Positions 1-64,000 of a DNA stretch of 64,000 bases are shown here, one piece after another. Numbering within the stretch: the first letter of the stretch is position 1; every line of letters starts with the position of its first letter. The DNA lies in the NCBI RefSeq assembly GCF_021278025.1, contig NZ_JAIBHJ010000003.1, positions 1 to 64,000 of the forward strand, given 5' to 3'. The stretch is from Motilimonas sp. E26 (GTDB lineage Bacteria; Pseudomonadota; Gammaproteobacteria; Enterobacterales; CBDFNC01). Under the pieces are notes generated by a model. It was not told where the DNA came from. It saw only the letters and a program-made list of their open reading frames with translations, and did not search any database. A program made the position numbers and the translations under genes.

Positions 1-234
1 GCGGTTTGGAACTTTATTCAATGCTACATGGATATCAGCCAGCCATTACCTGATTTACCGCAATTTGAGCCTTTTCGTCATACCGACCCCTTTACCAAAG
101 CGTGGGATATAAAGCACAACCGCGACCCGCATTATTGGCGCAATATGAGCAAAAAAGAAATAAACCAAGCCTATAAGCGCCAGCACAGAATCAATGTTGA
201 GCACGCAGAAGCAATTTTGCAGGGCTCTCAATAA
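1..234 (+). CDS. C-terminal end of a T6SS-associated membrane protein paralogue (DUF6708-like), cut by the window edge
   Basis: The frame is open from base 1 (reading A-V-W-N-F-I-Q-C-Y-M-D), so the gene begins upstream of the window. The visible 77 residues match the C-termini of the paralogues ending at 5296 and 6955: W-N-F-I-Q-C-Y-M-D, then Q-P-L-P-D-L-P, then R-D-P-H-Y-W-R-N-M-S, followed by a short charged helix. Family naming is from memory of DUF6708-type proteins found near vgrG genes. The role, perhaps immunity or an accessory to an effector, is inference from the array. Confidence 0.7.
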   Translation, partial: AVWNFIQCYMDISQPLPDLPQFEPFRHTDPFTKAWDIKHNRDPHYWRNMSKKEINQAYKRQHRINVEHAEAILQGSQ

Positions 235-287
235 AGTGGGGCTGTTTGATGATTAGGCTTGTTTTGCAAATAATGGCATAAAATTGT

Positions 288-445
288 ACCCATCAAGACT
301 GCAGGGCTCATTCAGGTGCTGCCATTGACTTTTTACATGGATTCAATGAATTAGATGTCACAGTGGGCAATAAAGATATATCTATCAATTAAAATGAGTT
401 AGGATTTTATGTTTTTGTGATATTGGGGGCTAGTGGGTGAGGCAA
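288..445 (+). repeat. About 150-bp direct repeat, copy A
   Basis: This segment aligns along its length with 5659-5811. Shared blocks, in order, are ACCCATCAAG, ATTCAATG, CTATCAATTAAAATGAGTTA, TTTTTGTGATATTGG and GTGGGTGAGGCAA. In copy B the first block is still inside vgrG coding sequence, so the repeat begins at a vgrG breakpoint. No coding frame is conserved across it. It probably marks a duplication or recombination boundary of the module. Confidence 0.75.
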
Positions 446-496
446 GTTACTCGTTAAGGCAAGCTTTCACTGCCCGCTATGTTGACGAGAGCAATC

Positions 497-1609
497 ATGA
501 CAGATAAACAAGAAATGCCCTTTAAAGCGGGGCGCAGTGAAGTGCAAGGCACAGGGCAACGCATTACCTTAAGCCCCTTGCCAGTCGTCACTAACATCCC
601 TAAGGCCAATGCCTGTGATTTATTAGCTAAGAAGTGCGACCATTATATTGATATCGGCGGGGCGAAGGGTAGCATTTTTCAGGCGCAATATGTACTTATC
701 TTAGCTATTGTATTCGGCTGGGCAAGTTACAGTGCTACTTTTGGTATCAGCTTCTACAACTGGTTTGAATGGAAGCAAATATCGGAGGACACATGGGGGG
801 TAAATGTAGCTTGGGATGCCATTATGTGGGATGAGGTCTTGACTTCTTTTGCTTATGCTAGCCCCGTTATTATTTTAGGGCTAGTACTCACCTTTGGGAT
901 AATTATCAGTAGCAATAAAGATATTGCCCGCGCTGCCCCCCTTCGCTTTCATCGCCAGCGCCGCGAGGTGATGTTTTCTCGTTGGAATGAAAAACTAAAA
1001 CAAACCGAATACAAAGTGGTGCCTTGGGAAAAGGTGGTGGCCTTAGTAGGTCAAGGCAGTGGTTTTACCGGCCATGCCATGGTGCACAGTGCTACCTTGT
1101 TTATTGGCGCTAATGATGAAGACGATCACGGTCATTTTTGGTCTGCAGCGCAAGTGGGGGCGGGCAATATGCTAGTGGCAGCGGCGCAATGGGAAATGAT
1201 CCGCCACTTTATGGAATACGGCCCCGATGACATCCCCGAGCCCAGCCCCGAAAGCTTCGCCGCTATTCGCCGAGAATACTGTGAAGGGCATAACTGCGAA
1301 GAAAAAGACATTCCCCTTTGGATCAAGATTTGGTGGTACGTGAACGGCACCCCGTTTGGTATTTTGTTAACCAACTACCGCCTTAAATATGTGATTCACC
1401 GCGGCGTCACCCCCGCCATGCAAGCTTGGAGCGAGCCGCTCCCCCGCGACCAATGGGCCAAACCATCAGCAGAACTGCAGCAAGCCAACAAACTTGTTAA
1501 CGCCGAGTATCGCTACTATGGCAAAACCCTGTTAAATATCGGTGATATTGAGCTGCTGGCTAAAGCCAATAACGACGCTGAAAATAACCAAGATGTGAAG
1601 GCTTATTAA
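497..1609 (+). CDS. Predicted two-segment membrane protein, distant relative of the T6SS-associated (DUF6708-like) family
   Basis: About 370 residues. Two hydrophobic segments lie near residues 62-84 and 117-138, followed by a basic stretch (P-L-R-F-H-R-Q-R-R-E-V-M-F) and a soluble C-terminal domain. W-E-M-I-R-H-F-M-E is the counterpart of W-N-F-I-Q-C-Y-M-D in its neighbours, and D-D-I-P-E-P replaces P-L-P-D-x-P. I chose ATG 497 because GAGAG lies six bases upstream; ATG 479 lacks a ribosome site. It follows the 150-bp repeat directly. Membership of DUF6708 is from memory. A periplasm-facing immunity or effector-handling role is inference only. Confidence 0.65.
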   Translation: MTDKQEMPFKAGRSEVQGTGQRITLSPLPVVTNIPKANACDLLAKKCDHYIDIGGAKGSIFQAQYVLILAIVFGWASYSATFGISFYNWFEWKQISEDTWGVNVAWDAIMWDEVLTSFAYASPVIILGLVLTFGIIISSNKDIARAAPLRFHRQRREVMFSRWNEKLKQTEYKVVPWEKVVALVGQGSGFTGHAMVHSATLFIGANDEDDHGHFWSAAQVGAGNMLVAAAQWEMIRHFMEYGPDDIPEPSPESFAAIRREYCEGHNCEEKDIPLWIKIWWYVNGTPFGILLTNYRLKYVIHRGVTPAMQAWSEPLPRDQWAKPSAELQQANKLVNAEYRYYGKTLLNIGDIELLAKANNDAENNQDVKAY

Positions 1610-1650
1610 CAAGAGCCCTTAATGAAGGAGGTTATGCAAAGTGCGGGCCG

Positions 1651-1720
1651 GTAGGAGCTGTATTTATACAGCGAAGCAGCGTGTTGAGGGTGGATTTTTC
1701 GCGATAAAAGAATCGCTCCT
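1651..1720. repeat. REP-like palindrome, family 1 (GTAGGAGC...GCTCCT)
   Basis: The left arm is GTAGGAGCTGTATTTATACA, itself a small palindrome, followed by GCGAAGCAGCG. The right arm is TTCGCGATAAAAGAATCGCTCCT. The same architecture recurs at 5888-5960, 6961-7070 and 57612-57695. This is typical of dispersed REP/BIME elements mobilised by RAYT transposases. Confidence 0.7.
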
Positions 1721-1753
1721 GATTTTGGTGGGTGTCCAACCTTTCCTCAGGAG

Positions 1754-2113
1754 TTGGTCGCCACTGATGAATTAGACAGTTATGACCGCGATTATAAAGT
1801 TAAAACACCGGCCGTGATCACCCAAGGGTGGTTAGATACCGATAATGGCACCGAATTTTTTCTTGCCGTGTCATGTTTAGGGCTAAATTTTGTTAACAAG
1901 GTGGATTTAGCGGTAAGGTATCGCTTTGAAGTAACAGAAAAGCTACTTGATTTTACAACCAAAGAAGAAATTGCCACTGTGATCAGTTTTCCTGCACAAG
2001 AGCCCACTGCGGATGATTTGGACTGGCTCTCTGAAAGTGAACAAAAAAATCAAGGGTATTTTATTTATCGTCGCTTGGAGCCTCAAAAGCATGACATTTT
2101 ATTAACGATTTAG
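1754..2113 (+). pseudogene. Probable 3' remnant of an unrecognised gene directly upstream of a paralogue
   Basis: A frame of about 119 residues starts only at TTG 1754 and ends 11 bases before the next gene. Upstream it stays open into the REP-like palindrome, back to about 1688, which suggests the palindrome replaced the 5' part. The protein is acidic with no membrane segment and ends E-S-E-Q-K-N-Q-G-Y-F-I-Y-R-R-L-E-P. I do not recognise it. It could be a short intact gene or the tail of an effector once paired with the gene at 2125. Confidence 0.4.
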
Positions 2114-2124
2114 GCTGATTAAAC

Positions 2125-3405
2125 ATGTTAGATGAACACTACAGTGCCACCGCATGGCAACAAGATAAAGCAAACCAAGTTAAACGGCCAGAAACAGGAT
2201 TGCGTTACGCCACTTGGAGCAAAGGGAGTATCAAGCTGCCTTGGTCACAGCACTATGCTAATGTTGAACCATATCACCAGCTATCATTTGGAGTTAACAA
2301 CTCTAAAAGGATAGGTGCAGGTGAAATCGGCTGGAACCATTCTCGCCTTCAATACACAGATTATAAAGGCTTCACTTCTTTTTTAATGAACTTATTGGGT
2401 GGAGGGTATGTTTATGCTTTATTGGGAGTACTTTATCTTCTTTCAGGTTTCTTGTTATATTTTAGCAACTATGAAGATCCTACTCCTCCAAATTTAACGG
2501 ATTTACTTATAACATTTAGCATTGTCTGTTTTGGCGTTAGTTGCCGCATTTTGTTTTCTTACTTAGAAAAACACCCCGAATGGTTTGCTACCGATAATGG
2601 CGATGGCTTTTTCCGCCAAACTGGCATGGTCAAGGTAAAAAAACGCTTTGGTTTAGTCAGTTACCCTTTTACCGATTTTGATGCCTTTGTCGATTTACAT
2701 GTAGATACCACCTCAGGGCAAATTTATACCAATCTGGCCGTGGTACACCGCAATCAAAAGGCGGTGTTTTATCTTAACTTAGCCGGTGAGTTGCAGGCTA
2801 CGCCGCAGCAGCATTACCTTTGTTGGGAAATGTTGCAACGTTTTATGGATGTCAGCCAGCCGCTGCCCGATATTCCCCAGCTTGAGCCCTTTAGGCCGTT
2901 AGACGCGACTACCGCTGCTCATGATAAGGCCACAGGCCGCAAAGCGGATAAATGGAAAAAAATGTCACCGAAATGGTTTGAGCAACGCGTGGCCAAGAAA
3001 TTAAAAAAAGAGCAGACTCGCTTTAATTGGGAAGACATCCCCGACTTATTTGATCAGCAAACTCAGCAGCAAAAGCAGCAACAAGCCCTAAAAGCCGAGC
3101 AAGAGGCAGCAGCCTTAAAAAGCGGCAAGGTAAAGCGCTGTCCAAGCTGTAAAGAGCTGGTTGCCAAGCTGGCAGCAAGCTGTGAGCATTGCGGTTATCA
3201 AATAAACCAATACGACGCCAGCCAGTTTGTGATGACACTACACCAAGCTATCAATATGGGTGATTGGGCGATGGCCAAGCAGCACCTCGAGCAAGGCGCC
3301 GATGCTAATGGGGTTGACCCTAAAGGTCATACGCCGTTACAGATTGCAACTAAACGTGGTGATCAGTTAATCATTTCACTGTTATGTGATTACGGTGGCA
3401 AATAA
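2125..3405 (+). CDS. Membrane paralogue fused to a zinc ribbon and ankyrin-type repeats
   Basis: 426 residues. A soluble N-terminus leads to two hydrophobic segments at about residues 88-112 and 127-146, then the family core (F-A-T-D-N-G-D-G-F-F-R, later W-E-M-L-Q-R-F-M-D-V and Q-P-L-P-D-I-P). After residue 275 the protein departs from its paralogues. It has a basic, Gln-rich probable coiled coil (about 285-335), a four-cysteine zinc ribbon (C-P-S-C ... C-E-H-C, about 340-357), and an ankyrin-type segment with L-E-Q-G-A-D-A-N-G and G-H-T-P-L-Q-I-A. The neighbouring copies lack all of these. The ankyrin region may bind a partner protein, which is inference. Confidence 0.75.
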   Translation: MLDEHYSATAWQQDKANQVKRPETGLRYATWSKGSIKLPWSQHYANVEPYHQLSFGVNNSKRIGAGEIGWNHSRLQYTDYKGFTSFLMNLLGGGYVYALLGVLYLLSGFLLYFSNYEDPTPPNLTDLLITFSIVCFGVSCRILFSYLEKHPEWFATDNGDGFFRQTGMVKVKKRFGLVSYPFTDFDAFVDLHVDTTSGQIYTNLAVVHRNQKAVFYLNLAGELQATPQQHYLCWEMLQRFMDVSQPLPDIPQLEPFRPLDATTAAHDKATGRKADKWKKMSPKWFEQRVAKKLKKEQTRFNWEDIPDLFDQQTQQQKQQQALKAEQEAAALKSGKVKRCPSCKELVAKLAASCEHCGYQINQYDASQFVMTLHQAINMGDWAMAKQHLEQGADANGVDPKGHTPLQIATKRGDQLIISLLCDYGGK

Positions 3406-3450
3406 CATGTGGGTAAATACACATTAGATCCGCTATGTGAGGCGTGTTGA

Positions 3451-3573
3451 ATCGACAAGCTGATTGACGTTTTCATTCACCCTGCAAGCCAAGTGCACGG
3501 CATCACCAGTGCGTTAGCTTTTTGCCGTGCCCGTCAGGACGAGATAGTAAAGTATGTCATTGTATTCAAATGA
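3451..3573 (+). pseudogene. Short gene tail overlapping the start of the broken paralogue
   Basis: A 40-codon open stretch after a stop at 3448 reads I-D-K-L-I-D-V-F-I-H-P-A-S and ends K-Y-V-I-V-F-K. It runs 20 bases past the ATG of the gene at 3554 in another frame. It has no start codon or ribosome site and looks like the 3' end of a former upstream, translationally coupled gene. I do not recognise the family. Chance remains possible at this length. Confidence 0.35.
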
Positions 3574-4119
3574 AAGCTATAAATCTGAATTTGCCAAAAG
3601 CTTGGCTCTAAATAAACCAACGCAGCTTGCTGAAACCTTGCAAAAGACCCGAAAGTTATATGCTGGTATACCTCGTAACTGGCTAAATAAAGAAAGTCTT
3701 GAAGAATTCATTAGAGAGGGGATGTAGATGAAGAAACGCTCAAGGAAGCACGTGAGGCCCCCATGTGTTTTGATCATGAGTATCTTAAAGTCCAGGCATT
3801 AGAGAAAAGGCGCGGCTTATATTATGTGCTGTTGACTCTTACAGGAATTGGGCGACTAGGTAGTGTTCATTTATTGCCAATTCTTATCGCTGTTTGGATG
3901 TACATGGGATACTTGTCATACTCAATGGGTGATGGCTATTGGATTGTTGTTGACAGCAGACAAGATGCCACCACAAGACGTTTTGATGAGCGCTCTGGAC
4001 GCAACCCAAGATACTGGCGGGAGCTGAGTAAAGATCAAATAGAAGACGTATTATCACAACAGGATAAGTTAAATGAAGCCGTTTATCTTGCTCGTCTAAA
4101 CCAGCTCAATGTGGCCTAA
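3554..4119 (+). pseudogene. Broken T6SS-associated membrane paralogue (frameshift plus internal deletion)
   Basis: The first frame (3554-3727, 57 residues, ending E-F-I-R-E-G-M) matches the N-terminus of the gene at 4322: the Y-x-S-E/D spacing, then N-K-P-T-Q-L-A and P-R-N-W-L-N-K-E-S-L-E-E. It stops just after a GGGG run. The other frame takes over (D-V-D-E-E-T-L) and runs to 4119 with one hydrophobic segment and the family ending G-R-N-P-R-Y-W-R-E-L-S. About 130 residues, covering the second membrane segment and the W-N-F-I-Q region, are missing compared with the gene at 4322. Loss of one G in the run explains the frameshift. Confidence 0.7.
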
Positions 4120-4322
4120 CGCTAGAAGGTGAGCCTGTTTATTTGCTTATTAGTGGCCGTGTTTTCGTTTTTCCGGCTCCTACGCCAGATAATCCAATGC
4201 GTTATGATTATTTAAACCCAGAGCAAAACAACCCAGAGTTTGATAGCGTAACTTTCATCGGTAAACATGAATACTGGTTAAAGTCAGAGGATTTTCGCCC
4301 AGCAAAAACGAAGGAGACTTAA
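4113..4322 (+). pseudogene. Gene tail directly coupled to the following paralogue
   Basis: An open frame of about 69 codons reads L-E-G-E-P-V-Y-L-L-I-S-G-R-V-F-V-F-P and ends with a TAA whose last A is the first base of the ATG at 4322. It has no start codon of its own, being open into the preceding pseudogene. The tight stop-start overlap is typical of co-translated partners, so this is probably the 3' end of the gene once paired with the next one. Family unknown. Confidence 0.4.
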
Positions 4323-5296
4323 TGTTTAAACAAATTAACCAGTACAGCCCTAAGGCTTATCGCGCTGACCAGGCTGCGAATTTAGCGATTAGCCAGCCAA
4401 CTCGTTTTGCTCAGCCGCTACAGAAAAGTGCAAGGTTAACGAAGGCCATCCCTGAAAAATGGCTAAATCAAGAAATACTAGAGGAATGTCAGCAACTTGA
4501 TAAACAGTTGCTAACTGAGTCCGTCGATGAGGAAGAGTATCGCACCAGTGAAATGCGCTTTGATTCAGAAGTGTTGCGTCTGCCAAGTTTTGGCCGCTTT
4601 GGTTTATTGCAGCAATTACTGACACTATTTTGGGGGGTAGGAAAAGTGGGGACTTATGCCTTTCCCCCTTTGTCTATTTTTGCGGCTTTAGGGTGGGGGG
4701 CAACCGCCTATTCGGCTGGAGACCCCTTTTGGAACCACTTTCTTGAATCGCTGTTTATTACAAATACCATGATGACTTTACCTTGTTTTATCGCTTTCCA
4801 AGGTGTTCCGCTATTTGAAAAATACCTTGGCCCCAAAATATACGGCGACATGAAAACTGAATATGAGTTTAATCGTGTTACCGGTCGAGTGAAAATCTTT
4901 GATGATAAGTCGGGTGAGTTACTGCACGACTTTCCTTTTAGTGAATGCGTGGCAGAAACGTGGGCGCAAGCGGGGCATCAAGGCGTGGTGGTTAAAAACA
5001 CCTTAAATATTCGCCATTATCAAGATCCTAAGGCCTGCATTGAAGGCGGCCGTATCGGCGACGAATATCGCCTTGCCGATACTTATGCAACGTGGAACTT
5101 TATTCAGTGTTACATGGACACCGGCCAGCCACTGCCCGATATCCCTGCGTTAGAGATGTGGCGCCAAAGCGATCCTGCCAGCATCGCCAGTGATGCCCAA
5201 AGCGGGCGCAACCCCAGATATTGGCGCGATATGAGTATGGATGAAGCCGAGCAAGTGTTTGCAGCGCAAAGTTTACTGAATTATCAGTTGGCTTGA
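4322..5296 (+). CDS. T6SS-associated membrane protein paralogue (DUF6708-like)
   Basis: 324 residues. The N-terminus carries the shared Y-S-P-K-A-Y-R-A-D-Q-A motif and K-W-L-N-Q-E. Two hydrophobic stretches (about residues 95-125 and 136-160) form the membrane anchor. The core has Y-E-F-N-R-V-T-G-R-V-K and the C-terminus T-W-N-F-I-Q-C-Y-M-D, P-L-P-D-I-P and G-R-N-P-R-Y-W-R-D-M-S. The start overlaps the stop of the preceding gene tail, preceded by AAGGAG, so ATG 4322 is well supported. The closest complete relative here is 5990-6955. An orphan immunity function is plausible from context but unproven. Confidence 0.75.
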   Translation: MFKQINQYSPKAYRADQAANLAISQPTRFAQPLQKSARLTKAIPEKWLNQEILEECQQLDKQLLTESVDEEEYRTSEMRFDSEVLRLPSFGRFGLLQQLLTLFWGVGKVGTYAFPPLSIFAALGWGATAYSAGDPFWNHFLESLFITNTMMTLPCFIAFQGVPLFEKYLGPKIYGDMKTEYEFNRVTGRVKIFDDKSGELLHDFPFSECVAETWAQAGHQGVVVKNTLNIRHYQDPKACIEGGRIGDEYRLADTYATWNFIQCYMDTGQPLPDIPALEMWRQSDPASIASDAQSGRNPRYWRDMSMDEAEQVFAAQSLLNYQLA

Positions 5297-5341
5297 GTAT
5301 AAACGAGCAAGAAAAAGGTGGCCAATAAACGCTAAGCCGAT

Positions 5342-5713
5342 TTGGGCAATGGCGACCCTGATGTACATCATACTTTTTATCGGCTTGAATTAGTGCCCAG
5401 CGCTGCGCGTTTAACCCTACGCCAAAACAGCCGCATTTTTCAGCAGCAAGATGCCTTGAGCATTATCAGTATTTTACTGCAAGAAATGGGCATCACCGAT
5501 TATGCCTTTGCGTGTCAGCAGGCGTGTGCGGTGCGCGAGTATTGTGTGCAATACCGAGAAACGGATCTGGCGTTTATCGAGCGTTTAGCCGCCGAAGAAG
5601 GCTTGTTTTATTACTTTGAGCACCATGCAGATAAACATGTGATGGTGTTTAGTGATCATACCCATCAAGTCTGTAGATCTCGTTCAGGATGCTGTCATTG
5701 TCTTTTTTCATGA
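5342..5713 (+). pseudogene. vgrG: Internal fragment of vgrG (T6SS spike protein)
   Basis: About 110 residues match the gp27-like hub of VgrG: F-Y-R-L-E-L-V-P, R-L-T-L-R-Q-N-S-R-I-F-Q-Q-Q, L-L-Q-E-M-G-I, then Y-C-V-Q-Y-R-E-T-D-L-A-F and E-E-G-L-F-Y-Y-F-E-H. Full VgrG proteins exceed 600 residues. The piece corresponds roughly to residues 90-200 and lacks the N-terminus, the gp5 needle and any effector extension. Homology stops near 5668, exactly where the 150-bp repeat begins. Only a TTG could start this frame, so it is not a functional gene. Confidence 0.85.
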
Positions 5714-5811
5714 ATTCAATGTATTAGCTACTATGATTTGCAATAGCGATATAACTATCAATTAAAATGAGTTATAGTTTCACTTTTTTGTGATATTGGT
5801 GGGTGAGGCAA
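5659..5811 (+). repeat. About 150-bp direct repeat, copy B
   Basis: Second copy of the element at 288-445. Its first bases overlap the end of the vgrG fragment. The rest is AT-rich and non-coding, ending GTGGGTGAGGCAA. The same junction sequence on both sides of the array suggests a duplication or recombination point. Confidence 0.75.
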
Positions 5812-5887
5812 TGAGCATGCAAAATGCTGGTGGATTTTGATGGGTGCCCAGTCTTTGCCAAGTTTGCCTAAACTGGAGTGGGGCCAG

Positions 5888-5960
5888 GTAGGAGCGCAAT
5901 TTATTGCGCGAAACAGCGCGTGAAATGTTTGATTATTCGCGGTTTAAAAACCGCTCCTAC
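5888..5960. repeat. REP-like palindrome, family 1 (best-preserved copy)
   Basis: It begins GTAGGAGCGCAATTTATTGC and ends GGTTTAAAAACCGCTCCTAC, so the outer eight bases are exact inverted repeats. Each arm contains its own small palindrome, and GCGAAACAGCG and TTCGCG lie between them. It occupies the leader of the gene at 5990. It could act as an RNA stem-loop but has no U-run. Confidence 0.8.
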
Positions 5961-5989
5961 AGTATCGCGAAGAATGTTTAGGTTAAATA

Positions 5990-6955
5990 ATGAGCAGTGA
6001 AAATAGCATTTTTAGTTACGAACCCAGCGCTTATCGCAGCGAACAAGCCCAAGAGTTATATTTGGCTAAACCATCCCATCGCGCCATGGTGCTCAATAAA
6101 AGCCAAGAGCTATGGGATGTGTTTCCCCCTAACGCCCTCGACAGTCATGAAGTGGACGATCTCTTTGTTGAAGATAAAAAAGGCGGCCCTAAATTTTCAG
6201 ATAAGCAAATAGAGCGTTTTGATGCTGAAATGATCCGCTATCCCACCTTAGGTAAGATCAACGATAAGATCTTTTTTGTGTTACTGGCTGGAAGTGTAGG
6301 AGCGATAAAGCTAGCTATGATTGCATTATTTTTTACTTTATTAGCAGGAGTCGTCTCTGGACTAGCAACTGAAAGTTTTTGGCCTAGATTTTGGCTTTAT
6401 GTTGATCACACATTCATGTATTTTGTTTTACCATTTATCGTTTCTGCAGTTATTTGCACCCCGATACTGCTTTTTTGCATCAAGAAATTCGCTAAACATG
6501 TTAAACCCCATTTTGAGTTAAATCGCCGCACTGGGCGGGTAAAGCAGTGGTGTAAAAAAACCAATAAATTACTTTACGATGTGGCGTTTAAAGATTGCGT
6601 TGCCGAAACCATTAACATCTCAACCCATCAAGGCATCACGGATTACCACCAAGTGTTTTTGCGCTGCACCACCGAGCCCAAATTAAAGATAGATATTGCA
6701 CTATTTGGTGATAATAAACTGGGCCATGACGTCACGGCCATCTGGAATTTTATTCAGCGTTATATGGACACCTCACGCCCATTGCCCGACGTGCCCACCT
6801 TTGAAATGAGCCGCCACCTTGATCCCGTCAGCGCAGCCCATGACAAAAAGATCCAGCGCAACCCCAGATATTGGCGCGACATGGCCCTAAAAGATCTGTA
6901 CGAGCAAAAAGCGCAATTGATCCAAGCAGTAAGAGCCTTGCCCAAGTTTGCTTAG
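5990..6955 (+). CDS. T6SS-associated membrane protein paralogue (DUF6708-like)
   Basis: 321 residues. The start ATG is preceded by a weak AGGTTAAATA. The N-terminal Y-E-P-S-A-Y-R-S-E-Q-A aligns with Y-S-P-K-A-Y-R-A-D-Q-A of the gene at 4322. Two strong hydrophobic segments lie at about residues 98-125 and 135-162. The core has F-E-L-N-R-R-T-G-R-V-K-Q-W, then I-W-N-F-I-Q-R-Y-M-D, P-L-P-D-V-P and R-N-P-R-Y-W-R-D-M. It is bracketed by REP-like palindromes and follows the vgrG fragment, where effector or immunity genes normally sit. Orphan immunity protein is the favoured but unproven reading. Confidence 0.75.
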   Translation: MSSENSIFSYEPSAYRSEQAQELYLAKPSHRAMVLNKSQELWDVFPPNALDSHEVDDLFVEDKKGGPKFSDKQIERFDAEMIRYPTLGKINDKIFFVLLAGSVGAIKLAMIALFFTLLAGVVSGLATESFWPRFWLYVDHTFMYFVLPFIVSAVICTPILLFCIKKFAKHVKPHFELNRRTGRVKQWCKKTNKLLYDVAFKDCVAETINISTHQGITDYHQVFLRCTTEPKLKIDIALFGDNKLGHDVTAIWNFIQRYMDTSRPLPDVPTFEMSRHLDPVSAAHDKKIQRNPRYWRDMALKDLYEQKAQLIQAVRALPKFA

Positions 6956-6960
6956 CTGGC

Positions 6961-7070
6961 CGCGTGTTTATTCGCGATTTAAAAATCGCTCCTACTGGAA
7001 TGAGGATGGGTAGGAGCGCAATTTATTGCGCGAAACAGCGTGTGAATGGTTTAAAAACCGCTCCCGCGGA
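6961..7070. repeat. REP-like elements, family 1: a right arm followed by a nearly full copy
   Basis: TTCGCGATTTAAAAATCGCTCCTAC (6971-6995) is an isolated right arm. GTAGGAGCGCAATTTATTGC starts a second copy at 7010 whose right arm has drifted to GCTCCCGCGG by 7070. The region follows the stop of the gene at 6955, so transcripts of that gene would end in these hairpins. Confidence 0.7.
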
Positions 7071-7159
7071 ATCGCGTCGCACGCTTATAGGGACAGGTCT
7101 TGCTTTTTGCCTTATTGGCTGGGGGGGGGTTAGTTTTATGCTAGGCCATTTTTGTTTAG

Positions 7160-7340
7160 GTAGGAGCATGAGCAGACCATTACGTATTGAATATGCGGGT
7201 AGCTATTAGGGGAATATTGATGACATCCCATAGCGACAGCGTAGAGTAATGTTTATTTGCAGGATTATGAAACAATGGCAGCTAACCGAAATGATGCCAC
7301 TATCTTGGCGTTTTCCAGTGGTGGGTATTATCAAAAATAG
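7160..7340 (+). pseudogene. Remnant of a REP-associated tyrosine transposase (RAYT)
   Basis: GTAGGAGC (7160-7167) is followed immediately by an ATG reading M-S-R-P-L-R-I-E-Y-A-G-S-Y and then a stop. This is the classic N-terminus of Y1-type RAYT proteins. Further on (7275-7340) M-A-A-N-R-N-D-A-T-I-L-A-F-S-S-G-G-Y resembles the C-terminal R-N-x-A-I...G-A/G-Y end of the same family. The catalytic H-x-H and Tyr regions are gone. The repeat half-site against the start codon suggests this was the partner transposase of REP family 1. Confidence 0.6.
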
Positions 7341-7585
7341 CTAGGGGAGGACTTTGGTCTATATTATTCCCGAGTTAGCCTCATAGTGGCAAAACACAAG
7401 GCCTGATCCTGATGGTACAAATGGTAACTCTGGTCAGCTGGATGTTTGCAAGCAGTCGGTTTATAAAAGAGAGGCGTATAGCAGAATTGTTAAGTAGCGC
7501 TATACCGCGCATAAAAAATAATGTGAATGTTTTTGTGGGAATACGCTTCTTTTGAGGGAGCTGGCTTTCAAATAAAGGGATTATC
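7341..7585. other. Intergenic stretch without recognisable content
   Basis: I see no conserved gene, repeat copy or clear terminator. It holds the promoter region of the gene at 7586. AAAGGGATT lies about nine bases before that gene's ATG and may be its ribosome site. Confidence 0.4.
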
Positions 7586-8314
7586 ATGGAAAAAGTAGAT
7601 TGTATCGAATGTAGAGTTAAAATTTTACCAACAACCGCTCAAAAAACTGGTGGAAAATGTATGCCTTGTTTTAAAGGCAAGCGAAAAAATAGTTTTGCAA
7701 ATGTTCCCGATTCGCGACGAGTAGACACTCATTCATTTCTAGACAGCTTGTCTTTCGCCACTGGTGTACCTAGAAATTCACTTGGTTTAACGGAACCTTT
7801 AATCAGCGAATCACCAACGTATCTTTTGCCAAAAGGAACCTTTAATAAAATCAAGGGAGAAGAAGCTTTTCAAAGGTTATTAAAACAAAGCTCTGATCAC
7901 GCGAATACTCTATCCTTTACGCCTGATTATAATAAATCGCACACTAAAGAGTTACTTCAAGCTTTTGCTCTAGTTGATCTTATTTGTGAAGTTTCTAGTG
8001 GTGGCATTTACCAATATTTTTGTAGCGCATTTAATGTGGCAGATGCATTAATAGGGTTCAAGCGGGTTGCAAATGACGATAATTTCAAATTGTTTACTTA
8101 TGCTGTCGGTTGTGCAAAGCGAAAACGCAGCCTTCCAATATTTGATTATCGAGACACTCCTCAAATCAAAGAATGTAAGGCTAATAAGGATTTTAAAGAC
8201 TTAGACATTAATGGTGATTTTAATGAATTAGAGAGGTTTATTGAAAATGAACTTCCAGTCATGCTCGGAAATGATTTACATGAAAATAAATTACGTTACC
8301 AAGAAGGCTATTAA
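7586..8314 (+). CDS. Zinc-ribbon protein with a DMP19-like (DUF4375) domain
   Basis: 242 residues. The N-terminus has C-I-E-C, then I-L-P-T-T-A-Q-K-T-G-G-K, then C-M-P-C (residues 7-28), a small zinc ribbon seen on SMI1- and DUF4375-type proteins. The region around residues 130-165 (S-S-G-G-I-Y-Q-Y-F-C-S-A-F followed by A-D-A-L-I-G-F) fits the DMP19-like core, a fold often found in immunity or DNA-mimic-type proteins. No signal peptide or membrane segment. It stands alone beside the T6SS-like locus. Cytosolic immunity or defence accessory is possible but only inference. Confidence 0.65.
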   Translation: MEKVDCIECRVKILPTTAQKTGGKCMPCFKGKRKNSFANVPDSRRVDTHSFLDSLSFATGVPRNSLGLTEPLISESPTYLLPKGTFNKIKGEEAFQRLLKQSSDHANTLSFTPDYNKSHTKELLQAFALVDLICEVSSGGIYQYFCSAFNVADALIGFKRVANDDNFKLFTYAVGCAKRKRSLPIFDYRDTPQIKECKANKDFKDLDINGDFNELERFIENELPVMLGNDLHENKLRYQEGY

Positions 8315-8429
8315 GGTGATTGAATAAATATTGCAAAACAGTAGTTTATAGCTTGTCTTACTACAGGTTGTAACCCAATCTTTTGTTCTGTGGCGCGGCG
8401 TAATGCCATAACAATAGAGGAGAGTAAAG

Positions 8430-8807
8430 ATGAAAGTTAAAAGGTTATTAACGAATATCTGCACTGAAAATTTGTCAGCATCAAAGGCATTTTATACCTC
8501 GTTGTTTGACTTTTCGATAGATTATGACAGTGATTGGTTTGTTCATTTAATCTCACAAGGGGGAGAATTAGAAGTTGGATTAATATCGCAAGAAAGTGAT
8601 GTTGTTCCCAAAAGTGTTGGCTGCAAGCCTAGCGGGATCTATCTTACAATTGTTGTTGAATCTGTGACCGTTGTTTACGAAAAGGCTTGTCAGTTAAATG
8701 TTCGAGTTGAACAACCACCTAAATCTACACCTTACGGACAAAAAAGAATGTTAATTTTGTCACCAGAAGGAGTAACCATCGACGTATCATCGCCAGATAG
8801 TGCATAA
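8430..8807 (+). CDS. VOC-superfamily (glyoxalase/bleomycin-resistance fold) protein
   Basis: 125 residues with the usual opening of a VOC domain (N-I-C-T-E-N-L-S-A-S-K-A-F-Y-T-S-L-F-D-F) and ending (G-Q-K-R-M-L-I-L-S-P-E-G-V-T-I-D-V). AGAGGAGAG upstream supports ATG 8430. Such single-domain proteins bind a metal and small substrates or antibiotics. The expected ligand positions are incomplete here, so no substrate can be named. It lies among unrelated small accessory genes with separate intergenic regions. Confidence 0.75.
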   Translation: MKVKRLLTNICTENLSASKAFYTSLFDFSIDYDSDWFVHLISQGGELEVGLISQESDVVPKSVGCKPSGIYLTIVVESVTVVYEKACQLNVRVEQPPKSTPYGQKRMLILSPEGVTIDVSSPDSA

Positions 8808-8920
8808 CAAAATACTCCAGCCGCCAACGTAGCTTTTGCAGTATATTGCAAAAACGACCCACATTGCTTTGCAGCAGATTGGGACGCTAATTGTGTTGGG
8901 GTAAGTCTGAGGAAACTATC

Positions 8921-9412
8921 GTGTTAGGGAAAAATATAAATGCTTGCATACCGGCCTATAAAAAGGCATTAGCTAGTGGTGAAATCCAGAAAACGTATCA
9001 AAGCCTCGTGGGAATAGTTCAAACCTTAAGGAGTGAGTTTCATAAAACCTATAAAGGTGAATTTTCAATTGCGAATGTACTCCATGGTTATATCGATTTT
9101 ACTTACTTTTATTTGCAAAATGATTATCTTAAAAAGAACAAGCTTAAACTGGCTCTCGTACTTAATCATCAAAAGGTCTGCTTTGAAATTTGGCTGCTGG
9201 GGCAAACAAAGGATGTTCAAAAAGGTTACTGGGAGAAGTTGAAGGGGGTGCAATGGCTGAACGAAGAGTCAATGCCAGAATGGTCAATTTTTGAAATTGT
9301 AATGCTTGCTGATCCTGATTTCGAAAATCCTGAGAAACTATCAGAGTCTATTCACGGTTTATTTAGAGCTCTGTCAAAGGAGATTTTTGACACGCTAAAA
9401 GCATACGAGTAG
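8921..9412 (+). CDS. DUF7000-family protein
   Basis: 163 residues from GTG 8921, preceded by CTGAGGAA at good spacing; a TTG at 8891 in the same frame has no ribosome site. Conserved features are Y-K-K-A-L-A-S-G-E-I-Q-K-T-Y, V-Q-T-L-R-S-E-F, Y-I-D-F-T-Y-F-Y and V-C-F-E-I-W-L-L-G, followed by a Trp-rich segment. The family, recognised from memory, has no established function. Soluble and cytosolic. Third of three unlinked-looking accessory genes. Confidence 0.65.
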   Translation: MLGKNINACIPAYKKALASGEIQKTYQSLVGIVQTLRSEFHKTYKGEFSIANVLHGYIDFTYFYLQNDYLKKNKLKLALVLNHQKVCFEIWLLGQTKDVQKGYWEKLKGVQWLNEESMPEWSIFEIVMLADPDFENPEKLSESIHGLFRALSKEIFDTLKAYE

Positions 9413-9518
9413 TAGCATATAACCAAGCAATCACGGTATTGTTGTTATAGCTGATATAGCTGCAATGGTCGCAGGGGCAATTTTGTTCTCGCAAAGTAGG
9501 TTGAAAAATAGGCCAATG

Positions 9519-9557
9519 GGTAGCCGAAGGTCTCTAACCTCCAGCTTCCACGCTACC
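9519..9557. terminator. Inverted repeat between convergent genes
   Basis: GGTAGC (9519-9524) pairs with GCTACC (9552-9557), and AGGT with ACCT pairs inside. The only T-run is a short TTT on the plus side. It may end the DUF7000 transcript and lies between that gene and trhP. Confidence 0.35.
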
Positions 9558-9573
9558 TTTAATGGTCAATCCG

Positions 9574-10953
9574 TTAAGCTGACTTAGCTTGATGCGGGTT
9601 GCGGGTATCTGCATCTTCAGGCAAATTTCTCATCAGTAATGCAAATTCTAGCTCGATATCACTTGGTAATGGAATGTAAACAATATGGCCTGAGCCTTTG
9701 GCGTCATCAATGGCTTCTCCTTTGCGGTTTTGCATTTGTTCTAACGTGAAAGTGATATTGCCTTTGGGCGTCATTAATTCCATGCTGTCACCCAACAAAA
9801 ACTTATTTTTCACGGTCACTTCAACTAAGCCTGTTTCGGCATGGCGGCCAGTGATTTCACCGACAAATTGTTGATGGGTACTAACAGAGTAGCCATAGTC
9901 GTAGTTTTGATATTCGCTGTGGTTATGGCGGCGTAAGAAGCCTTCAGTGTAACCGCGGTGAGCCAAGCTTTCTAAGGTGCCTTTCAAGTTTTGATCAAAC
10001 GGGCGACCCGCTACGGCATCATCAATGGCTTGCTTATAAATTTGCGCGGTGCGGGCGCAGTAATAGAAACTTTTAGTGCGACCTTCTATTTTTAATGAGT
10101 GCACGCCCATTTGCGTTAAACGCTCAACATGCTCAATGGCGCGTAAATCTTTTGAATTCATAATGTATGTGCCGTGTTCATCTTCAAACGCTGGCATGTA
10201 TTCACCTGGACGGCCTTGCTCTTGTAGCAGCACGACTTGATCCGTTGGCTGACCTTCCCCTAATGTTGGCGCGACTTTTTCTGGTGTGTAGATTTCTGGT
10301 TGTACCGCGACAATATCGCCTACTTCGTTTTCTTTGGCTTCATGAGTGTCGTATTTCCAGCGGCAAGAATTGGTGCAGGTGCCTTGGTTAGGATCGCGTT
10401 TGTTGATGTAGCCAGAGAGCAGGCAGCGCCCTGAATAAGCCATGCACAATGCGCCATGCACAAACACTTCAAGCTCCATTTCTGGTGCGTGCTCGCGGAT
10501 ATCTTCAATTTCTTCTAGGGATAACTCACGTGACAGAATAACGCGTTCAACCCCTTGTTGCTGCCAAAATTTCACCGTTGCCCAGTTAACCGCATTGGCT
10601 TGCACCGATAGGTGAATAGGCATTTGCGGAAAGTGTTCACGTACCATCATGATAAGGCCGGGATCAGACATAATTAACGCATCAGGCCCCATATCAACCA
10701 CTGGCTTCATATCACGAATAAAGGTTTTTAACTTTGAGTTGTGGGGCTGAATATTACACACCACATAAAACTTCTTACCTAAGGCGTGGGCTTCATTAAT
10801 GCCTATTTGAAGGTTTTCATGATTAAATTCGTTGTTACGTACACGTAGTGAGTAACGTGGCTGACCCGCGTAAACGGCGTCTGCGCCATAAGCAAAGGCG
10901 TAACGCATGTTTTTTAGGGTACCAGCAGGGGAAAGCAGTTCAGGTTTAAACAT
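9574..10953 (-). CDS. trhP: tRNA 5-hydroxyuridine synthesis protein TrhP (YegQ), peptidase U32 family
   Basis: 459 residues, close to the 453 of E. coli. TrhP introduces 5-hydroxyuridine at position 34 of tRNAs in a prephenate-dependent reaction. The U32 opening P-E-L-L-S-P-A-G and the signature E-V-F-V-H-G-A-L-C-M-A-Y-S-G-R-C are present. Cys170, Cys177, Cys193 and Cys197 (C...C...G-T-C-T-N-S-C) are the probable Fe-S ligands. The insert at about 210-260 and the C-terminal beta domain are intact. Monocistronic on the minus strand, with an FNR-type palindrome about 130 bases upstream of the start. Confidence 0.9.
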   Translation of the reverse strand: MFKPELLSPAGTLKNMRYAFAYGADAVYAGQPRYSLRVRNNEFNHENLQIGINEAHALGKKFYVVCNIQPHNSKLKTFIRDMKPVVDMGPDALIMSDPGLIMMVREHFPQMPIHLSVQANAVNWATVKFWQQQGVERVILSRELSLEEIEDIREHAPEMELEVFVHGALCMAYSGRCLLSGYINKRDPNQGTCTNSCRWKYDTHEAKENEVGDIVAVQPEIYTPEKVAPTLGEGQPTDQVVLLQEQGRPGEYMPAFEDEHGTYIMNSKDLRAIEHVERLTQMGVHSLKIEGRTKSFYYCARTAQIYKQAIDDAVAGRPFDQNLKGTLESLAHRGYTEGFLRRHNHSEYQNYDYGYSVSTHQQFVGEITGRHAETGLVEVTVKNKFLLGDSMELMTPKGNITFTLEQMQNRKGEAIDDAKGSGHIVYIPLPSDIELEFALLMRNLPEDADTRNPHQAKSA

Positions 10954-11210
10954 TATTAATCTCTCTTGTCTGATCTCAAGTCAGGCTAAACCACCACATG
11001 GTTTAGGGGGCGCAAATGTTACTGGTAATTTATTAACGAAGTAAGCCGCTTTGCTAGCGAGAGAGAGAAATCTAATCAGACATTGATTTAGATCAATTTC
11101 GTTTTAAGTGCTGTTGGCTATAGGTTTATCAATAGAGAGGAGTACTGTTAAGAGTGAAGCTAATTGTTAATTTAGTTGTCGTGTTTAGATGGGCATGGTG
11201 TGTTGATAGT
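10954..11210. other. Upstream region of trhP
   Basis: This non-coding stretch separates trhP from the symporter terminator. Apart from the FNR-type palindrome (listed separately) it has a small stem (AACCACCACATGGTT, 10988-11002) and no gene that I can support. Confidence 0.5.
11083..11096. promoter_or_regulatory. FNR/EtrA-type binding site upstream of trhP
   Basis: TTGATTTAGATCAA is a perfect match to TTGAT-N4-ATCAA. It lies 130 bases upstream of the trhP start. The symporter gene is transcribed towards it and ends at 11267, so trhP is the likely target. Oxygen-responsive control is inference from the consensus. Confidence 0.6.
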
Positions 11211-11234
11211 AAAACGCCGCAAGTCAATGCGGCG
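11211..11234 (-). terminator. Rho-independent terminator of the Na/Pi symporter gene
   Basis: Read on the minus strand, CGCCGCA and TGCGGCG form a seven-pair stem with a six-base loop, followed by TTTTACT. Confidence 0.85.
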
Positions 11235-11266
11235 TGAGTTAATGCAAGTCGTTAAAACTGGGCTAA

Positions 11267-12406
11267 TTAGCGAACCGCCACTAACATTAAGCCGGGGATA
11301 ACAAAGAAAGTGCCGACGACGTAACTAAAGGCCAGTAGTTTGTTTTGAGAGCCTACCTCTGCAAGGCGCTCTGCCGCCTTAATGGGTAAGTCGCGTAAAA
11401 ATGGCAAGCCATAAATCAAGGCCACAGCTAACAAGTTAAACAAAAAGTGTACTAAAGCAATGGTTAATGCTACCTCGGCGGCACTGCCCGTAATCGCTGT
11501 TGCGGCCAGTAATGCGGTAATGGTGGTACCAATGTTTGCACCTAAGGTAAATGGGTAAATTTGCTTGGTTGTAAACATACCTGAACCCGCTAATGGGATC
11601 ATCAAACTGGTGGTGGTAGATGAAGATTGCACCATTACAGTGACCAATGCGCCAGAGCAAATTCCCGTTACAGGGCCTTTACCTATGGCACTGTGCAGCA
11701 CGTTCTTCGCTCGACCAACCAGTACTCGCTTAAGCACTTTACCTAAGTAAGTCACGGCAAACAGAATAATAACGATGCCGGTGATAACCATGGCGATACC
11801 CGTCCAGTTACTCGGTAAAAATGCCCAAACATCCTTGACCAGACCTACTGCAGGTTTAGTTAAAGGCTTCATAAAATCAAGGCCTTTCATTGATACATCT
11901 GAGCTTCCAACGAGCAGGTGAGCCGCTGCGGCAGCCAACTTTTCTAACAAGCCAAACATTAGCTCAAGGGGTAAGAAAATAGCGACTGCTAGTAGGTTAA
12001 AAAAGTCATGTACTGTCGCAGCACTAAAAGCGCGCTTAAAGTCTTCTTTTTGGCGGACGTGACCAATGGAAACGATGGTGTTGGTAATGGTGGTTCCCAT
12101 GTTGGCACCCATCACCATAGGAATAGCGATAGAGATAGGAAGACCGCCCGCCACTAAGCCGACAATAACAGCGGTGACAGTAGAGGAAGATTGTACTAAA
12201 GCAGTGGCTAAGGTACCGAGTATTAACGCTATAAATGGATTACTGGCAAATTGAAATATTTGCTCTGCGCCACTGGCTCCGCCTGAAACAATTTTGAAGC
12301 CACTGCCCACAGTGCTTACGGCCACTAACATGGCATAGACCAGTACAACAACTGCAAGCCAATTTAAGATGTTTTGTGTGACTTGCTTTCCCTGATTCAT
12401 ATTCAT
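11267..12406 (-). CDS. nptA: Sodium-dependent phosphate symporter, NptA/SLC34 family
   Basis: About 379 residues, the usual size of bacterial NptA. The two inverted halves each carry the diagnostic Q-S-S-S motif: V-Q-S-S-S-T-V-T-A near residue 72 and V-Q-S-S-S-T-T-T-S near residue 250. Each is followed by a glycine-rich re-entrant region (G-A-N-M-G-T-T-I-T-N, G-A-N-I-G-T-T-I-T). Eight or more membrane segments are evident. I prefer ATG 12406, with AGGA nine bases upstream; a GTG at 12424 is in frame. It takes up inorganic phosphate with Na+ and sits beside ppk and pst. Confidence 0.88.
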   Translation of the reverse strand: MNMNQGKQVTQNILNWLAVVVLVYAMLVAVSTVGSGFKIVSGGASGAEQIFQFASNPFIALILGTLATALVQSSSTVTAVIVGLVAGGLPISIAIPMVMGANMGTTITNTIVSIGHVRQKEDFKRAFSAATVHDFFNLLAVAIFLPLELMFGLLEKLAAAAAHLLVGSSDVSMKGLDFMKPLTKPAVGLVKDVWAFLPSNWTGIAMVITGIVIILFAVTYLGKVLKRVLVGRAKNVLHSAIGKGPVTGICSGALVTVMVQSSSTTTSLMIPLAGSGMFTTKQIYPFTLGANIGTTITALLAATAITGSAAEVALTIALVHFLFNLLAVALIYGLPFLRDLPIKAAERLAEVGSQNKLLAFSYVVGTFFVIPGLMLVAVR

Positions 12407-12424
12407 TTTTTTGCTTCCTATCAC

Positions 12425-13079
12425 AACCTATTGGGTGATATTTCAGTTTTTCGACGAGCGGATTTAAGCAGAGAAATGTGACAGAAATATTTCAATGTGA
12501 TCGCACTCCGTTTTTGAACGGGCGTCATTTTGAAGGTATTTGCTGAAAATTAACAGCATATTTGATCTAAAACAGTTATGAACTAGTTTCGTCGATTGCT
12601 TAATATACTGCTAAACATTGATTTTAAAGTTTATAAAATTAATTTTAATGGTTTTTGCAAACTTAAATTTTGATGCGTATAGATAAAGAAAAATAGCTAA
12701 AAAATAGAGGAAGTTAAAAAATCATCCTAAGAAAACAAAAGGTTAGTTAAAACTTTTGATGAAAAGGAAATAATTAGCAATAAACTATCGGATCCGGTGC
12801 TTTTATTTCTAGCAACTTTAGTTTCACTTGCCTTGTTTTCATGGTTTGTTTCCTGGGTTCGTTTTTACCGATATGGTGCTTCGGACAAAACAAGTTATTT
12901 AAATCGAAATAGGCTATGTAAAGTTGGCGACTTGGTGTAGATATTGTTATTGCGTTTGCTACTATTGAGCTCGATTTTCATCTGTTGAGGACCTTTAGTT
13001 TTTCTACTTTACGTCTTAAATAGGGAAAAACAATGGCCTGACTGTGTTTATTTTATGGCTGGCTGGAACTCAAATGCGA
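12425..13079. other. Long intergenic region between nptA and ppk
   Basis: About 650 AT-rich bases. The first 150 would hold the nptA promoter (minus strand). In the middle is one possible small membrane ORF at 12797-12940 (listed separately). I see no repeat copy, RNA gene or Pho box here. Confidence 0.4.
12797..12940 (+). CDS. Possible small membrane protein (47 residues)
   Basis: From GTG 12797 the frame reads L-L-F-L-A-T-L-V-S-L-A-L-F-S-W-F, then a basic tail with R-F-Y-R-Y-G. That is one hydrophobic helix followed by positive charges, a credible topology. There is no ATG, the ribosome site is poor, and the frame stays open upstream to about 12730. It may be a decayed gene or chance. Confidence 0.2.
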   Translation: MLLFLATLVSLALFSWFVSWVRFYRYGASDKTSYLNRNRLCKVGDLV

Positions 13080-13114
13080 AAAAGTAAGAGGGCTTGAGTG
13101 ACACTCAAGCCCTC
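13080..13114 (-). terminator. Rho-independent terminator of ppk
   Basis: On the minus strand GAGGGCTTGAG pairs perfectly with CTCAAGCCCTC over 11 bases with a five-base loop, followed by TTACTTTTT. It begins a few bases after the ppk stop. Confidence 0.9.
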
Positions 13115-13119
13115 AAAAC

Positions 13120-15303
13120 TTATGCTTGTTCAAGTTGCTTTGATTGAGTGTTAATCGCAACGCTTTGCGGGTTAACTTCTATTCCTGACTCTTCTGGCTC
13201 AGCAATCTGTGCTTGCAAGGTTTGTTCTTCTTGGTATGCTTGCACTAGGTGCTGTTCACGTCTTTTCAAGTATTCATAAGTACTTATTTGAGAACGTATT
13301 TTACGGCGGTTACCGCGTTGTACATACTCATTGCTTTGCTCTTTATCAATAACGCGAGCTTTAGTGGTGTCCTTAAATTGTAACTCGATACTGTGCTTGA
13401 TCATGGCTTTGAGTTCAGGGTCATAGATAGGGCAGCCCACCTCGATGCGGTTATCAATATTACGTGTCATCCAATCAGCAGAAGAGATATATATTTTTTC
13501 ATCACCATTATTGTGAAAAATAAACGCTCGAGGGTGCTCTAAAAAGCGGTCGACAATACTAATTACTTCAATGTTTTCACTAATGCCTGCCACGCCTGGT
13601 ACCAAGGCACACATACCACGAATGATCATGCGAATGTTAACCCCTGCACTGCTGGCAGCATAAAGGCGGTTAACCACCCCTTTGTCGACTAAGTTATTTA
13701 CCTTAACCGTAATTGCTGCCGGCTTGTTTTGTTTCGCACTCGCTATTTCTGCATCTATCATGCGGTAAAGGTAGCGTCGACAGTTGATTGGCGACACTAA
13801 TAAATGATTAAACTTAGTACGACGATACGGATGCTCAATGAAGTCGAATACGCCCTCTACTTCTTGTGCTAACTCTTGATTCTTAGTGAGTAGGGCGAAG
13901 TCAGTGTAAATTTGTGCGGTTTTTTCGTTAAAGTTACCTGTGCCTAAATGAGCATACTTTACCCACTGCTCGTCTTCTAAACGAGTAATAAGACAAAGCT
14001 TTGAGTGGATCTTTAAAGTAGGAACACCAAACACCACTTTCACGCCCGCTTGGGTTAAGCGTTTTGACCATTTGATGTTGGCCGCCTCATCAAAGCGCGC
14101 TTGAAGTTCTATTACGACGGTTACTTTTTTACCGTTGTTAACGGCGTCAATCAGTGAGCTCACGACGCGTGATTTTTTTGCCACACGATAGAGGTTGATC
14201 TTTATGGTACTGACTTTTGGATCGAGTGCGGCTTGGCGGATCAGTTCCGTCACGTAGCGGAACTTATGAAACGGATAGTAGAGTAGAATGTCTCGTTCGG
14301 AAATAGCGTCAAAAACCGTATCGCATTTTTCTATTTGATGACAAGAAAGTGCCGGTAAACTTGGGTTTTCAAGGTAAGCTCGGCCGACATTTGGAAAGCC
14401 AATAAAATCTTTAAAGTTATGGTAACGGCCGCCAGGTATGACACTATCATGAGAGGATATGTGTAATTTATCTTTAATAAAATCAACCATGTGTAGAGGC
14501 ATTTCGCGGTCATAAACAAATCGTAACGGTTCATTTGTTAAACGCTGTTTTAAACCTTCCGACATTTGCTCTAACAAACCATGCTCTACCATACCCTGCA
14601 TATTATATTCAGCATCGCGGGTCATTTTGATTGAGTAAGAGTTGAGGCTATCAAACTCGTAAAAACCTTTAAATAAGTCTTCAATGCAAAAGCGGATAAT
14701 GTTATCGAGCAGAATGAGTGATTTTTTACGCTTAGTTTGTTCACTCGGTAATTGGATAAAGCGTGGTAAATCATTAGTTGGCACTTCAACTAATGAATAC
14801 TTGGTATCATCGCCTTTACGAATCTCAATCGCGAGATAAGTGTATTCATCTTTAAGGAAATCTACTAAGTCGATGCTTTTGGTTAACTCTATAGGGGCTA
14901 GGTGGCGCAGTAATTTGTCTTTGAAATAGCTTCTTATCCAGCTTTGTTGATTTTCCGAAAGCTGGCTCTCGCTGACTAAAAAGATATTGTGTCGAGCTAA
15001 TGCCAAAATTAAGTCTTTATAAGTATTATCAAAATCTTGTTGCAGCTTGAGAACTTTGTTTTGAATCTTTGTGAGTAGATGCTTCGCTCCTTCGTCACCG
15101 CCTTGTGCTTCATTAATGATGATGCGGCGCTTGACATCGGCCACTCGCACCTTAAAAAACTCATCTAAATTGTTTGAAAAGATACCTAGAAAGCGAACTC
15201 TTTCAACGATAGGAACTGTTTTGTCCATGGCTTCTTGTAATACGCGCTCATTGAACGATAGCCAACTTAATTCCTTTTCTACAAACAGCTTATCCAAACT
15301 CAC
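13120..15303 (-). CDS. ppk1: Polyphosphate kinase PPK1
   Basis: 727 residues, a little longer than E. coli Ppk (688), with a Gln/Glu-rich tail. PPK1 polymerises the gamma-phosphate of ATP into polyphosphate at the inner membrane. The N-terminal domain begins [15 protein letters not shown], followed by the F-S-N-N-L-D-E-F-F region. The phospholipase-D-like catalytic half has I-H-S-K (His433) and [11 protein letters not shown] (His452), the two essential histidines. ATG 15303 gives the standard N-terminus. It is divergent from pstC across a 416-base region and ends at a strong terminator, so it is probably monocistronic and phosphate-controlled. Confidence 0.95.
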
Positions 15304-15415
15304 TCTCGACCCCCTGAAGCTAACAAACTTAATTAATCATCGTTATTATATTCAATCTACAGTTTTATTTGCTTGCGACTACTAGCACAAAATCCATTAC
15401 ATGGATGAATTTTTA

Positions 15416-15433
15416 ATGACAGAATAACGTATC
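15416..15433 (-). promoter_or_regulatory. Weak Pho box candidate facing ppk
   Basis: On the minus strand a perfect CTGTCAT follows GATACGT at the normal four-base spacing. Only one half matches the PhoB consensus, and no good -10 is at the expected distance. Offered because ppk is often PhoB-controlled. Confidence 0.3.
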
Positions 15434-15652
15434 TTAAGCATAGAACTAGAATGTGACACTTTTATTAATATTGTCATAAATATTTAATGTAAATTTGGCC
15501 TTTTAAATGACATAAAAATGTAACTTTATCCAGCTGTCGCCAATACTTGACACCTTATCAAGATAATTGATGTATTTGTCGGTAATTGATGTTTTTTACT
15601 CCTTTCCCATGTTTCTTCCGCTTTTATCGTTTTAGCTAAATCATTTCGTTCC

Positions 15653-15686
15653 ACGTAACAAAACTGTCATCATTGAGAAATATAAT
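15653..15686 (+). promoter_or_regulatory. Pho box and -10 of the pst operon
   Basis: ACGTAACAAAACTGTCAT (15653-15670) matches the 18-base PhoB consensus at about 14 positions, with the second half-site and spacer perfect. TATAAT (15681-15686) follows ten bases later, the spacing typical of PhoB-activated promoters in which the box replaces the -35. Confidence 0.75.
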
Positions 15687-15719
15687 GCCCACAGTTTAAA
15701 TACCATTCAGAGGATACCA

Positions 15720-17945
15720 ATGGCAGAGGAATTTTCCCTGTCGCTTGCTGGGAGTCGCAAGCGGTTGGTAACAGATAAATTAGCAAAGTATGGGGTTACC
15801 ACTGGCGCTGTTTTAGTGTTGACTGCCTTACTGTTGATTTTTGTTTACCTTCTTTACGTTGTGCAGCCAATTTTTGAAAGTGCTGACATCGAAAAACAGA
15901 CCACGTTAAAGGTGCAAAGCCAAGGAAAAACATTGGCCTTGGGCATGGAAGAGCAAAATGAAATCGCCTATCGCATGACGGATGGGGGCCTAGTTGAATT
16001 TATTTCGCTACAGGGCGAGTCGTCAGGCTCGGTTATCTTGCAAAAGCAATTAGCGGGTAAGGTGACAGCGTTTAGTCAAACCATTCCATCGAAAGGGATG
16101 ATGGTATACGGCTTTGACGATGGCACCATTCAAATTATTCATCCAGATTTTGAGGTTTCATACCCAAACGATCAGCGCTTAATTGAGCCTTCGGTCTCTT
16201 ACCCATTAGGTGAGTCACATCTAACGATAGATGAGTCTGGCGGTGCGATTAAGCACTTAGCATTTGAAATGTCCGACGAACAAGCTGGTATTGCTGCTGT
16301 TATGGCCGATGGTCGCGCTGTGTTTATGGCTCTAACGGCTGAGCAAAACATGATGACCGAAGAGGTCACTTGGACGCCAGTTAGCACTGTGTTGCCGGAT
16401 GCTCCCGCTAAAGTTGATCAAATACTGTTATTGCCAAACCTTCGTAACTTATATCTACGCAGCGGCAATCGTTTGGCTATCTATGATATTTCAGATGTTG
16501 ACGATGTTCATCTCACTACCATGATGGATATTAATTCACCGGGTGCTAACGTAACAAAAGTTCGTCTGTTAACCGGTGCGAGTTCATTGATTGTTGGTAA
16601 TGACAATGGTGACATATCGCAGTGGTTTGAAGTCGTTAAAGATGGCAGCCGTAAGTTAACGTTAATTCGTGAGTTTAAGGCCGAAGCAGGCATTATTGAT
16701 ATCGCTCCTGAGTTCTTCCGCAAAGGTTTTCTTACACTTGATGATGAGGGTTACCTAGGTATTTTCCATACCACAGGTAATACACGTTTACTTTCTGAAA
16801 AACTGTCAGACAAGCCATTAGAAGCCGTTGCTATTTCACCGCGAGCAAATGCTATTTTAGTTGAAGAGCCAGGTCTTTTGAGCCTTTATCATCTTGATAA
16901 TGAGCACCCAGAGGTGACTTGGTCAGCATTATGGCAAGAGGTGTGGTACGAAGGTTATCCTGAGCCGGATTATGTTTGGCAGTCAACCTCTGCCAGTGAT
17001 GAATTTGAGCCTAAATTAAGCTTAGTGCCGATTTCGTTTGGTACCATTAAAGCGGCTTTTTACGCGATGTTATTTGCCGTGCCAATCGCATTAGCTGGCG
17101 CGATTTATACCGCTTACTTTATGTCTGCGCCTGTACGTTCAATAGTGAAACCCACCGTTGAGCTGATGGAAGCATTACCTACGGTTATTCTCGGTTTCTT
17201 AGCTGGCTTATGGCTAGCGCCGATTGTTGAAGAAAACCTGCCTGGTATTGTGATGCTGATTATTGGTTTGCCTATTGGTGTGCTGCTGGCTGCGTTTATT
17301 TGGCATAACTTGCCAAAATCAATTAAACAAGCAACGCCTGAAGGTGCGCATTCACTCATATTAATTCCTGTGGTTATCCTCGTTGGTTATGCCGCGTTTG
17401 CCTTGAGCACGCCAGTTGAATATTGGTTGTTTGGAGGCGATGCGCGTAAGTTTCTTACTAATGAATTAGGCATTGATTTTGACCAACGTAACTCATTAGT
17501 GGTGGGGATTGCGATGGGCTTTGCGGTTATTCCAACTATTTACTCCATTGCAGAAGATGCGGTATTTAGTGTGCCGAAACACTTGACCAATGGTTCACTT
17601 GCCTTAGGGGCGACCAGCTGGCAAACCTTAGTTCGCGTGGTTATTTTGACTGCTAGTCCAGGTATTTTCTCTGCTGTCATGATGGGTCTTGGTCGCGCAG
17701 TTGGCGAAACCATGATTGTATTGATGGCAACGGGTAACACGCCATTAATGGACTGGAGTATTTTCCAAGGTATGCGAACTTTAGCGGCTAACATCGCGGT
17801 AGAAATGCCTGAATCGGAAGTAGGTAGCTCTCATTATCGAGTGTTGTTCCTAGCTGCTTTCGTATTATTTGTTTTCACTTTTTGTTTTAACACTGTCGCC
17901 GAGTTTGTGCGCCAGCGTTTACGTGAAAAGTACTCTAGCCTGTAA
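15720..17945 (+). CDS. pstC: Phosphate ABC transporter permease PstC (long form)
   Basis: 741 residues, more than twice E. coli PstC (319). One N-terminal membrane segment (about 27-50) is followed by a roughly 380-residue periplasmic beta-rich domain and then the six-helix permease core from about 435. The permease loop G-A-T-S-W-Q-T-L-V-R-V-V-I (the EAA motif, about 630) contacts PstB. Long PstC forms are common in Vibrio, Shewanella and Pseudomonas. AGAGGA lies seven bases before ATG 15720. First gene of pstC-pstA-pstB-phoU, with 13 bases to pstA. Confidence 0.93.
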   Translation: MAEEFSLSLAGSRKRLVTDKLAKYGVTTGAVLVLTALLLIFVYLLYVVQPIFESADIEKQTTLKVQSQGKTLALGMEEQNEIAYRMTDGGLVEFISLQGESSGSVILQKQLAGKVTAFSQTIPSKGMMVYGFDDGTIQIIHPDFEVSYPNDQRLIEPSVSYPLGESHLTIDESGGAIKHLAFEMSDEQAGIAAVMADGRAVFMALTAEQNMMTEEVTWTPVSTVLPDAPAKVDQILLLPNLRNLYLRSGNRLAIYDISDVDDVHLTTMMDINSPGANVTKVRLLTGASSLIVGNDNGDISQWFEVVKDGSRKLTLIREFKAEAGIIDIAPEFFRKGFLTLDDEGYLGIFHTTGNTRLLSEKLSDKPLEAVAISPRANAILVEEPGLLSLYHLDNEHPEVTWSALWQEVWYEGYPEPDYVWQSTSASDEFEPKLSLVPISFGTIKAAFYAMLFAVPIALAGAIYTAYFMSAPVRSIVKPTVELMEALPTVILGFLAGLWLAPIVEENLPGIVMLIIGLPIGVLLAAFIWHNLPKSIKQATPEGAHSLILIPVVILVGYAAFALSTPVEYWLFGGDARKFLTNELGIDFDQRNSLVVGIAMGFAVIPTIYSIAEDAVFSVPKHLTNGSLALGATSWQTLVRVVILTASPGIFSAVMMGLGRAVGETMIVLMATGNTPLMDWSIFQGMRTLAANIAVEMPESEVGSSHYRVLFLAAFVLFVFTFCFNTVAEFVRQRLREKYSSL

Positions 17946-17958
17946 CTGAGAGATTAAG

Positions 17959-19611
17959 ATGAGAAATTGGTTTAAATCGGGTGCGCCATGGATCTGGATG
18001 ACCGGAGGCGCCGTCTCTATTAGCTTAGTGGCTGTAGTGGGTTTACTGGTTCTGATTGCTTGGCGTGGACTTAGCTTTTTTTGGCCAAGCACCGTCTATG
18101 AATTTGACCTAGAAGAGCTAAATGGCCAGCGTCACACAGTGATCGGTGAGTTATATGACTCGGAAAAGGTCAGCGCCGAGCGTGTTTTATCGTCGGGCGT
18201 GAAGCTACCAGAGCAACATGATGAAGTTATCACACGTTACCTACTTAAAACCGGTAACCGTGAATACGTTGATTTGGACTTCCGTTGGATAATGGAAACG
18301 CAAATTAAAACTAAAACGGCGCCACAAGATATTGCCGTATTTGAACGTTCAACCAACGGTAATTTTTATGGTTATGTTGAAGGTTTACTTGAAGCTGGTG
18401 AAGCTGTTAATGCCACGGACAAACGCGCTGAGTTAATCAAGCGGATGGAGCGTGCTATCGCGCTGAATCAGCAAGCCGATGATTTGCAACATGGCCCTAT
18501 TGGTAGCATTAACTACGAGCTTGAGCGTTTACGCTTAAAAGAGCGTGGCTTAGCGCTTAATGGTGAGCTTGATGAGGCTGCTAAAGCTGATTTTGAAGCC
18601 CAACGCCAAGCCTTACATGATGACTACTTGGTGCTGGAAAAGGAACTATTTGCATTTCGTGACCAAGCTTCCCGTGATGCGGTGATTGTGCGTGACATGG
18701 ATGGTCGCCAAGTTACTTTACCGATGCAAAAAGTATTAGATGTTCATTTTCCAAATGACATGGGATTTTTTGCAAAATTTGGTCATTGGGTTCATCAGTT
18801 AGCCAAGTTTGTAAGTTCAGACCCACGTGAAGCAAATACCGAAGGCGGGGTCTTCCCTGCTATCTTCGGCACCGTATTTATGGTGATGTTAATGGCTGTA
18901 ATCGTCACCCCATTAGGTGTGGTCGCGGCTATTTATCTGCATGAATATGCTAAAAAAGGTCCGATTACTAAGATGATCCGTATTGCGGTGATTAACTTAG
19001 CGGGTGTGCCTTCAATTGTTTATGGCGTATTTGGCCTTGGTTTCTTTGTGTATATGGTTGGTGGTAGTTTAGATCAAATTTTCTATCCAGAAGCGTTGCC
19101 AAGTCCAACCTTTGGTTCACCGGGTGTTATTTGGTCAGCCCTGACGTTGGCGATTTTGACGCTGCCTGTAGTGATAGTATCGACCGAAGAAGGTTTATCT
19201 CGTATTCCTTCATCGGTACGCCAAGGCTCATTGGCACTGGGCGCCACAAAAGCAGAAACCTTATGGCGCATTATTGTGCCAATGGCAAGCCCAGCGATTA
19301 TGACAGGGTTGATCTTGGCTGTAGCACGTGCTGCAGGTGAAGTTGCACCTTTAATGCTGGTGGGCGTGGTTAAAATGGCGCCGACATTACCTCTTGATGG
19401 CAACTTCCCATACTTCCATTTAGAGCGTAAATTTATGCACTTAGGTTTCCACATTTATGATGTTGGCTTCCAGAGTCCGAACGTAGAGGCGGCACGTCCG
19501 CTGGTGTACGCAACGGCATTCTTGTTGGTTACTGTGATCATTGGCTTAAACATGTCAGCGATTAGTATCCGCAACCGTTTACGCGAAAAATTCAGATCCT
19601 TGGATCAGTAA
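17959..19611 (+). CDS. pstA: Phosphate ABC transporter permease PstA (long form)
   Basis: 550 residues against about 296 in E. coli. After the first membrane segment (about 15-38) comes a charged periplasmic insertion of roughly 220 residues rich in predicted coiled coil (R-A-E-L-I-K-R-M-E-R-A, L-E-R-L-R-L-K-E-R-G). The conserved permease part starts near residue 295 (G-V-F-P-A-I-F-G-T-V) and has the EAA loop G-A-T-K-A-E-T-L-W-R-I-I near 427. It pairs with PstC in the inner membrane to import phosphate. Second gene of the operon. Confidence 0.93.
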   Translation: MRNWFKSGAPWIWMTGGAVSISLVAVVGLLVLIAWRGLSFFWPSTVYEFDLEELNGQRHTVIGELYDSEKVSAERVLSSGVKLPEQHDEVITRYLLKTGNREYVDLDFRWIMETQIKTKTAPQDIAVFERSTNGNFYGYVEGLLEAGEAVNATDKRAELIKRMERAIALNQQADDLQHGPIGSINYELERLRLKERGLALNGELDEAAKADFEAQRQALHDDYLVLEKELFAFRDQASRDAVIVRDMDGRQVTLPMQKVLDVHFPNDMGFFAKFGHWVHQLAKFVSSDPREANTEGGVFPAIFGTVFMVMLMAVIVTPLGVVAAIYLHEYAKKGPITKMIRIAVINLAGVPSIVYGVFGLGFFVYMVGGSLDQIFYPEALPSPTFGSPGVIWSALTLAILTLPVVIVSTEEGLSRIPSSVRQGSLALGATKAETLWRIIVPMASPAIMTGLILAVARAAGEVAPLMLVGVVKMAPTLPLDGNFPYFHLERKFMHLGFHIYDVGFQSPNVEAARPLVYATAFLLVTVIIGLNMSAISIRNRLREKFRSLDQ

Positions 19612-19646
19612 TCCAGGTCATAAAGAACAGATAAAAGGTAACAAAC

Positions 19647-20465
19647 ATGATTTCAGTAGCACCTACTACGGCGAATGCCCAAGCGCTAGACCTGGCTAAT
19701 TTAACTGAAGCGCAAACAGCGTTAGAAATAAAAGATCTGAATTTATACTATGGCAGCAAACAAGCGCTGTTTGATGTCAGTATGAAAATACCTAAGGGCC
19801 AAGTGACTGCTTTTATCGGTCCTTCTGGCTGTGGTAAATCAACCTTATTGCGCTGTATTAACCGCATGAACGATCTGGTTGATATTTGTCGTATCGAAGG
19901 CCAAATAGACCTTCACGGTACAAATATCTATGATCGCAATGTTGACGTTGCGGCTTTACGCCGTCGCGTTGGCATGGTGTTTCAGCGTCCGAACCCGTTC
20001 CCTAAATCCATTTACGAGAATGTGGTTTATGGGCTACGTTTACAAGGCATAAAAGACCGTCGTACGTTAGATGAAGCTGTTGAGCGCTCTTTACGCGGCG
20101 CGGCATTGTGGGATGAAGTGAAAGATCGTTTACACGATAATGCATTTGGTTTATCTGGTGGTCAGCAGCAACGTTTGGTGATTGCTCGTGCCATTGCGAT
20201 TGAGCCAGAAGTATTGCTACTCGATGAGCCAACTTCAGCACTTGATCCTATTTCAACTTTAGTTATCGAAGAATTGATTAATGAGCTAAAGAGTAAGTAC
20301 ACCGTTGTGATTGTTACTCATAACATGCAACAAGCCGCGCGCGTTTCAGACCAAACGGCGTTTATGTACATGGGCGAGTTAATTGAATACGCGGATACTA
20401 ATACCTTATTTACGACGCCAAGCTTAAAGAAAACCGAAGATTACATTACTGGCCGTTACGGCTAG
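19647..20465 (+). CDS. pstB: Phosphate ABC transporter ATPase PstB
   Basis: 272 residues. Walker A is G-P-S-G-C-G-K-S-T (about 59-67), the signature is L-S-G-G-Q-Q-Q-R, Walker B is [12 protein letters not shown], and the switch His is in V-T-H-N-M-Q-Q-A. It powers phosphate import through PstCA and is the partner of PhoU in silencing PhoR when phosphate is plentiful. A 16-base gap to phoU indicates co-transcription. Confidence 0.95.
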
Positions 20466-20481
20466 GCCCGAGGAGCAAACA

Positions 20482-21186
20482 ATGGATAACATGAATTTAA
20501 ACAAACACATCTCGGGTCAGTTTAATGCTGAATTAGAGAATGTGCGTAACCAAGTGTTGGTTATGGGTGGTTTGGTTGAACAGCAAATGAACGACGTTAT
20601 TGATGCTGTACATGCTCAAGAAAAAGAAGTCGCCAAGCGTGTGGTAGAGCGTGACCGTAAGGTTAACTCATTGGAAGTGTCGATTGATGAGGAGTGTACT
20701 CGTATTATTGCCAAGCGCCAACCTGCAGCCAGTGATTTGCGCTTAGTTATCGCGATTATTAAAACCATTGCTGATTTAGAGCGTATTGGTGATGAAGCTA
20801 AACAAGTGGCACATATGGTGATTGATAATGCCAATAAGACCCAGCCGCCATTAGTGAGTGTTGAGCACATGGGTCGCAATGTGGTGAAAATGCTACATGA
20901 TTCATTAGATGCATTTGCTCGTATGGATGTGGAAGCGGCCATCAAAATTCATGCCTCAGATATTAAAGTAAACCGTGAATACGAAAGTGTTGTTCGTGAA
21001 CTGATGACATTTATGATGGAAGATCCACGCTCGATCCCGAACGTCTTAAAAGTACTATGGGCGGCGCGGGCAATGGAACGAGTGGGCGATCGTTGTAAAA
21101 ATATTTGCGAGTACATTATCTACTTTGTAAAAGGTAAAGATGTACGCCATATTGACAGTAATGAAATGGAATCGTTGCTGAAGTAA
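20482..21186 (+). CDS. phoU: Phosphate signalling regulator PhoU
   Basis: 234 residues, the usual length, built of two similar three-helix halves. The metal-binding signatures D-L-E-R-I-G-D-E-A (about 96) and A-M-E-R-V-G-D-R-C (about 198) are both present. PhoU links the Pst transporter to PhoR and limits phosphate uptake. GAGGAG ten bases before ATG 20482 supports the start. Last gene of the operon; a strong terminator follows. Confidence 0.95.
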
Positions 21187-21213
21187 ATTGATGTAAAAGC
21201 GGCTTAGTCCATA

Positions 21214-21241
21214 AAAAACGGAGGCAATGCCTCCGTTTTTT
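21214..21241 (+). terminator. Rho-independent terminator of the pst operon
   Basis: CGGAGGC and GCCTCCG form a seven-pair stem with an AAT loop, extended by A-T pairs and followed by TTTTTTT. Confidence 0.92.
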
Positions 21242-21341
21242 TATGGCCTATAAATAATTTAGATTAGGGCAATTAAAGTCAGAAAATATAATCGGTTAGC
21301 CCTAGTAAAATTGACTAATATTATCTTATCAATAATAAGTC

Positions 21342-24305
21342 ATGAGTCTATTTATGATGAGAATTAAACAAGGTATCGCGCTGCACATTCATATCACAGG
21401 CTTATTTGTTTGTTTAATCTTAGTTTGTGGGCTCACCCTTGCGGGGTACAGCTATTCCCAAATCAGCAAGTTGATTATTGAAGCTTCAGAAGAGGTGTTT
21501 CAACGAGCAGATCGTGAAATTGAAACCAATGTTGAGTCAAGCTATCAAAAAGTGCAAAAGCTTTTAAGCTTATTATCTCAAGGCCAGTTGGGGCAGGGGA
21601 AAACGCTAGAGCAGCGTCACACCACTTTTGCTCAGTTATGGCAGATTATACAAGTTAATCCTGATATGAACGCTGTTTATGCTGGTTACGATACTGGTGA
21701 CTTTTACTATTTAAGCAAAATTCACCCGCATCAGAAAGAGCCATTGCCTATCGCGGCTCAAACAGCCAGTTATTTGCTCACGACCGTTGAGCATCAGCAA
21801 AGTAAGCGGCAAGTGTGGCATCAATACTACAACGAGCAAGGGCAGTTTGTTTATGGCGACGAAGGCCGTGGCTATGATTTTGATCCGCGCTTAAGGCCTT
21901 GGTATCAAGGGGCGATGACGAAAGATGAGATCACGATAACTGAACCCTATATTTTTAATAGCTCTCAGCTACTTGGTATTACTTTTGCGTTAAAGGCGCC
22001 TAATGGTCATGCTGTGGTCGCGGTTGATTTTACCTTGGCTTCTTTATCAGCTTCCCTCGTTAATCGAGATCTTCCTTTAGGCTCTGAGTTAGTTATTTTA
22101 GACAAACAAGCTCAGGTCATCGCTTATCAAGATCCTAGCCTGTTAGTCGGGAATGATGAAGCCAAATTAATCCATGTCAACGAACTCAATAATGCCGCGC
22201 TAGATTATGTTTTCAAGCACTATGAAATTAAAGAGCAAGAATTCAGCTTCGATTTAGCAGGGGAAAACTGGCTTGGGAATGTTTCATTGCTGACTTTTTC
22301 TAATCAAGGGGACTACTATTTGATGGTACTGACCCCCACCAGCGCGCTATTAAAAAATGCCCATCAAATTCGTAATAATGCCGTCTATATTGCTGTTTTT
22401 ATCATTATATTGACGCTGCCTATTGCTTGGTTTTTTTCGCAGCTAATCTCACGTCCACTTAAACGATTAACCATTGAGCTGCAGAATATTAAAAATTTTG
22501 ATTTCAGTACGTCCATCAATGATAAATCCATTGTCAGTGAGGTCTCAGAGCTAGCCAGTGTCGCGGCATCAATGAAAAACACCATTAGTCAGTTTCAACA
22601 ATTATCAAGCAAGTTATCTGCCCATCAATCGCTCGATGGGTTACTTAATAGCGTGCTGATGGAAAGTGTTGCGATGACTAAAGCCCAAGGTGGCATGATC
22701 TTTCTCTACGACAAGGCAACACAAACTTACCTGCACAGTAAAACGTTATTGCCAGATTGTGGCTACAAGCAATCGAAAATTATCGCTAAGGCCAGCGTTG
22801 ATGAGGCGGATAAAATTTTACAAAAAAGTGGTTTTCTGGCAAAACCCAACAGTGTGTTGGTTAGCCAACATCAGCTTAGTCAAGACTCATCCTTACTAGA
22901 AGGTCTGTTTAAAGAAGCGCTCAATATTCAAAATATTGCCATCACTTGGGTTAAATTAACTAATCGTAATCAAGAGCCGTTAGGCATTTTGGCAATGATA
23001 GAAAGCTCAGATCAAGCGAGCAGTCATGAAACCAGTTTTATTGAAGTGCTGTCGGGCTATTGTGGCTTAGCGATAGAAAGTCAATTGTTGTTAACCGAAC
23101 AAAAAGAACTACTGGACAGCTTTATCGAATTGATTGCCAGCGCTATCGATAGTAAGTCTCCTTATACTGGTGGACATTGCTCACGAGTACCTGAAATTAC
23201 CCAAATGCTTGCCCATGCCGCTTGCAGTGAAACAAAAGGCCAATATAAAGATTTTGAGCTCAGCCAAGAGCAATGGAAAGAACTGCATATTGCGTCTTGG
23301 CTGCATGACTGCGGCAAAATCACCACGCCTGAATTTGTGGTGGATAAAGCCACTAAGCTTGAGACCATTTATAACCGCATTCATGAAATAAGAATGCGTT
23401 TTGAATTATTGAAATCACAAGCCCATTGTGACTATTGGCAAGGTGTGGCAACAGGGCAATCACAAGTTGAATTAGCGAAAGTAAGAGATGAGCTACTTAG
23501 CCAGTTAGATGAAGAGTTTGCTTTTGTGGCCAAATGCAATATCGGCAGTGAATATATGTCGCCAGAGTATGCTCAGCGCTTGGCACAGATAGCGCAACGA
23601 ACCTGGACTCGTACTCTAGATGATCGCTTAGGACTATCTAAAGAAGAAATGTCACGCAAATCCAGCACTGCAGCTACATTACCTGTTACTGAACGTTTAT
23701 TGGCCGATAAGGCCGAGCATTTAGTGCCAAGAGATGATGCCATGTTAACGGCTCCCGGTAACCCTTGGGGTTTTGATATGACGGTGCCTGAATACATGTA
23801 TGATCGCGGCGAATTACATAACCTGTCGATTCAACGTGGCACGCTGACTGCTGAAGATCGCTTTATCATCAACTCGCACATTGTCTATACCTCGGTGATG
23901 TTGTCTAAATTGGCTTTACCACAGAACTTGAAAGATGTGCCAGTGATTGCAGCCAGCCATCACGAGAGAATGGATGGCACCGGTTATCCGAAAAGAATTC
24001 CAGCAGGCGAGCTTCCCTTAACGGCGCGAATGATGATGATTGCCGATGTGTTTGAGGCCCTAACTGCTTCAGATAGACCTTATAAGGAGGCCAAAACACT
24101 CAGTGAAGCGATTAAAATTATGAGCTTTATGGTGCAAGATAATCACCTTGATGGCGACTTATTTGAATTGTTTTTACGATCTGGCGTCTACCTTGACTAT
24201 GCACAGATGTATTTACCCGATACGCAAATTGATGCTGTTGAATTAGCTGACTACGGGATTGATGTGACGTCAGTTGAATCGCCATCGCCGTTGATAACGG
24301 CGTAA
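21342..24305 (+). CDS. Membrane sensor with Cache, HAMP, GAF and HD-GYP domains
   Basis: 987 residues. A membrane helix at about 15-38, a periplasmic Cache-type domain (about 40-340), a second helix (about 345-368), a HAMP-like linker (S-R-P-L-K-R-L-T-I-E-L), a GAF-like region (about 430-580), then HD-GYP. The catalytic H-D-C-G-K begins at His655 and H-H-E-R-M-D-G-T-G-Y-P at His873. Both are intact, so cyclic di-GMP hydrolysis is expected. About 218 residues separate them, roughly 150 more than in RpfG-type domains. The second ATG (21354 or 21357) could also be the start. It follows the pst terminator and is probably independent. Confidence 0.85.
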   Translation: MSLFMMRIKQGIALHIHITGLFVCLILVCGLTLAGYSYSQISKLIIEASEEVFQRADREIETNVESSYQKVQKLLSLLSQGQLGQGKTLEQRHTTFAQLWQIIQVNPDMNAVYAGYDTGDFYYLSKIHPHQKEPLPIAAQTASYLLTTVEHQQSKRQVWHQYYNEQGQFVYGDEGRGYDFDPRLRPWYQGAMTKDEITITEPYIFNSSQLLGITFALKAPNGHAVVAVDFTLASLSASLVNRDLPLGSELVILDKQAQVIAYQDPSLLVGNDEAKLIHVNELNNAALDYVFKHYEIKEQEFSFDLAGENWLGNVSLLTFSNQGDYYLMVLTPTSALLKNAHQIRNNAVYIAVFIIILTLPIAWFFSQLISRPLKRLTIELQNIKNFDFSTSINDKSIVSEVSELASVAASMKNTISQFQQLSSKLSAHQSLDGLLNSVLMESVAMTKAQGGMIFLYDKATQTYLHSKTLLPDCGYKQSKIIAKASVDEADKILQKSGFLAKPNSVLVSQHQLSQDSSLLEGLFKEALNIQNIAITWVKLTNRNQEPLGILAMIESSDQASSHETSFIEVLSGYCGLAIESQLLLTEQKELLDSFIELIASAIDSKSPYTGGHCSRVPEITQMLAHAACSETKGQYKDFELSQEQWKELHIASWLHDCGKITTPEFVVDKATKLETIYNRIHEIRMRFELLKSQAHCDYWQGVATGQSQVELAKVRDELLSQLDEEFAFVAKCNIGSEYMSPEYAQRLAQIAQRTWTRTLDDRLGLSKEEMSRKSSTAATLPVTERLLADKAEHLVPRDDAMLTAPGNPWGFDMTVPEYMYDRGELHNLSIQRGTLTAEDRFIINSHIVYTSVMLSKLALPQNLKDVPVIAASHHERMDGTGYPKRIPAGELPLTARMMMIADVFEALTASDRPYKEAKTLSEAIKIMSFMVQDNHLDGDLFELFLRSGVYLDYAQMYLPDTQIDAVELADYGIDVTSVESPSPLITA

Positions 24306-24449
24306 GTTGCTAACAAAACGTTTAAATTACGGTAATAGCGAGGTAATTGTTCGCTTTTTGAGCCAGTTAAATAAACAAAATTTTCGTCAATGGCGGAAAT
24401 AAGGTATCGTTAGCGCGAAAATTTATCTTTAACCGAACCAGAGTTAACT

Positions 24450-25652
24450 ATGATCATTAAACCTAAAATTCGTGGCTTTATTTGTACTACTACGCACCCT
24501 GTTGGCTGTGACGCTAACGTGGCAGAGCAAATTGCATTTACTAAAGCAAAAGGTCCGGTCACCAACGGTCCAAAAAAAGTATTAGTATTAGGCTCGTCAG
24601 CAGGTTACGGCTTGTCTTCACGTATTGCAGCGGCATTTGGCTCAGGCGCAGCAACGATCGGCGTCTGTTTTGAAAAGCCAGGCACAGAGAAAAAGCCTGG
24701 CTCAGCAGGCTGGTACAACAGCGCTGCATTTGACAAATACGCGAAAGAAGCGGGTTTGTACGCAAAAACCATTAATGGCGATGCATTTTCTCATGAAGCT
24801 AAAGCGAAAGTTATCGAACTGATCAAGCAAGATCTTGGCGAAATCGACCTGGTGGTTTACTCATTAGCATCGCCTGTTCGTAAAATGCCTGACACTGGTG
24901 AAGTGGTTCGTTCAAGCTTAAAGCCAATTGGTCAAACTTACACGTCTACTGCTATCGACACTAACAAAGACGTTATTATTGAAGCCAGTGTAGAGCCTGC
25001 GACTGATGAAGAAGTGGCAAATACAGTAACTGTCATGGGCGGCCAAGATTGGGAGCTTTGGATTGAAGCCCTTGCTGAGGCGGGTGTATTGGCTAAAGGT
25101 GCACAAACCGTTGCTTATTCTTACATTGGCACCGAAATTACTTGGCCAATTTACTGGCACGGCGCGTTAGGTAAAGCGAAAGAAGATTTAGATCGCGCTT
25201 CAGCTGAGTTAAATAAAAAACTAGCCGCTGTAGACGGCGCCGCTTATGTTTCGGTACTGAAAAGTGTTGTAACACAAGCCAGTGCTGCCATTCCTGTGAT
25301 GCCGTTATACCTTGCTATGGCATTTAAAATTATGCGCGCACAAGGTATCCACGAAGGGTGTATGGATCAAATCTATCGCCTGTTTGATGCTCGCCTTTAC
25401 AAAGTTGATGGCAGTGCGCCAGAGACTGACGATTCTAACCGTTTACGTTTAGATGACTGGGAGCTTCGTGATAGTGTACAAGATGCTTGTAAAGCGCTTT
25501 GGCCACAGGTGACCACGGAAAACTTATTTGAATTGACCGACTACCAGTTATACAAAGATGAGTTCTTAAAACTGTTTGGCTTTGGTGTGGCAGGCGTTGA
25601 TTATGATGCTGATGTGGCAACGGAAGTCGACTTTGATTGTATTGAGCTTTAA
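24450..25652 (+). CDS. fabV: Enoyl-[acyl-carrier-protein] reductase FabV
   Basis: 400 residues, the typical FabV length. FabV performs the last, NADH-dependent reduction in each cycle of fatty-acid elongation and is naturally triclosan-resistant. It opens [17 protein letters not shown] and has the nucleotide-binding [10 protein letters not shown]. The active-site Y-x8-K pair is Tyr235 and Lys244 ([10 protein letters not shown]). No FabI-type gene is in the window. Monocistronic with its own terminator. Confidence 0.95.
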
Positions 25653-25685
25653 GCCTAAATACTCTCAATAAAGCTTTGTTGGATC

Positions 25686-25721
25686 AAAAAACGCGCTGAC
25701 CGAGAGGTTCGCGCGTTTTTT
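25686..25721 (+). terminator. Rho-independent terminator of fabV
   Basis: ACGCGC and GCGCGT form the stem around a 14-base loop containing a CC-GAGA-GG mini-stem, followed by a T-run of six. Confidence 0.8.
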
Positions 25722-25804
25722 GCTTTCTAAGCGTTGATCTTACAAGCGTTAACATCACTGGTTTATGGTATATTTTGCTTAGTTTTCAAAGCCAGATAGA
25801 CGAC

Positions 25805-27208
25805 ATGGATAGTTTAAGTCGAGTAATTAAATTAACGGATTATATTGAAGCACATTTACCTCAATGTTTTACTTTAGAGCACTTGTCTCATTGGTTGGGT
25901 GTCAGTAAGTGGCATTTGCAGCGCGAGTTTAAAGAGTTAACAGGGCAATCCATAGGTCAATACAGTACTGGGCGAAAACTGAGCCTTGCAGCAGCAGAAC
26001 TGGCCGATTCCCCTCTTAGAATCATTGATATTGCTTTGAATTATGGCTTTGAGTCGCAAGAAGCGTTTGCCCGAGCGTTTAAGCGTCACTTTGGTATTTC
26101 ACCAAAAAATATTAAGGGGCAACCACTTTGGGCACAACAAATTAAGTCACAGCCACTGACCCGTGCCTATCTTGAATGTTACGCCGAGTTGCGTGCAATT
26201 ACGCCTACTGTTGTTACTTTACCTGCGGCAGAATACTTAGCTTTACCGGCTACACTTAATTCTATTCGTCATGGTTCAAACGATTTTTTTCAGGATTTCT
26301 CTGCACTCTGGCAATCATTTGAGCAGGAAGTTTCAGCACTTGGACTGGACACATCAATGGACCGCTATTACTCAATGGAATTTATCAACCGTTGTCATCA
26401 TGAAACGGGACTCTTTATGATGTTGGCGGCGATACAGGTTGAAGGGTTAGGTGTTGCTCTACCTAAAGAGTATGACTTGATCTTGTTTCAGGTAAAACAG
26501 CAACGTTACCATTGTTTTGAGTTGACTGATGTTTTTAAGGTAAAGCACTTTTTACGTTATTTATTCGAGCACTATTTACCTGAGCAACAGTTAGCATTGG
26601 TAGAGTTTCCGGTATTGTGGCAGGGCACTGAAGATGGCAAATTATTAGGCTATTTTCCTTTAATTGATGATCTTAGCAGTGAAGCGTTGCCCGTTGGCTT
26701 GAGTATTTCGGAGCAGTTGATTCAAATACCTGACCTTAACATGCGGATTTTATCCACTCAGTTACCTTTTAGTTTAAGCCAAGTATCAGAGCGTTTAGTG
26801 GCACTATTTGAGCGTTGGCCTGAGGTGACTAATATGGCTAATGGTGATATTTCACCAACGTTAAATCAAGGTAAAGCCGTTTTAATTGGTGAACATGGCT
26901 CGGCACAGTTTAGTCCTGAGCATGAATTTCATGCTTCGTTCATGGATCTTAATTTAGCTGATAAATCAACGTTGCCAAATAGCGAAGTAATAACCCTTAC
27001 TGCTGCTTCGTACTTGAAATGCCAGCTGCAAGGAACCCTCGCGCAAATTGATTTCGCACTTAACTACGTTTACAACTTTTATTTGTGGGATTCTCCTTAT
27101 TATCAGGTAAGGGGGCATGAATGGATCAGCAATATCAAAAACGATGGCGAACATTATCAGTTTGAGCTCTGGTTGCCCGTTAAATTGCGCAATGGCCGAA
27201 AAGCATAA
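25805..27208 (+). CDS. AraC-family regulator with N-terminal HTH and GyrI-like effector domains
   Basis: 467 residues from ATG 25805; a TTG at 25775 is in frame but less likely. The two helix-turn-helix motifs are N-terminal (residues 7-105: L-E-H-L-S-H-W-L-G-V-S-K-W-H-L and I-D-I-A-L-N-Y-G-F-E-S-Q-E-A-F-A), an arrangement as in Rob and MarA. The remaining 350 residues appear to be two tandem GyrI-like ligand-binding modules, each ending in a Trp/Tyr-rich strand. The ligand cannot be predicted. A stem-loop follows. Confidence 0.8.
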   Translation: MDSLSRVIKLTDYIEAHLPQCFTLEHLSHWLGVSKWHLQREFKELTGQSIGQYSTGRKLSLAAAELADSPLRIIDIALNYGFESQEAFARAFKRHFGISPKNIKGQPLWAQQIKSQPLTRAYLECYAELRAITPTVVTLPAAEYLALPATLNSIRHGSNDFFQDFSALWQSFEQEVSALGLDTSMDRYYSMEFINRCHHETGLFMMLAAIQVEGLGVALPKEYDLILFQVKQQRYHCFELTDVFKVKHFLRYLFEHYLPEQQLALVEFPVLWQGTEDGKLLGYFPLIDDLSSEALPVGLSISEQLIQIPDLNMRILSTQLPFSLSQVSERLVALFERWPEVTNMANGDISPTLNQGKAVLIGEHGSAQFSPEHEFHASFMDLNLADKSTLPNSEVITLTAASYLKCQLQGTLAQIDFALNYVYNFYLWDSPYYQVRGHEWISNIKNDGEHYQFELWLPVKLRNGRKA

Positions 27209-27247
27209 AGGTCATTTTATGTGTTTGCATATTTACAAAATCAGCAT

Positions 27248-27268
27248 AGGGCCTCAAAGTGAGGCCCT
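27248..27268. terminator. Stem-loop between convergent genes
   Basis: AGGGCCTCA pairs perfectly with TGAGGCCCT over nine bases with an AAG loop, between the AraC-type gene and the PH-domain gene. No long U-run on either side, but its position fits a shared bidirectional terminator. Confidence 0.65.
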
Positions 27269-27282
27269 GATAAGCTCGTTTA

Positions 27283-27657
27283 TTAAAACATAAAATTAGC
27301 AATCGTCTTCTGAATACCGACTACATTCGTCCCTTTTTTCAGCTCTTTAACGATAGGGGCAGATGAACCTGATACCCAAATTTTTAGTTCTGAGTCCATG
27401 TCAAAGGTGCCTGCTGATTCAACGCAAAAGTGCGTAATCGATTTATAAGGTATGGAGTGGTATTCCACTTTTGAACCAGTGATCCCTTGTTTATCTATCA
27501 TGATCAAGCGTTTGTTAGTAAACACGAACATATCTCTAATGAGCTTGTAGGCTAGAGCCAGTTCTTCGTTATCTGCCATAATTGGTGACAATTCGGCGCT
27601 AAGCTCTGCTAAGTTTACTTCAGATGCGTTGCCCATTAAGGCATCAAAAATTCCCAT
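27283..27657 (-). CDS. Bacterial PH-domain protein (YvbH-like)
   Basis: 124 residues forming a single PH-like beta domain: Y-K-L-I-R-D-M-F-V-F-T-N-K-R-L-I-M-I-D followed by Q-G-I-T-G-S-K-V-E-Y-H-S-I-P-Y. This is the standard signature of the bacterial PH (bPH) family. No signal peptide or membrane segment. Function of the family is unknown. Confidence 0.8.
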   Translation of the reverse strand: MGIFDALMGNASEVNLAELSAELSPIMADNEELALAYKLIRDMFVFTNKRLIMIDKQGITGSKVEYHSIPYKSITHFCVESAGTFDMDSELKIWVSGSSAPIVKELKKGTNVVGIQKTIANFMF

Positions 27658-27741
27658 ATTGCTTCTCGTTGATGAGTGAGTCAGGGCTTTAGATTAGAAC
27701 GAACAGTAACAATGAACAAGTATGAAACAGAAGATCTAACT

Positions 27742-27861
27742 TTATTGGCTTCTTACCAGAGAGATTAATAATAGTAAAATAAGTCCAAATGCACTGCAGC
27801 CCAGTACAAAGCCTAGAACTGCTAGTAAGGACTTTTTTATTCCTTGTAAAATAACTGACAT
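27742..27861 (-). CDS. Small single-pass membrane protein (39 residues)
   Basis: The frame reads M-S-V-I-L-Q-G-I-K-K-S-L-L-A-V-L-G, continues with an almost unbroken hydrophobic run to about residue 36, and ends V-R-S-Q. AGGAAAAACTC places a good ribosome site eight bases before the ATG. Amphipathic positive start plus one long helix suggests an inner-membrane miniprotein. I recognise no family. It lies between two minus-strand genes, 84 bases upstream of the PH-domain gene. Confidence 0.5.
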   Translation of the reverse strand: MSVILQGIKKSLLAVLGFVLGCSAFGLILLLLISLVRSQ

Positions 27862-27940
27862 GAGTTTTTCCTGATTTTATTTATCACCACGTCCCTAAAA
27901 GGGCAGCTAACCGTAACTAGCTGCCAAGGCTTGCAGGGAG

Positions 27941-28381
27941 TTAATAAAAGCTTATTTTTGCTACTGTATCGGCAGTAACGGCAAATTTGACTTGGTTCAT
28001 ACTTGGCGGCCCCATTAATGTTGGATTTTGTGAGTAACCGTAAGGCTCAAGGGGCATTCCTTGGGCGCTCATTTTTAAGTCGCCATCCTGATCCAAATCT
28101 TGCATCACAAAAATAGCGTAATCGCCTGTCGGGACGTCATCAATGATAATAGGTTGGCTGGCTTGAGCTAGACTATAAGTCTGGGTTAATTGAGTGGGAT
28201 CGCCTCTTAAGTCGTCAGTGCTTTTATACAAAAATACTTTAACATCCCCTTCGTCACGGGTGAGGTTACCTAGCTCAATAGTGAGCTGGTGCGTTTTCCC
28301 GTCGTTAATTGTGGTTGGTTGTTCACTACCACATGCGCTTAGTGCTAACACTATGCTAGTTATCAGTAAGGTTTTTTTCAT
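27941..28381 (-). CDS. DUF2141-family lipoprotein
   Basis: 146 residues. A lipoprotein signal peptide ends L-S-A-C-G-S with Cys near 18. The mature part fits DUF2141: G-D-V-K-V-F-L-Y, D-D-V-P-T-G-D-Y-A-I-F-V-M-Q-D-L-D-Q-D-G-D and the late P-P-S-M-N-Q-V-K-F. TGAGGA lies at the right distance for ATG 28381; the ATG six bases earlier is too close. It follows the OpgC-like gene by 29 bases and is probably co-transcribed with it. No function is known. Confidence 0.8.
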   Translation of the reverse strand: MKKTLLITSIVLALSACGSEQPTTINDGKTHQLTIELGNLTRDEGDVKVFLYKSTDDLRGDPTQLTQTYSLAQASQPIIIDDVPTGDYAIFVMQDLDQDGDLKMSAQGMPLEPYGYSQNPTLMGPPSMNQVKFAVTADTVAKISFY

Positions 28382-28410
28382 TTTCATTCCTCAGTTTACT
28401 TAGTCTTAAC

Positions 28411-29544
28411 TCATGCCAAGTTAGGCGTTGTTTGCTGAACTTTTTCACGCTGTTTGTTTTGCCATTGCTGATGGATAAATGCGGCAATAAATAAAGTGCA
28501 GGTTAATAAGATTAGCCAAAGGGTATAGCTACCACTGTCGCCCAATTGCTGCAGATAAGGCGCGACAATAAAAATTAGTAAGGTCTGCCAAGCGAATACT
28601 TGCAAAGAGTGACGACCTAATAAACGTAAGCCGGGAATGTTGAGGGCGTTAGGCCAACGGCTGATGACAAAGCCCAATAAGTAAACCCATAGTAAAAGGT
28701 TGAGTATGCGTAACCAGCCAAGCTCGGGCTTATCGGCAAATTGATATAATACGCCCTGATGTATACCCATGGATAAAAAAGCGCCATGGTGGGTAATGAA
28801 TATGGCAGCCACTACAATCAGTGCTATCCATACTGGAACGTTTGAGGCGTACCAATTAATACTTTGTTGACGTTTGCCATAACCAATAGCCGCTCCCATC
28901 ATAAATAGTAGCTGCCAAGCCCAAGGATCAAAGTAGCCAACACTAATACCGAGTGCGGGCGAAACGCTTTGATATAGACCAGTTAAGCTAGTTTGTGTAA
29001 ACCAGCTACTGCTCAACCAAAGGGCAACACTGACGGCTAAAGCTAACCAGCCATAGCCGCGGCGAAAGGCAATGATCACCGCAGGTAACACCAGCATAAA
29101 GATGATATACAATGGCAAGATATCAAAATAAGCAGGTCTATTTAGCAGTAATAAGGACAACCAGCTCGCATGCTCTGGCGCTTGGAAAAAATTAGGCATT
29201 GACGTTTGATATACGTCTCGTGCGCTGGGATAAATGGATATTGCTATCCAAGCCACAGCGAGCACTAATAATAAGCAAATAATGTGATAACAATAAATAG
29301 TCCAAGCGCGATGGACAGCCTTGCTAACAACCTGCTTATTGGAGTATTTGTCGGCACTGTAAATCAGGCCAGCAAGTAACCCCGAAATAAAAATAAATCC
29401 TTCTGCTGCGCCTACTTGACCTAAAGGCTGCAAAGTAAAATATTGTAAAAATGTATTGCCACCACTTATCCAAACTAAGTGATTTATTGTCATTAGAACT
29501 AATAACAGCCCTCTAAGTGCATCTAATGCATGGATCCTGTTCAT
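28411..29544 (-). CDS. OpgC-like membrane acyltransferase
   Basis: 377 residues with about ten membrane helices. The start R-I-H-A-L-D-A-L-R-G-L-L-L and G-A-A-E-G-F-I-F-I-S-G-L-L-A-G mark the OpgC/acyltransferase-3-like family, whose OpgC members succinylate periplasmic glucans. AAGGAGG before ATG 29544 supports the start. No opgGH genes are in the window, so the acceptor is uncertain. It begins a likely operon with the DUF2141 lipoprotein. Confidence 0.8.
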   Translation of the reverse strand: MNRIHALDALRGLLLVLMTINHLVWISGGNTFLQYFTLQPLGQVGAAEGFIFISGLLAGLIYSADKYSNKQVVSKAVHRAWTIYCYHIICLLLVLAVAWIAISIYPSARDVYQTSMPNFFQAPEHASWLSLLLLNRPAYFDILPLYIIFMLVLPAVIIAFRRGYGWLALAVSVALWLSSSWFTQTSLTGLYQSVSPALGISVGYFDPWAWQLLFMMGAAIGYGKRQQSINWYASNVPVWIALIVVAAIFITHHGAFLSMGIHQGVLYQFADKPELGWLRILNLLLWVYLLGFVISRWPNALNIPGLRLLGRHSLQVFAWQTLLIFIVAPYLQQLGDSGSYTLWLILLTCTLFIAAFIHQQWQNKQREKVQQTTPNLA

Positions 29545-29688
29545 GGGTGCCTCCTTGTATGATGCTTTTAGCTTAGGAGGAACAACAAAATAAAACTGAC
29601 CGAAAATGCGCTTTTAACAGTTTTAACGAATTTGACGGTGGTTGAATAATTGTTAACACTACGTTTTTCTATTTCTAAGGTTGTAACA

Positions 29689-29928
29689 ATGACAATACCC
29701 GTAACCATGCAGGAAAAAATGACCCGTGTTTGTGATGAAAAAATCGCCAAGAAAGGTGAAGGTGTAGGCCTGTCTTTTTATGCTTTTTTCGCTAACAAAA
29801 ACACCGAACCAAGTACCTTAATGGCGGTAGCAAAGTGGTGGATTGAAACTCATCAACTTGATCATTTTGAGAAAGCGGTAAAGATTAAAGCGATGGTTGA
29901 GGACATAAAAACACCACCAAAACACTGA
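29689..29928 (+). CDS. DUF6500-family small protein
   Basis: 79 residues from ATG 29689, with AAGG eight bases upstream; a TTG at 29650 is in frame but unlikely. Typical features are V-C-D-E-K-I-A-K-K-G-E-G-V-G-L-S-F-Y-A-F-F-A, then A-K-W-W-I-E-T-H-Q-L-D-H-F-E-K-A. Soluble, function unknown. It lies 43 bases before rhlE and may share its transcript. Confidence 0.75.
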   Translation: MTIPVTMQEKMTRVCDEKIAKKGEGVGLSFYAFFANKNTEPSTLMAVAKWWIETHQLDHFEKAVKIKAMVEDIKTPPKH

Positions 29929-29971
29929 TTTTTGTTACACTGGCCAACCTATTTTTGATCAGCTAGTTGCT

Positions 29972-31201
29972 ATGTCTTTTTCTCAATTAATCAGTGACCC
30001 TCAACTTCACCAAGCGCTGTTAGAGCTTAACTATCAACAGCCCACAGCCATCCAAAGCCAAGCTATTCCGATGATTTTAGCGGGGCGAGATGTGATGGCG
30101 GGCGCGCAGACGGGCACTGGTAAAACCGCCGCATTTTTACTGCCTATGTTACAACGATTAAACGAGCAACCAGTGCCGGCTGATGGCGTAAAGCCAGTGC
30201 GAGGACTGGTACTGACACCGACGCGAGAGCTAGCGGTGCAAGTGGAACATAGCTTTCAGCAATATGCTAAGCATTGTTCGTTAACAGCGGCAGTGGTTTA
30301 TGGCGGCGTAAGTATCGCTGCGCAAGTTAAACGTTTTAAACAAGGCGTTGACGTGATTGTGGCGACACCGGGGCGTTTACTTGATCACCTCAGGCAGGGT
30401 AACTTGACGTTGAATGAACTGAGTTACTTAGTGTTTGATGAAGCGGATCGCATGTTAGACATGGGCTTTGCTGACGAGATTAATGGGATTTTGCAACGAC
30501 TGCCGAGCAAGCGTCAGACCTTATTATTTTCCGCTACCTTCGACGATGCTATTTTTAAGCTAAGTAAGCGGTTGCTAACAGATCCTGTATTCATTGAAGT
30601 GGACAATCGTAATAGTGTCGCCGCACCCGTTGAACAAATTGTTTATGCTGTGGACGATGATAGAAAAGTCGATCTCATCTCGTTTTTGTTGAAAAAAAAG
30701 CCCGACCAACAAAGCCTTATTTTTAGTCGTACCAAGCAAGGCGTTGACCAAATTGCTAAGCAGCTGCAAGCAAAAGGGTTGGCGGCTCATGCCTTTCATG
30801 GTGATTTATCGCAAGCTGTGCGAGAGCAAGTACTTAATGAGTTCAAAATGGGTGACTTGAACGTGCTGGTGGCCACTGATGTGGCGGCACGGGGTTTGGA
30901 CATTGCGCAATTAGGTTGTGTGATTAATATGGAGCTGCCTTTTGTTGCCCAAGATTATGTGCACCGTATTGGCCGTACTGGGCGTGCGGGTCAAGCAGGC
31001 TTGGCCATTACCTTATTAAGCCCCGATGAAGAATGGCGCTTAGAAGAAATAGAACTGTTAATTGATCAGCGTTTAGCGGCGCAATGGCTCGCGGGCTTTG
31101 AGCCTGATTTAACTAAGAGTGCCCCCATTGATAAGAAAAATAGCCGTGGCGCACAAAAACGCCGCGCTAAAAAGCGGGCGTTTGGCAATAAAAAGCGTTG
31201 A
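29972..31201 (+). CDS. rhlE: DEAD-box ATP-dependent RNA helicase, RhlE type
   Basis: 409 residues. All helicase motifs are in order: Q-P-T-A-I-Q-S-Q-A-I-P (Q motif), A-Q-T-G-T-G-K-T, P-T-R-E-L-A, D-E-A-D-R-M-L-D-M-G-F, S-A-T-F, and H-R-I-G-R-T-G-R-A-G. The short basic tail ends K-R-A-F-G-N-K-K-R, as in RhlE proteins involved in ribosome assembly and RNA decay. It converges on the CaCA exchanger gene 19 bases later. Confidence 0.87.
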   Translation: MSFSQLISDPQLHQALLELNYQQPTAIQSQAIPMILAGRDVMAGAQTGTGKTAAFLLPMLQRLNEQPVPADGVKPVRGLVLTPTRELAVQVEHSFQQYAKHCSLTAAVVYGGVSIAAQVKRFKQGVDVIVATPGRLLDHLRQGNLTLNELSYLVFDEADRMLDMGFADEINGILQRLPSKRQTLLFSATFDDAIFKLSKRLLTDPVFIEVDNRNSVAAPVEQIVYAVDDDRKVDLISFLLKKKPDQQSLIFSRTKQGVDQIAKQLQAKGLAAHAFHGDLSQAVREQVLNEFKMGDLNVLVATDVAARGLDIAQLGCVINMELPFVAQDYVHRIGRTGRAGQAGLAITLLSPDEEWRLEEIELLIDQRLAAQWLAGFEPDLTKSAPIDKKNSRGAQKRRAKKRAFGNKKR

Positions 31202-31220
31202 ATAACGTAGTTAAGCAGAA

Positions 31221-32282
31221 TTAAGCTGAGCGTGCTCGGCGTTGCTTCAGATCCCATATCAGGGTGCTCAAAACTAAGATGGCGGTTAATGGAATTATCA
31301 CATATGCCGCTACTTGACCCAGCGGTGTTTGATAGCCCGATTGTATGGCACTGCTAATTAAATAAGCGGTGTAAACTAAGTACAACACAAAGAAGTTAAT
31401 CCCTTCCAAACGGCTTAAGGCAGCGCCTGTAAAAAATAACGGTACACACAATAAAGCAACACCCAGCATGACGGGGAGATCAAGGTTAATTAATGCCGCA
31501 TCAGCAGTTAGCCCGCTTGGCGCAATCAAGCCTGATACGCCCAGTACCGCTAACAAGTTAAATACATTACTACCAATGACGTTACCAACAGCAATATCAC
31601 GCTGTCCTTTTACGGTGGCAACTAGCGAGGTGACCACCTCAGGTAGTGATGTACCAATGGCGACGATGGTTAAACCAATAACCGCCTCACTCACGCCAAA
31701 TGACTGCGCAATAGCCACCGCATTTGCTACGAGCAGTTGCGCGCCGATAACCAACAAGGCAAAACCCGCGATAACCCAAAGCACGTTTTGCCACCAAGGT
31801 GCTGCAGCCATATTGTCATCATCTTCAGTTTCGGGCGGGCTCTTTTTGCCCTGAATAAATAAAAAGCTGGTGTAGCTAATTAACAGCACCACGAGTATCG
31901 CAGCATCAATACGGCTTAACATACCGTCGCTAACCAGCCAAAACACTAAGGCTGAAATCGCAACCATGATAGGTACATCTTGCTTTATAAGCTGCTTAGA
32001 AATCACTAAAGGAGAAATAATCGCGGCTAAGCCAAGAATAAACAGCACGTTAAAGATATTACTGCCGACGACATTGGCTATTGCCATCTCGGTTTCGCCA
32101 GAAAAGGCTGCGCCAATACTCACCGCTAACTCAGGTGCACTGGTGCCAAAAGCCACCACTGTTAAACCAACCACCAAGCTTGGAATACCTGCGCTTAAGG
32201 CTAATCGCGCCGCGCCTTTCACTAAACAATCTGCACCGTAAATCAGTAACACTAGGCCTAACACTAACAATAAATAAACCAC
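31221..32282 (-). CDS. yrbG: Calcium/sodium antiporter, CaCA family (YrbG-like)
   Basis: 353 residues in two inverted halves, each with the alpha-repeat signature: V-A-F-G-T-S-A-P-E-L-A-V-S near 50 and V-A-I-G-T-S-L-P-E-V-V-T-S near 210. Each is followed by G-N-V-x-G-S-N-x-F-N-x-L. About ten membrane helices. It exchanges cations, probably Ca2+ for Na+, at the inner membrane. YrbG in E. coli precedes the kdsD/lpt genes; that context is absent here, so the symbol denotes similarity only. Confidence 0.87.
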   Translation of the reverse strand: MVYLLLVLGLVLLIYGADCLVKGAARLALSAGIPSLVVGLTVVAFGTSAPELAVSIGAAFSGETEMAIANVVGSNIFNVLFILGLAAIISPLVISKQLIKQDVPIMVAISALVFWLVSDGMLSRIDAAILVVLLISYTSFLFIQGKKSPPETEDDDNMAAAPWWQNVLWVIAGFALLVIGAQLLVANAVAIAQSFGVSEAVIGLTIVAIGTSLPEVVTSLVATVKGQRDIAVGNVIGSNVFNLLAVLGVSGLIAPSGLTADAALINLDLPVMLGVALLCVPLFFTGAALSRLEGINFFVLYLVYTAYLISSAIQSGYQTPLGQVAAYVIIPLTAILVLSTLIWDLKQRRARSA

Positions 32283-32420
32283 TATTTTGCCTCTAAAGTT
32301 GGCGTTGTCATGATCGCGATAGTAAGGCTTTTTATAGCGCGAAGATAGAGGCTAATAAACAAATAAATTTGTTTTGATTATCGCTCAACTTGTTACTCTA
32401 AGTTTTTGTAATATAAAGAA

Positions 32421-33302
32421 TTAAAGTGACAGTGATATAAGTAGCAGAATAGGTAAGCTAACTAAGGCTGAAGCGTTACCAAATAACACCATTGCAGCCA
32501 CCTTATGGGGCTCATTTTGGTAACGCTCGGCGTAGAGGTAGTTCATTACCGCAGGCGGTAGCATACTAAATAACAAGATCATTTTTAGGTGTAAGCTAGG
32601 TAAGGGAATAAACAAATAGACTAAGGTAAACGACACCGCGCCAGTGAGTAAACTCAGACCAATATTAATAAGCCCTATTTTTAAGCCATCAAGTTGCAAC
32701 TGAGTCATCTGAGAGCCCAGCGCTAATAGCATTACAGGAATCGCTGCTTGACCAAGTAATTGGGTCGCCTCGGCAATGGGCTGGTAAATGTGTACTTGGC
32801 CAAGATTAAGGGTTATAGCCGCCAAAGCAGCAATAAATAGCGGCGTTTTAAAGGCGCTGACTAAGTTTTGCCAGCCCCGCTGGTTACTTAATATCAAGCT
32901 GCCAAAAATCACATGCAAACAAGTAGACACCACAAACAATAATACCGCAGCCTCAGCCGCAACGGCGCCGAAAGCATAGCCAAACAAAGGAATGGCTAAA
33001 TTGCCACTGTTGCGGAACATTAAGGTGGGCGCCCAGCTTTTAAAGTTCATTGATTTTGGCGCAAGGCAGATAAAAAGGACGCCCGGCAACAGCAACACAG
33101 ACAAGGCGGCGATAATTAAAGGACCTTGGCTCATGTTTAGGGGCATCGCCACCAAGGATGAAAAAACGAGGGCGGGCACAAATACATCGATATTAAGGCG
33201 ATTGATTGGCGCAAAATTAATATTCATGGTTTTGCCCACCCAAAAGCCCACTAAGACCAAGGAAAAAACGGGCAGTAAAATAGCGATTACTTGGCTAAGC
33301 AT
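32421..33302 (-). CDS. AEC-family (auxin efflux carrier-like) transporter
   Basis: 293 residues and about ten membrane helices in two five-helix halves. The start V-F-S-L-V-L-V-G-F-W-V-G-K and the P-x-x-V-F/N-Y-L-Y-A-E-R-Y region near the end are typical of AEC permeases, which transport organic acids or amino acids. Substrate unknown. A monocistronic minus-strand gene. Confidence 0.85.
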   Translation of the reverse strand: MLSQVIAILLPVFSLVLVGFWVGKTMNINFAPINRLNIDVFVPALVFSSLVAMPLNMSQGPLIIAALSVLLLPGVLFICLAPKSMNFKSWAPTLMFRNSGNLAIPLFGYAFGAVAAEAAVLLFVVSTCLHVIFGSLILSNQRGWQNLVSAFKTPLFIAALAAITLNLGQVHIYQPIAEATQLLGQAAIPVMLLALGSQMTQLQLDGLKIGLINIGLSLLTGAVSFTLVYLFIPLPSLHLKMILLFSMLPPAVMNYLYAERYQNEPHKVAAMVLFGNASALVSLPILLLISLSL

Positions 33303-33467
33303 AAAAGCAGGCTTCTATTACAGTAAGAAACTCATGACGTTATCTTAATTTTAAGCAAAATGACAGGAGCGAAGAGTGTGAGTTGTTGAATGCATAAGCA
33401 GCCTTAAGTGACTTTTACTAGATGCTGTAAGCACAAAACGAAGCACTCGTATGCCTGTGTTATAAGG

Positions 33468-34157
33468 TTAAACCAATGTACTGATCCTAGGGTTTAGGGC
33501 GTTCATAAGAAAGTGAGCAAATAAGCCGGTATCCACATTTAACCTTGCTTCCATGGTCAGATAATCTTGGCCAAAGCCATTAGGTTGAAATTGATTATTA
33601 TAACGTTCCGTTAACTCGTTGAGCTGCAATGAGCCGCGCAGCTCATCTTGCTGTAATTCGTTATAGCCAACTGAGTCTCGGTGTTTTAAGCCATAAACGA
33701 TACCAGTATGAAGCTGAGTAAACGCCTCTTTTAACTTATCATTGTTAGCAATCTCCTGCTCCAGTTCAGATAAGGTTTCAGGTGATAGGTTTGCCCCTGA
33801 TAGCTTTAAAGTGCCATCTTTTTGCAGCGACAGATCCAGCTCACTAAGATCTAGATCAGGGTTTTCAGCCATTTGTTTTTCTTTAAATGCTGCGAACTCG
33901 TACACGCTAGTTTGTAATGCTGACTGAGTTTTGGTCATTTCTTCCATATAAAGAAGCATACGTTGCGACACTTCTTCATCAAGGCGCTGAGATAACTCAG
34001 TTGAGATCCCATGAGCTAGATCGAAGGACACTTGCTCCTGACGAGTCGAGTGGGTCACTTCGTGATTTTTATCCTTTATTTTCTCTATCGGCTGCTGCTC
34101 ACTTCGGTTCAATTGTGGCTGAACTGGTAGCCTATTTGATTGCTTAATAACCACCAT
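33468..34157 (-). CDS. Uncharacterised soluble protein
   Basis: 229 residues, not recognised. Polar and acidic, without signal peptide or membrane segment. A Gln/Lys-rich N-terminus leads to a probable coiled coil (L-S-Q-R-L-D-E-E-V-S-Q-R-M, about 58-95), a Leu/Asp-rich segment (D-L-S-E-L-D-L-S), and a C-terminal region with G-F-G-Q-D-Y-L-T-M-E-A-R-L-N-V-D. GGGAGC lies ten bases before ATG 34157. Composition and layout match many small proteins that carry the codon use of the core genome. Confidence 0.6.
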   Translation of the reverse strand: MVVIKQSNRLPVQPQLNRSEQQPIEKIKDKNHEVTHSTRQEQVSFDLAHGISTELSQRLDEEVSQRMLLYMEEMTKTQSALQTSVYEFAAFKEKQMAENPDLDLSELDLSLQKDGTLKLSGANLSPETLSELEQEIANNDKLKEAFTQLHTGIVYGLKHRDSVGYNELQQDELRGSLQLNELTERYNNQFQPNGFGQDYLTMEARLNVDTGLFAHFLMNALNPRISTLV

Positions 34158-34342
34158 GTTGATGCTCCCTTACGTATGTAAACTTACTTCTGTTGGGGGT
34201 TGAGTACCATGACTTGGAATTGTCGTCTGTAACATCGCTTTCTTTGGCATCGGCAAATACAGCAAAAAATTTACATTTATGGCTGGCAATGTTTATATTA
34301 ACTACCAAGCTTTAAGCAAGTATGCCAACTATTGGAGGTTTT

Positions 34343-34642
34343 ATGCAACAGAAGCAAATAAAGAAGTGGTTAGCTCATGGTGGAGAAACTGATTGTATTT
34401 TATATACTTATGCTGACTCTTCCTATTATCGACCAGAAGTCATTGTGCATAATGCGCCTGAGCCTATCACCAATAGTAGTGGTGAAACTATCCATTTTAA
34501 CAGCTTGGTTAATGCCAAGGAGGGAATGAAAAAATTAGGCTTTGATTCGGTAATCTTAAAACTCGATTTACCTTACGATGAAATGCTGGGTGAAAAAGTA
34601 TCAGCTAATGAATGTTTTCAAGAAATGAAAATTTGTCTCTAA
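34343..34642 (+). CDS. DUF6482-family small protein
   Basis: 99 residues from ATG 34343, chosen because GGAGG lies just upstream; ATG 34322 has no ribosome site. The end Y-D-E-M-L-G and the middle I-H-F-N-S-L-V-N-A-K-E-G-M-K-K-L-G fit DUF6482, small soluble gammaproteobacterial proteins of unknown function. Single gene. Confidence 0.7.
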   Translation: MQQKQIKKWLAHGGETDCILYTYADSSYYRPEVIVHNAPEPITNSSGETIHFNSLVNAKEGMKKLGFDSVILKLDLPYDEMLGEKVSANECFQEMKICL

Positions 34643-34723
34643 TCGACCCTTAGGGTGGAGTCATCAGTGCTTAGCCCTGCATCCTGCGATGTGTAAAAGC
34701 AATCATAGAAGCTTATTTTTAAT

Positions 34724-34760
34724 GGCTTGAGCTATGGTGATCAATGCCATAGCTCAAGCC
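34724..34760. terminator. Long inverted repeat after the BCCT gene
   Basis: GGCTTGAGCTATGG pairs perfectly with CCATAGCTCAAGCC over 14 bases with a nine-base loop. No U-run follows on either strand, so it is a stable hairpin at the convergent gene ends rather than a classical terminator. Confidence 0.55.
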
Positions 34761-34772
34761 AGTCTCAGGTTA

Positions 34773-36758
34773 CTATTGTTGACCGGTATTAACTTCACCT
34801 TCTTCTTCTAAAATTTCAGAGCTGGCTAAGTACAAGAAATGTAAATGGCGCTCATACTGGGTGATCGCATCCGCAATAATTTGCTCTTGGGTATAGCCGA
34901 AAACATCATATTGCTGGCCGCCTTGTAGTAAGAATACTTCAGCGCGGTAGTAATCATCATGCTTTTCTTCGGCATAGGCTGGCACCGCAAAGTGACGTAA
35001 TCGAATACCATAAGAGAAATTTTCTGCTTCTTCTTTGTAGATAGTTAAGCGGATTTTTTCACTGTCTTCAATCAATTTTGCTTTAAGACCCGTTTGCTCA
35101 AACTGCTCACAGAGTTCAGTTAATGCTGGGCGAACGATATGTTCAATAAATCGCTCAGCCTGATTTAAACCAGGGTGAACCAATAACGTATTTAAGCGCT
35201 CTTTCCAGTGGATCTGACTTTGGGTAAATTGAACTGACGTATTGTGGCTTTGCACACTTTTTTGCAACATTAAATCATGACGTAGCGCCTTAAATAAACC
35301 ATAGCAAAATAGCATCATGATGAACATGAATGGGAATGCGCTGGCAATGGTTAAGGTTTGCAGGGCTTGTAAGCCTCCCGCAAATAGCAGTGTCGAAGCG
35401 ATGATGCCAATCATGCTGGTCCAAAAAATACGCTGCCACAATGGTGTGTCTTGCTCGCCACCTGCGGTTAGGGTATCAATAACCAGGGCGCCAGAGTCTG
35501 CAGAGGTAATAAAGAATGTTGTTACCAGCAATACAGCAATAAAGGACAAGAATGAAGAAAGCGGAAATTGCTCAAAGAAAATAAAGATAGCAATAGCCAC
35601 ATTATCATTTACTGCTTGAGCTAATAAGTGCGCAGTATCACCTGCAATCATGTGAATGGCACTGTTGCCAAATACGGTCATCCATAAGAAGGTAAAACCA
35701 GCTGGGATGAAAAGCACGCCGACGATAAATTCACGAATGGTACGACCACGAGAAACGCGCGCAATAAATATTCCAACAAAAGGAGACCAAGATATCCACC
35801 AGCCCCAATACAACATGGTCCAGCCACCCAGCCAGTCTTCTTTTGGATCATAGGCGTACATATTAAATGTGCTGTTCACCAACTCGCTCATATAGGTGCC
35901 GGTATTTTCTACAAATGATTGCAGAAGTAATTCTGTTGGCCCCAATAGTAAAATGCCAACTAATAGGGTAAGTGCCAATATCATATTGAGATTGGAGAGG
36001 CGCTTAATCCCGCCATCTAAACCTAAGATCACCGAGCCTGTGGCTAAAACGGTGATAATAATAATCAGCCCTAGTTGGATTAAGGGGGTTTGAGGTAATT
36101 CAAATAAATGCATTAAGCCAGCGTTAAGTTGCTGCACGCCAAAACCTAAAGATGTGGCTACACCAAATAGTGTCCCCACAACTGCAAAGGTGTCCACGGC
36201 GTGGCCTAGGGGGCCGTATATTCGATCGCCTATTAATGGATATAAAGCAGAGCGTGGCAACAGTGGTAACTTGTGGCGATAAGAGAAATAAGCCAAAGAT
36301 AATGCGACCACGGCATAAATAGCCCAAGCATGTAGGCCCCAGTGGAAGAAAGTGATGCGCATGGCTTCTTTTGCTGCCGCTATGGTGGCGGCATCGCCAA
36401 TTGGCGGGCTTAAATAATGCATCACGGGCTCAGCCACACCGAAAAACATTAAGCCAATGCCCATGCCAGCGGAGAACAACATAGAGAACCACGACACATT
36501 GGTGTAATCCGGCTCACTGTGATCGGGACCAAGCTTAAGGTCGCCTAAGCGGCTGACCATAATGCAAACGGTAAAAATGAGGAAGATAGCGACAGCTAAA
36601 ATGTAAATCCAGCTGACTTTACTGACCAGCCAAGATTGAACTTCGCCAAAAAACTGACCACTAAGATCAGGCTTTAAAGCGGCAATAAAAGCGATAGAAA
36701 CCGCAATAAGTAACGAAGAGATAAAAACGGGTTTATTTATTTTTGTTTGTATTTCCAT
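34773..36758 (-). CDS. BCCT-family betaine/choline/carnitine transporter (BetT-like)
   Basis: 661 residues. Twelve helices with the BCCT signatures G-M-G-I-G-L-M-F-F-G-V-A-E-P near 95 and the Trp-rich helix Y-W-G-W-W-I-S-W-S-P-F-V-G near 315. A cytoplasmic C-terminal domain of about 150 residues follows, as in osmoregulated BetT, where it senses osmotic strength. It imports a quaternary ammonium osmolyte with a cation. No betA/betB genes are nearby, so it serves as an osmolyte importer or feeds genes elsewhere. Confidence 0.87.
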   Translation of the reverse strand: MEIQTKINKPVFISSLLIAVSIAFIAALKPDLSGQFFGEVQSWLVSKVSWIYILAVAIFLIFTVCIMVSRLGDLKLGPDHSEPDYTNVSWFSMLFSAGMGIGLMFFGVAEPVMHYLSPPIGDAATIAAAKEAMRITFFHWGLHAWAIYAVVALSLAYFSYRHKLPLLPRSALYPLIGDRIYGPLGHAVDTFAVVGTLFGVATSLGFGVQQLNAGLMHLFELPQTPLIQLGLIIIITVLATGSVILGLDGGIKRLSNLNMILALTLLVGILLLGPTELLLQSFVENTGTYMSELVNSTFNMYAYDPKEDWLGGWTMLYWGWWISWSPFVGIFIARVSRGRTIREFIVGVLFIPAGFTFLWMTVFGNSAIHMIAGDTAHLLAQAVNDNVAIAIFIFFEQFPLSSFLSFIAVLLVTTFFITSADSGALVIDTLTAGGEQDTPLWQRIFWTSMIGIIASTLLFAGGLQALQTLTIASAFPFMFIMMLFCYGLFKALRHDLMLQKSVQSHNTSVQFTQSQIHWKERLNTLLVHPGLNQAERFIEHIVRPALTELCEQFEQTGLKAKLIEDSEKIRLTIYKEEAENFSYGIRLRHFAVPAYAEEKHDDYYRAEVFLLQGGQQYDVFGYTQEQIIADAITQYERHLHFLYLASSEILEEEGEVNTGQQ

Positions 36759-37109
36759 AATAAGTCTTTGGTTGAAGGCGCGCCCTAAGGGTCATTTCCT
36801 TAGATCACGATGACTGCTTAACAGAGCGCGAAGCAAAAAGGGCTTCACAACGTAAGCAAATACTCACTAATAAATGAGTGTAAAACAGCCAAAAGATACA
36901 CAGAGATAACGGTTATCGGTTAAGTTATCCTGCTTACATGTGTTTGTTCAGTAGCTAATGCTAGCACAAAACACCATTCTTTTGTTAAATAGCGATGGAT
37001 TGTTTTAGTTTTCGTGGCAGGTATTACCGCTTTACAGCAGCTTTATACTGGGGCAAAAAATCACTTTACCCCTTACAAAACAACTATTTCGAAACCTATT
37101 GATTATTGA
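36759..37109. other. Intergenic region between the BCCT and GT39 genes
   Basis: About 350 bases holding the BCCT promoter (minus strand) and the 3' region of the glycosyltransferase operon. I see no gene and no clear terminator; AACGGTTATCGGTTAAG is a short unexplained repeat near 36909. Confidence 0.4.
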
Positions 37110-38816
37110 CTATAGGTTATCGTAAAAATGAAGTTGCGGCGTGTAATAGCGCTTAACCTCTTTGGGAGCTTGACACTCAGATGTCATTGTCGATTTATCT
37201 AATAAAATCCAATCTCTGCGATGCGCGTTGCCAATCAAGACTCCTTTATTGAGATCAAAGCAAACCACCCCTTTATCACGCGCTTGAGTTAAAATGTAGC
37301 GATTATCTTTTTCGTTCATCCATAACCAAGCATTTCGATATTGTTCGGGATGGCTGCTCAAGTAGCTAAAGTGAGTCATCGGGATGGTTGAAAATAGTAA
37401 AAACTGTTCTTTTAATAAGGTTAAGCCTAGCTCGCCTTCTGCGCCGATACGCTCTTTAACGGTTGCCATTATTTGCTTCGCGGGCGTTCTGGTTGGGTTC
37501 ATTAATACATACCCTAATGAACCATAAAGCAACCAAGTTACGGCAAGCGCCGCGCCAAAACGAGGTAATGTTAATTGCAGTTTATAGCGCCATAGGGCTG
37601 CGATCCAAGTTGCTGCGGCCAAAGCGAATAAAGCGGCAAATGGCAATAACTCGTCACCGAGCTGTTTCGTCAATTTTGATGAACCTATTAAGCTCATTAT
37701 CGTGGCAGTGATGAATACCAAGGCAAATATAGCAGCAAAACCCGTTAGCACTTTATTCACCCAGCTTGCCACCCTAGTTTGGCTGATGATAGCTGCCATC
37801 GCGAGCGCTAGCATTGGCAGCGCGGGTAAAATATAAACGCCGCGCTTACCCGGGCTAATACTAAAGAAAATAACCACACAGACGACCCAAACTAATAGCG
37901 TTTGTAATAATGGCGATGCCTTTATTTCAACCCAACTTTTTTTACTAAATAGAAATAAATAAAGTGGGAACCACAATAACGGCACAACACTCACTATAAA
38001 GTAATACCAAGGCTTTAAGTGGCCGGTTGGGTTCGCGTAACGTTGCGCTGTTTGCTGCAGCAGAATGTTATCTCGATAAGCAGTAAAGTCGGGGTTATCT
38101 TTGCTGGCTGCAAAATACAACACCGGCAGCAGCCAGAGCATTAAAGTACCTAGCATGGTTAATGGGCCAAACCATAGTTTGAAATTGATAGGTGCTGCAA
38201 ATTGTTCCTTTTTTACAAAATGAAGAAAAAGCAAAGGCACAAAAATAAGTAAGGGTAAAAAGCCAACTCCTTTGGTGAGAATGCCAAGCGCCATACACAC
38301 CCAACTAAATAAATACCAGCGCATGTTTGGCTTGACAAAAAAATGCCGAACTAAACCATACATAGTAACCGTGATCCAACAAGCCACCATGGCATCTATC
38401 TGCGCGGCTTTTGCCTGAATGACAAATTGCGGTGCTATTAATAGCAGCATCGATGCATTTCGCGCAGTGTTAACATTCCAAAGTTTAGCGGCAAGATCAA
38501 ACACACATAGCAAGGTGATTAATCCCGCGATGGCGTTAGGAATTAAAAATGTCGCGGAGAGATTTCCTGTGAGTTTATAAAGTAGCGCGATGGACCACAT
38601 AAAAATCGGTGGCTTGTCGGGATAAAGCTCGCCTCCTCGTAGTGGGAAAAACCAGCGACCCGAATCAACCATTTCTTTAGCAGCTTCAACAAAACGAGGC
38701 TCGTCCGCTGGCCAAGGGTCACGCAGTCCGATACCCATAAAGATAATGCAAAAAGCAATAAATAGAATGAACAGCAAATTGCTGTAATAGCGGTCGTTAA
38801 AAAATGATTTATCCAT
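37110..38816 (-). CDS. Membrane glycosyltransferase, GT39/ArnT family
   Basis: 568 residues. The first periplasmic loop reads L-R-D-P-W-P-A-D-E-P-R-F-V-E and L-Y-P-D-K-P-P, the catalytic Asp-Glu and Pro-rich motifs of ArnT-like enzymes, which transfer a sugar from a polyprenyl-phosphate carrier to lipid A or protein. Ten or more helices fill residues 1-410; a soluble periplasmic domain follows. Its start overlaps the stop of the VTT gene. Last gene of a GT2-VTT-GT39 operon. The sugar is not predictable, and aminoarabinose genes are absent here. Confidence 0.83.
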   Translation of the reverse strand: MDKSFFNDRYYSNLLFILFIAFCIIFMGIGLRDPWPADEPRFVEAAKEMVDSGRWFFPLRGGELYPDKPPIFMWSIALLYKLTGNLSATFLIPNAIAGLITLLCVFDLAAKLWNVNTARNASMLLLIAPQFVIQAKAAQIDAMVACWITVTMYGLVRHFFVKPNMRWYLFSWVCMALGILTKGVGFLPLLIFVPLLFLHFVKKEQFAAPINFKLWFGPLTMLGTLMLWLLPVLYFAASKDNPDFTAYRDNILLQQTAQRYANPTGHLKPWYYFIVSVVPLLWFPLYLFLFSKKSWVEIKASPLLQTLLVWVVCVVIFFSISPGKRGVYILPALPMLALAMAAIISQTRVASWVNKVLTGFAAIFALVFITATIMSLIGSSKLTKQLGDELLPFAALFALAAATWIAALWRYKLQLTLPRFGAALAVTWLLYGSLGYVLMNPTRTPAKQIMATVKERIGAEGELGLTLLKEQFLLFSTIPMTHFSYLSSHPEQYRNAWLWMNEKDNRYILTQARDKGVVCFDLNKGVLIGNAHRRDWILLDKSTMTSECQAPKEVKRYYTPQLHFYDNL

Positions 38817-39484
38817 TAGTTTGAAACTTCCATTTTTAAATTTTCTAGGCGCTGCTTGATGTGATCACGGTAAAGTAGGGTTGATAAAATGAAGCTAATT
38901 AATGCCATGATAATACTGATATAAAGCATGGTGCTGTTCGCATCATTCATGCCATCGCCAACGAGAGAAAAGATGATTGTTTGTGGCAAATAACCAACTA
39001 AGCTAGCAGTAATAAACGGGAAGAAAGGAACACTGCCGCCACCTGACAAGGTGTTGGTGAGTAAATTGCTGCCAAAAGGAAATAGGCGGAGTGTTAGGAT
39101 TTTTAAAAATGGCTTGTGCTTAGCAAAGCGACTAAATTTTTCCATCCGTAGAGGTAGCTTTTTATGTAAGGTATTTTTTAAATACAGGTTGGCGATAAAA
39201 TAATTCGCCGCAGCTGCAACGAGGCAAGTAAATAGCGCAAGGCTTACTCCTATCATCACGCCATATAAATAAGCAAATAAAAAAGCCACGACTTGGCGAG
39301 GCCCACCGATAAAAAGAAATAAAATGCTGGTGATGAAAATGGTGAAATGAGCACTGTTACCATGCTGAGTAATGTAATCTTCTAGCCATAGAGAATCGGC
39401 GAGGTGGAGCCAAATGGGGGAATCTATGCTGACGGCCAATACGCTCAGTAGCGTGACGAATAAGGTGATTTTGACCCATTTCAT
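38816..39484 (-). CDS. VTT-domain (TVP38/TMEM64, DedA-related) membrane protein
   Basis: 222 residues and about six hydrophobic segments. F-L-F-I-G-G-P-R-Q-V-V-A-F-L-F-A-Y-L-Y-G is the family signature and a re-entrant loop; L-R-L-F-P-F-G-S-N follows. Relatives in the DedA/VTT superfamily translocate polyprenyl phosphate or lipids. Between a GT2 and a GT39 gene it may flip or recycle the lipid carrier. The stop overlaps the GT39 start and the start is nine bases after the GT2 stop. Confidence 0.8.
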   Translation of the reverse strand: MKWVKITLFVTLLSVLAVSIDSPIWLHLADSLWLEDYITQHGNSAHFTIFITSILFLFIGGPRQVVAFLFAYLYGVMIGVSLALFTCLVAAAANYFIANLYLKNTLHKKLPLRMEKFSRFAKHKPFLKILTLRLFPFGSNLLTNTLSGGGSVPFFPFITASLVGYLPQTIIFSLVGDGMNDANSTMLYISIIMALISFILSTLLYRDHIKQRLENLKMEVSN

Positions 39485-39493
39485 ATACCTGTG

Positions 39494-40231
39494 TTACTCA
39501 ATTTCTTCGCTAATAATTCGCGGTAATTTGGTTCGCTTGCGCAGCCACATCACGCCAAACATATCGACAACACCCACCCACGCTCGGCTCCATGCGGTGT
39601 AGTTTGATTGCCCTACTGCACGGTTGCGATGATTTACTGGACAGACCACAATTTTGCCGTTGATTCTTTTAACCAGTGCCGGCAAAAATCGATGCATATG
39701 ATCAAAATAGGGAAGGGCTTGAAAAGTACGTTTGGGAAAGACCTTTAAACCACAACCAGAGTCGGGCACGCCATCATTTAAAAAGCGTTGGCGAATACCA
39801 TTGGCTATTTTTGATTGTAGCCTTACCCAAGGCGTATCCAATCGTTTATTGCGAAATCCGGCAATACAAAAATGCTCTGTTTGTACCTGCTGCGCAGCTT
39901 GCAATAATGCGGGAATGTCAGCCGGATCATTTTGGCCATCAGCATCAGACGTTACAATCCATTCTCCTTTGGCATGAAAGATACCGGTATGCAGTGCTGT
40001 GCTTTGTCCACAACTGGCTTCATGACTGATTACTTGCAATTGGCATTGACTTTGAGCGGCAAACTCTTTTGCTTCTATCACTGTGTTATCTTTGCTGCCA
40101 TCATTGACCAATACCACCTCAAACTGAATGTTACCTAAGGCGTGTAATACTTCGCTGATTTCTTTAATCAGTAGGCCGATGTTGCCTTGTTCATTTTTAG
40201 CTGGAATGACGACTGACACAAATGGATGCAT
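39494..40231 (-). CDS. Polyprenyl-phosphate glycosyltransferase, GT2 (DPM1/ArnC-like)
   Basis: 245 residues from ATG 40231 (M-H-P-F-V-S-V-V-I-P-A-K-N-E). A TTG 78 bases earlier only adds an unrelated stretch. The GT-A core has V-N-D-G-S-K-D-N-T, the D-x-D-like S-D-A-D-G-Q-N-D-P and G-C-G-L-K-V-F-P. Enzymes of this type load a sugar on undecaprenyl phosphate on the cytoplasmic face. No C-terminal membrane helices are evident, unlike ArnC, so it resembles soluble DPM1. First gene of the operon. Confidence 0.83.
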   Translation of the reverse strand: MHPFVSVVIPAKNEQGNIGLLIKEISEVLHALGNIQFEVVLVNDGSKDNTVIEAKEFAAQSQCQLQVISHEASCGQSTALHTGIFHAKGEWIVTSDADGQNDPADIPALLQAAQQVQTEHFCIAGFRNKRLDTPWVRLQSKIANGIRQRFLNDGVPDSGCGLKVFPKRTFQALPYFDHMHRFLPALVKRINGKIVVCPVNHRNRAVGQSNYTAWSRAWVGVVDMFGVMWLRKRTKLPRIISEEIE

Positions 40232-40391
40232 AACATACTCAGTGAGATAGATAAAAACTGACGGCCTGCTGTGGGGTGAAAGCTTAGTCTTAGCGTTTTC
40301 TAGCCGCAAAATTAGTATAGTATTTTCAATAAGCTGTTAAGAATATAGCGCCAAGATGACAAAAATATTAAGTGGTAGCGCACATTCTGCT

Positions 40392-40814
40392 TTATGCTCC
40401 CAGCAAGGGGAGGTGTTTGATTTTGCGATAGGTAAGTGCCATTAACAAACACTGCTTAAGCACAGCATCTGGTAGAGGTTGGCTTAAAGGCAATAGCATG
40501 GCGCGATTACCTGCAAAGGTGATGGTTGGATAAGTGCTAAACAATTCTCGAAAGGTATCTATCAAGCGGGTTTTGCAGTTAAAAAATAAGCAGTAATGAT
40601 CGGGGTGATTGGCTTTCCAGTCGAACCGCACTGGACTGCCATGCTTAACAGCATAGCTGGGCTCACCCCACTTCAATGATTCTTCTACTTTACCCAGTTG
40701 GTGTTGCTGACAAAGCTCGAAAATGATCGCCCTGAGTTGCAGCAATTTGGGCTTTACCGAACTGGGGTAATCATTAAATTTATCTTGTACATCAGCTGGC
40801 ATCTCAGTTGGCAT
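40392..40814 (-). CDS. DUF1801-domain protein (YdhG-like)
   Basis: 140 residues. Typical elements are L-R-A-I-I-F-E-L-C-Q, V-E-E-S-L-K-W-G-E-P-S-Y, and H-Y-C-L-F-F-N-C-K-T. Fold is of the frataxin/YdhG type with no established reaction. The start is ten bases after the GST-like gene stop on the same strand, so the two are probably co-transcribed. Confidence 0.78.
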   Translation of the reverse strand: MPTEMPADVQDKFNDYPSSVKPKLLQLRAIIFELCQQHQLGKVEESLKWGEPSYAVKHGSPVRFDWKANHPDHYCLFFNCKTRLIDTFRELFSTYPTITFAGNRAMLLPLSQPLPDAVLKQCLLMALTYRKIKHLPLLGA

Positions 40815-40824
40815 GGCAATCCTT

Positions 40825-41553
40825 TTATGCTGAAAGTGAAGTTAAGCTGTGAACTGAACCTGCTTTATTTTTTAATGCTTGCTCAACACGGGCTTGATAC
40901 AGCTTAAGTTGGCTAAATCCCTCAATGATAGATGCCAGTGGCGTTGGCATATCATGGTTATCAATGTTCTTAACAATGGCATAAGCAAACAAATCAAAAC
41001 GGCTAAATGTATCGCCACAAATAAACGTATTTTTACTGAGGTGTGCTTCCAATGCCACAAAGCATTGCTCAGCAGCTTGCAATACTTGTTTAAGACTAAA
41101 GCGTCCTACCCCCTGTGAATATAGATTTTTTAGCACTAACTTTCGAGACTGCTTGGCAATAAAAGGTCGGGCTGGCCACTTTAAACCGCTGAAAAATGCT
41201 TGTTCTAATATTTTCCAACTGGCTTCTGGGTGCCAACGACAATATACCATCAACCAGTATAAATGTTGTTCAAGAGCCACTTGCCAAACGTAACCTTGGC
41301 TTTGTTGTAATGAGGTTAAGCCTTCATCAATGGCGTAATCATTGATTAATCGCTGCAATATGAGCTCAGAATCGCCTAAGGTTTCCCCTTGGTAAACAGC
41401 AAAAGGAATTTTCTTATAGGGCCCATCCATGGGCAGAGCAGCTTCTATTTTGAATGGGATTTGGTAGTAGCGTAAAAATAACTCAACTTTGGCACAAAAT
41501 GGGCTGGCATTAATGCCGTCAAACTCAACGGCAGTCTGTTTTAAAATTAACAT
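40825..41553 (-). CDS. Glutathione S-transferase-like protein
   Basis: 242 residues from ATG 41553, preceded by AAGGAGAG at good spacing. The N-terminal thioredoxin-fold half reads N-A-S-P-F-C-A-K-V-E-L-F-L-R-Y-Y, then G-E-T-L-G-D-S-E-L-I-L (the glutathione-binding Ser). The C-terminal helical domain ends with S-R-F-D-L-F-A-Y-A. Substrate unknown. Promoter-proximal gene of a pair with the DUF1801 gene. Confidence 0.8.
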   Translation of the reverse strand: MLILKQTAVEFDGINASPFCAKVELFLRYYQIPFKIEAALPMDGPYKKIPFAVYQGETLGDSELILQRLINDYAIDEGLTSLQQSQGYVWQVALEQHLYWLMVYCRWHPEASWKILEQAFFSGLKWPARPFIAKQSRKLVLKNLYSQGVGRFSLKQVLQAAEQCFVALEAHLSKNTFICGDTFSRFDLFAYAIVKNIDNHDMPTPLASIIEGFSQLKLYQARVEQALKNKAGSVHSLTSLSA

Positions 41554-41852
41554 GGCGCTCTCCTTGAAAGTGAATTTCATCATAGCGCTAGCGAGTGACA
41601 ATATGTGTCAGTAGTAAAGTTGGGCTGCTACTTTTGCTAATTTAATCGCAATGTAATTTATCAAGGGGGGCTGCAGGGCAAATGCGTGAGTGTTTTTTTG
41701 AACGATAAGTGACGTTTTCTTAGACGAATATCTGCCGCAGCGAAGCGGTAGTTAAGTCATCAAGGATGATTTTAGGACGTTTCGTTTAATAAAATGCTAC
41801 TTATTAGAAGGTCATGCTCAAATATTGTTTGTTCATGCGTTCGCCCTTGGGA
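41554..41852. other. Intergenic region
   Basis: About 300 bases between two minus-strand genes. CTGCCGCAGCGAAGCGGTAG (41731-41750) contains a short stem (GCCGC/GCGGT) and may help end transcription of the SBP gene's upstream neighbour. Nothing else is supported. Confidence 0.35.
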
Positions 41853-42647
41853 TTACTGGATCTGACTAGGTTGCGTGTAGCGGTTGATGATGGTCTCTAT
41901 GGTGCCATCTTGCCACATTTGTTCAAGAGAGTGATTAAGTTTGTTGATGAGTTGCTCTTTATTATGGATTTTTGCTGCTTTAGAAATAATTAAATAGGCT
42001 GGTTTAGGTTCATGCATAGGCCTGCTCATGTCGTACAGTTGATTCGCTACTCCCATTTCTTTTGCTTTATTTAAGACTACGGTTTTGCCATTGATATAAA
42101 AGTCGATTCTATCCATTAACAGCATCCGAATGCCTGATTCGGTCGACTTTATTTCTGAAATCGCAAAACGCTGCTCAGCTTTAGCTTGATCAAATTCAGG
42201 GTTGACACTGTAGCCGCTGGAAATACCAATGCGCTTGCCATACAGATCACTGGTTTGGCTATAGCTGTTGATGTTACCTTTATGAGTAAAAATGCTAAAT
42301 ACACTGGTATGCAGTGGATAATCTAAGTAAGTCGCAAAGGCTTCACGCTCGGTGGTTTTGTAGGCGGAAAACAAAGCATCGACAGTACCGTTTCGAAGAT
42401 AGGTAAGCGCTCGTTTCCAAGGCATACATTCAATTGTAAAGGGGGACTCAATACGGTGAAATAGCTCAGTAATGATATCGATATCAATACCTTTTGCTTG
42501 CTGTTCATCACACCAAATAAAAGGTTTGAAGTCTTGGAGAGTTACGATTCTAAGTGCTTTCTCAACGGGCGCTGCGACAGTAAAGAAGGGGAATATTAAA
42601 CTCAGTAGTATGATGAAAGTGAGGCGGGATTTATTCTGAGTCGGCAT
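41853..42647 (-). CDS. Periplasmic solute-binding protein, SBP family 3
   Basis: 264 residues with a signal peptide (about 1-25, hydrophobic core L-I-F-P-F-F-T-V-A-A-P). The mature part begins L-R-I-V-T-L-Q-D-F-K-P-F and has G-I-D-I-D-I-I-T-E-L, G-T-V-D-A-L-F-S-A and G-K-R-I-G-I-S-S-G-Y, as in amino-acid-type binding proteins. No permease or ATPase genes adjoin it, so it may be an orphan receptor. Ligand unknown. Confidence 0.82.
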   Translation of the reverse strand: MPTQNKSRLTFIILLSLIFPFFTVAAPVEKALRIVTLQDFKPFIWCDEQQAKGIDIDIITELFHRIESPFTIECMPWKRALTYLRNGTVDALFSAYKTTEREAFATYLDYPLHTSVFSIFTHKGNINSYSQTSDLYGKRIGISSGYSVNPEFDQAKAEQRFAISEIKSTESGIRMLLMDRIDFYINGKTVVLNKAKEMGVANQLYDMSRPMHEPKPAYLIISKAAKIHNKEQLINKLNHSLEQMWQDGTIETIINRYTQPSQIQ

Positions 42648-42939
42648 AAAATTAACCTGAAATATATGAATTTTAACTGAAATATAGCTTGTTCAATATT
42701 TTTTAGCCATCTGTTGTGTTGCTTCATATTGCTCTGGGGTTCATTTGATTATGCTTGTAGGTTAATCTTTTTAGGCTATGTCTTATGTGAGGCGTTTGTT
42801 TTACATGGTTTTTTACCTATTTAGGCACCGCTTGGCGGGTTCTAGATATGTTCTTTATGATGTTAATTTAATACTTGCGCTGGGTATATTTTAAAGGGGT
42901 TAATGGGGTGCATTAACATGGGTGATAGTGGGGAGCGAA

Positions 42940-43794
42940 ATGATAGCGCAAAGTAAATGGCAAAATTTAAAGCGTTGGGTTCAGAAGGCTGAGCCTAACG
43001 AGCGCATACTTGGTTTGGGTTATGTGCGCTGTGTTAGTGCGCAACAAATACGTGATTTACAGTCTCAGCATAATTTCTTGGTGATTATCGTACAAGGTAC
43101 AAAATGGGTTTCGTCTTCCTGTAGTGATATTGCTGTGAAAGCGGGACAGGGGATCGTTTTTCCCGCTCACGTAAACTTTACTATCACCAACACCCCTAAA
43201 GACGGCGCTTTCTACGCTTTGGTGTTATTTTTTACGCCAGAGCAAATTAGCTCAGTACAGCAGCAGTACGGAAAAATCCTTCAACAGTCGCAGGCCAAAA
43301 AACAAACGTTTATGCCTTTTACCGTTGACGAAACGGTACTTTCAGCGGTGTTACACCTGTTGGACGCTTATCAATCGGGGCTTGCACCAGCGTTATTAGA
43401 CCATAGATATACGGAGATTTTATTGTCATTGCTACTCAGTGGCCATGGCAATTCCCTGTTTCAACTGCCGCAATCTAAGTGGAGTGACAAGGTCTCACAA
43501 TTGTTCAGTTTAGATCCTGCCTTTGACTGGTCGGTAGCAAATGTATCAGCACGTTTGAACCTGAGTGAAACCACCTTAAGCCGACGCTTGAAAGAAGAAC
43601 AAACCAGTTTTAGACAGTTATTAGTCGATGCACGGTTAGGCCATGGTTTACATTTGTTACAAAGTGGTATTGAAAAGCGACCTATTGCTTTTGTTAGTGA
43701 GCTTTGTGGGTATCAATCGGCTTCAACATTTAGCGCCAAATTTAAACAACGTTTTGGCATGCTACCGTCAGAATTGCAAAAAACGGTGATTTGA
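42940..43794 (+). CDS. AraC-family transcription regulator
   Basis: 284 residues from ATG 42940 (GGGGAG upstream); a GTG at 42922 is less likely. A cupin-like N-terminal domain is followed by the C-terminal double HTH (about 195-284): A-N-V-S-A-R-L-N-L-S-E-T-T-L-S-R-R-L-K and F-V-S-E-L-C-G-Y-Q-S-A-S-T-F-S-A-K-F-K-Q. It precedes the PEBP-like gene by 92 bases and may control it, but this is a guess. Confidence 0.8.
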   Translation: MIAQSKWQNLKRWVQKAEPNERILGLGYVRCVSAQQIRDLQSQHNFLVIIVQGTKWVSSSCSDIAVKAGQGIVFPAHVNFTITNTPKDGAFYALVLFFTPEQISSVQQQYGKILQQSQAKKQTFMPFTVDETVLSAVLHLLDAYQSGLAPALLDHRYTEILLSLLLSGHGNSLFQLPQSKWSDKVSQLFSLDPAFDWSVANVSARLNLSETTLSRRLKEEQTSFRQLLVDARLGHGLHLLQSGIEKRPIAFVSELCGYQSASTFSAKFKQRFGMLPSELQKTVI

Positions 43795-43886
43795 GCTTTT
43801 CGCGTTAATTGTTGGCTGTTTCTCGGCCTTGTTTGGTTTTACGTTGCTTTATTCTGGTTGCATCTTAAATAGAAGGGAGCATCAAG

Positions 43887-44432
43887 ATGAAACGCTTAAG
43901 TACGTTAGTTTTATTATCTGGGTTAGCCGCGTCGGCACAGGCCCTAGAGTTACAAAGTAATGATTTAGCAGATGGTGGAACCATCAGCGCTAAGCATGTT
44001 TTTGATCAATGGGGTTGTGAAGGGCAAAACATATCTCCCCATTTAAGTTGGAGTGATATTCCAGAGGGCACCAAAAGTTTTGTGTTAACGGTGTATGATC
44101 CTGACGCGCCAACCATCAGTGGGTTTTGGCATTGGGTGGCATTTAATATTCCCGCCAACGTGACAGAACTAAAGCAAGGCGCAGGCGCGATGGATGGCCA
44201 AACAATGCCCGTTGGCAGCGTACAATCTAAAACCGATTTTAATCAAGTTGGCTATGGTGGTCCATGTCCTCCGCAAGGTCACGGCCAGCACCGTTATCAG
44301 TTTTCAATTCATGCCATGAAGGTTGAAAAAATTGATTTTGGACCTGAGATTAACCCTGCTTTAATTGGCTATCAAATCTACCTCAATGGTATTGAATCAG
44401 CCACTATTACCGCCACTTATCATCGCGATTAA
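43887..44432 (+). CDS. YbhB/YbcL-type phosphatidylethanolamine-binding (Raf-kinase-inhibitor-like) protein
   Basis: 181 residues with a signal peptide (ends A-S-A-Q-A near 19). The PEBP signature is complete: N-I-S-P-H-L-S-W-S-D-I-P-E-G, D-P-D-A-P and W-H-W-V-A-F-N-I-P, then Y-G-G-P-C-P-P-Q-G-H-G-Q-H-R-Y. Ligand unknown; probably periplasmic. AGGGAGC precedes the ATG, and a stem-loop follows. Confidence 0.87.
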   Translation: MKRLSTLVLLSGLAASAQALELQSNDLADGGTISAKHVFDQWGCEGQNISPHLSWSDIPEGTKSFVLTVYDPDAPTISGFWHWVAFNIPANVTELKQGAGAMDGQTMPVGSVQSKTDFNQVGYGGPCPPQGHGQHRYQFSIHAMKVEKIDFGPEINPALIGYQIYLNGIESATITATYHRD

Positions 44433-44437
44433 CAGGT

Positions 44438-44461
44438 GCCGCCTCAGTTTCGTCTGAGGCG
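44438..44461. terminator. Stem-loop after the PEBP gene
   Basis: CGCCTCAG pairs with CTGAGGCG over eight bases with a short loop (TTTCGT). Weak U-run. Placed between convergent genes. Confidence 0.6.
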
Positions 44462-44520
44462 TAACTCGCTCAGCTATTAAAACCTTATTCAGTGATGACG
44501 TGGGGATATATCTGTATCGA

Positions 44521-44997
44521 TTAATTAATATTACTTAATAGTTTATCGCAAGTTGCTTTCAATGCAGCTAGCTCTTCAACAGGTAATTCACTTTTGCAAA
44601 ACATTGTATAGGGAATGGATTTCGCCTGTGTCTTTAGTGTTTTACCTGCCTCGGTTAACCATATTTCACGTACCCGTTCATCTGTTAAACCACGCTTTCT
44701 ATCGAGTAAACCTTTTGTTTCAAGGCGCTTTAATAGGGGCGTTAACGTACCTGAATCAAGATGTAACTTAGCGCCCATGTCTTTTACGTTAATGCCATTA
44801 TTGGCCCATAGCACTAACATAGCGAGGTATTGCGGGTAGGTTAAATCGATAGCTTCGAGCAGGGGGCGATAAGCTCGAATAATCGCATTTGCCGCGCTGT
44901 ATAGCGAAAAGCATACTTGATTTTCAAGCATTAGTTCACCTGACTCATTTGTGGTCACATCGGCTTGGTGCGTAACATGGGCTTGCTTGTCGGTCAT
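44521..44997 (-). CDS. ohrR: Organic-hydroperoxide-sensing repressor OhrR (MarR family)
   Basis: 158 residues from ATG 44997, with GGAG seven bases upstream. The redox cysteine is Cys29 in the typical E-N-Q-V-C-F-S-L-Y-S-A-A-N-A. The winged helix has L-H-L-D-S-G-T-L-T-P-L-L-K-R-L-E-T-K-G. Peroxidation of this Cys releases the repressor from DNA. It is divergent from ohr across a region with two matching inverted operators. Confidence 0.92.
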   Translation of the reverse strand: MTDKQAHVTHQADVTTNESGELMLENQVCFSLYSAANAIIRAYRPLLEAIDLTYPQYLAMLVLWANNGINVKDMGAKLHLDSGTLTPLLKRLETKGLLDRKRGLTDERVREIWLTEAGKTLKTQAKSIPYTMFCKSELPVEELAALKATCDKLLSNIN

Positions 44998-45023
44998 GAA
45001 ATACTCCAAAAGAAAATAGTGAT

Positions 45024-45043
45024 GCAATTAAATTGCGCACAAT
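45024..45043. promoter_or_regulatory. OhrR operator, site 1
   Basis: GCAATTAAATTGCGCACAAT lies just upstream of ohrR. Nineteen of its 20 bases recur in inverse orientation at 45092-45111. Confidence 0.7.
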
Positions 45044-45047
45044 ATAC

Positions 45048-45077
45048 TTGCATTATAAATCCAGATCGACCTATACT
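45048..45077 (+). promoter_or_regulatory. Promoter of ohr-doxX
   Basis: TTGCAT (45048-45053) and TATACT (45072-45077) are separated by 18 bases and lie between the two OhrR operators, so bound OhrR would block it. Confidence 0.55.
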
Positions 45078-45091
45078 GCGACATAAATTGA

Positions 45092-45111
45092 ATTGTGCGC
45101 AACTTAATTGC
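45092..45111. promoter_or_regulatory. OhrR operator, site 2
   Basis: ATTGTGCGCAACTTAATTGC is the inverse complement of site 1 except at one base. It covers the region just downstream of the ohr -10, about 50 bases before the ohr start. Confidence 0.7.
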
Positions 45112-45157
45112 TGGCAATTATATTAAATCAGTAACCATACCCATGAGAGGAATCATT

Positions 45158-45580
45158 ATGTCTGCATTATATTCAACCACTGCATCCGCATTATCAGGCC
45201 GTAACGGTCAAGTTTCTACCGATGACGGTAAATTGTCTTTAAGCCTTAGTTATCCTAAAGAGCTGGGTGGCACCGGTGAGGCGACTAACCCAGAGCAGCT
45301 GTTTGCTGCTGGTTATGCGGCGTGTTTCTCTAATGCCATTTTGCATGTGGCGCGCGAGCAAAAATTAGCGCTTAGTCAAGCACCGGTTACGGCTCAAGTT
45401 GGCTTAGTGGCCAATGAAGCGGGCGGCTTTGCTTTAACGGTAAGCCTAAGTGTCACGCTCGAGTTGGAGCAAGATGCCGCACAGCAACTGGTCGCGGTCG
45501 CTCATCAAGTTTGTCCTTACTCAAACGCGGTTAAAGGCAATATCGATGTAAAACTGAGTGTGAATGGTGCAGCGCTGTAA
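45158..45580 (+). CDS. ohr: Organic hydroperoxide resistance protein Ohr
   Basis: 140 residues from ATG 45158 (GAGAGGA upstream). Ohr is a thiol peroxidase that reduces organic hydroperoxides. The catalytic pair is Cys56 in G-Y-A-A-C-F-S-N-A and the second Cys in H-Q-V-C-P-Y-S-N-A. The stop overlaps the doxX start by one base, so the two are translationally coupled. Under OhrR control by position and operators. Confidence 0.95.
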   Translation: MSALYSTTASALSGRNGQVSTDDGKLSLSLSYPKELGGTGEATNPEQLFAAGYAACFSNAILHVAREQKLALSQAPVTAQVGLVANEAGGFALTVSLSVTLELEQDAAQQLVAVAHQVCPYSNAVKGNIDVKLSVNGAAL

Positions 45581-45969
45581 TGGATAAAGCATTAATCACG
45601 ACTGGCCGAGTATTATTAGCGCTGTATTTTTTATTGCCCGGCATTATGAAATTTGTTGCTTGGGACATGCATGTTGCGCTAATGGAAAAGCATCAAATGA
45701 TGTTAATCCCAGTTTTACTTGCAGCGGCAGGCATAGTACAGATTGGCGCAGCTCTGTTCATTCTAGCTAATCGCTACACCGCCATCTGTGCATTAGTACT
45801 TGCGGGCATGGTGCTGCTGATCAACATTAATCTGCATGATTTTTGGAATTTCACTGGCATGGAAGGCGCGCACGAGCAGCAAAACTTTGTTAAAAACTTG
45901 GCTATTTTTGCAGGTTTATTATTACTGGCAGGGCACAGCTGGAAAGGCAGCTTTAACCGAAATAATTAA
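45580..45969 (+). CDS. DoxX-family membrane protein
   Basis: 129 residues with four membrane helices, starting with the DoxX-like G-R-V-L-L-A-L-Y-F-L-L-P-G-I-M-K-F. It is coupled to ohr by a TAATG overlap. Some relatives take part in thiol-redox defence at the membrane; that role here is inferred from the operon. Confidence 0.83.
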   Translation: MDKALITTGRVLLALYFLLPGIMKFVAWDMHVALMEKHQMMLIPVLLAAAGIVQIGAALFILANRYTAICALVLAGMVLLININLHDFWNFTGMEGAHEQQNFVKNLAIFAGLLLLAGHSWKGSFNRNN

Positions 45970-45998
45970 ATCGAAAACAACAATTTGTTAGCTCCGTT

Positions 45999-46025
45999 GG
46001 CCGCTACTTAAACAGCGGCCTTTTT
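45999..46025 (+). terminator. Rho-independent terminator of ohr-doxX
   Basis: GGCCGCT pairs with AGCGGCC over seven bases with an eight-base loop, followed by TTTTTG. Confidence 0.9.
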
Positions 46026-46108
46026 GTTGCTAATGCTCATCTCGGGTTCAATGGCGTTGTTAATGCCGATTTGAACATTCCTTTCACTTCGTCGTTATTG
46101 ACTCTATT

Positions 46109-46549
46109 TTAGCAGCAGCTTAATTCGCCGATTTTGGCTAAACCCATTAACTCTCCGGCTCTAGCTTTACTCGATAAATAAGTGAATTTTTGATCGCAAG
46201 AATATTTTGGATTGATGCTAACAACTAAGTCTAATTTGCCATCGTCATCCATATCGCCCGCCCAGTGCATGTTAACATTCGGTTCATCAATGAACACGGT
46301 GTCGTTGGTTGATGTTTCATCCCAAAGTACTTGTTTTTGTTTCGCACAGGTTAAGATTATCGCCATTTTGTCTTGTATAACATCATGTTCGCTGGTGAGA
46401 AGGCAGTGTTGTTGGTTAAGCTGCAATGAAATGGCTTCATTTGGTGTATGAAAAGTTAACTTGCCACTCACTATGGCATCAACGCGTTCATTTGCAATGG
46501 CGTGACAGGAGATCAGTAGACCAAGAAATGAAATTAATTTAGGCTTCAT
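46109..46549 (-). CDS. Secreted protein with an acidic calcium-loop-like repeat
   Basis: 146 residues from ATG 46549, giving a good signal peptide (L-I-S-F-L-G-L-L-I-S-C-H-A-I-A-N). The segment W-A-G-D-M-D-D-D-G-K-L-D-L-V-V-S resembles FG-GAP/VCBS calcium-binding loops. Four cysteines in the mature part and a C-terminal C-C suggest disulfides. Family not recognised. A frame to 46621 adds only an unlikely leader. Confidence 0.6.
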   Translation of the reverse strand: MKPKLISFLGLLISCHAIANERVDAIVSGKLTFHTPNEAISLQLNQQHCLLTSEHDVIQDKMAIILTCAKQKQVLWDETSTNDTVFIDEPNVNMHWAGDMDDDGKLDLVVSINPKYSCDQKFTYLSSKARAGELMGLAKIGELSCC

Positions 46550-46670
46550 CTGTGTTATTGGTCTGTATAAAAGAAGTAGGGGCATTTTGATAAATACTAA
46601 TATAGCTAAGGTTGATAACATTAGCTGATTATTATTACCAACCGCCTGGTGAGAATGCCCCTTTCGTTAG

Positions 46671-47096
46671 TTACCGATGTAGCTCACCTTCACGCTCTGG
46701 TTGATACAGCACCTCGATAATTTCTACCTTAACTAAGCCTCCACCAGGTTTAGGCCACTCTATTTGGTCGCCTTCAGATAGGCCTAATAAAGCAGTGCCA
46801 ATCGGCGCAAGAATAGAAATTTTTTCGCTATTATCGCCTGCTGTATTATTTATCGCACTTGGATAAGACAAGGTATAAGCAAGCTCTTTGTCTGAATTGG
46901 CTACTTTAAAGCGAACAGTTGAGTTCATGGTTACCGTGTTAGGTGGCATCTGCTCGGGCTCAACAATATTCGCGCGATCTAGCTCAGCTTGCAGTCCATC
47001 CTTGCCTGGAAATTCTTTATCCCCCAAGGAATCAAGTAGTTTTTCTAGTCGATCGGCATCGAGAGATGAAATGGTAATGCTAGGGCTTTGGGTCAT
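46671..47096 (-). CDS. rnk: Nucleoside diphosphate kinase regulator Rnk
   Basis: 141 residues. An N-terminal coiled-coil-like helical part (L-D-A-D-R-L-E-K-L-L) is followed by the GreA/GreB-like C-terminal domain: V-T-M-N-S-T-V-R-F, S-I-L-A-P-I-G-T-A-L-L-G-L and G-D-Q-I-E-W-P. Rnk-type proteins bind RNA polymerase near the secondary channel. Single gene. Confidence 0.87.
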   Translation of the reverse strand: MTQSPSITISSLDADRLEKLLDSLGDKEFPGKDGLQAELDRANIVEPEQMPPNTVTMNSTVRFKVANSDKELAYTLSYPSAINNTAGDNSEKISILAPIGTALLGLSEGDQIEWPKPGGGLVKVEIIEVLYQPEREGELHR

Positions 47097-47312
47097 TTTT
47101 TACCTACAGAAGAAAAATCATGGTTTGGTTTATCCTGAAATAGACTGAGTTAACTGAGTCAATCCATTGATGATGCTAGACAAACCGACTTTTACGCGCA
47201 TTTATCAGTTGCGTGATAGCAACGTATTTTTTTAATTAATTTAACAAGTTAACACCAAGTTAAATGGGGTTCAATAGGTGTTTGTATGGATAGCGCTAAT
47301 TGGACTAAACGA

Positions 47313-47852
47313 TTATTTGATAAGCTGCAAAATTGCTTTGAACTCCGGTGCTCGGCAATCGGCGACCAGTTCGTATAAGCACATTTCAACGCAGCTGATG
47401 CTGGCCCCTTGCGCCATCAGCTTTTTAATCGCGAGGCTTTTATTGGGTGATGAGCGAGAAGCGACGCCATCTTTCAATAGCTCAATTTGATAGCCAAGTT
47501 GTAATAAGCTGGAAGTAGTTTGATAGACACAAATATGGGCTTCAATACCGCAGATTATCCAAGTGGTGACAGTGGAAGCTTTTATTGCGGCCACAAATTC
47601 TGGCTCAGCGCAGGCATCAAAAGTATATTTTGCTATTGCTTCAACCGGGTCTAAAGCGCTTTGTAACAAGGGGCTGGTGGAGCCTAATTTAGCTGGGTTT
47701 TGCTCTAGATAGATGATCGGCAGATTGAGCGCTTTAGCGCCGCTGATCATAATGTGAATTTGTTTTAACAGCGCTTCACTATCCGTAACAATATCAGCCA
47801 ACTTACCTTGTACGTCGATGACAATGAGCCCCGTTTTATTTTTGTCTAACAT
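47313..47852 (-). CDS. Isochorismatase-family hydrolase (YcaC-like)
   Basis: 179 residues from ATG 47852, at the better distance from AGGAGC; ATG 47858 is also possible. The Asp-Lys-Cys triad is visible as L-I-V-I-D-V-Q-G, a Lys near 75 (I-A-K-Y-T-F) and C-G-I-E-A-H-I-C-V with the catalytic Cys near 110. Substrate not predictable. Single gene. Confidence 0.84.
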   Translation of the reverse strand: MLDKNKTGLIVIDVQGKLADIVTDSEALLKQIHIMISGAKALNLPIIYLEQNPAKLGSTSPLLQSALDPVEAIAKYTFDACAEPEFVAAIKASTVTTWIICGIEAHICVYQTTSSLLQLGYQIELLKDGVASRSSPNKSLAIKKLMAQGASISCVEMCLYELVADCRAPEFKAILQLIK

Positions 47853-47969
47853 GTTCATGCTCCTGCTACGTTATGTCGGCGCTTTGATAATCATGGTTAA
47901 CTTAAGCTTATCTTTAGTAATGCCAAGTTCAGCCTATTAGATCTGTGGGCTTAATCAGATAGCTAGACG

Positions 47970-48338
47970 TTAAGGCCAGCAGTCACAAGGCAAATCGGGC
48001 AGATCGCAATGCTTACTCTTGCTACAGCTCCATGCATCACAAGCGATGCTTGGATCGCAGCAATCATACCACTTGTCTTTTTCTTTACGCTTTTTGCCTT
48101 TATCTGAGCGGTTGAGGTTATTCGCACTTTGTAGCGTTTGATAGGCTTGCTTACAGTCTTTGATACGCAAACGAATGGCGCGGTAGCCATGGTATAAGCC
48201 ATCGGCTTTGACTATCTCCAGCACCGCATGAGAGCAAGATGGGCCTTGATGTAAATGGGCATGCGCGCAGCGAAAACCTTTGTAAGGTGAGATAAAGCGT
48301 TGATAGCCACGGATCATGGCAATGGCTAATAGCTTCAA
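47970..48338 (-). CDS. yidD: YidD-family membrane-protein insertion factor with a Cys-rich tail
   Basis: 122 residues from TTG 48338, preceded by AGGAAG at good distance. The YidD core is clear: I-R-G-Y-Q-R-F-I-S-P, then C-R-C/A-H...G-P-S-C-S-H-A-V-L-E and G-Y-R-A-I-R-L-R-I. The last 35 residues add seven cysteines (D-C-C-D-P, A-C-D, S-C-S, H-C-D, P-C-D-C). Most YidD proteins are about 80 residues and lack this tail. The usual rpmH-rnpA-yidD-yidC context is absent, so this is a second, divergent copy. Confidence 0.85.
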   Translation of the reverse strand: MKLLAIAMIRGYQRFISPYKGFRCAHAHLHQGPSCSHAVLEIVKADGLYHGYRAIRLRIKDCKQAYQTLQSANNLNRSDKGKKRKEKDKWYDCCDPSIACDAWSCSKSKHCDLPDLPCDCWP

Positions 48339-48689
48339 GGTTACTTCCTGTTCAAGTTGGAATGGCTAACCATCATTAACATTATGTTTTATTGATGTTA
48401 ATTCGGCTTGTTGAATTGTTCAATAGCTACCGCAGAGTAATATCAGTTCCATACTGGGCGTAATATACCTTTGGAGCGAAGTGAGTTAACACCTGCCCCT
48501 GTCGCATAACATTATTAGTCGCCGTTTTGTCGGAATATAACAGAGATGCTGAACTAGAACGGTAAGGCGCTGTTTACCTTAGATAAAAATAGTGTAAATA
48601 TTGAGGGTATGTTTAGGCGCTGTTTTGGGGCGTTTTATCACCCCATTATGGGGCTAATAAGCTGTTAGAAATAAATCGGAGTATCGGTA
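48339..48689. other. Intergenic region upstream of the lipoprotein gene
   Basis: About 350 bases. CCCCATTATGGGG (48632-48644) is a five-pair hairpin near the 3' end, followed by the ribosome site GGAG of the next gene. No gene or known repeat is seen. Confidence 0.4.
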
Positions 48690-49094
48690 ATGAAGCAAGT
48701 TTTGGTAATTCTTTTCATTTTATTAATAGTGGGCTGTAACACCACCCCACAAGTACCTCTTCCAGTAGAAAGCTTTCACTTAACATCAACAGATCCAGAG
48801 TATGGTTATATTGCAGAAAAACCTATAGAGCTAGGTGGTTTTTTACGAGGCTCAAAAAGTGAAGGTGCTCATGTACAATATTTTGAAGGTCTTTTAGGTC
48901 CAAATGGAGAACAAGTAAAAGTTTCACGAATTGGTAGTTGTTGCGCATTTGAAGATAAGTCTATGCCTTTTGGCGGAGGTTTACTTGACCGCTACCAACT
49001 TACATATAAAGGGCAAAATAAGCCCGCGATTATTTACGTCAATTTATACAAATTTAATAAACCCTTAGCACCTAAAGGATTTGCTCTGCTGTAA
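48690..49094 (+). CDS. Conserved lipoprotein
   Basis: 134 residues. The lipobox is L-I-V-G-C with Cys near 16. The mature part has D-P-E-Y-G-Y, G-P-N-G-E-Q-V-K-V-S-R-I-G-S-C-C and P-L-A-P-K-G-F, a conserved family of Gram-negative lipoproteins that I know only as uncharacterised, sometimes mislabelled as an aldolase. Its stop lies 15 bases before the first copy of REP family 2, so the element may have inserted into its 3' region. Confidence 0.7.
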   Translation: MKQVLVILFILLIVGCNTTPQVPLPVESFHLTSTDPEYGYIAEKPIELGGFLRGSKSEGAHVQYFEGLLGPNGEQVKVSRIGSCCAFEDKSMPFGGGLLDRYQLTYKGQNKPAIIYVNLYKFNKPLAPKGFALL

Positions 49095-49109
49095 ATTATT
49101 TCTAAGAGA

Positions 49110-49187
49110 AAGACAAAGACAGGGCACCCTCCTAAATTTGACCAAGAAAGACAGGAAGAAAGACAGGACACCCTCCTAAATTTGAAG
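49110..49187 (+). repeat. REP family 2: two direct copies upstream of the transposase
   Basis: Two copies of the motif AAAGACAGG-CACCCTCCTAAATTTG (49110-49140 and 49160-49187), about 50 bases apart. The core CACCCTCCTAAATTTG recurs in altered form at 50452-50623 and 51544-51573. Confidence 0.8.
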
Positions 49188-49242
49188 CCTATCACATCTT
49201 GCGCCATAGTTAAGTGACCATCTATCAAGCTGGATAAAGGTT

Positions 49243-50244
49243 ATGACACTACCGCGCAAGCAGCTTATTTGCCCAGAATCGACCCCTTATTATCATGTTA
49301 CTAGCCGCTGTGTACGCCGCGCTTTTCTGTGTGGCGTTGACCGCTACACACAGCAAAGTTACGAGCACCGCAAGCCTTGGGTGGTGGATAAGGTAAAGCA
49401 ACTAGCTAGCATCTTCACCATCAATATTTGTGCCTATGCCATTATGAGCAATCATTACCACCTGATTTTGCATATTGATACCAAGCGTAACCGCGACTTA
49501 ACTGATGCTGAGGTGGCCTATCGCTGGCAGCAATTATTCGCTTTGCCATTATTGGTGGGTGATTGGTTAGCCGAGAAACCACAAAACAGTGCTGAAAAGG
49601 TGGTGGTTAGTGAGTGTATTGCCAAATGGCGTGGCAGACTGATGGACATCAGCTGGTTTATGCGCTGCCTTAATGAAGATATCGCACGCAAGGCCAATAA
49701 AGAAGACGGCTGTAAGGGCCACTTCTGGGAAAGCCGCTTTAAAAGCCAAGCATTACTGGATGAAAAAGCGCTGCTGACTTGCATGGCCTATGTTGACCTG
49801 AACCCGATTCGCGCAGGTATGTGTCAGACGGTTGAAGAGCAAGAGTTCACTTCAATACAAGCGCGTTTACAGCAATGGCATGCCAATCATCACAACGCGG
49901 AAACCAGCCCAAGCAAAACCCAGTTACTCCCCTTTGAAAAGCAATTCGACACTCAACAACCCACCGAAATCCCTTACTATTTCGAAGAATATTTACACCT
50001 TGTTGACTGGACGGGTCGCGCCATTCGCGATGATAAGCGCGGTTTTATCCCCGCCAACCAACCTAAGCTGTTGCAAAGCTTGGGCATTGAGCAAGAAATT
50101 TGGTTACATTTGGTGAAAGATTTTAGTCGCAGCTTTGGCAGTGCAGCAGGTAGCTGGGAAGCATTGACTCATCACAGTGAGTTCGCGGGCCATTGTTGGT
50201 CTCGCGGTCAGGTTGCTTGCCACCAACTGAGTGGTTACGGCTAA
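49243..50244 (+). CDS. REP-associated tyrosine transposase (RAYT, Y1/HUH type)
   Basis: 333 residues. Single-stranded-DNA transposase of the IS200-like Y1 family. The start Y-Y-H-V-T-S-R-C-V-R-R-A-F-L, the metal site S-N-H-Y-H-L-I-L-H (near 70), G-H-F-W-E-S-R-F-K-S-Q-A and A-Y-V-D-L-N-P-I-R-A-G with the catalytic Tyr (near 187) are all intact, so it may be active. Repeats of REP family 2 flank it on both sides. The family is domesticated in many proteobacteria, where it spreads REP elements. Confidence 0.88.
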   Translation: MTLPRKQLICPESTPYYHVTSRCVRRAFLCGVDRYTQQSYEHRKPWVVDKVKQLASIFTINICAYAIMSNHYHLILHIDTKRNRDLTDAEVAYRWQQLFALPLLVGDWLAEKPQNSAEKVVVSECIAKWRGRLMDISWFMRCLNEDIARKANKEDGCKGHFWESRFKSQALLDEKALLTCMAYVDLNPIRAGMCQTVEEQEFTSIQARLQQWHANHHNAETSPSKTQLLPFEKQFDTQQPTEIPYYFEEYLHLVDWTGRAIRDDKRGFIPANQPKLLQSLGIEQEIWLHLVKDFSRSFGSAAGSWEALTHHSEFAGHCWSRGQVACHQLSGYG

Positions 50245-50451
50245 GCCATACTCATTAATTTATCGTTTGATATCAAATGCTTTGAATAAGTAGGTTTTGG
50301 TGCGCCGATATTTCAGATAATATACATTTGTTCGCTTATGTTGAACGCTTATGTTGAACGCTTAGGTGCTTGCTCGCATCGCTTATGATTAGAAAGAAGC
50401 GGCTTTTTGACAGCGCTATAAGTTCAATTGGGCGGGTAAAGTTGGTCAGTT
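50245..50451. other. Intergenic stretch after the transposase
   Basis: TTATGTTGAACGC occurs twice in tandem (50337 and 50349, 12-base period). No gene is visible. Confidence 0.4.
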
Positions 50452-50623
50452 TTTAAGAGGGTGTCCAGTATTTATTCTGTATTTATTCCTGGTAATTCAA
50501 AGCCCCATTTTACTACAGCGGCAATAATGCCTTGGGCACCAAGGGCGGCGGCAAAGGCAGGACACCCTCTTAAACTTGAAGCTGGCCGTGGAGAAGTTGC
50601 TCTGCATTTAAGAGGGTGTCCAG
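50452..50623. repeat. REP family 2: three alternating inverted copies
   Basis: TTTAAGAGGGTGTCC (about 50453-50467), GGACACCCTCTTAAA (50560-50574) and TTTAAGAGGGTGTCC (50608-50622) alternate in orientation, giving two overlapping 15-base perfect inverted repeats. The first pair encloses the copied ybbP fragment. This is the BIME-like arrangement produced by RAYT activity. Confidence 0.82.
50491..50558. pseudogene. 68-bp copy of an internal piece of ybbP
   Basis: This segment matches 51833-51900 at about 62 of 68 bases. Most differences are transitions. The source lies within the C-terminal coding region of the minus-strand ybbP gene, 1.3 kb away. The copy sits between inverted REP family 2 elements. 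Confidence 0.82.
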
Positions 50624-50695
50624 TTCGTCGTTTCGGAAGATGACGTGTAAAACGGTGTTATAACAAACAAGAATAGGTGTCGCGCAGCCGACACT

Positions 50696-51091
50696 CCAGC
50701 CAAGCGGTCAAACAAGCTCAACACTTGGATGCCACAACTGAAACGCAAACTGATGGGATACCGAAATTACTTTGGCTTGCCTGACAACTGTTTCAGCCTC
50801 GATAAACTGTAGACTTATCTGCTGCACAGTCTGTATAAATGGCTGAATAGGTGAAGTGGTAGGTGCAGTTAAAATTGTTTTATTTTCAATGAGATATTGA
50901 TGTATTTCGCGATGGAAAGGCCAAGGGTGTGTAAGCGATTTATTCATGTAGACTGGTACTGGGTGCGTGTTGATTTACACGCGTGAATATATAACTGAAG
51001 AGCCCAAAAGCTCGATGCGGTCTTGTGTTTTAAATGAAGCGCACGTCCGGATCTGTGTGGGGTAGGCCCAGTAGTGGGTCGCTCTACCACG
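50696..51091 (+). pseudogene. Decayed 3' end of a group II intron (maturase tail and domains V-VI)
   Basis: The protein remnant (from about 50696) reads W-M-P-Q-L-K-R-K-L-M-G-Y-R-N-Y-F-G-L-P, then a stop, then L-H-S-L-Y-K-W-L-N-R: the C-terminal part of group II maturases. The end (about 51000-51090) has the domain V-like GATGCGG ... CGCACGTCCGGATCTGTG, with an insertion between the halves, and a domain VI-like hairpin GGTAGGCCCA...TGGGTCGCTCTACC. The 5' intron and the reverse-transcriptase core are missing. Confidence 0.7.
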
Positions 51092-51119
51092 ATTGAGTAA
51101 TGCCAATATTGAGGTTTCA

Positions 51120-51509
51120 ATGGTAACTGGAAGTTGTTTGTGCGGTAATGTTAAATATGAAATATCCGGTGAAGTCGGCGATATAGTTCATTGTCACTGT
51201 AAAACCTGTCGTAAAGCTCATGGTTCTGCATTCTCAAGTATTGCAGGTGTTAAAGATTCAGATTTTAAGTTGGTAGGTGATGTAAAATTAGGTTGTTATG
51301 AATCGTCTCCTGGCAAAAACAGATATTTCTGTCCAAATTGCGCTACTCAAATATACGCAAAAAAGGATGGTACTAAGCATATAGTTTTACGCTTGGGTTC
51401 ATTAGATGATGATCTTAAATCTAAAGAACTCAATCATATTTGGGTTTCTCAAAAAGCGAATTGGTATACGTTAAATAGCAACCTACCAGAGTACCTTGAA
51501 TTCGAGTAA
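51120..51509 (+). CDS. GFA-family (glutathione-dependent formaldehyde-activating enzyme-like) zinc protein
   Basis: 129 residues from ATG 51120 (GAGG six bases upstream); the in-frame TTG at 51093 lies in the intron remnant. Zinc-binding cysteines are G-S-C-L-C-G, H-C-H-C-K-T-C-R-K-A-H-G, and F-C-P-N-C-A-T-Q-I-Y. Despite the name, most members have no proven reaction. It begins just beyond the intron's 3' end, and base composition is more AT-rich than in the neighbouring core genes, consistent with acquisition. Confidence 0.83.
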   Translation: MVTGSCLCGNVKYEISGEVGDIVHCHCKTCRKAHGSAFSSIAGVKDSDFKLVGDVKLGCYESSPGKNRYFCPNCATQIYAKKDGTKHIVLRLGSLDDDLKSKELNHIWVSQKANWYTLNSNLPEYLEFE

Positions 51510-51543
51510 TACTCATACAAGTCATTACAGTGCAGGACTTCTA

Positions 51544-51573
51544 GAGAAAGGCAGCCCTTAAACTTGAAGCTGC
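51544..51573 (+). repeat. REP family 2, degenerate copy
   Basis: AGAAAGGCAGCCCTTAAACTTGAAGCTG shares the CTTAAACTTGAAG end with the copy at 50569-50583. The following 100 bases form an AT-moderate stretch with no supported gene. Confidence 0.6.
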
Positions 51574-51679
51574 AGCGGTGTTGGCTATGCTCGTTCACCG
51601 CAATCACAAAGTTTATCTATGCTCATGGCATCACTCACTTGCCGCTTACCTGCAACTCCAAATAGTTTGGGTATGTAAG

Positions 51680-51710
51680 CGCTGGTGGGGTAGTCATCCA
51701 CCAGCGTTTT
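51680..51710 (+). terminator. Terminator of the GFA gene
   Basis: CGCTGGTGG and CCACCAGCG form a nine-pair stem with a nine-base loop, followed on the plus strand by TTTTATT. Placed at the convergent ends of the GFA and ybbP genes. Confidence 0.75.
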
Positions 51711-51720
51711 ATTAAGTTTA

Positions 51721-54189
51721 TTACGCCCGCAATGGCGCCAGCAGTTGTCTAAACATGCTTAAGGTGATCACGTAGATCAAGGCAAGCGCCAACAGCGGCA
51801 GGGTAATAAACAGGTAGAAGTGCGGTTGCACCGGCAATTCAAAGCCCCATTTTACCACGGCGGCAATAATGCCTTGGGCGCCAAGGGCGGCGGTAAAGCC
51901 TGCTATTAATGCCATTAAACCGTACTCGGCCCACAAGGTGGCGCTAATGCGTTTTTTGCTGGCGCCGAGGGTGCGATAAAGTTTTATCTCTTGCTGGCGT
52001 TGCGACACACTTAAGCGCAGTAAAGTAAGCACTAACAACAAACCACTTAACACCGCTAATGCCGCTAATACGGTGAGTGACCAAGCGACTTGCTGGAGCA
52101 AGGATTGGATCCTTGTGGCCATGCTGCGTAAATCTAACAAGCTCACGGTAGCGTAATCACGCGCTAACTGATTCAGTAGGCCAGTTTGTTGGTCATCAAT
52201 ACGAAAACTAACTAGCCAAGTGGTAGGCAAATCGGCCATCACATCAGGGCTGAATATAAAGTAAAAGTTCGGCTTCATATTGCGCCATTCTACTTTGCGA
52301 ATGCTGTTTACTTTGGCACTAAAGCTTTGACTGTTAACACTGAAATGCAGTGTGTCACCGAGCTTTATGTTGAGCCGCTTGGCAATATCTTGCTCAACGG
52401 ACACGCCACGCTCTGTGCTCCATTTACCCTCAAGCACTTCATTATGACTCGGCAGTTGCTGCAGCCAAGTAAAGTTCAGCTCGCGGCGCAGTGCGGAGTC
52501 TTTTTCCTTGTCTGCTTCAGTTTCTGGTTTAGCCGCCACCGATGCCGATACCGACTGCAACACTTCATCGTTGCGCTGAGTTAAGCGGCCGCGGATCACT
52601 GGGTAAGCTTGTGAGTGATCCAACTGCCATTGGTCCAGTTGATTAATATAAGCGTTAACTTGGTTAGGGGCGATGTTAATGGCAAACACGTTGGGCGCAT
52701 TGGCGGGCAAGGTTTGTTGCCAGTCATTAAGTAAATCACTGCGCAGTAGCCAAATAACACTTAAAAGCATCAGTGAGCAGGTGAGGGCGCCTAACTGCGC
52801 CATGCTGGCAATGCGGCTACGATTTAAGCGGCTTAAAGCCAGCGTAACGGCTGGCCCCCAACGTTTTTGCTGCAACAGTTTAGTGATGAGTAAACCCAGT
52901 GCGCCTAATAGCACTAGGATCACCGCTAGCCCGACGAGGGTTAGCCACATCATTTTATTGTTACCAAACCAAACGATTAAGCTGATCAAAGGCAACAGCA
53001 ACAAAGAGTAAGCCCAATACTGCTTTTTAGTTGGCGCGTCTTGGCCGATGATAGAAGTGGCCGGCGTGGCCAGCAAATGCAATAAACTAATGCCCATGCT
53101 TGGTAGGCCAACTAACAGCGCAATGCCGATACTCACCAGCCATGGACTAAAGCCGATACTAGGAAGTGGATCGGGCAGTAAATCCGTCAGTGGCAGGCGT
53201 AATAGTTGCTCAAGTAAAAAACCACAGCTAATGCCAATAGCAATGGAGAGGCCAAATAACATCGCCAACTGACCCGCTAACCAACGTCTTAGCCAAGCTT
53301 GACTCGCGCCTAAACTTTTCAGCATGGCCACGGTGCTTTGTTGACTATTACGGTAATGTTGACTGGTCAGCACCAGTGTGGCCGACGCCATCAGCAGCAC
53401 TAACAATAAGGTAAGAGATAGGTATTGCTGCGCCTTGTTAATAAATTCAGCGCTGCGACCTTGGCTTTGTTCGCTCAACCAGCGCTGACTGGCGGTAATG
53501 CTTATTTCCTGTTGTAGCTGGTTTAATGCGCTATCTGGACCGGAAAAATACGCGCGATAGCTTAATCGCCCACCCGGCACCACAGCGCCCGTTTTGGCAA
53601 TATCATCCAAGTGGATAATGGCGCTCGGCATTTGATTGAACGGGTTAAACGACAGCTCTGGGTCTTCCGCTATTTTCCCTGATACTGTTAGCTCAGCATC
53701 GCCAATCGCGACGGTGTCGCCGATGCGAACGTCTAACAAATTAAACAGCCTTTCTGCTAACCACAATTCATTGGGCTGCACATGCTGGCGCATGGTAAGG
53801 TTTTTTTCATTGGCTGTTAAAGGGCTGGCATCGAGTTGTAACTCACCGCGTAGCGGGTAGTTGGTTTCCATTGCCTTTAAACTGATCAGTTGCATGCCAT
53901 TGTCACTAAACGCCATGGTGCGAATGCGCGTTTGCTGACTAATGGTTAAGCCAAGCTTCTTCGCGCTGGCTAAGGTGTCGGGCGAAATAGGTTGTTGGTT
54001 TGATACCAGCACTAAGTCGGCGCCAAGGGCGCTGCGACCTTGGTCAACCATGATTTTATCAACTCGCGTTACCAGTGCAGATAGCGCGAAGACACAGGCA
54101 ATAATTAAACTTAAGGCAAGGGTGATCGGCCAAAGCTGGCCTTGCCAGCATTCACGCCAGCGCCATTTTAACAGCAGATTATTTTTCAT
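51721..54189 (-). CDS. ybbP: ABC transporter permease YbbP (FtsX/MacB-like)
   Basis: 822 residues, the E. coli YbbP length. One N-terminal helix (about 20-40), a large periplasmic domain, and FtsX-type helix groups near 255-345, 390-480 and 705-815. It partners the ATPase YbbA in a mechanotransmission-type ABC complex whose cargo is undetermined. Its start overlaps the ybbA stop by four bases. A 68-base piece of its C-terminal coding region is copied at 50491-50558. Confidence 0.88.
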   Translation of the reverse strand: MKNNLLLKWRWRECWQGQLWPITLALSLIIACVFALSALVTRVDKIMVDQGRSALGADLVLVSNQQPISPDTLASAKKLGLTISQQTRIRTMAFSDNGMQLISLKAMETNYPLRGELQLDASPLTANEKNLTMRQHVQPNELWLAERLFNLLDVRIGDTVAIGDAELTVSGKIAEDPELSFNPFNQMPSAIIHLDDIAKTGAVVPGGRLSYRAYFSGPDSALNQLQQEISITASQRWLSEQSQGRSAEFINKAQQYLSLTLLLVLLMASATLVLTSQHYRNSQQSTVAMLKSLGASQAWLRRWLAGQLAMLFGLSIAIGISCGFLLEQLLRLPLTDLLPDPLPSIGFSPWLVSIGIALLVGLPSMGISLLHLLATPATSIIGQDAPTKKQYWAYSLLLLPLISLIVWFGNNKMMWLTLVGLAVILVLLGALGLLITKLLQQKRWGPAVTLALSRLNRSRIASMAQLGALTCSLMLLSVIWLLRSDLLNDWQQTLPANAPNVFAINIAPNQVNAYINQLDQWQLDHSQAYPVIRGRLTQRNDEVLQSVSASVAAKPETEADKEKDSALRRELNFTWLQQLPSHNEVLEGKWSTERGVSVEQDIAKRLNIKLGDTLHFSVNSQSFSAKVNSIRKVEWRNMKPNFYFIFSPDVMADLPTTWLVSFRIDDQQTGLLNQLARDYATVSLLDLRSMATRIQSLLQQVAWSLTVLAALAVLSGLLLVLTLLRLSVSQRQQEIKLYRTLGASKKRISATLWAEYGLMALIAGFTAALGAQGIIAAVVKWGFELPVQPHFYLFITLPLLALALIYVITLSMFRQLLAPLRA

Positions 54190-54857
54190 GATGCCACCTT
54201 ACCAGCGGCAATTTTTAAGGTGCGATCGCAACGTTCGGCCAAGGTTTGATCGTGAGTGACCAGTACCAACGTAGTACCATGTTCACGGTTTAGTTGAAAC
54301 AGCAACTCGACAATTTTACTGGCCGTTTGTTGGTCTAAGTTTCCGGTTGGCTCATCAGCAAATAAAATTTTCGGCTGGCTAATAAAGGCGCGCGCTAAGG
54401 CAACTCTTTGCTGCTCACCTCCTGACAGTTGTGACGGCAAGTGATGGGCACGTCCCGTTAGTCCAACTTGCTCTAATAATTGGCTAGCACGGGCTACATC
54501 TTGATCTTGGCCTTGGATTAAATAAGGCAACATGACATTTTCGATAGCAGTGAGGGTTGGGATCAGCAAAAAACTTTGAAACACAAAACTAATATGTTCA
54601 CAGCGCAAGGCGGCGCGAGCCTCTTCATCTAATTGCGAAAGAGGTTGGCCGAGTAAACTTATTTCGCCAGCACTGGGCACATCTAGCCCAGCCAATAAGG
54701 TCATTAAGGTGGATTTGCCAGCACCGGATGGGCCCACGAGCGCGATACTTTCGCCTGCGCTAACCTGAAGAGAAACATCTTGCAAAATGGTCAAAGTGTC
54801 GTTAGCTGTGCTAACTTGCTTGACTAGGTGGTCAGCTATAATTACGGGATCAGACAT
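54186..54857 (-). CDS. ybbA: ABC transporter ATPase YbbA
   Basis: 223 residues. Walker A is G-P-S-G-A-G-K-S-T, signature L-S-G-G-E-Q-Q-R-V, Walker B I-L-F-A-D-E-P-T-G-N-L-D, switch V-T-H-D. It belongs to the LolD/MacB group. It is divergent from tesA with start codons overlapping by two bases, the same order as in E. coli. Confidence 0.9.
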   Translation of the reverse strand: MSDPVIIADHLVKQVSTANDTLTILQDVSLQVSAGESIALVGPSGAGKSTLMTLLAGLDVPSAGEISLLGQPLSQLDEEARAALRCEHISFVFQSFLLIPTLTAIENVMLPYLIQGQDQDVARASQLLEQVGLTGRAHHLPSQLSGGEQQRVALARAFISQPKILFADEPTGNLDQQTASKIVELLFQLNREHGTTLVLVTHDQTLAERCDRTLKIAAGKVAS

Positions 54858-55464
54858 GGTTAAACCTTTTATTTATTGTATTTTACTTGGCTGGAGCCTG
54901 ATATCAGGCGCAGTGCACAGCCAAACGTTACTCATTTTGGGCGACAGTTTAAGTGCTGGTTATCAAATGGCAGCGCAGCAAAGCTGGCCGACGTTATTGC
55001 CACAAGTGATGGCGCAGCAAGGCAAATCTATTAAGATTGTCAACGCCAGTATCTCTGGTGACACTACAGGCAATGGCTTAGCCAGATTACCTGATTTACT
55101 TAAGCTACATCAACCACAGCAAGTATTAATCACATTAGGTGCGAATGATGGTTTGCGTGGCTTTGCGCCAGACATCATACGCAGCAACCTCACTGAAATG
55201 ATCAATTTAATTCAGCAAGCCGGTGGCCAAGCCATGTTAATGCAAGTGCAAGCGCCGCCAAATTACGGCAAACGTTACAGCCAAGCGTTTGCTCAGGTGT
55301 TTCAGCAAGTGAGCGAAGAGAAGCAAACTCCCTTACTGGCATTTTTTCTTGAACCGATTATTTTACAGCCCGATTTAATGATGGCTGATGGTTTGCACCC
55401 TAAAGTGGAAGCGCAACCTATTATTGCGGAATTCGTTGCTGGGCAGTTAAAGCAGTACCTGTAA
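54856..55464 (+). CDS. tesA: TesA: acyl-CoA thioesterase I / lysophospholipase L1 / arylesterase
   Basis: 202 residues from ATG 54856. A signal peptide ends near G-A-V-H-S. The SGNH blocks are complete: I-L-G-D-S-L-S-A-G-Y (catalytic Ser), S-G-D-T, L-G-A-N-D-G-L-R-G and D-G-L-H-P. Periplasmic esterase acting on acyl thioesters and lysophospholipids. A longer frame from 54787 lies within ybbA and is not expected. Confidence 0.92.
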   Translation: MVKPFIYCILLGWSLISGAVHSQTLLILGDSLSAGYQMAAQQSWPTLLPQVMAQQGKSIKIVNASISGDTTGNGLARLPDLLKLHQPQQVLITLGANDGLRGFAPDIIRSNLTEMINLIQQAGGQAMLMQVQAPPNYGKRYSQAFAQVFQQVSEEKQTPLLAFFLEPIILQPDLMMADGLHPKVEAQPIIAEFVAGQLKQYL

Positions 55465-55690
55465 ATTAAATTGAGTAGAAAGCTTTAATTAACTTATTAA
55501 TTTTATTAGGTTATATGAAGTGGAAAATTTTCTTTTCTTAAGGCTAAAATTATTTCGTTGGACGGCACGGAGGCAATCGTTTTTTATGCGGCCAACCGGA
55601 CTGTTGCGAAGCTAAACAGGCTTAAGAAGTGCGGCTAGTGGGTTGAACAATAATCAGCCTAAAATTTTATCGTATGTATTTGGAACACCC

Positions 55691-57604
55691 ATGAAAAAAG
55701 CAACAGATCTAGAAAGCGTTCGCGCTAGCTACAATGTACGTCACTGGAGCCAAGGTTTTTACGGCATTAACGATGAGGGTAACGTGTATGTTGCGCCAAA
55801 AGCGAGCCAGCCAGAGCATACCATTGCGCTGAGTGAGATTAGCGCACAAATTCAAGCGCAAGGTTTAACCTTGCCTGCTTTAGTGCGTTTCCCACAAATT
55901 TTGCATCAGCGGGTACACAGCTTATGTGCAGCATTCAACCAAGCCATTGCTGACTACCAGTATGACGAAAAATATTTGTTGGTTTATCCGATTAAAGTAA
56001 ACCAACAGAAAGAAGTGGTAGACGAGCTATTAGCTAGCCAAAAAGATAATGAAGTTAAACAACTGGGTTTAGAAGCAGGCAGTAAAGCTGAATTGTTAGC
56101 GGTGTTGGCACTAGCACAAAAAGTGAGCTCGGTGATTGTATGTAACGGCTACAAAGACCGCGAATACATTCGCTTGGCACTGATTGGTGAAAAATTAGGC
56201 CATAAGGTTCATATTGTTTTAGAAAAAATGTCTGAACTAGAGATGGTACTTGCTGAAGCGAAAAAACTAAATGTGTCACCGCGTTTAGGCCTACGTGTAC
56301 GCTTGGCTTCACAGGGTAAAGGCAAGTGGCAAGCCAGTGGTGGTGAAAAATCGAAATTCGGTTTATCAGCATCGCAAGTGTTACATGTTTTAGAAGTGCT
56401 AAAGCAAAACAACCAAGTAGAAGCGTTGCAGTTAGTGCATTTTCACTTAGGCTCACAAATGGCTAACATTCGTGACGTGCGCACCGGTGTAAGTGAAGCA
56501 GCGCGCTTTTATTGTGAATTGCGTGAGCTTGGCGCTAAATTGTTATGCATGGACGTGGGCGGCGGTTTAGCGGTGGATTACGACGGTACGCGTAGTCAAT
56601 CATCAAATTCAATGAACTACAGTTTGGCGGAGTACGCTAACAACATCGTTTACACCATAGGTGATATTTGTAAGCTGTATAATCAGCCGATGCCGATGAT
56701 CATTTCTGAGTCGGGCCGTGCGTTAACCGCGCACCATGCGGTGCTAATTTCAAATGTGATTGGCGCAGAAAGCTATGCGCCTGAAGCGTTGGTGCCGCCG
56801 GCTGTGGATGATCCATTATTGCTGCAAAACATGTGGCGCTCTTGGTTGCAGCTAAGTGATCGCAATGACGATCGCGCGTTAATTGAAATTTACCATGACT
56901 GTCAAAGTGACTTAGCCGAAGTGCACAGTCAATTTTCTATGGGTGTACTTAACCTACCGCAACGCGCTTGGGCTGAGCAGCTTAACTTACGTTTGTGTTT
57001 TGAGTTAAACCAGTTATTAGACAGTAAGAATCGTTTTCATCGCCCGATTATGGATGAACTAACAGAAAAGTTAGCGGATAAGTTTTTTGTTAATTTTTCG
57101 TTGTTCCAGTCACTGCCGGATGCATGGGGGATTGATCAAGTGTTTCCGGTATTGCCATTAACGGGATTAGACCAAGAGCAGAGCCGTCGTGCAGTACTGT
57201 TGGATATTACTTGTGATTCTGACGGCACGGTTGATCAGTACGTGGACGGTCAAGGCATTGAAACCACTCTGCCAGTGCCAGCATGGTCATCTGAGCAAGA
57301 ATACCTAATGGGCTTTTTCTTGGTTGGGGCATATCAAGAAATTTTGGGTGATATGCATAACCTATTTGGTGATACCCACAGTGCAGTGGTGATGATGGAT
57401 GAGCAAGGTAACGCCACAGTCACTGAGATCAACGAAGGGGATACCGTAGAAGACATGTTGCGTTACGTGCATTTAGACGCCGACGAGTTTAGAGCGTCTT
57501 ACCTTGAGTTGATTAAGGCCAAAATCCCAGCGGATGAACAAGACAGCGTGTTTGCTGAATTGGATTTAGGTTTAAAAGGTTATACTTATTTAGAAGATAT
57601 TTAA
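55691..57604 (+). CDS. speA: Biosynthetic arginine decarboxylase SpeA
   Basis: 637 residues from ATG 55691, as in Shewanella SpeA. A TTG start 48 bases earlier is in frame but less likely. PLP-dependent conversion of arginine to agmatine. The PLP lysine is near 102 in V-Y-P-I-K-V-N-Q. Further signatures are [28 protein letters not shown] and D-I-T-C-D-S-D-G. speB follows, forming the agmatine route to putrescine, though a REP-like element lies in the 134-base gap. Confidence 0.94.
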
Positions 57605-57611
57605 GTTAAAT

Positions 57612-57695
57612 ATCGCAGCATAAATGCTGCTCCTACGTGTGTGTCGCACTTTGTGGGAGCGGTATTTATACCGCGAAGCGACGATAAAAGAATAG
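57612..57695. repeat. REP-like element, family 1, between speA and speB
   Basis: An isolated right arm (GCAGCATAAATGCTGCTCCTAC) is followed by a left arm (GTGGGAGCGGTATTTATACC, then GCGAAGCGACG). The two arms face outward, inverse to the order at 5888-5960. It lies 50 kb from the other copies, so the family is dispersed. Confidence 0.7.
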
Positions 57696-57738
57696 CCAAG
57701 CCAACTGTCAGGGTTGGTATTTAGGTAATAGCAAGTCA

Positions 57739-58683
57739 ATGAAAGGCTTAATGCAGATGAACGATGTATTTCAGCAAGTGGATAACTCCTTATATTCCAA
57801 TGCTATGACGTTTTTACGTCAGCCCTTAGTGCAAAACCCTCTTAACACCGATGCTGATATTGTGGTGCTAGGATTGCCATTTGATATGGCCACTTCCGGC
57901 CGCTCGGGGGCGCGTATGGGACCAGATGCTATTCGCCGAGCATCGATTAACTTAGCTTGGGAAGGCCGCCGTTTTCCTTGGCAATTTAATCTGCTGCAAC
58001 ATACTAAAATTGTCGATGCTGGCGACTTGGTATATAGCTGCGGAGATTCACAAGCGTTTTGCGATCAGCTTGAATCAGCAGCAGACCAAATATTGGCCAG
58101 CGGCAAAACGTTATTAGGTTTAGGTGGTGACCACTTTGTTACCTTGCCGTTGCTTCGTGCTCATGCGAAAAAATATGGCAAAATGGCATTAATTCATTTT
58201 GATGCCCATACCGACACCTATAGCAACGGTAGTCGCTACGATCACGGCACCATGTTTTATCATGCCCCTAATGAAGGCTTAATTGATAAGCATCGCTCAG
58301 TGCAAATTGGTATTCGCACTGAATATACCGAAAAAGAGCATGGCTTTAATGTTATTAACGCGATGCAGGCTAATGATTTATCGGTGGCAGACATCGTTGC
58401 TTCAATCAAGCAAACGGTGGGCGATCTACCTGTGTATCTAACCTTTGATATCGACTGTATTGATCCTGCGTTTGCACCGGGTACGGGCACGCCGGTGTGT
58501 GGCGGTTTAACTACCGACAAGGTATTAAAAATTATTCGTGGTCTTGAAGGGCTACCGATTGTGGGCATGGACGTGGTAGAAGTGGCTCCGGCTTATGATA
58601 ATAGTGAAGTAACAGCGTTAGCCGGTGCTACCATCGCGCTGGATTTAATGCACTTGTGGACGTTGCAAAATAAACAGTTTTAG
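57739..58683 (+). CDS. speB: Agmatinase SpeB
   Basis: 314 residues (fewer if ATG 57757 is used; AAAGG at 57741 might serve 57751 or 57757). A manganese-dependent ureohydrolase converting agmatine to putrescine and urea. All metal motifs are present: [18 protein letters not shown], and [18 protein letters not shown]. Works directly after SpeA. Confidence 0.93.
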
Positions 58684-58698
58684 ATATTGGGAATGGCT

Positions 58699-58733
58699 AA
58701 CCAAGGAAAGTGAGCCGCCTACTTTTCTTGGTT
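58699..58733. terminator. Stem-loop after speB
   Basis: AACCAAGGAAAGT pairs with ACTTTTCTTGGTT, with one mismatch and a nine-base loop. No clear U-run. Probably a transcription end or 3' stabiliser. Confidence 0.6.
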
Positions 58734-58830
58734 ACTGCTTGAACTGGTTGTATATTTTCCGCTTTGAAGATTGCAATTTGATAACTAAATAGTCAATATG
58801 CGCCTAGTTATAACGAATTTTGAGATTTTT

Positions 58831-59370
58831 ATGAGAAAATTATTTGTAGTAGCTTCATTTGGTCTACTTGTCAGTGCTCAGGTATCTGCTGGGGCTCGTG
58901 AAATAGTGACTGAAACCACAAAAGAAGTGGTTTCATTTACCAAAGATTTTTTTGGCGGGATCAACGAAGGTGTCGATGAAGGGCGTGCGAATACTACTTC
59001 AGTAGATGGCGCTATTGTTGTCACTAACTTAGAAGAGTTTGAGCAACACTTATTAGTTGAAATATTAACCGTGGAGAGCGTCGCCGAAAGCAACAACCTG
59101 CGAGTAGAAGTTGGTTTTAAAAATCAATCTGACAAACAAGTTCGCATCGCAAATCTTGACGATCAAGGTAATGTGCTGCTAATTGATTCTGATGGTTACA
59201 TAACACGATTAACTCATGTTAGCCGACATTTATCTGAGCTTACAATCCCTGCTAAAGCCGGCCAAAAACACGATTTTATCTTTAACGCTGATATCTCAAA
59301 AGCCGATAAATTAAGAATTTGGCAAAAAGAGATGGAGCTTGCTGCTGTGATAGATAAACAACAAAATTAG
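58831..59370 (+). CDS. Secreted protein of unknown family
   Basis: 179 residues from ATG 58831, giving a clean signal peptide (V-V-A-S-F-G-L-L-V-S-A-Q-V-S-A). An acidic segment (G-V-D-E-G-R-A-N-T-T-S-V-D-G-A) precedes a beta-rich part with V-E-V-G-F-K-N-Q-S and a DUF4352-like immunoglobulin feel (F-K-N-Q-S-D-K-Q-V-R-I). I do not recognise the family with confidence. It converges with the DUF3541 gene. Confidence 0.6.
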   Translation: MRKLFVVASFGLLVSAQVSAGAREIVTETTKEVVSFTKDFFGGINEGVDEGRANTTSVDGAIVVTNLEEFEQHLLVEILTVESVAESNNLRVEVGFKNQSDKQVRIANLDDQGNVLLIDSDGYITRLTHVSRHLSELTIPAKAGQKHDFIFNADISKADKLRIWQKEMELAAVIDKQQN

Positions 59371-59374
59371 TGTG

Positions 59375-60487
59375 TTACTTGTGCACCAAGCCATAAGGCG
59401 GATTAACGACCATATCCGGCGACGCTTGCAACGATTTCTCCGTTAAGAAACCTTGCCAATCCAGTAGCATTATCGCTAATACATTGCGGTGCTCGCCGCG
59501 CGCTAAGTTAGCATCACCGGTTACTGACGGCACCATATTATGCTGGCGGTTGATGGCTTTACTAATAGCAGTTCGGGTTTTCAACACCACCGGATCATCA
59601 TCTAATTGTGCCAGTAAAAAGTTAATGCCTACTTCGGCTATTACATCTTCTTTACAACGCTTTAGGATCTCGTCGATATTGTTGCGATAGTAGTCAAAAA
59701 TCCATTGATGATCGGACTCTTTGACTGGCTGTAAATAGTATTGTGAGTCAGCAAAAATAATATGGCTGAGACCGTAAATTTTATTATTAAACTGTTGTTC
59801 ACTGAGTCGGTGATCTTGTGAGTCAGGATAAACTTGGCGAAATGCGTTAGTAAACTCAGCTACCACGTCTTGTTCGCCTAACTGACGTAACCAATATACC
59901 TGATTAGCCAGTTGCGCGGCCCATGCTTTAATCATTGCAGGATCGCTAACATAGGCAGCAAAGTCATAACGCTTAAGTACCTTCCTTAACTTGGCATCTT
60001 GTTCATGTTTAAGGCCAAACTCGTTAGCCCTGGCCATATTACTGAGTAAATCAATACCAAGAAACAGATATTCTGGATAGGCCAAAGTGGCTTGATAACG
60101 GCGCTTTGAACGCTCGTCGCTTTTGCCCTTGAGCTTGTTGAGTTTTTGTAATGAATATTGCTGAACTTGCTCTGGCGTTTGTATTTCATGAGCAAATTTA
60201 TTGAGGTTATTAGCAATACGAGCGGCATCCACCCAGAGTGATAAGGCGTACTTCGGATCTTGAGTTTGTCGGTGCATCCGCAGCCCAAAGTGGGCAAAGG
60301 TGTAGGGGGCTAAGGTAAATAGGGCTGCTTCATACTTGGCTTTAATTAACTGTGCGTCTTGTTTAAAGTTATGCTGGGAGTCGCTAATGGTTAGCGGATG
60401 ATCAGACGCTACTTTAGCATAGCTAAAAGGGGCTGAGCTTAATCCGAATAGTAACGCTGTGAGTAGCGCGTAATAACGCAATTTCAT
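59375..60487 (-). CDS. DUF3541-family secreted protein
   Basis: 370 residues with a signal peptide (L-L-T-A-L-L-F-G-L-S-S-A-P). Mostly helical, with conserved Y-T-F-A-H-F-G-L-R-M-H-R and Y-L-F-L-G-I-D-L-L. Known in Vibrio and Shewanella relatives, function unknown. Single gene. Confidence 0.72.
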   Translation of the reverse strand: MKLRYYALLTALLFGLSSAPFSYAKVASDHPLTISDSQHNFKQDAQLIKAKYEAALFTLAPYTFAHFGLRMHRQTQDPKYALSLWVDAARIANNLNKFAHEIQTPEQVQQYSLQKLNKLKGKSDERSKRRYQATLAYPEYLFLGIDLLSNMARANEFGLKHEQDAKLRKVLKRYDFAAYVSDPAMIKAWAAQLANQVYWLRQLGEQDVVAEFTNAFRQVYPDSQDHRLSEQQFNNKIYGLSHIIFADSQYYLQPVKESDHQWIFDYYRNNIDEILKRCKEDVIAEVGINFLLAQLDDDPVVLKTRTAISKAINRQHNMVPSVTGDANLARGEHRNVLAIMLLDWQGFLTEKSLQASPDMVVNPPYGLVHK

Positions 60488-60619
60488 GATGTGCCTTGGT
60501 CTGTATGTTGCTGATTGTGGAGGATGCTAGCAGTAAATTAAATAAAAAACGCTGCTGTTAGATCACATCTTAGTTGATACCTGCTGTAAATAGCATAACG
60601 CTTATTCACTGACCTAAAC

Positions 60620-61660
60620 CTAACCTCCCACTTTCTGCTGACAACGCTCAAACAAGGTTTGCCATTGTTGCTGGTGGGCAAGGTTGGCTTGCTGTAAGCG
60701 CTGTTGCGTTGCTAATACACTGTCTAACTGCTTGGTTACACTATTATCAAGTTGAGCGGGGTAAGGTTTGAGTAAGGCTGCTAACAGCGGCATTACCTGA
60801 TGTAATTCAGTGTTAATTTGGCTTAGATAAGGCTGCATTTGTTTAATAAAGCGATGTGAAAAAATGGCTTTTAACTGACTAAAAGGCACATCGTTACGCT
60901 TACTATGGCAATTTATGTCAGCTTGGTTTTGGCTGAGTAGGGAAGTGGCTTGCTCTAATTGAGAGCTGGCAACATCAGCACTGTGCAGCAAACTAGCAAC
61001 ATAACGGCTTTGTGCCAAGAGAGCTAAATGCTCAGGTAGCAGCTTCAACTGCCGCAATAAAGCCGCGGGGATGGTCGCCGTTGTTGAGGCGGAAATACTG
61101 TTTACCTGCTGTTTAATTTCAATCAAGTAATTTAGGCTTTGCTGACTTGCTAAAGCAAAGCGGTGGCCTGATGCTGGATATAGCTGAGTATACTGGGCAA
61201 AAAAGCGATAACTGGACTCATCACTCAATAATAGGTTCCAAAAATAACTGGGTAGCTTGGCGCGTTTTTCTTTTGCCAGCGCGGATAAAAAATCACGCTC
61301 AGCATTGGGCATTTCTTGCTCTGTTTGCAAACACTGAGTTAGTTGATTCAGTAAGGTGAGTTGAAAAACAAAATTGTCAGCCCCGCTTTGATGTTTATTT
61401 AAAATCTGATTTTTTTCGCTAGCCAGATACAGTAAATCACACTGTTTTAATTGCAAACTCTCCAGCAGGGTGAGCTGCGAATCGAGTTCAGCCAAGGTTA
61501 AATCACGACGCGCTGGAAAGTGCTGACTACTTTTTGATGTGACGGGGTGTTCGAATGCTTGCGCAAGCAACTCATTGTACTGGTTGATTGCTAGCTGCTC
61601 AGGTTTACTGCAGCTCAAGAGTAATGCACAACTTATTATAATTGTGGCTAGTTTAATCAT
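60620..61660 (-). CDS. DUF3080-family lipoprotein
   Basis: 346 residues with lipobox L-L-L-S-C (Cys near 17). The helical mature part has F-P-A-R-R-D-L-T and L-Q-L-K-Q-C-D-L-L-Y-L, typical of DUF3080. Gln/Leu-rich helices suggest coiled coil. Function unknown; separate transcript. Confidence 0.72.
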   Translation of the reverse strand: MIKLATIIISCALLLSCSKPEQLAINQYNELLAQAFEHPVTSKSSQHFPARRDLTLAELDSQLTLLESLQLKQCDLLYLASEKNQILNKHQSGADNFVFQLTLLNQLTQCLQTEQEMPNAERDFLSALAKEKRAKLPSYFWNLLLSDESSYRFFAQYTQLYPASGHRFALASQQSLNYLIEIKQQVNSISASTTATIPAALLRQLKLLPEHLALLAQSRYVASLLHSADVASSQLEQATSLLSQNQADINCHSKRNDVPFSQLKAIFSHRFIKQMQPYLSQINTELHQVMPLLAALLKPYPAQLDNSVTKQLDSVLATQQRLQQANLAHQQQWQTLFERCQQKVGG

Positions 61661-61735
61661 GTGTTTGCAATTATCAGGGCTGTTTTTGATATGGATATTC
61701 CATCAGTATTGATGAGTATCAATTGGCGAAAAAGT

Positions 61736-61767
61736 GGCTTACTGGTATTTACCAGTAAGCCTTTTTT
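61736..61767 (-). terminator. Terminator of yghU (bidirectional stem)
   Basis: GGCTTACTGGTA pairs perfectly with TACCAGTAAGCC over 12 bases with a TT loop. T-runs flank both ends, so it can terminate from both sides; yghU ends ten bases away. Confidence 0.88.
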
Positions 61768-61776
61768 AACCTTTAT

Positions 61777-62637
61777 CTATGTTGAGGGCGCTAAGGCTAA
61801 CACCGCATCAATATCTTGTGCGTGATGGCGCTCTGCCAACATTTCCCAAGGCTCACCCCAAGTGCGGTTGACTATTTTACCTCGTTGTACGGCTGGGCGG
61901 TCGGCAATTTGCTTCGCCCATCGTTGCAAATTAGAGTAGCTTTCAACGTCTAAAAAGGTGGCCGCATCGTATATGTTGCCTAGCGCTAAGTTGCCATACC
62001 AAGGCCAAACAGCCATGTCGGCAATGCTGTACTCGTCGCCGGCGATATAGCTCTGCTTAGCCAGCTGCTTGTCAAGCAAGTCTAATTGCCGCTTGGTTTC
62101 CATGGCAAAGCGGTTAATTGGGTATTCAAGCTTTTCTGGCGCATAGGCGTAAAAATGGCCAAAGCCACCGCCGAGATAAGGCGCAGAGCCTTGTAGCCAA
62201 AACAACCAGTTCATTACTTGGGTGCGTGCAGCTAAGTCTTTCGGTAAAAAATGGCCAAATTTTTCGGCCAGATAAAGCAAAATTGCGCCTGACTCAAACA
62301 CATTAATTGGGGTTGGGATTGAAGTATCGAGTAGGGCTGGGATCTTGGAATTAGGGTTAATATCAACAAAGCCTGATGAGAATTGGTCACCGTCACCAAT
62401 TTTTATTAAATGGGCATCGTATTCAGCAGCCGTTTCACCCAGTGCGAGTAACTCTTCCAACATAATAGTCACTTTTTGGCCATTGGGCGTGCCCATGGAA
62501 TAGAGCTGCAGTGAATGTTTACCTTTGGGGAGTGTTTGCTCGTGTCTCGCGCCTGCTGTAGGGCGATTAATGCTGGCCCAAGTGCCGCCATTATCACTTT
62601 CTTGTGTCCAAACTTTTGCTGGAACATAACTTGCCAT
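61777..62637 (-). CDS. yghU: Glutathione-dependent disulfide-bond oxidoreductase YghU
   Basis: 286 residues. It opens Y-V-P-A-K-V-W and carries the YghU-type long N-terminal extension before the thioredoxin-like half (Q-L-Y-S-M-G-T-P-N-G-Q-K-V-T). The Thr-Pro-Asn of T-P-N-G binds glutathione. The C-terminal domain has S-I-A-D-M-A-V-W-P-W. Nu-class GST with strong disulfide reductase activity in E. coli. Confidence 0.92.
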   Translation of the reverse strand: MASYVPAKVWTQESDNGGTWASINRPTAGARHEQTLPKGKHSLQLYSMGTPNGQKVTIMLEELLALGETAAEYDAHLIKIGDGDQFSSGFVDINPNSKIPALLDTSIPTPINVFESGAILLYLAEKFGHFLPKDLAARTQVMNWLFWLQGSAPYLGGGFGHFYAYAPEKLEYPINRFAMETKRQLDLLDKQLAKQSYIAGDEYSIADMAVWPWYGNLALGNIYDAATFLDVESYSNLQRWAKQIADRPAVQRGKIVNRTWGEPWEMLAERHHAQDIDAVLALAPST

Positions 62638-62726
62638 AATGTTGTTTCCTCTGTTTATTTTCCATTGTTGTGCACCGCTTTTCTAACAACCTAGCATAAC
62701 TGAGTCTGAAAAAAGTTCGAAAAATA

Positions 62727-62754
62727 CTTGAAAATATTTTACGTGCCCCTAGAT
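62727..62754 (+). promoter_or_regulatory. Sigma-32 heat-shock promoter of hsp20
   Basis: CTTGAA (62727-62732), a 13-base spacer, then CCCCTAGAT (62746-62754) match the sigma-32 consensus CTTGAA / CCCCATnT with normal spacing. Confidence 0.7.
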
Positions 62755-62840
62755 AAATGGGTGAGGAGAGATGCTCAAATAATGAGACTGCCTCAAATTA
62801 ATTGCTTTTGTTTTATATTGCTTCTAATGGAGGATGTATT
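62755..62840 (+). promoter_or_regulatory. Candidate ROSE-type RNA thermometer in the hsp20 leader
   Basis: TTGCT (62818-62822) can pair with the AGGA of the ribosome site (62831-62834) with one bulged G, the diagnostic ROSE feature. An upstream hairpin (GAGG...CTCA-AATAA-TGAG...CCTC) precedes it. Length about 85 bases fits ROSE elements before small heat-shock genes. Confidence 0.55.
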
Positions 62841-63302
62841 ATGAACCCAGTTGATTTAACCCCACTTTACCGCAGCAGCATTGGTTTTGATCGCTTAGGT
62901 GCGTTAATTGATAATGCACTAGCGTCTGATCACGCATCAGTTGGCTACCCGCCCTACAATATTGAGGTGCTTGATGAAAATCGTTATGCGATAACCGTTG
63001 CTGTAGCGGGTTTTACCGAGGATGAGCTCGATATTCAGGTTGAAAAAAATGTACTCACTATCTGCGGTAAAAAGCCTAATAAGGAAGAGCGAAAATATTT
63101 ATACCAAGGTATCGCAAACCGAAGTTTTGAGCGTAAATTTAATTTAGCGGATTTTGTTAAAGTAACAGGCGCAGACCTGAATAACGGACTACTGATGATC
63201 AGTTTAGTGAAGGAAATTCCTGAAGCGATGAAGCCTAAAACTATCATGATCAACCAAAAGCAGCCTGCTTTAGAGCATGCAGCTGAAGATAACGCTGCTT
63301 AA
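62841..63302 (+). CDS. Small heat-shock protein, Hsp20/IbpA family
   Basis: 153 residues from ATG 62841 (GGAGG upstream; an in-frame codon at 62802 lies in the leader). The alpha-crystallin domain has P-P-Y-N-I-E-V-L-D-E-N-R-Y-A-I-T-V-A-V-A-G-F and the Y-L-Y-Q-G-I-A-N-R-S-F-E-R-K-F-N-L-A-D loop. IbpA-type holdase that binds aggregating proteins. A probable sigma-32 promoter, ROSE-like leader and own terminator surround it. Confidence 0.93.
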   Translation: MNPVDLTPLYRSSIGFDRLGALIDNALASDHASVGYPPYNIEVLDENRYAITVAVAGFTEDELDIQVEKNVLTICGKKPNKEERKYLYQGIANRSFERKFNLADFVKVTGADLNNGLLMISLVKEIPEAMKPKTIMINQKQPALEHAAEDNAA

Positions 63303-63312
63303 TCTTGTTATT

Positions 63313-63332
63313 AAGGCTCCGCAAGGAGCCTT
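63313..63332 (+). terminator. Rho-independent terminator of hsp20
   Basis: AAGGCTCC pairs with GGAGCCTT over eight bases with a GCAA tetraloop, followed by ATTGTC (short U-run). Confidence 0.8.
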
Positions 63333-63582
63333 ATTGTCATCTTCTCTTCTTGCTAATGCCTTACCAATTTTTCTGTTTGTGGATTTGAATTTGTGACCCT
63401 GGTTCGGTAACTATCTCTTAAACTGGTGGCCGCGGTGTATTGGTTGGAGCGCTAAAGCTTCATTGGTGTACTTAGCGTTAAATCGTAATATAGTATTAAT
63501 TTGCCTAAGAAATAATTGGCTCATTTCCTAATCTCAGTGCTTGCATTGTATGTTCTAAAATTTGTTATTTGTAGAGGTATAA

Positions 63583-64000
63583 ATGAAAAAGGTTATTTTA
63601 TTAATCGCGCTTGCAGTGCTTAGCTCTGGTGTTAGGGCGAGTGAAGAGAAGCAAGCGGCATTGACGATTAAAAGCATTGCAAGTGACGACAGAAATATGC
63701 CTGTCGAGGTGTATTATTGGTATCCGACAGATGCAAAAGCAACGAATTACGTTTTTGGCAACGGCAAGGTTTTTGAAGCGGTCGACACCAACCTAAACGC
63801 TCCAATTTCTTTGGGTAAGTATCCCGTTGTACTTTTGTCCCATGGTGGAACGCGTTCTTCATTTTATCATACTGGTTGGATTGCATCAGCACTGGCGGAA
63901 AAAGGCTATATTGTTATCGCACCTAAGCCACCTTCTGCTGCTGAGATAACGCCTGATTTGGCCGTGGATGAAATAGCACATAGGGTGAGTGATTTAACCC
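63583..64000 (+). CDS. Secreted alpha/beta hydrolase (predicted dienelactone-hydrolase-like), cut by the window end
   Basis: 139 residues are visible from ATG 63583 (AGAGG upstream). A signal peptide (V-I-L-L-I-A-L-A-V-L-S-S-G-V-R-A) is followed by the opening strands of an alpha/beta hydrolase: V-E-V-Y-Y-W-Y-P-T, then Y-P-V-V-L-L-S-H-G-G-T-R-S-S-F (oxyanion region) and A-E-K-G-Y-I-V-I-A-P. The nucleophile and catalytic Asp/His lie beyond the window. The start is similar to the predicted dienelactone hydrolase (PAF-AH-like) group. Confidence 0.75.
   Translation, partial: MKKVILLIALAVLSSGVRASEEKQAALTIKSIASDDRNMPVEVYYWYPTDAKATNYVFGNGKVFEAVDTNLNAPISLGKYPVVLLSHGGTRSSFYHTGWIASALAEKGYIVIAPKPPSAAEITPDLAVDEIAHRVSDLT

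Follow-up and report, generated by a model that had tools for sequence, protein, structure and literature searches.

Elements built around a TnpAY1 subclass-2.3-type transposase gene carry conserved inverted ends whose outer parts are often repeated outwards in a one-sided stutter, and at one such element in Motilimonas sp. E26 a scrap of the ybbP coding region fits exactly between two ends of this kind. We rate the conserved stuttering ends as the more interesting result and the ybbP scrap as a modest curiosity. We conclude that the scrap is an end-anchored local duplication, without demonstrated movement, and its function is probably nil, if it has any.

Results

The DNA under analysis, here called the window, is a stretch of 64,000 nucleotides (assembly GCF_021278025.1, contig NZ_JAIBHJ010000003.1, positions 1 to 64,000). 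A preliminary description had proposed that a piece of ybbP was copied 1.3 kb away, next to an intact RAYT gene, and both statements were borne out (Table 1). Positions 50491-50556 and 51833-51898 are identical at 61 of 66 nt (92%) and form a direct repeat (D2) with a spacing of 1342 bp. When the 4.6-Mb genome was searched with the scrap, the matches were its own site and ybbP alone (E 4.4e-21), which together with the alignment rules out a chance similarity. The gene that holds the source segment matches the NCBIfam profile ABC_perm_YbbP with an E value of 4e-190, under that profile's curated cut-off. A 211-bp stretch compared with a plasmid and a phage collection for an origin of that kind gave no match in either.

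Table 1. Positions of the transposase element, the ybbP scrap and its source in the window
Feature	Position	Strand	Basis or remark
Outer stuttered part of element left end	49107..49165	+	Degenerate end copy 49122-49136, repeats of AAGAAAGACAGG
RAYT element left end core GGACACCCTCCTAAA	49166..49180	+	Common to sister genome G001
TnpAY1 subclass-2.3-type HUH transposase gene, 333 aa, intact	49243..50244	+	NHYH and YVDLNP motifs
RAYT element right end core TTTAAGAGGGTGTCC	50452..50466	-	Perfect inverted pair with 50560-50574
Right end outer part and one stutter copy (AGTATTTATTC / TGTATTTATTCC)	50467..50488	+	Sequence comparison
ybbP scrap	50489..50556	+	58-nt core 50494-50551
REPIN-like non-autonomous unit, ~70 bp	50553..50624	+	Ends 50560-50574 and 50607-50621; AAAG overlap with scrap
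Intact ybbP-like ABC permease gene	51721..54189	-	ORF and NCBIfam profile
Source segment within ybbP	51833..51898	+ (ybbP gene itself on minus strand)	Sequence alignment

The core of the scrap matches the sister species' ybbP (genome G001) at 58 of 58 positions and differs from the host's own ybbP at three; the two differences private to the scrap lie at its junctions. It is therefore no recent local copy, and the idea of a recent copy of the present ybbP found no support. Since the captured allele is the one now in the sister species, the event is old or took place in a related lineage. From left to right, the right end of the element, its outer part with one stutter copy, the scrap and the REPIN-like unit follow one another. 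The left junction of the scrap falls on the outermost edge of the stuttered right end of the element; the right junction falls on that of the REPIN-like unit's left end, where ybbP and the outer flank of the unit have the microhomology AAAG in common. On the ybbP side, each junction falls at an arbitrary site in the gene.

The inverted 15-mers that had been described as REPs enclosing the scrap are real, as a perfect pair (50452-50466 and 50560-50574) with a third copy at 50607-50621, and the two beside the scrap are the right end of the RAYT-type element and the left end of the REPIN-like unit. They point outwards from the scrap, which therefore sits outside both elements, in the gap that separates them. 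The REPIN-like unit has the short inverted-doublet arrangement of REPs and REPINs, with perfect 15-nt arms and 32 nt between them. The element itself is about 1.3 kb long (49166-50466) and has terminal inverted repeats with the core GGACACCC/GGGTGTCC. The 15-mer GGACACCCTCNTAAA has seven exact sites in the 4.6-Mb genome, which are ends of the ~1.3-kb element and of element relics; with up to two mismatches there are 26 sites, compared with 24 in a reversed control. Counts equal to the control mean that there is no dispersed high-copy REP family, and a genome-wide REP family was accordingly rejected; low copy number and the lack of a hairpin excess speak against REP as a name for the 15-mers.

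The Motilimonas comparison comprised four genomes in all, the host's own and three others. In G001 the element is 95.5% identical and lies between the same chromosomal flanks, and no copy of the scrap was found there although the element is present at the locus; a sister-strain copy lacking REPs, which had been named as evidence against the original reading, was thus not seen. Between these conserved flanks, the region in the host genome and that in G001 are wholly different apart from the element. Neither element nor scrap was found beside ybbP in G002 and G003, where about 250 bp were inspected, and no second mobile copy of the scrap turned up in the host genome or in any of the other three from Motilimonas. 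The transposase ortholog of G001 (C22:167283-168281) has one internal in-frame TGA.

Several features of the surroundings were recorded on the way. Window 51554-51678 matches Rfam RF02818 (V_AS5) with 61.8 bits, under the gathering threshold of 96, and has the look of an ERIC-type repeat; the segment 50467-50488 was also considered as an ERIC remnant, a candidate dropped in favour of an element end plus stutter, the ERIC-like/V_AS5 element being the one at 51554-51678. Window 50660-51090 holds a 39-nt match to a repeat adjoining an IS91-like region of G001; behind this match lies a stretch that, by eye, we take to be a group II intron 3' remnant, ahead of a GFA-family gene (51093-51509). Two ~240-bp repeats, 96% identical, flank the element in G001 (L016 ~6650-6900 and ~8930-9150); by eye we assume them to resemble integron attC sites, and a XerC/IS91-like region is nearby.

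The transposase passes the Pfam Y1_Tnp cut-off narrowly (23.8 bits; cut-off 23) and, at 49.8 bits, does not reach the curated cut-off of 80 for the NCBIfam REP-transposase equivalog NF047646. Its length (333 aa; median 325 aa in the subclass), its HUH motif NHYH and its Y motif YVDLNP are those of TnpAY1 subclass 2.3, an assignment made by comparing protein length and motifs with Table 1 of PMC6006769, whose accessible text likewise gives several diverged copies per genome and Alteromonadales-type hosts. The four Motilimonas genomes hold 19, 15, 5 and 10 matches, many partial and mostly 70-80% identical, and thus several diverged copies each. Two internally deleted copies of the element (L178, own genome G000 C27, 2285-2771 and 3490-4337) have common breakpoints (~619/1071 of the element) with an overlap of ~5 nt.

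The ends are conserved beyond Motilimonas, in many marine bacteria. At the best 80 of 314 confirmed transposase relatives from a contig scan of genomes, loci that are not independent (several come from one genome, and L029 and G001 C22 are one record) and several of which had been inspected before the end motifs were picked, the gene is preceded by the left motif (G[AG]CACCC and variants), at no more than 160 bp, in 72 of 80 cases and followed by the inverted right motif, at no more than 400 bp, in 61 of 80. Reversed-letter controls gave 1/80 for the left and 2/80 for the right motif, and random windows of the same loci 105/1600 and 149/1600. Many of these ends stutter, that is, partial end copies are stacked outwards with a common outer 9-12 nt and a variable length into the element. 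To this count 88 elements were entered (the best 80 of 314 and 8 from Motilimonas), among which 79 left and 65 right ends had the motif and enough flank; the outer 9 nt are repeated within 120 nt at 44 of the 79 left and 33 of the 65 right ends, where shuffles lead one to expect 3.7 and 7.5, respectively, and random genomic positions gave 52/1600. The one fixed boundary of the stutter, just outside the end and in many genomes, suggests a specific cut site. Stutter with the same outer ~12 nt was observed from L029 to L108 (e.g. L030, L073, L081, L090), in many gammaproteobacterial genera. At L049, a 22-nt sequence foreign to the element (TCTTCTGACGAGGCTATTTTTT and variants) precedes three successive right ends, once at a distance of ~130 bp.

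Subterminal hairpins were rejected, there being no hairpin excess at the ends over control stretches (mean folding z -0.33 on the left, control -0.06; -0.01 on the right, control 0.09). For this reason the ends resemble the terminal repeats of TIRtrons more than REPs, and, as in TIRtrons, the terminal inverted repeats around the RAYT-like gene here have no relation to GTAG REPs.

The preliminary description had suggested looking in the genome and its relatives for other REP-enclosed gene fragments, and comparable fragments at element ends were found at L043, L097, L051 and G000 C40/C19 (the rhs, pip, yfhL, T6SS and VgrG labels below, like the attC-like, IS91-like and group II intron labels above, are presumptive, mostly assigned by eye). 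In Shewanella canadensis (L043), positions 5784-5885, just outside a stuttered left end, are an 86% copy of the 3' part of a gene (source 4883-4986), and the colinear locus of a relative (G015) lacks the scrap. In Shewanella sp. (L097), 2445-2683 and 2940-3230 copy 5124-5362 and 5361-5653 at 90-92% identity; in the copy a pip-like gene breaks off after ~20 codons, and the copy abuts the left end at 3235. In Colwellia sp. (L051), a 137-bp copy (5747-5881, from 5525-5661; 86%) has a REPIN-like unit (5668-5726) on one side and the transposase element's left end on the other. Its source lies on the far side of the REPIN-like unit, an arrangement like that in the window. In the host genome, C40 carries at 911-1056 an rhs fragment flanked by a 5' piece of the transposase gene and by a right end, and C19 carries at 54533-54770 a longer version of it with the same junction. 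All of these scraps, that of the window included, are direct copies, and copy and source are ~0.1-2.4 kb apart in all cases but one, the rhs fragment on C19. The proposal that RAYT elements pick up and move nearby DNA thus finds partial support: ends of a RAYT-type element, with an intact transposase gene alongside, do flank the ybbP piece, and comparable scraps occur at ends of the same family. The short distances stand against movement, and the C19 exception is probably part of the same island as the window start.

Long-range mobilisation of the C19 rhs fragment was at first favoured and then dropped. The yfhL-like gene that adjoins the C19 fragment is followed in G001 by ordinary genes without element ends; in the host genome the next of these genes is at window 9574-10953 and has ~9.5 kb of T6SS-type genes ahead of it. 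It follows that the end of C19 and the start of the window probably flank one island, and that the rhs fragment, probably lying in the same T6SS/rhs island as the window start, is no proof of movement. Relative to G001, the probable island (window 1-9500 and G000 C19:54500-55570) lies between the yfhL-like and yegQ-like genes; it contains a further element end at window 1729 and, at 5342-5713, what by eye we take to be a VgrG-like fragment. DNA captured together with ends at an unlinked place was not found for ybbP in the own or the three other Motilimonas genomes, and the C19/C40 rhs fragment probably belongs to one island. At L097, 689-2039 has a left and a right end in the correct orientation without a transposase gene, the left end directly following a truncated IS3-like orfA; it is possibly a cargo-bearing non-autonomous element.

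Local copies are modestly enriched beside ends: a copy of at least 40 nt of sequence elsewhere in the locus was present in 11 of 154 zones beside ends and in 26 of 810 control zones (Fisher p 0.035; L029 left out, window and G001 elements added), with several of the 11 positive zones being cassette-like or other repeats (L064, L106, L107, G001). On inspection, the copies at L062, L066, L100 and L106 were judged repeats or cassette-like and left out of the cases; those at L107 belong to a multi-copy repeat.

Discussion

Our tentative reading, held with a confidence just short of even, is that illegitimate joinings, anchored at TnpAY1 subclass-2.3 element ends, left the scrap behind as their footprint. 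The HUH transposase would nick at the element ends, and a few matching bases could then serve to join the freed end to a nearby break, either on the sister chromosome or on the nascent strand. A partner break inside the same end would yield a short stutter; with a break at a distance of up to ~1-2 kb, neighbouring DNA would be duplicated in tandem, and a later end-anchored deletion might trim the duplicate to a scrap. In the window, the duplication would have joined ybbP, through AAAG, to the left end of the REPIN-like unit, and the deletion would have joined the right end of the element to ybbP. The exact fit of the scrap between two ends, with microhomology, speaks for this reading, as do the ~5-nt overlaps at the breakpoints of internally deleted element copies; scraps and stutter have in common one fixed boundary outside an end, direct orientation and short distance. 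The conserved inverted ends of the family, their stutter and the similar scraps in other genomes also favour it, and E. coli offers a precedent, with 22 of 90 novel junctions at REPs and microhomology at the joints (PMC3161906). Against it stand the need for two events, a duplication and then a deletion, the modest enrichment of local copies beside ends and the small sample of four Motilimonas genomes, and the sister-species allele is explained equally well by gene exchange.

Under gene exchange, the scrap would be what remains of the tail end of ybbP from a sister lineage. Homologous recombination at one side and an illegitimate joining at the other would have brought it in together with neighbouring island DNA, and the elements would only mark the breakpoints. 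We consider this rather unlikely. It accounts for the perfect match of the core to the G001 allele and for a region that, element apart, is wholly different between the conserved flanks in the two genomes; however, both junctions of the scrap lie exactly at element boundaries, and similar scraps found at other ends point to a connection with the element. The scrap may equally carry an ancestral allele, given that at two of the three differing sites ybbP of G002 has the same base as the scrap (hand comparison).

Template switching or break repair could also have filled a gap with nearby sequence while the transposase took no part, the ends being only fragile or repetitive sites. Direct orientation, a distance of ~1 kb and microhomology fit such an event, and in stressed E. 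coli the duplication joints at REP elements are attributed in PMC3161906 to secondary structure and template switching and not to a transposase. For our case this seems distinctly unlikely, as in many genomes the stutter keeps to a single boundary immediately outside the end, and the ends have no excess of hairpins. The model of the preliminary description, in which the transposase took the ybbP piece as cargo, enclosed by ends, and carried it elsewhere, we hold to be highly improbable. The position of the scrap between ends speaks for it, as do the rhs fragment that occurs on both C19 and C40 with an end and the same junction, and the end-bounded segment without transposase at L097, but the ends flanking the scrap point away from it, source and copy adjoin each other, no second mobile copy exists in the four Motilimonas genomes, and the C19 rhs copy is probably in the same T6SS/rhs island.

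The accessible text of the TIRtron/TIRYT study (PMC3733652) describes, as found here, a RAYT-like gene flanked by non-GTAG terminal inverted repeats, possibly in dimers or clusters; its common motif is GGGGWSAS, and ours GRCACCC with end stutter. A short inverted-end doublet beside a HUH transposase gene, like that at window 50553-50624, is also a feature of REPINs and group 2/3 RAYTs in the accessible part of PMC3116915; unlike these, the ends here are not of high copy number, have no GTAG tag and show no hairpin excess. In the accessible text of Quentin et al. 2018 (PMC6006769), the authors found no REP-like sequences flanking TnpAY1 subclass 2.3, whereas we find conserved inverted ends with stutter, though these have no excess of hairpins. 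Our literature search, with figures, supplements and most subscription papers outside it, returned no report of GRCACCC ends or end stutter in subclass 2.3 and none of host gene fragment capture by RAYT-type elements. Helitrons and Pack-type elements hold host gene scraps within or between their ends, as here; unlike in their case, there is no sign that the captured DNA is being mobilised.

The way in which RAYT-type transposases work on DNA has, to our knowledge, yet to be settled. The conserved inverted ends and their one-sided stutter provide a concrete candidate substrate and a predicted cut site for subclass 2.3. It is possible, though doubtful, that enzymes of this subclass have a fixed cleavage point immediately beyond GRCACCC/GGGTGTCY ends and, by cutting there, drive end-anchored duplication, with stacked partial end copies (the stutter) and a kilobase-range trapping of neighbouring gene pieces as its products, a bacterial, HUH-driven form of local fragment capture. 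If true, bacteria would have a way, linked to a transposase, of duplicating DNA locally and shuffling gene fragments, comparable in outcome to capture by eukaryotic Helitrons.
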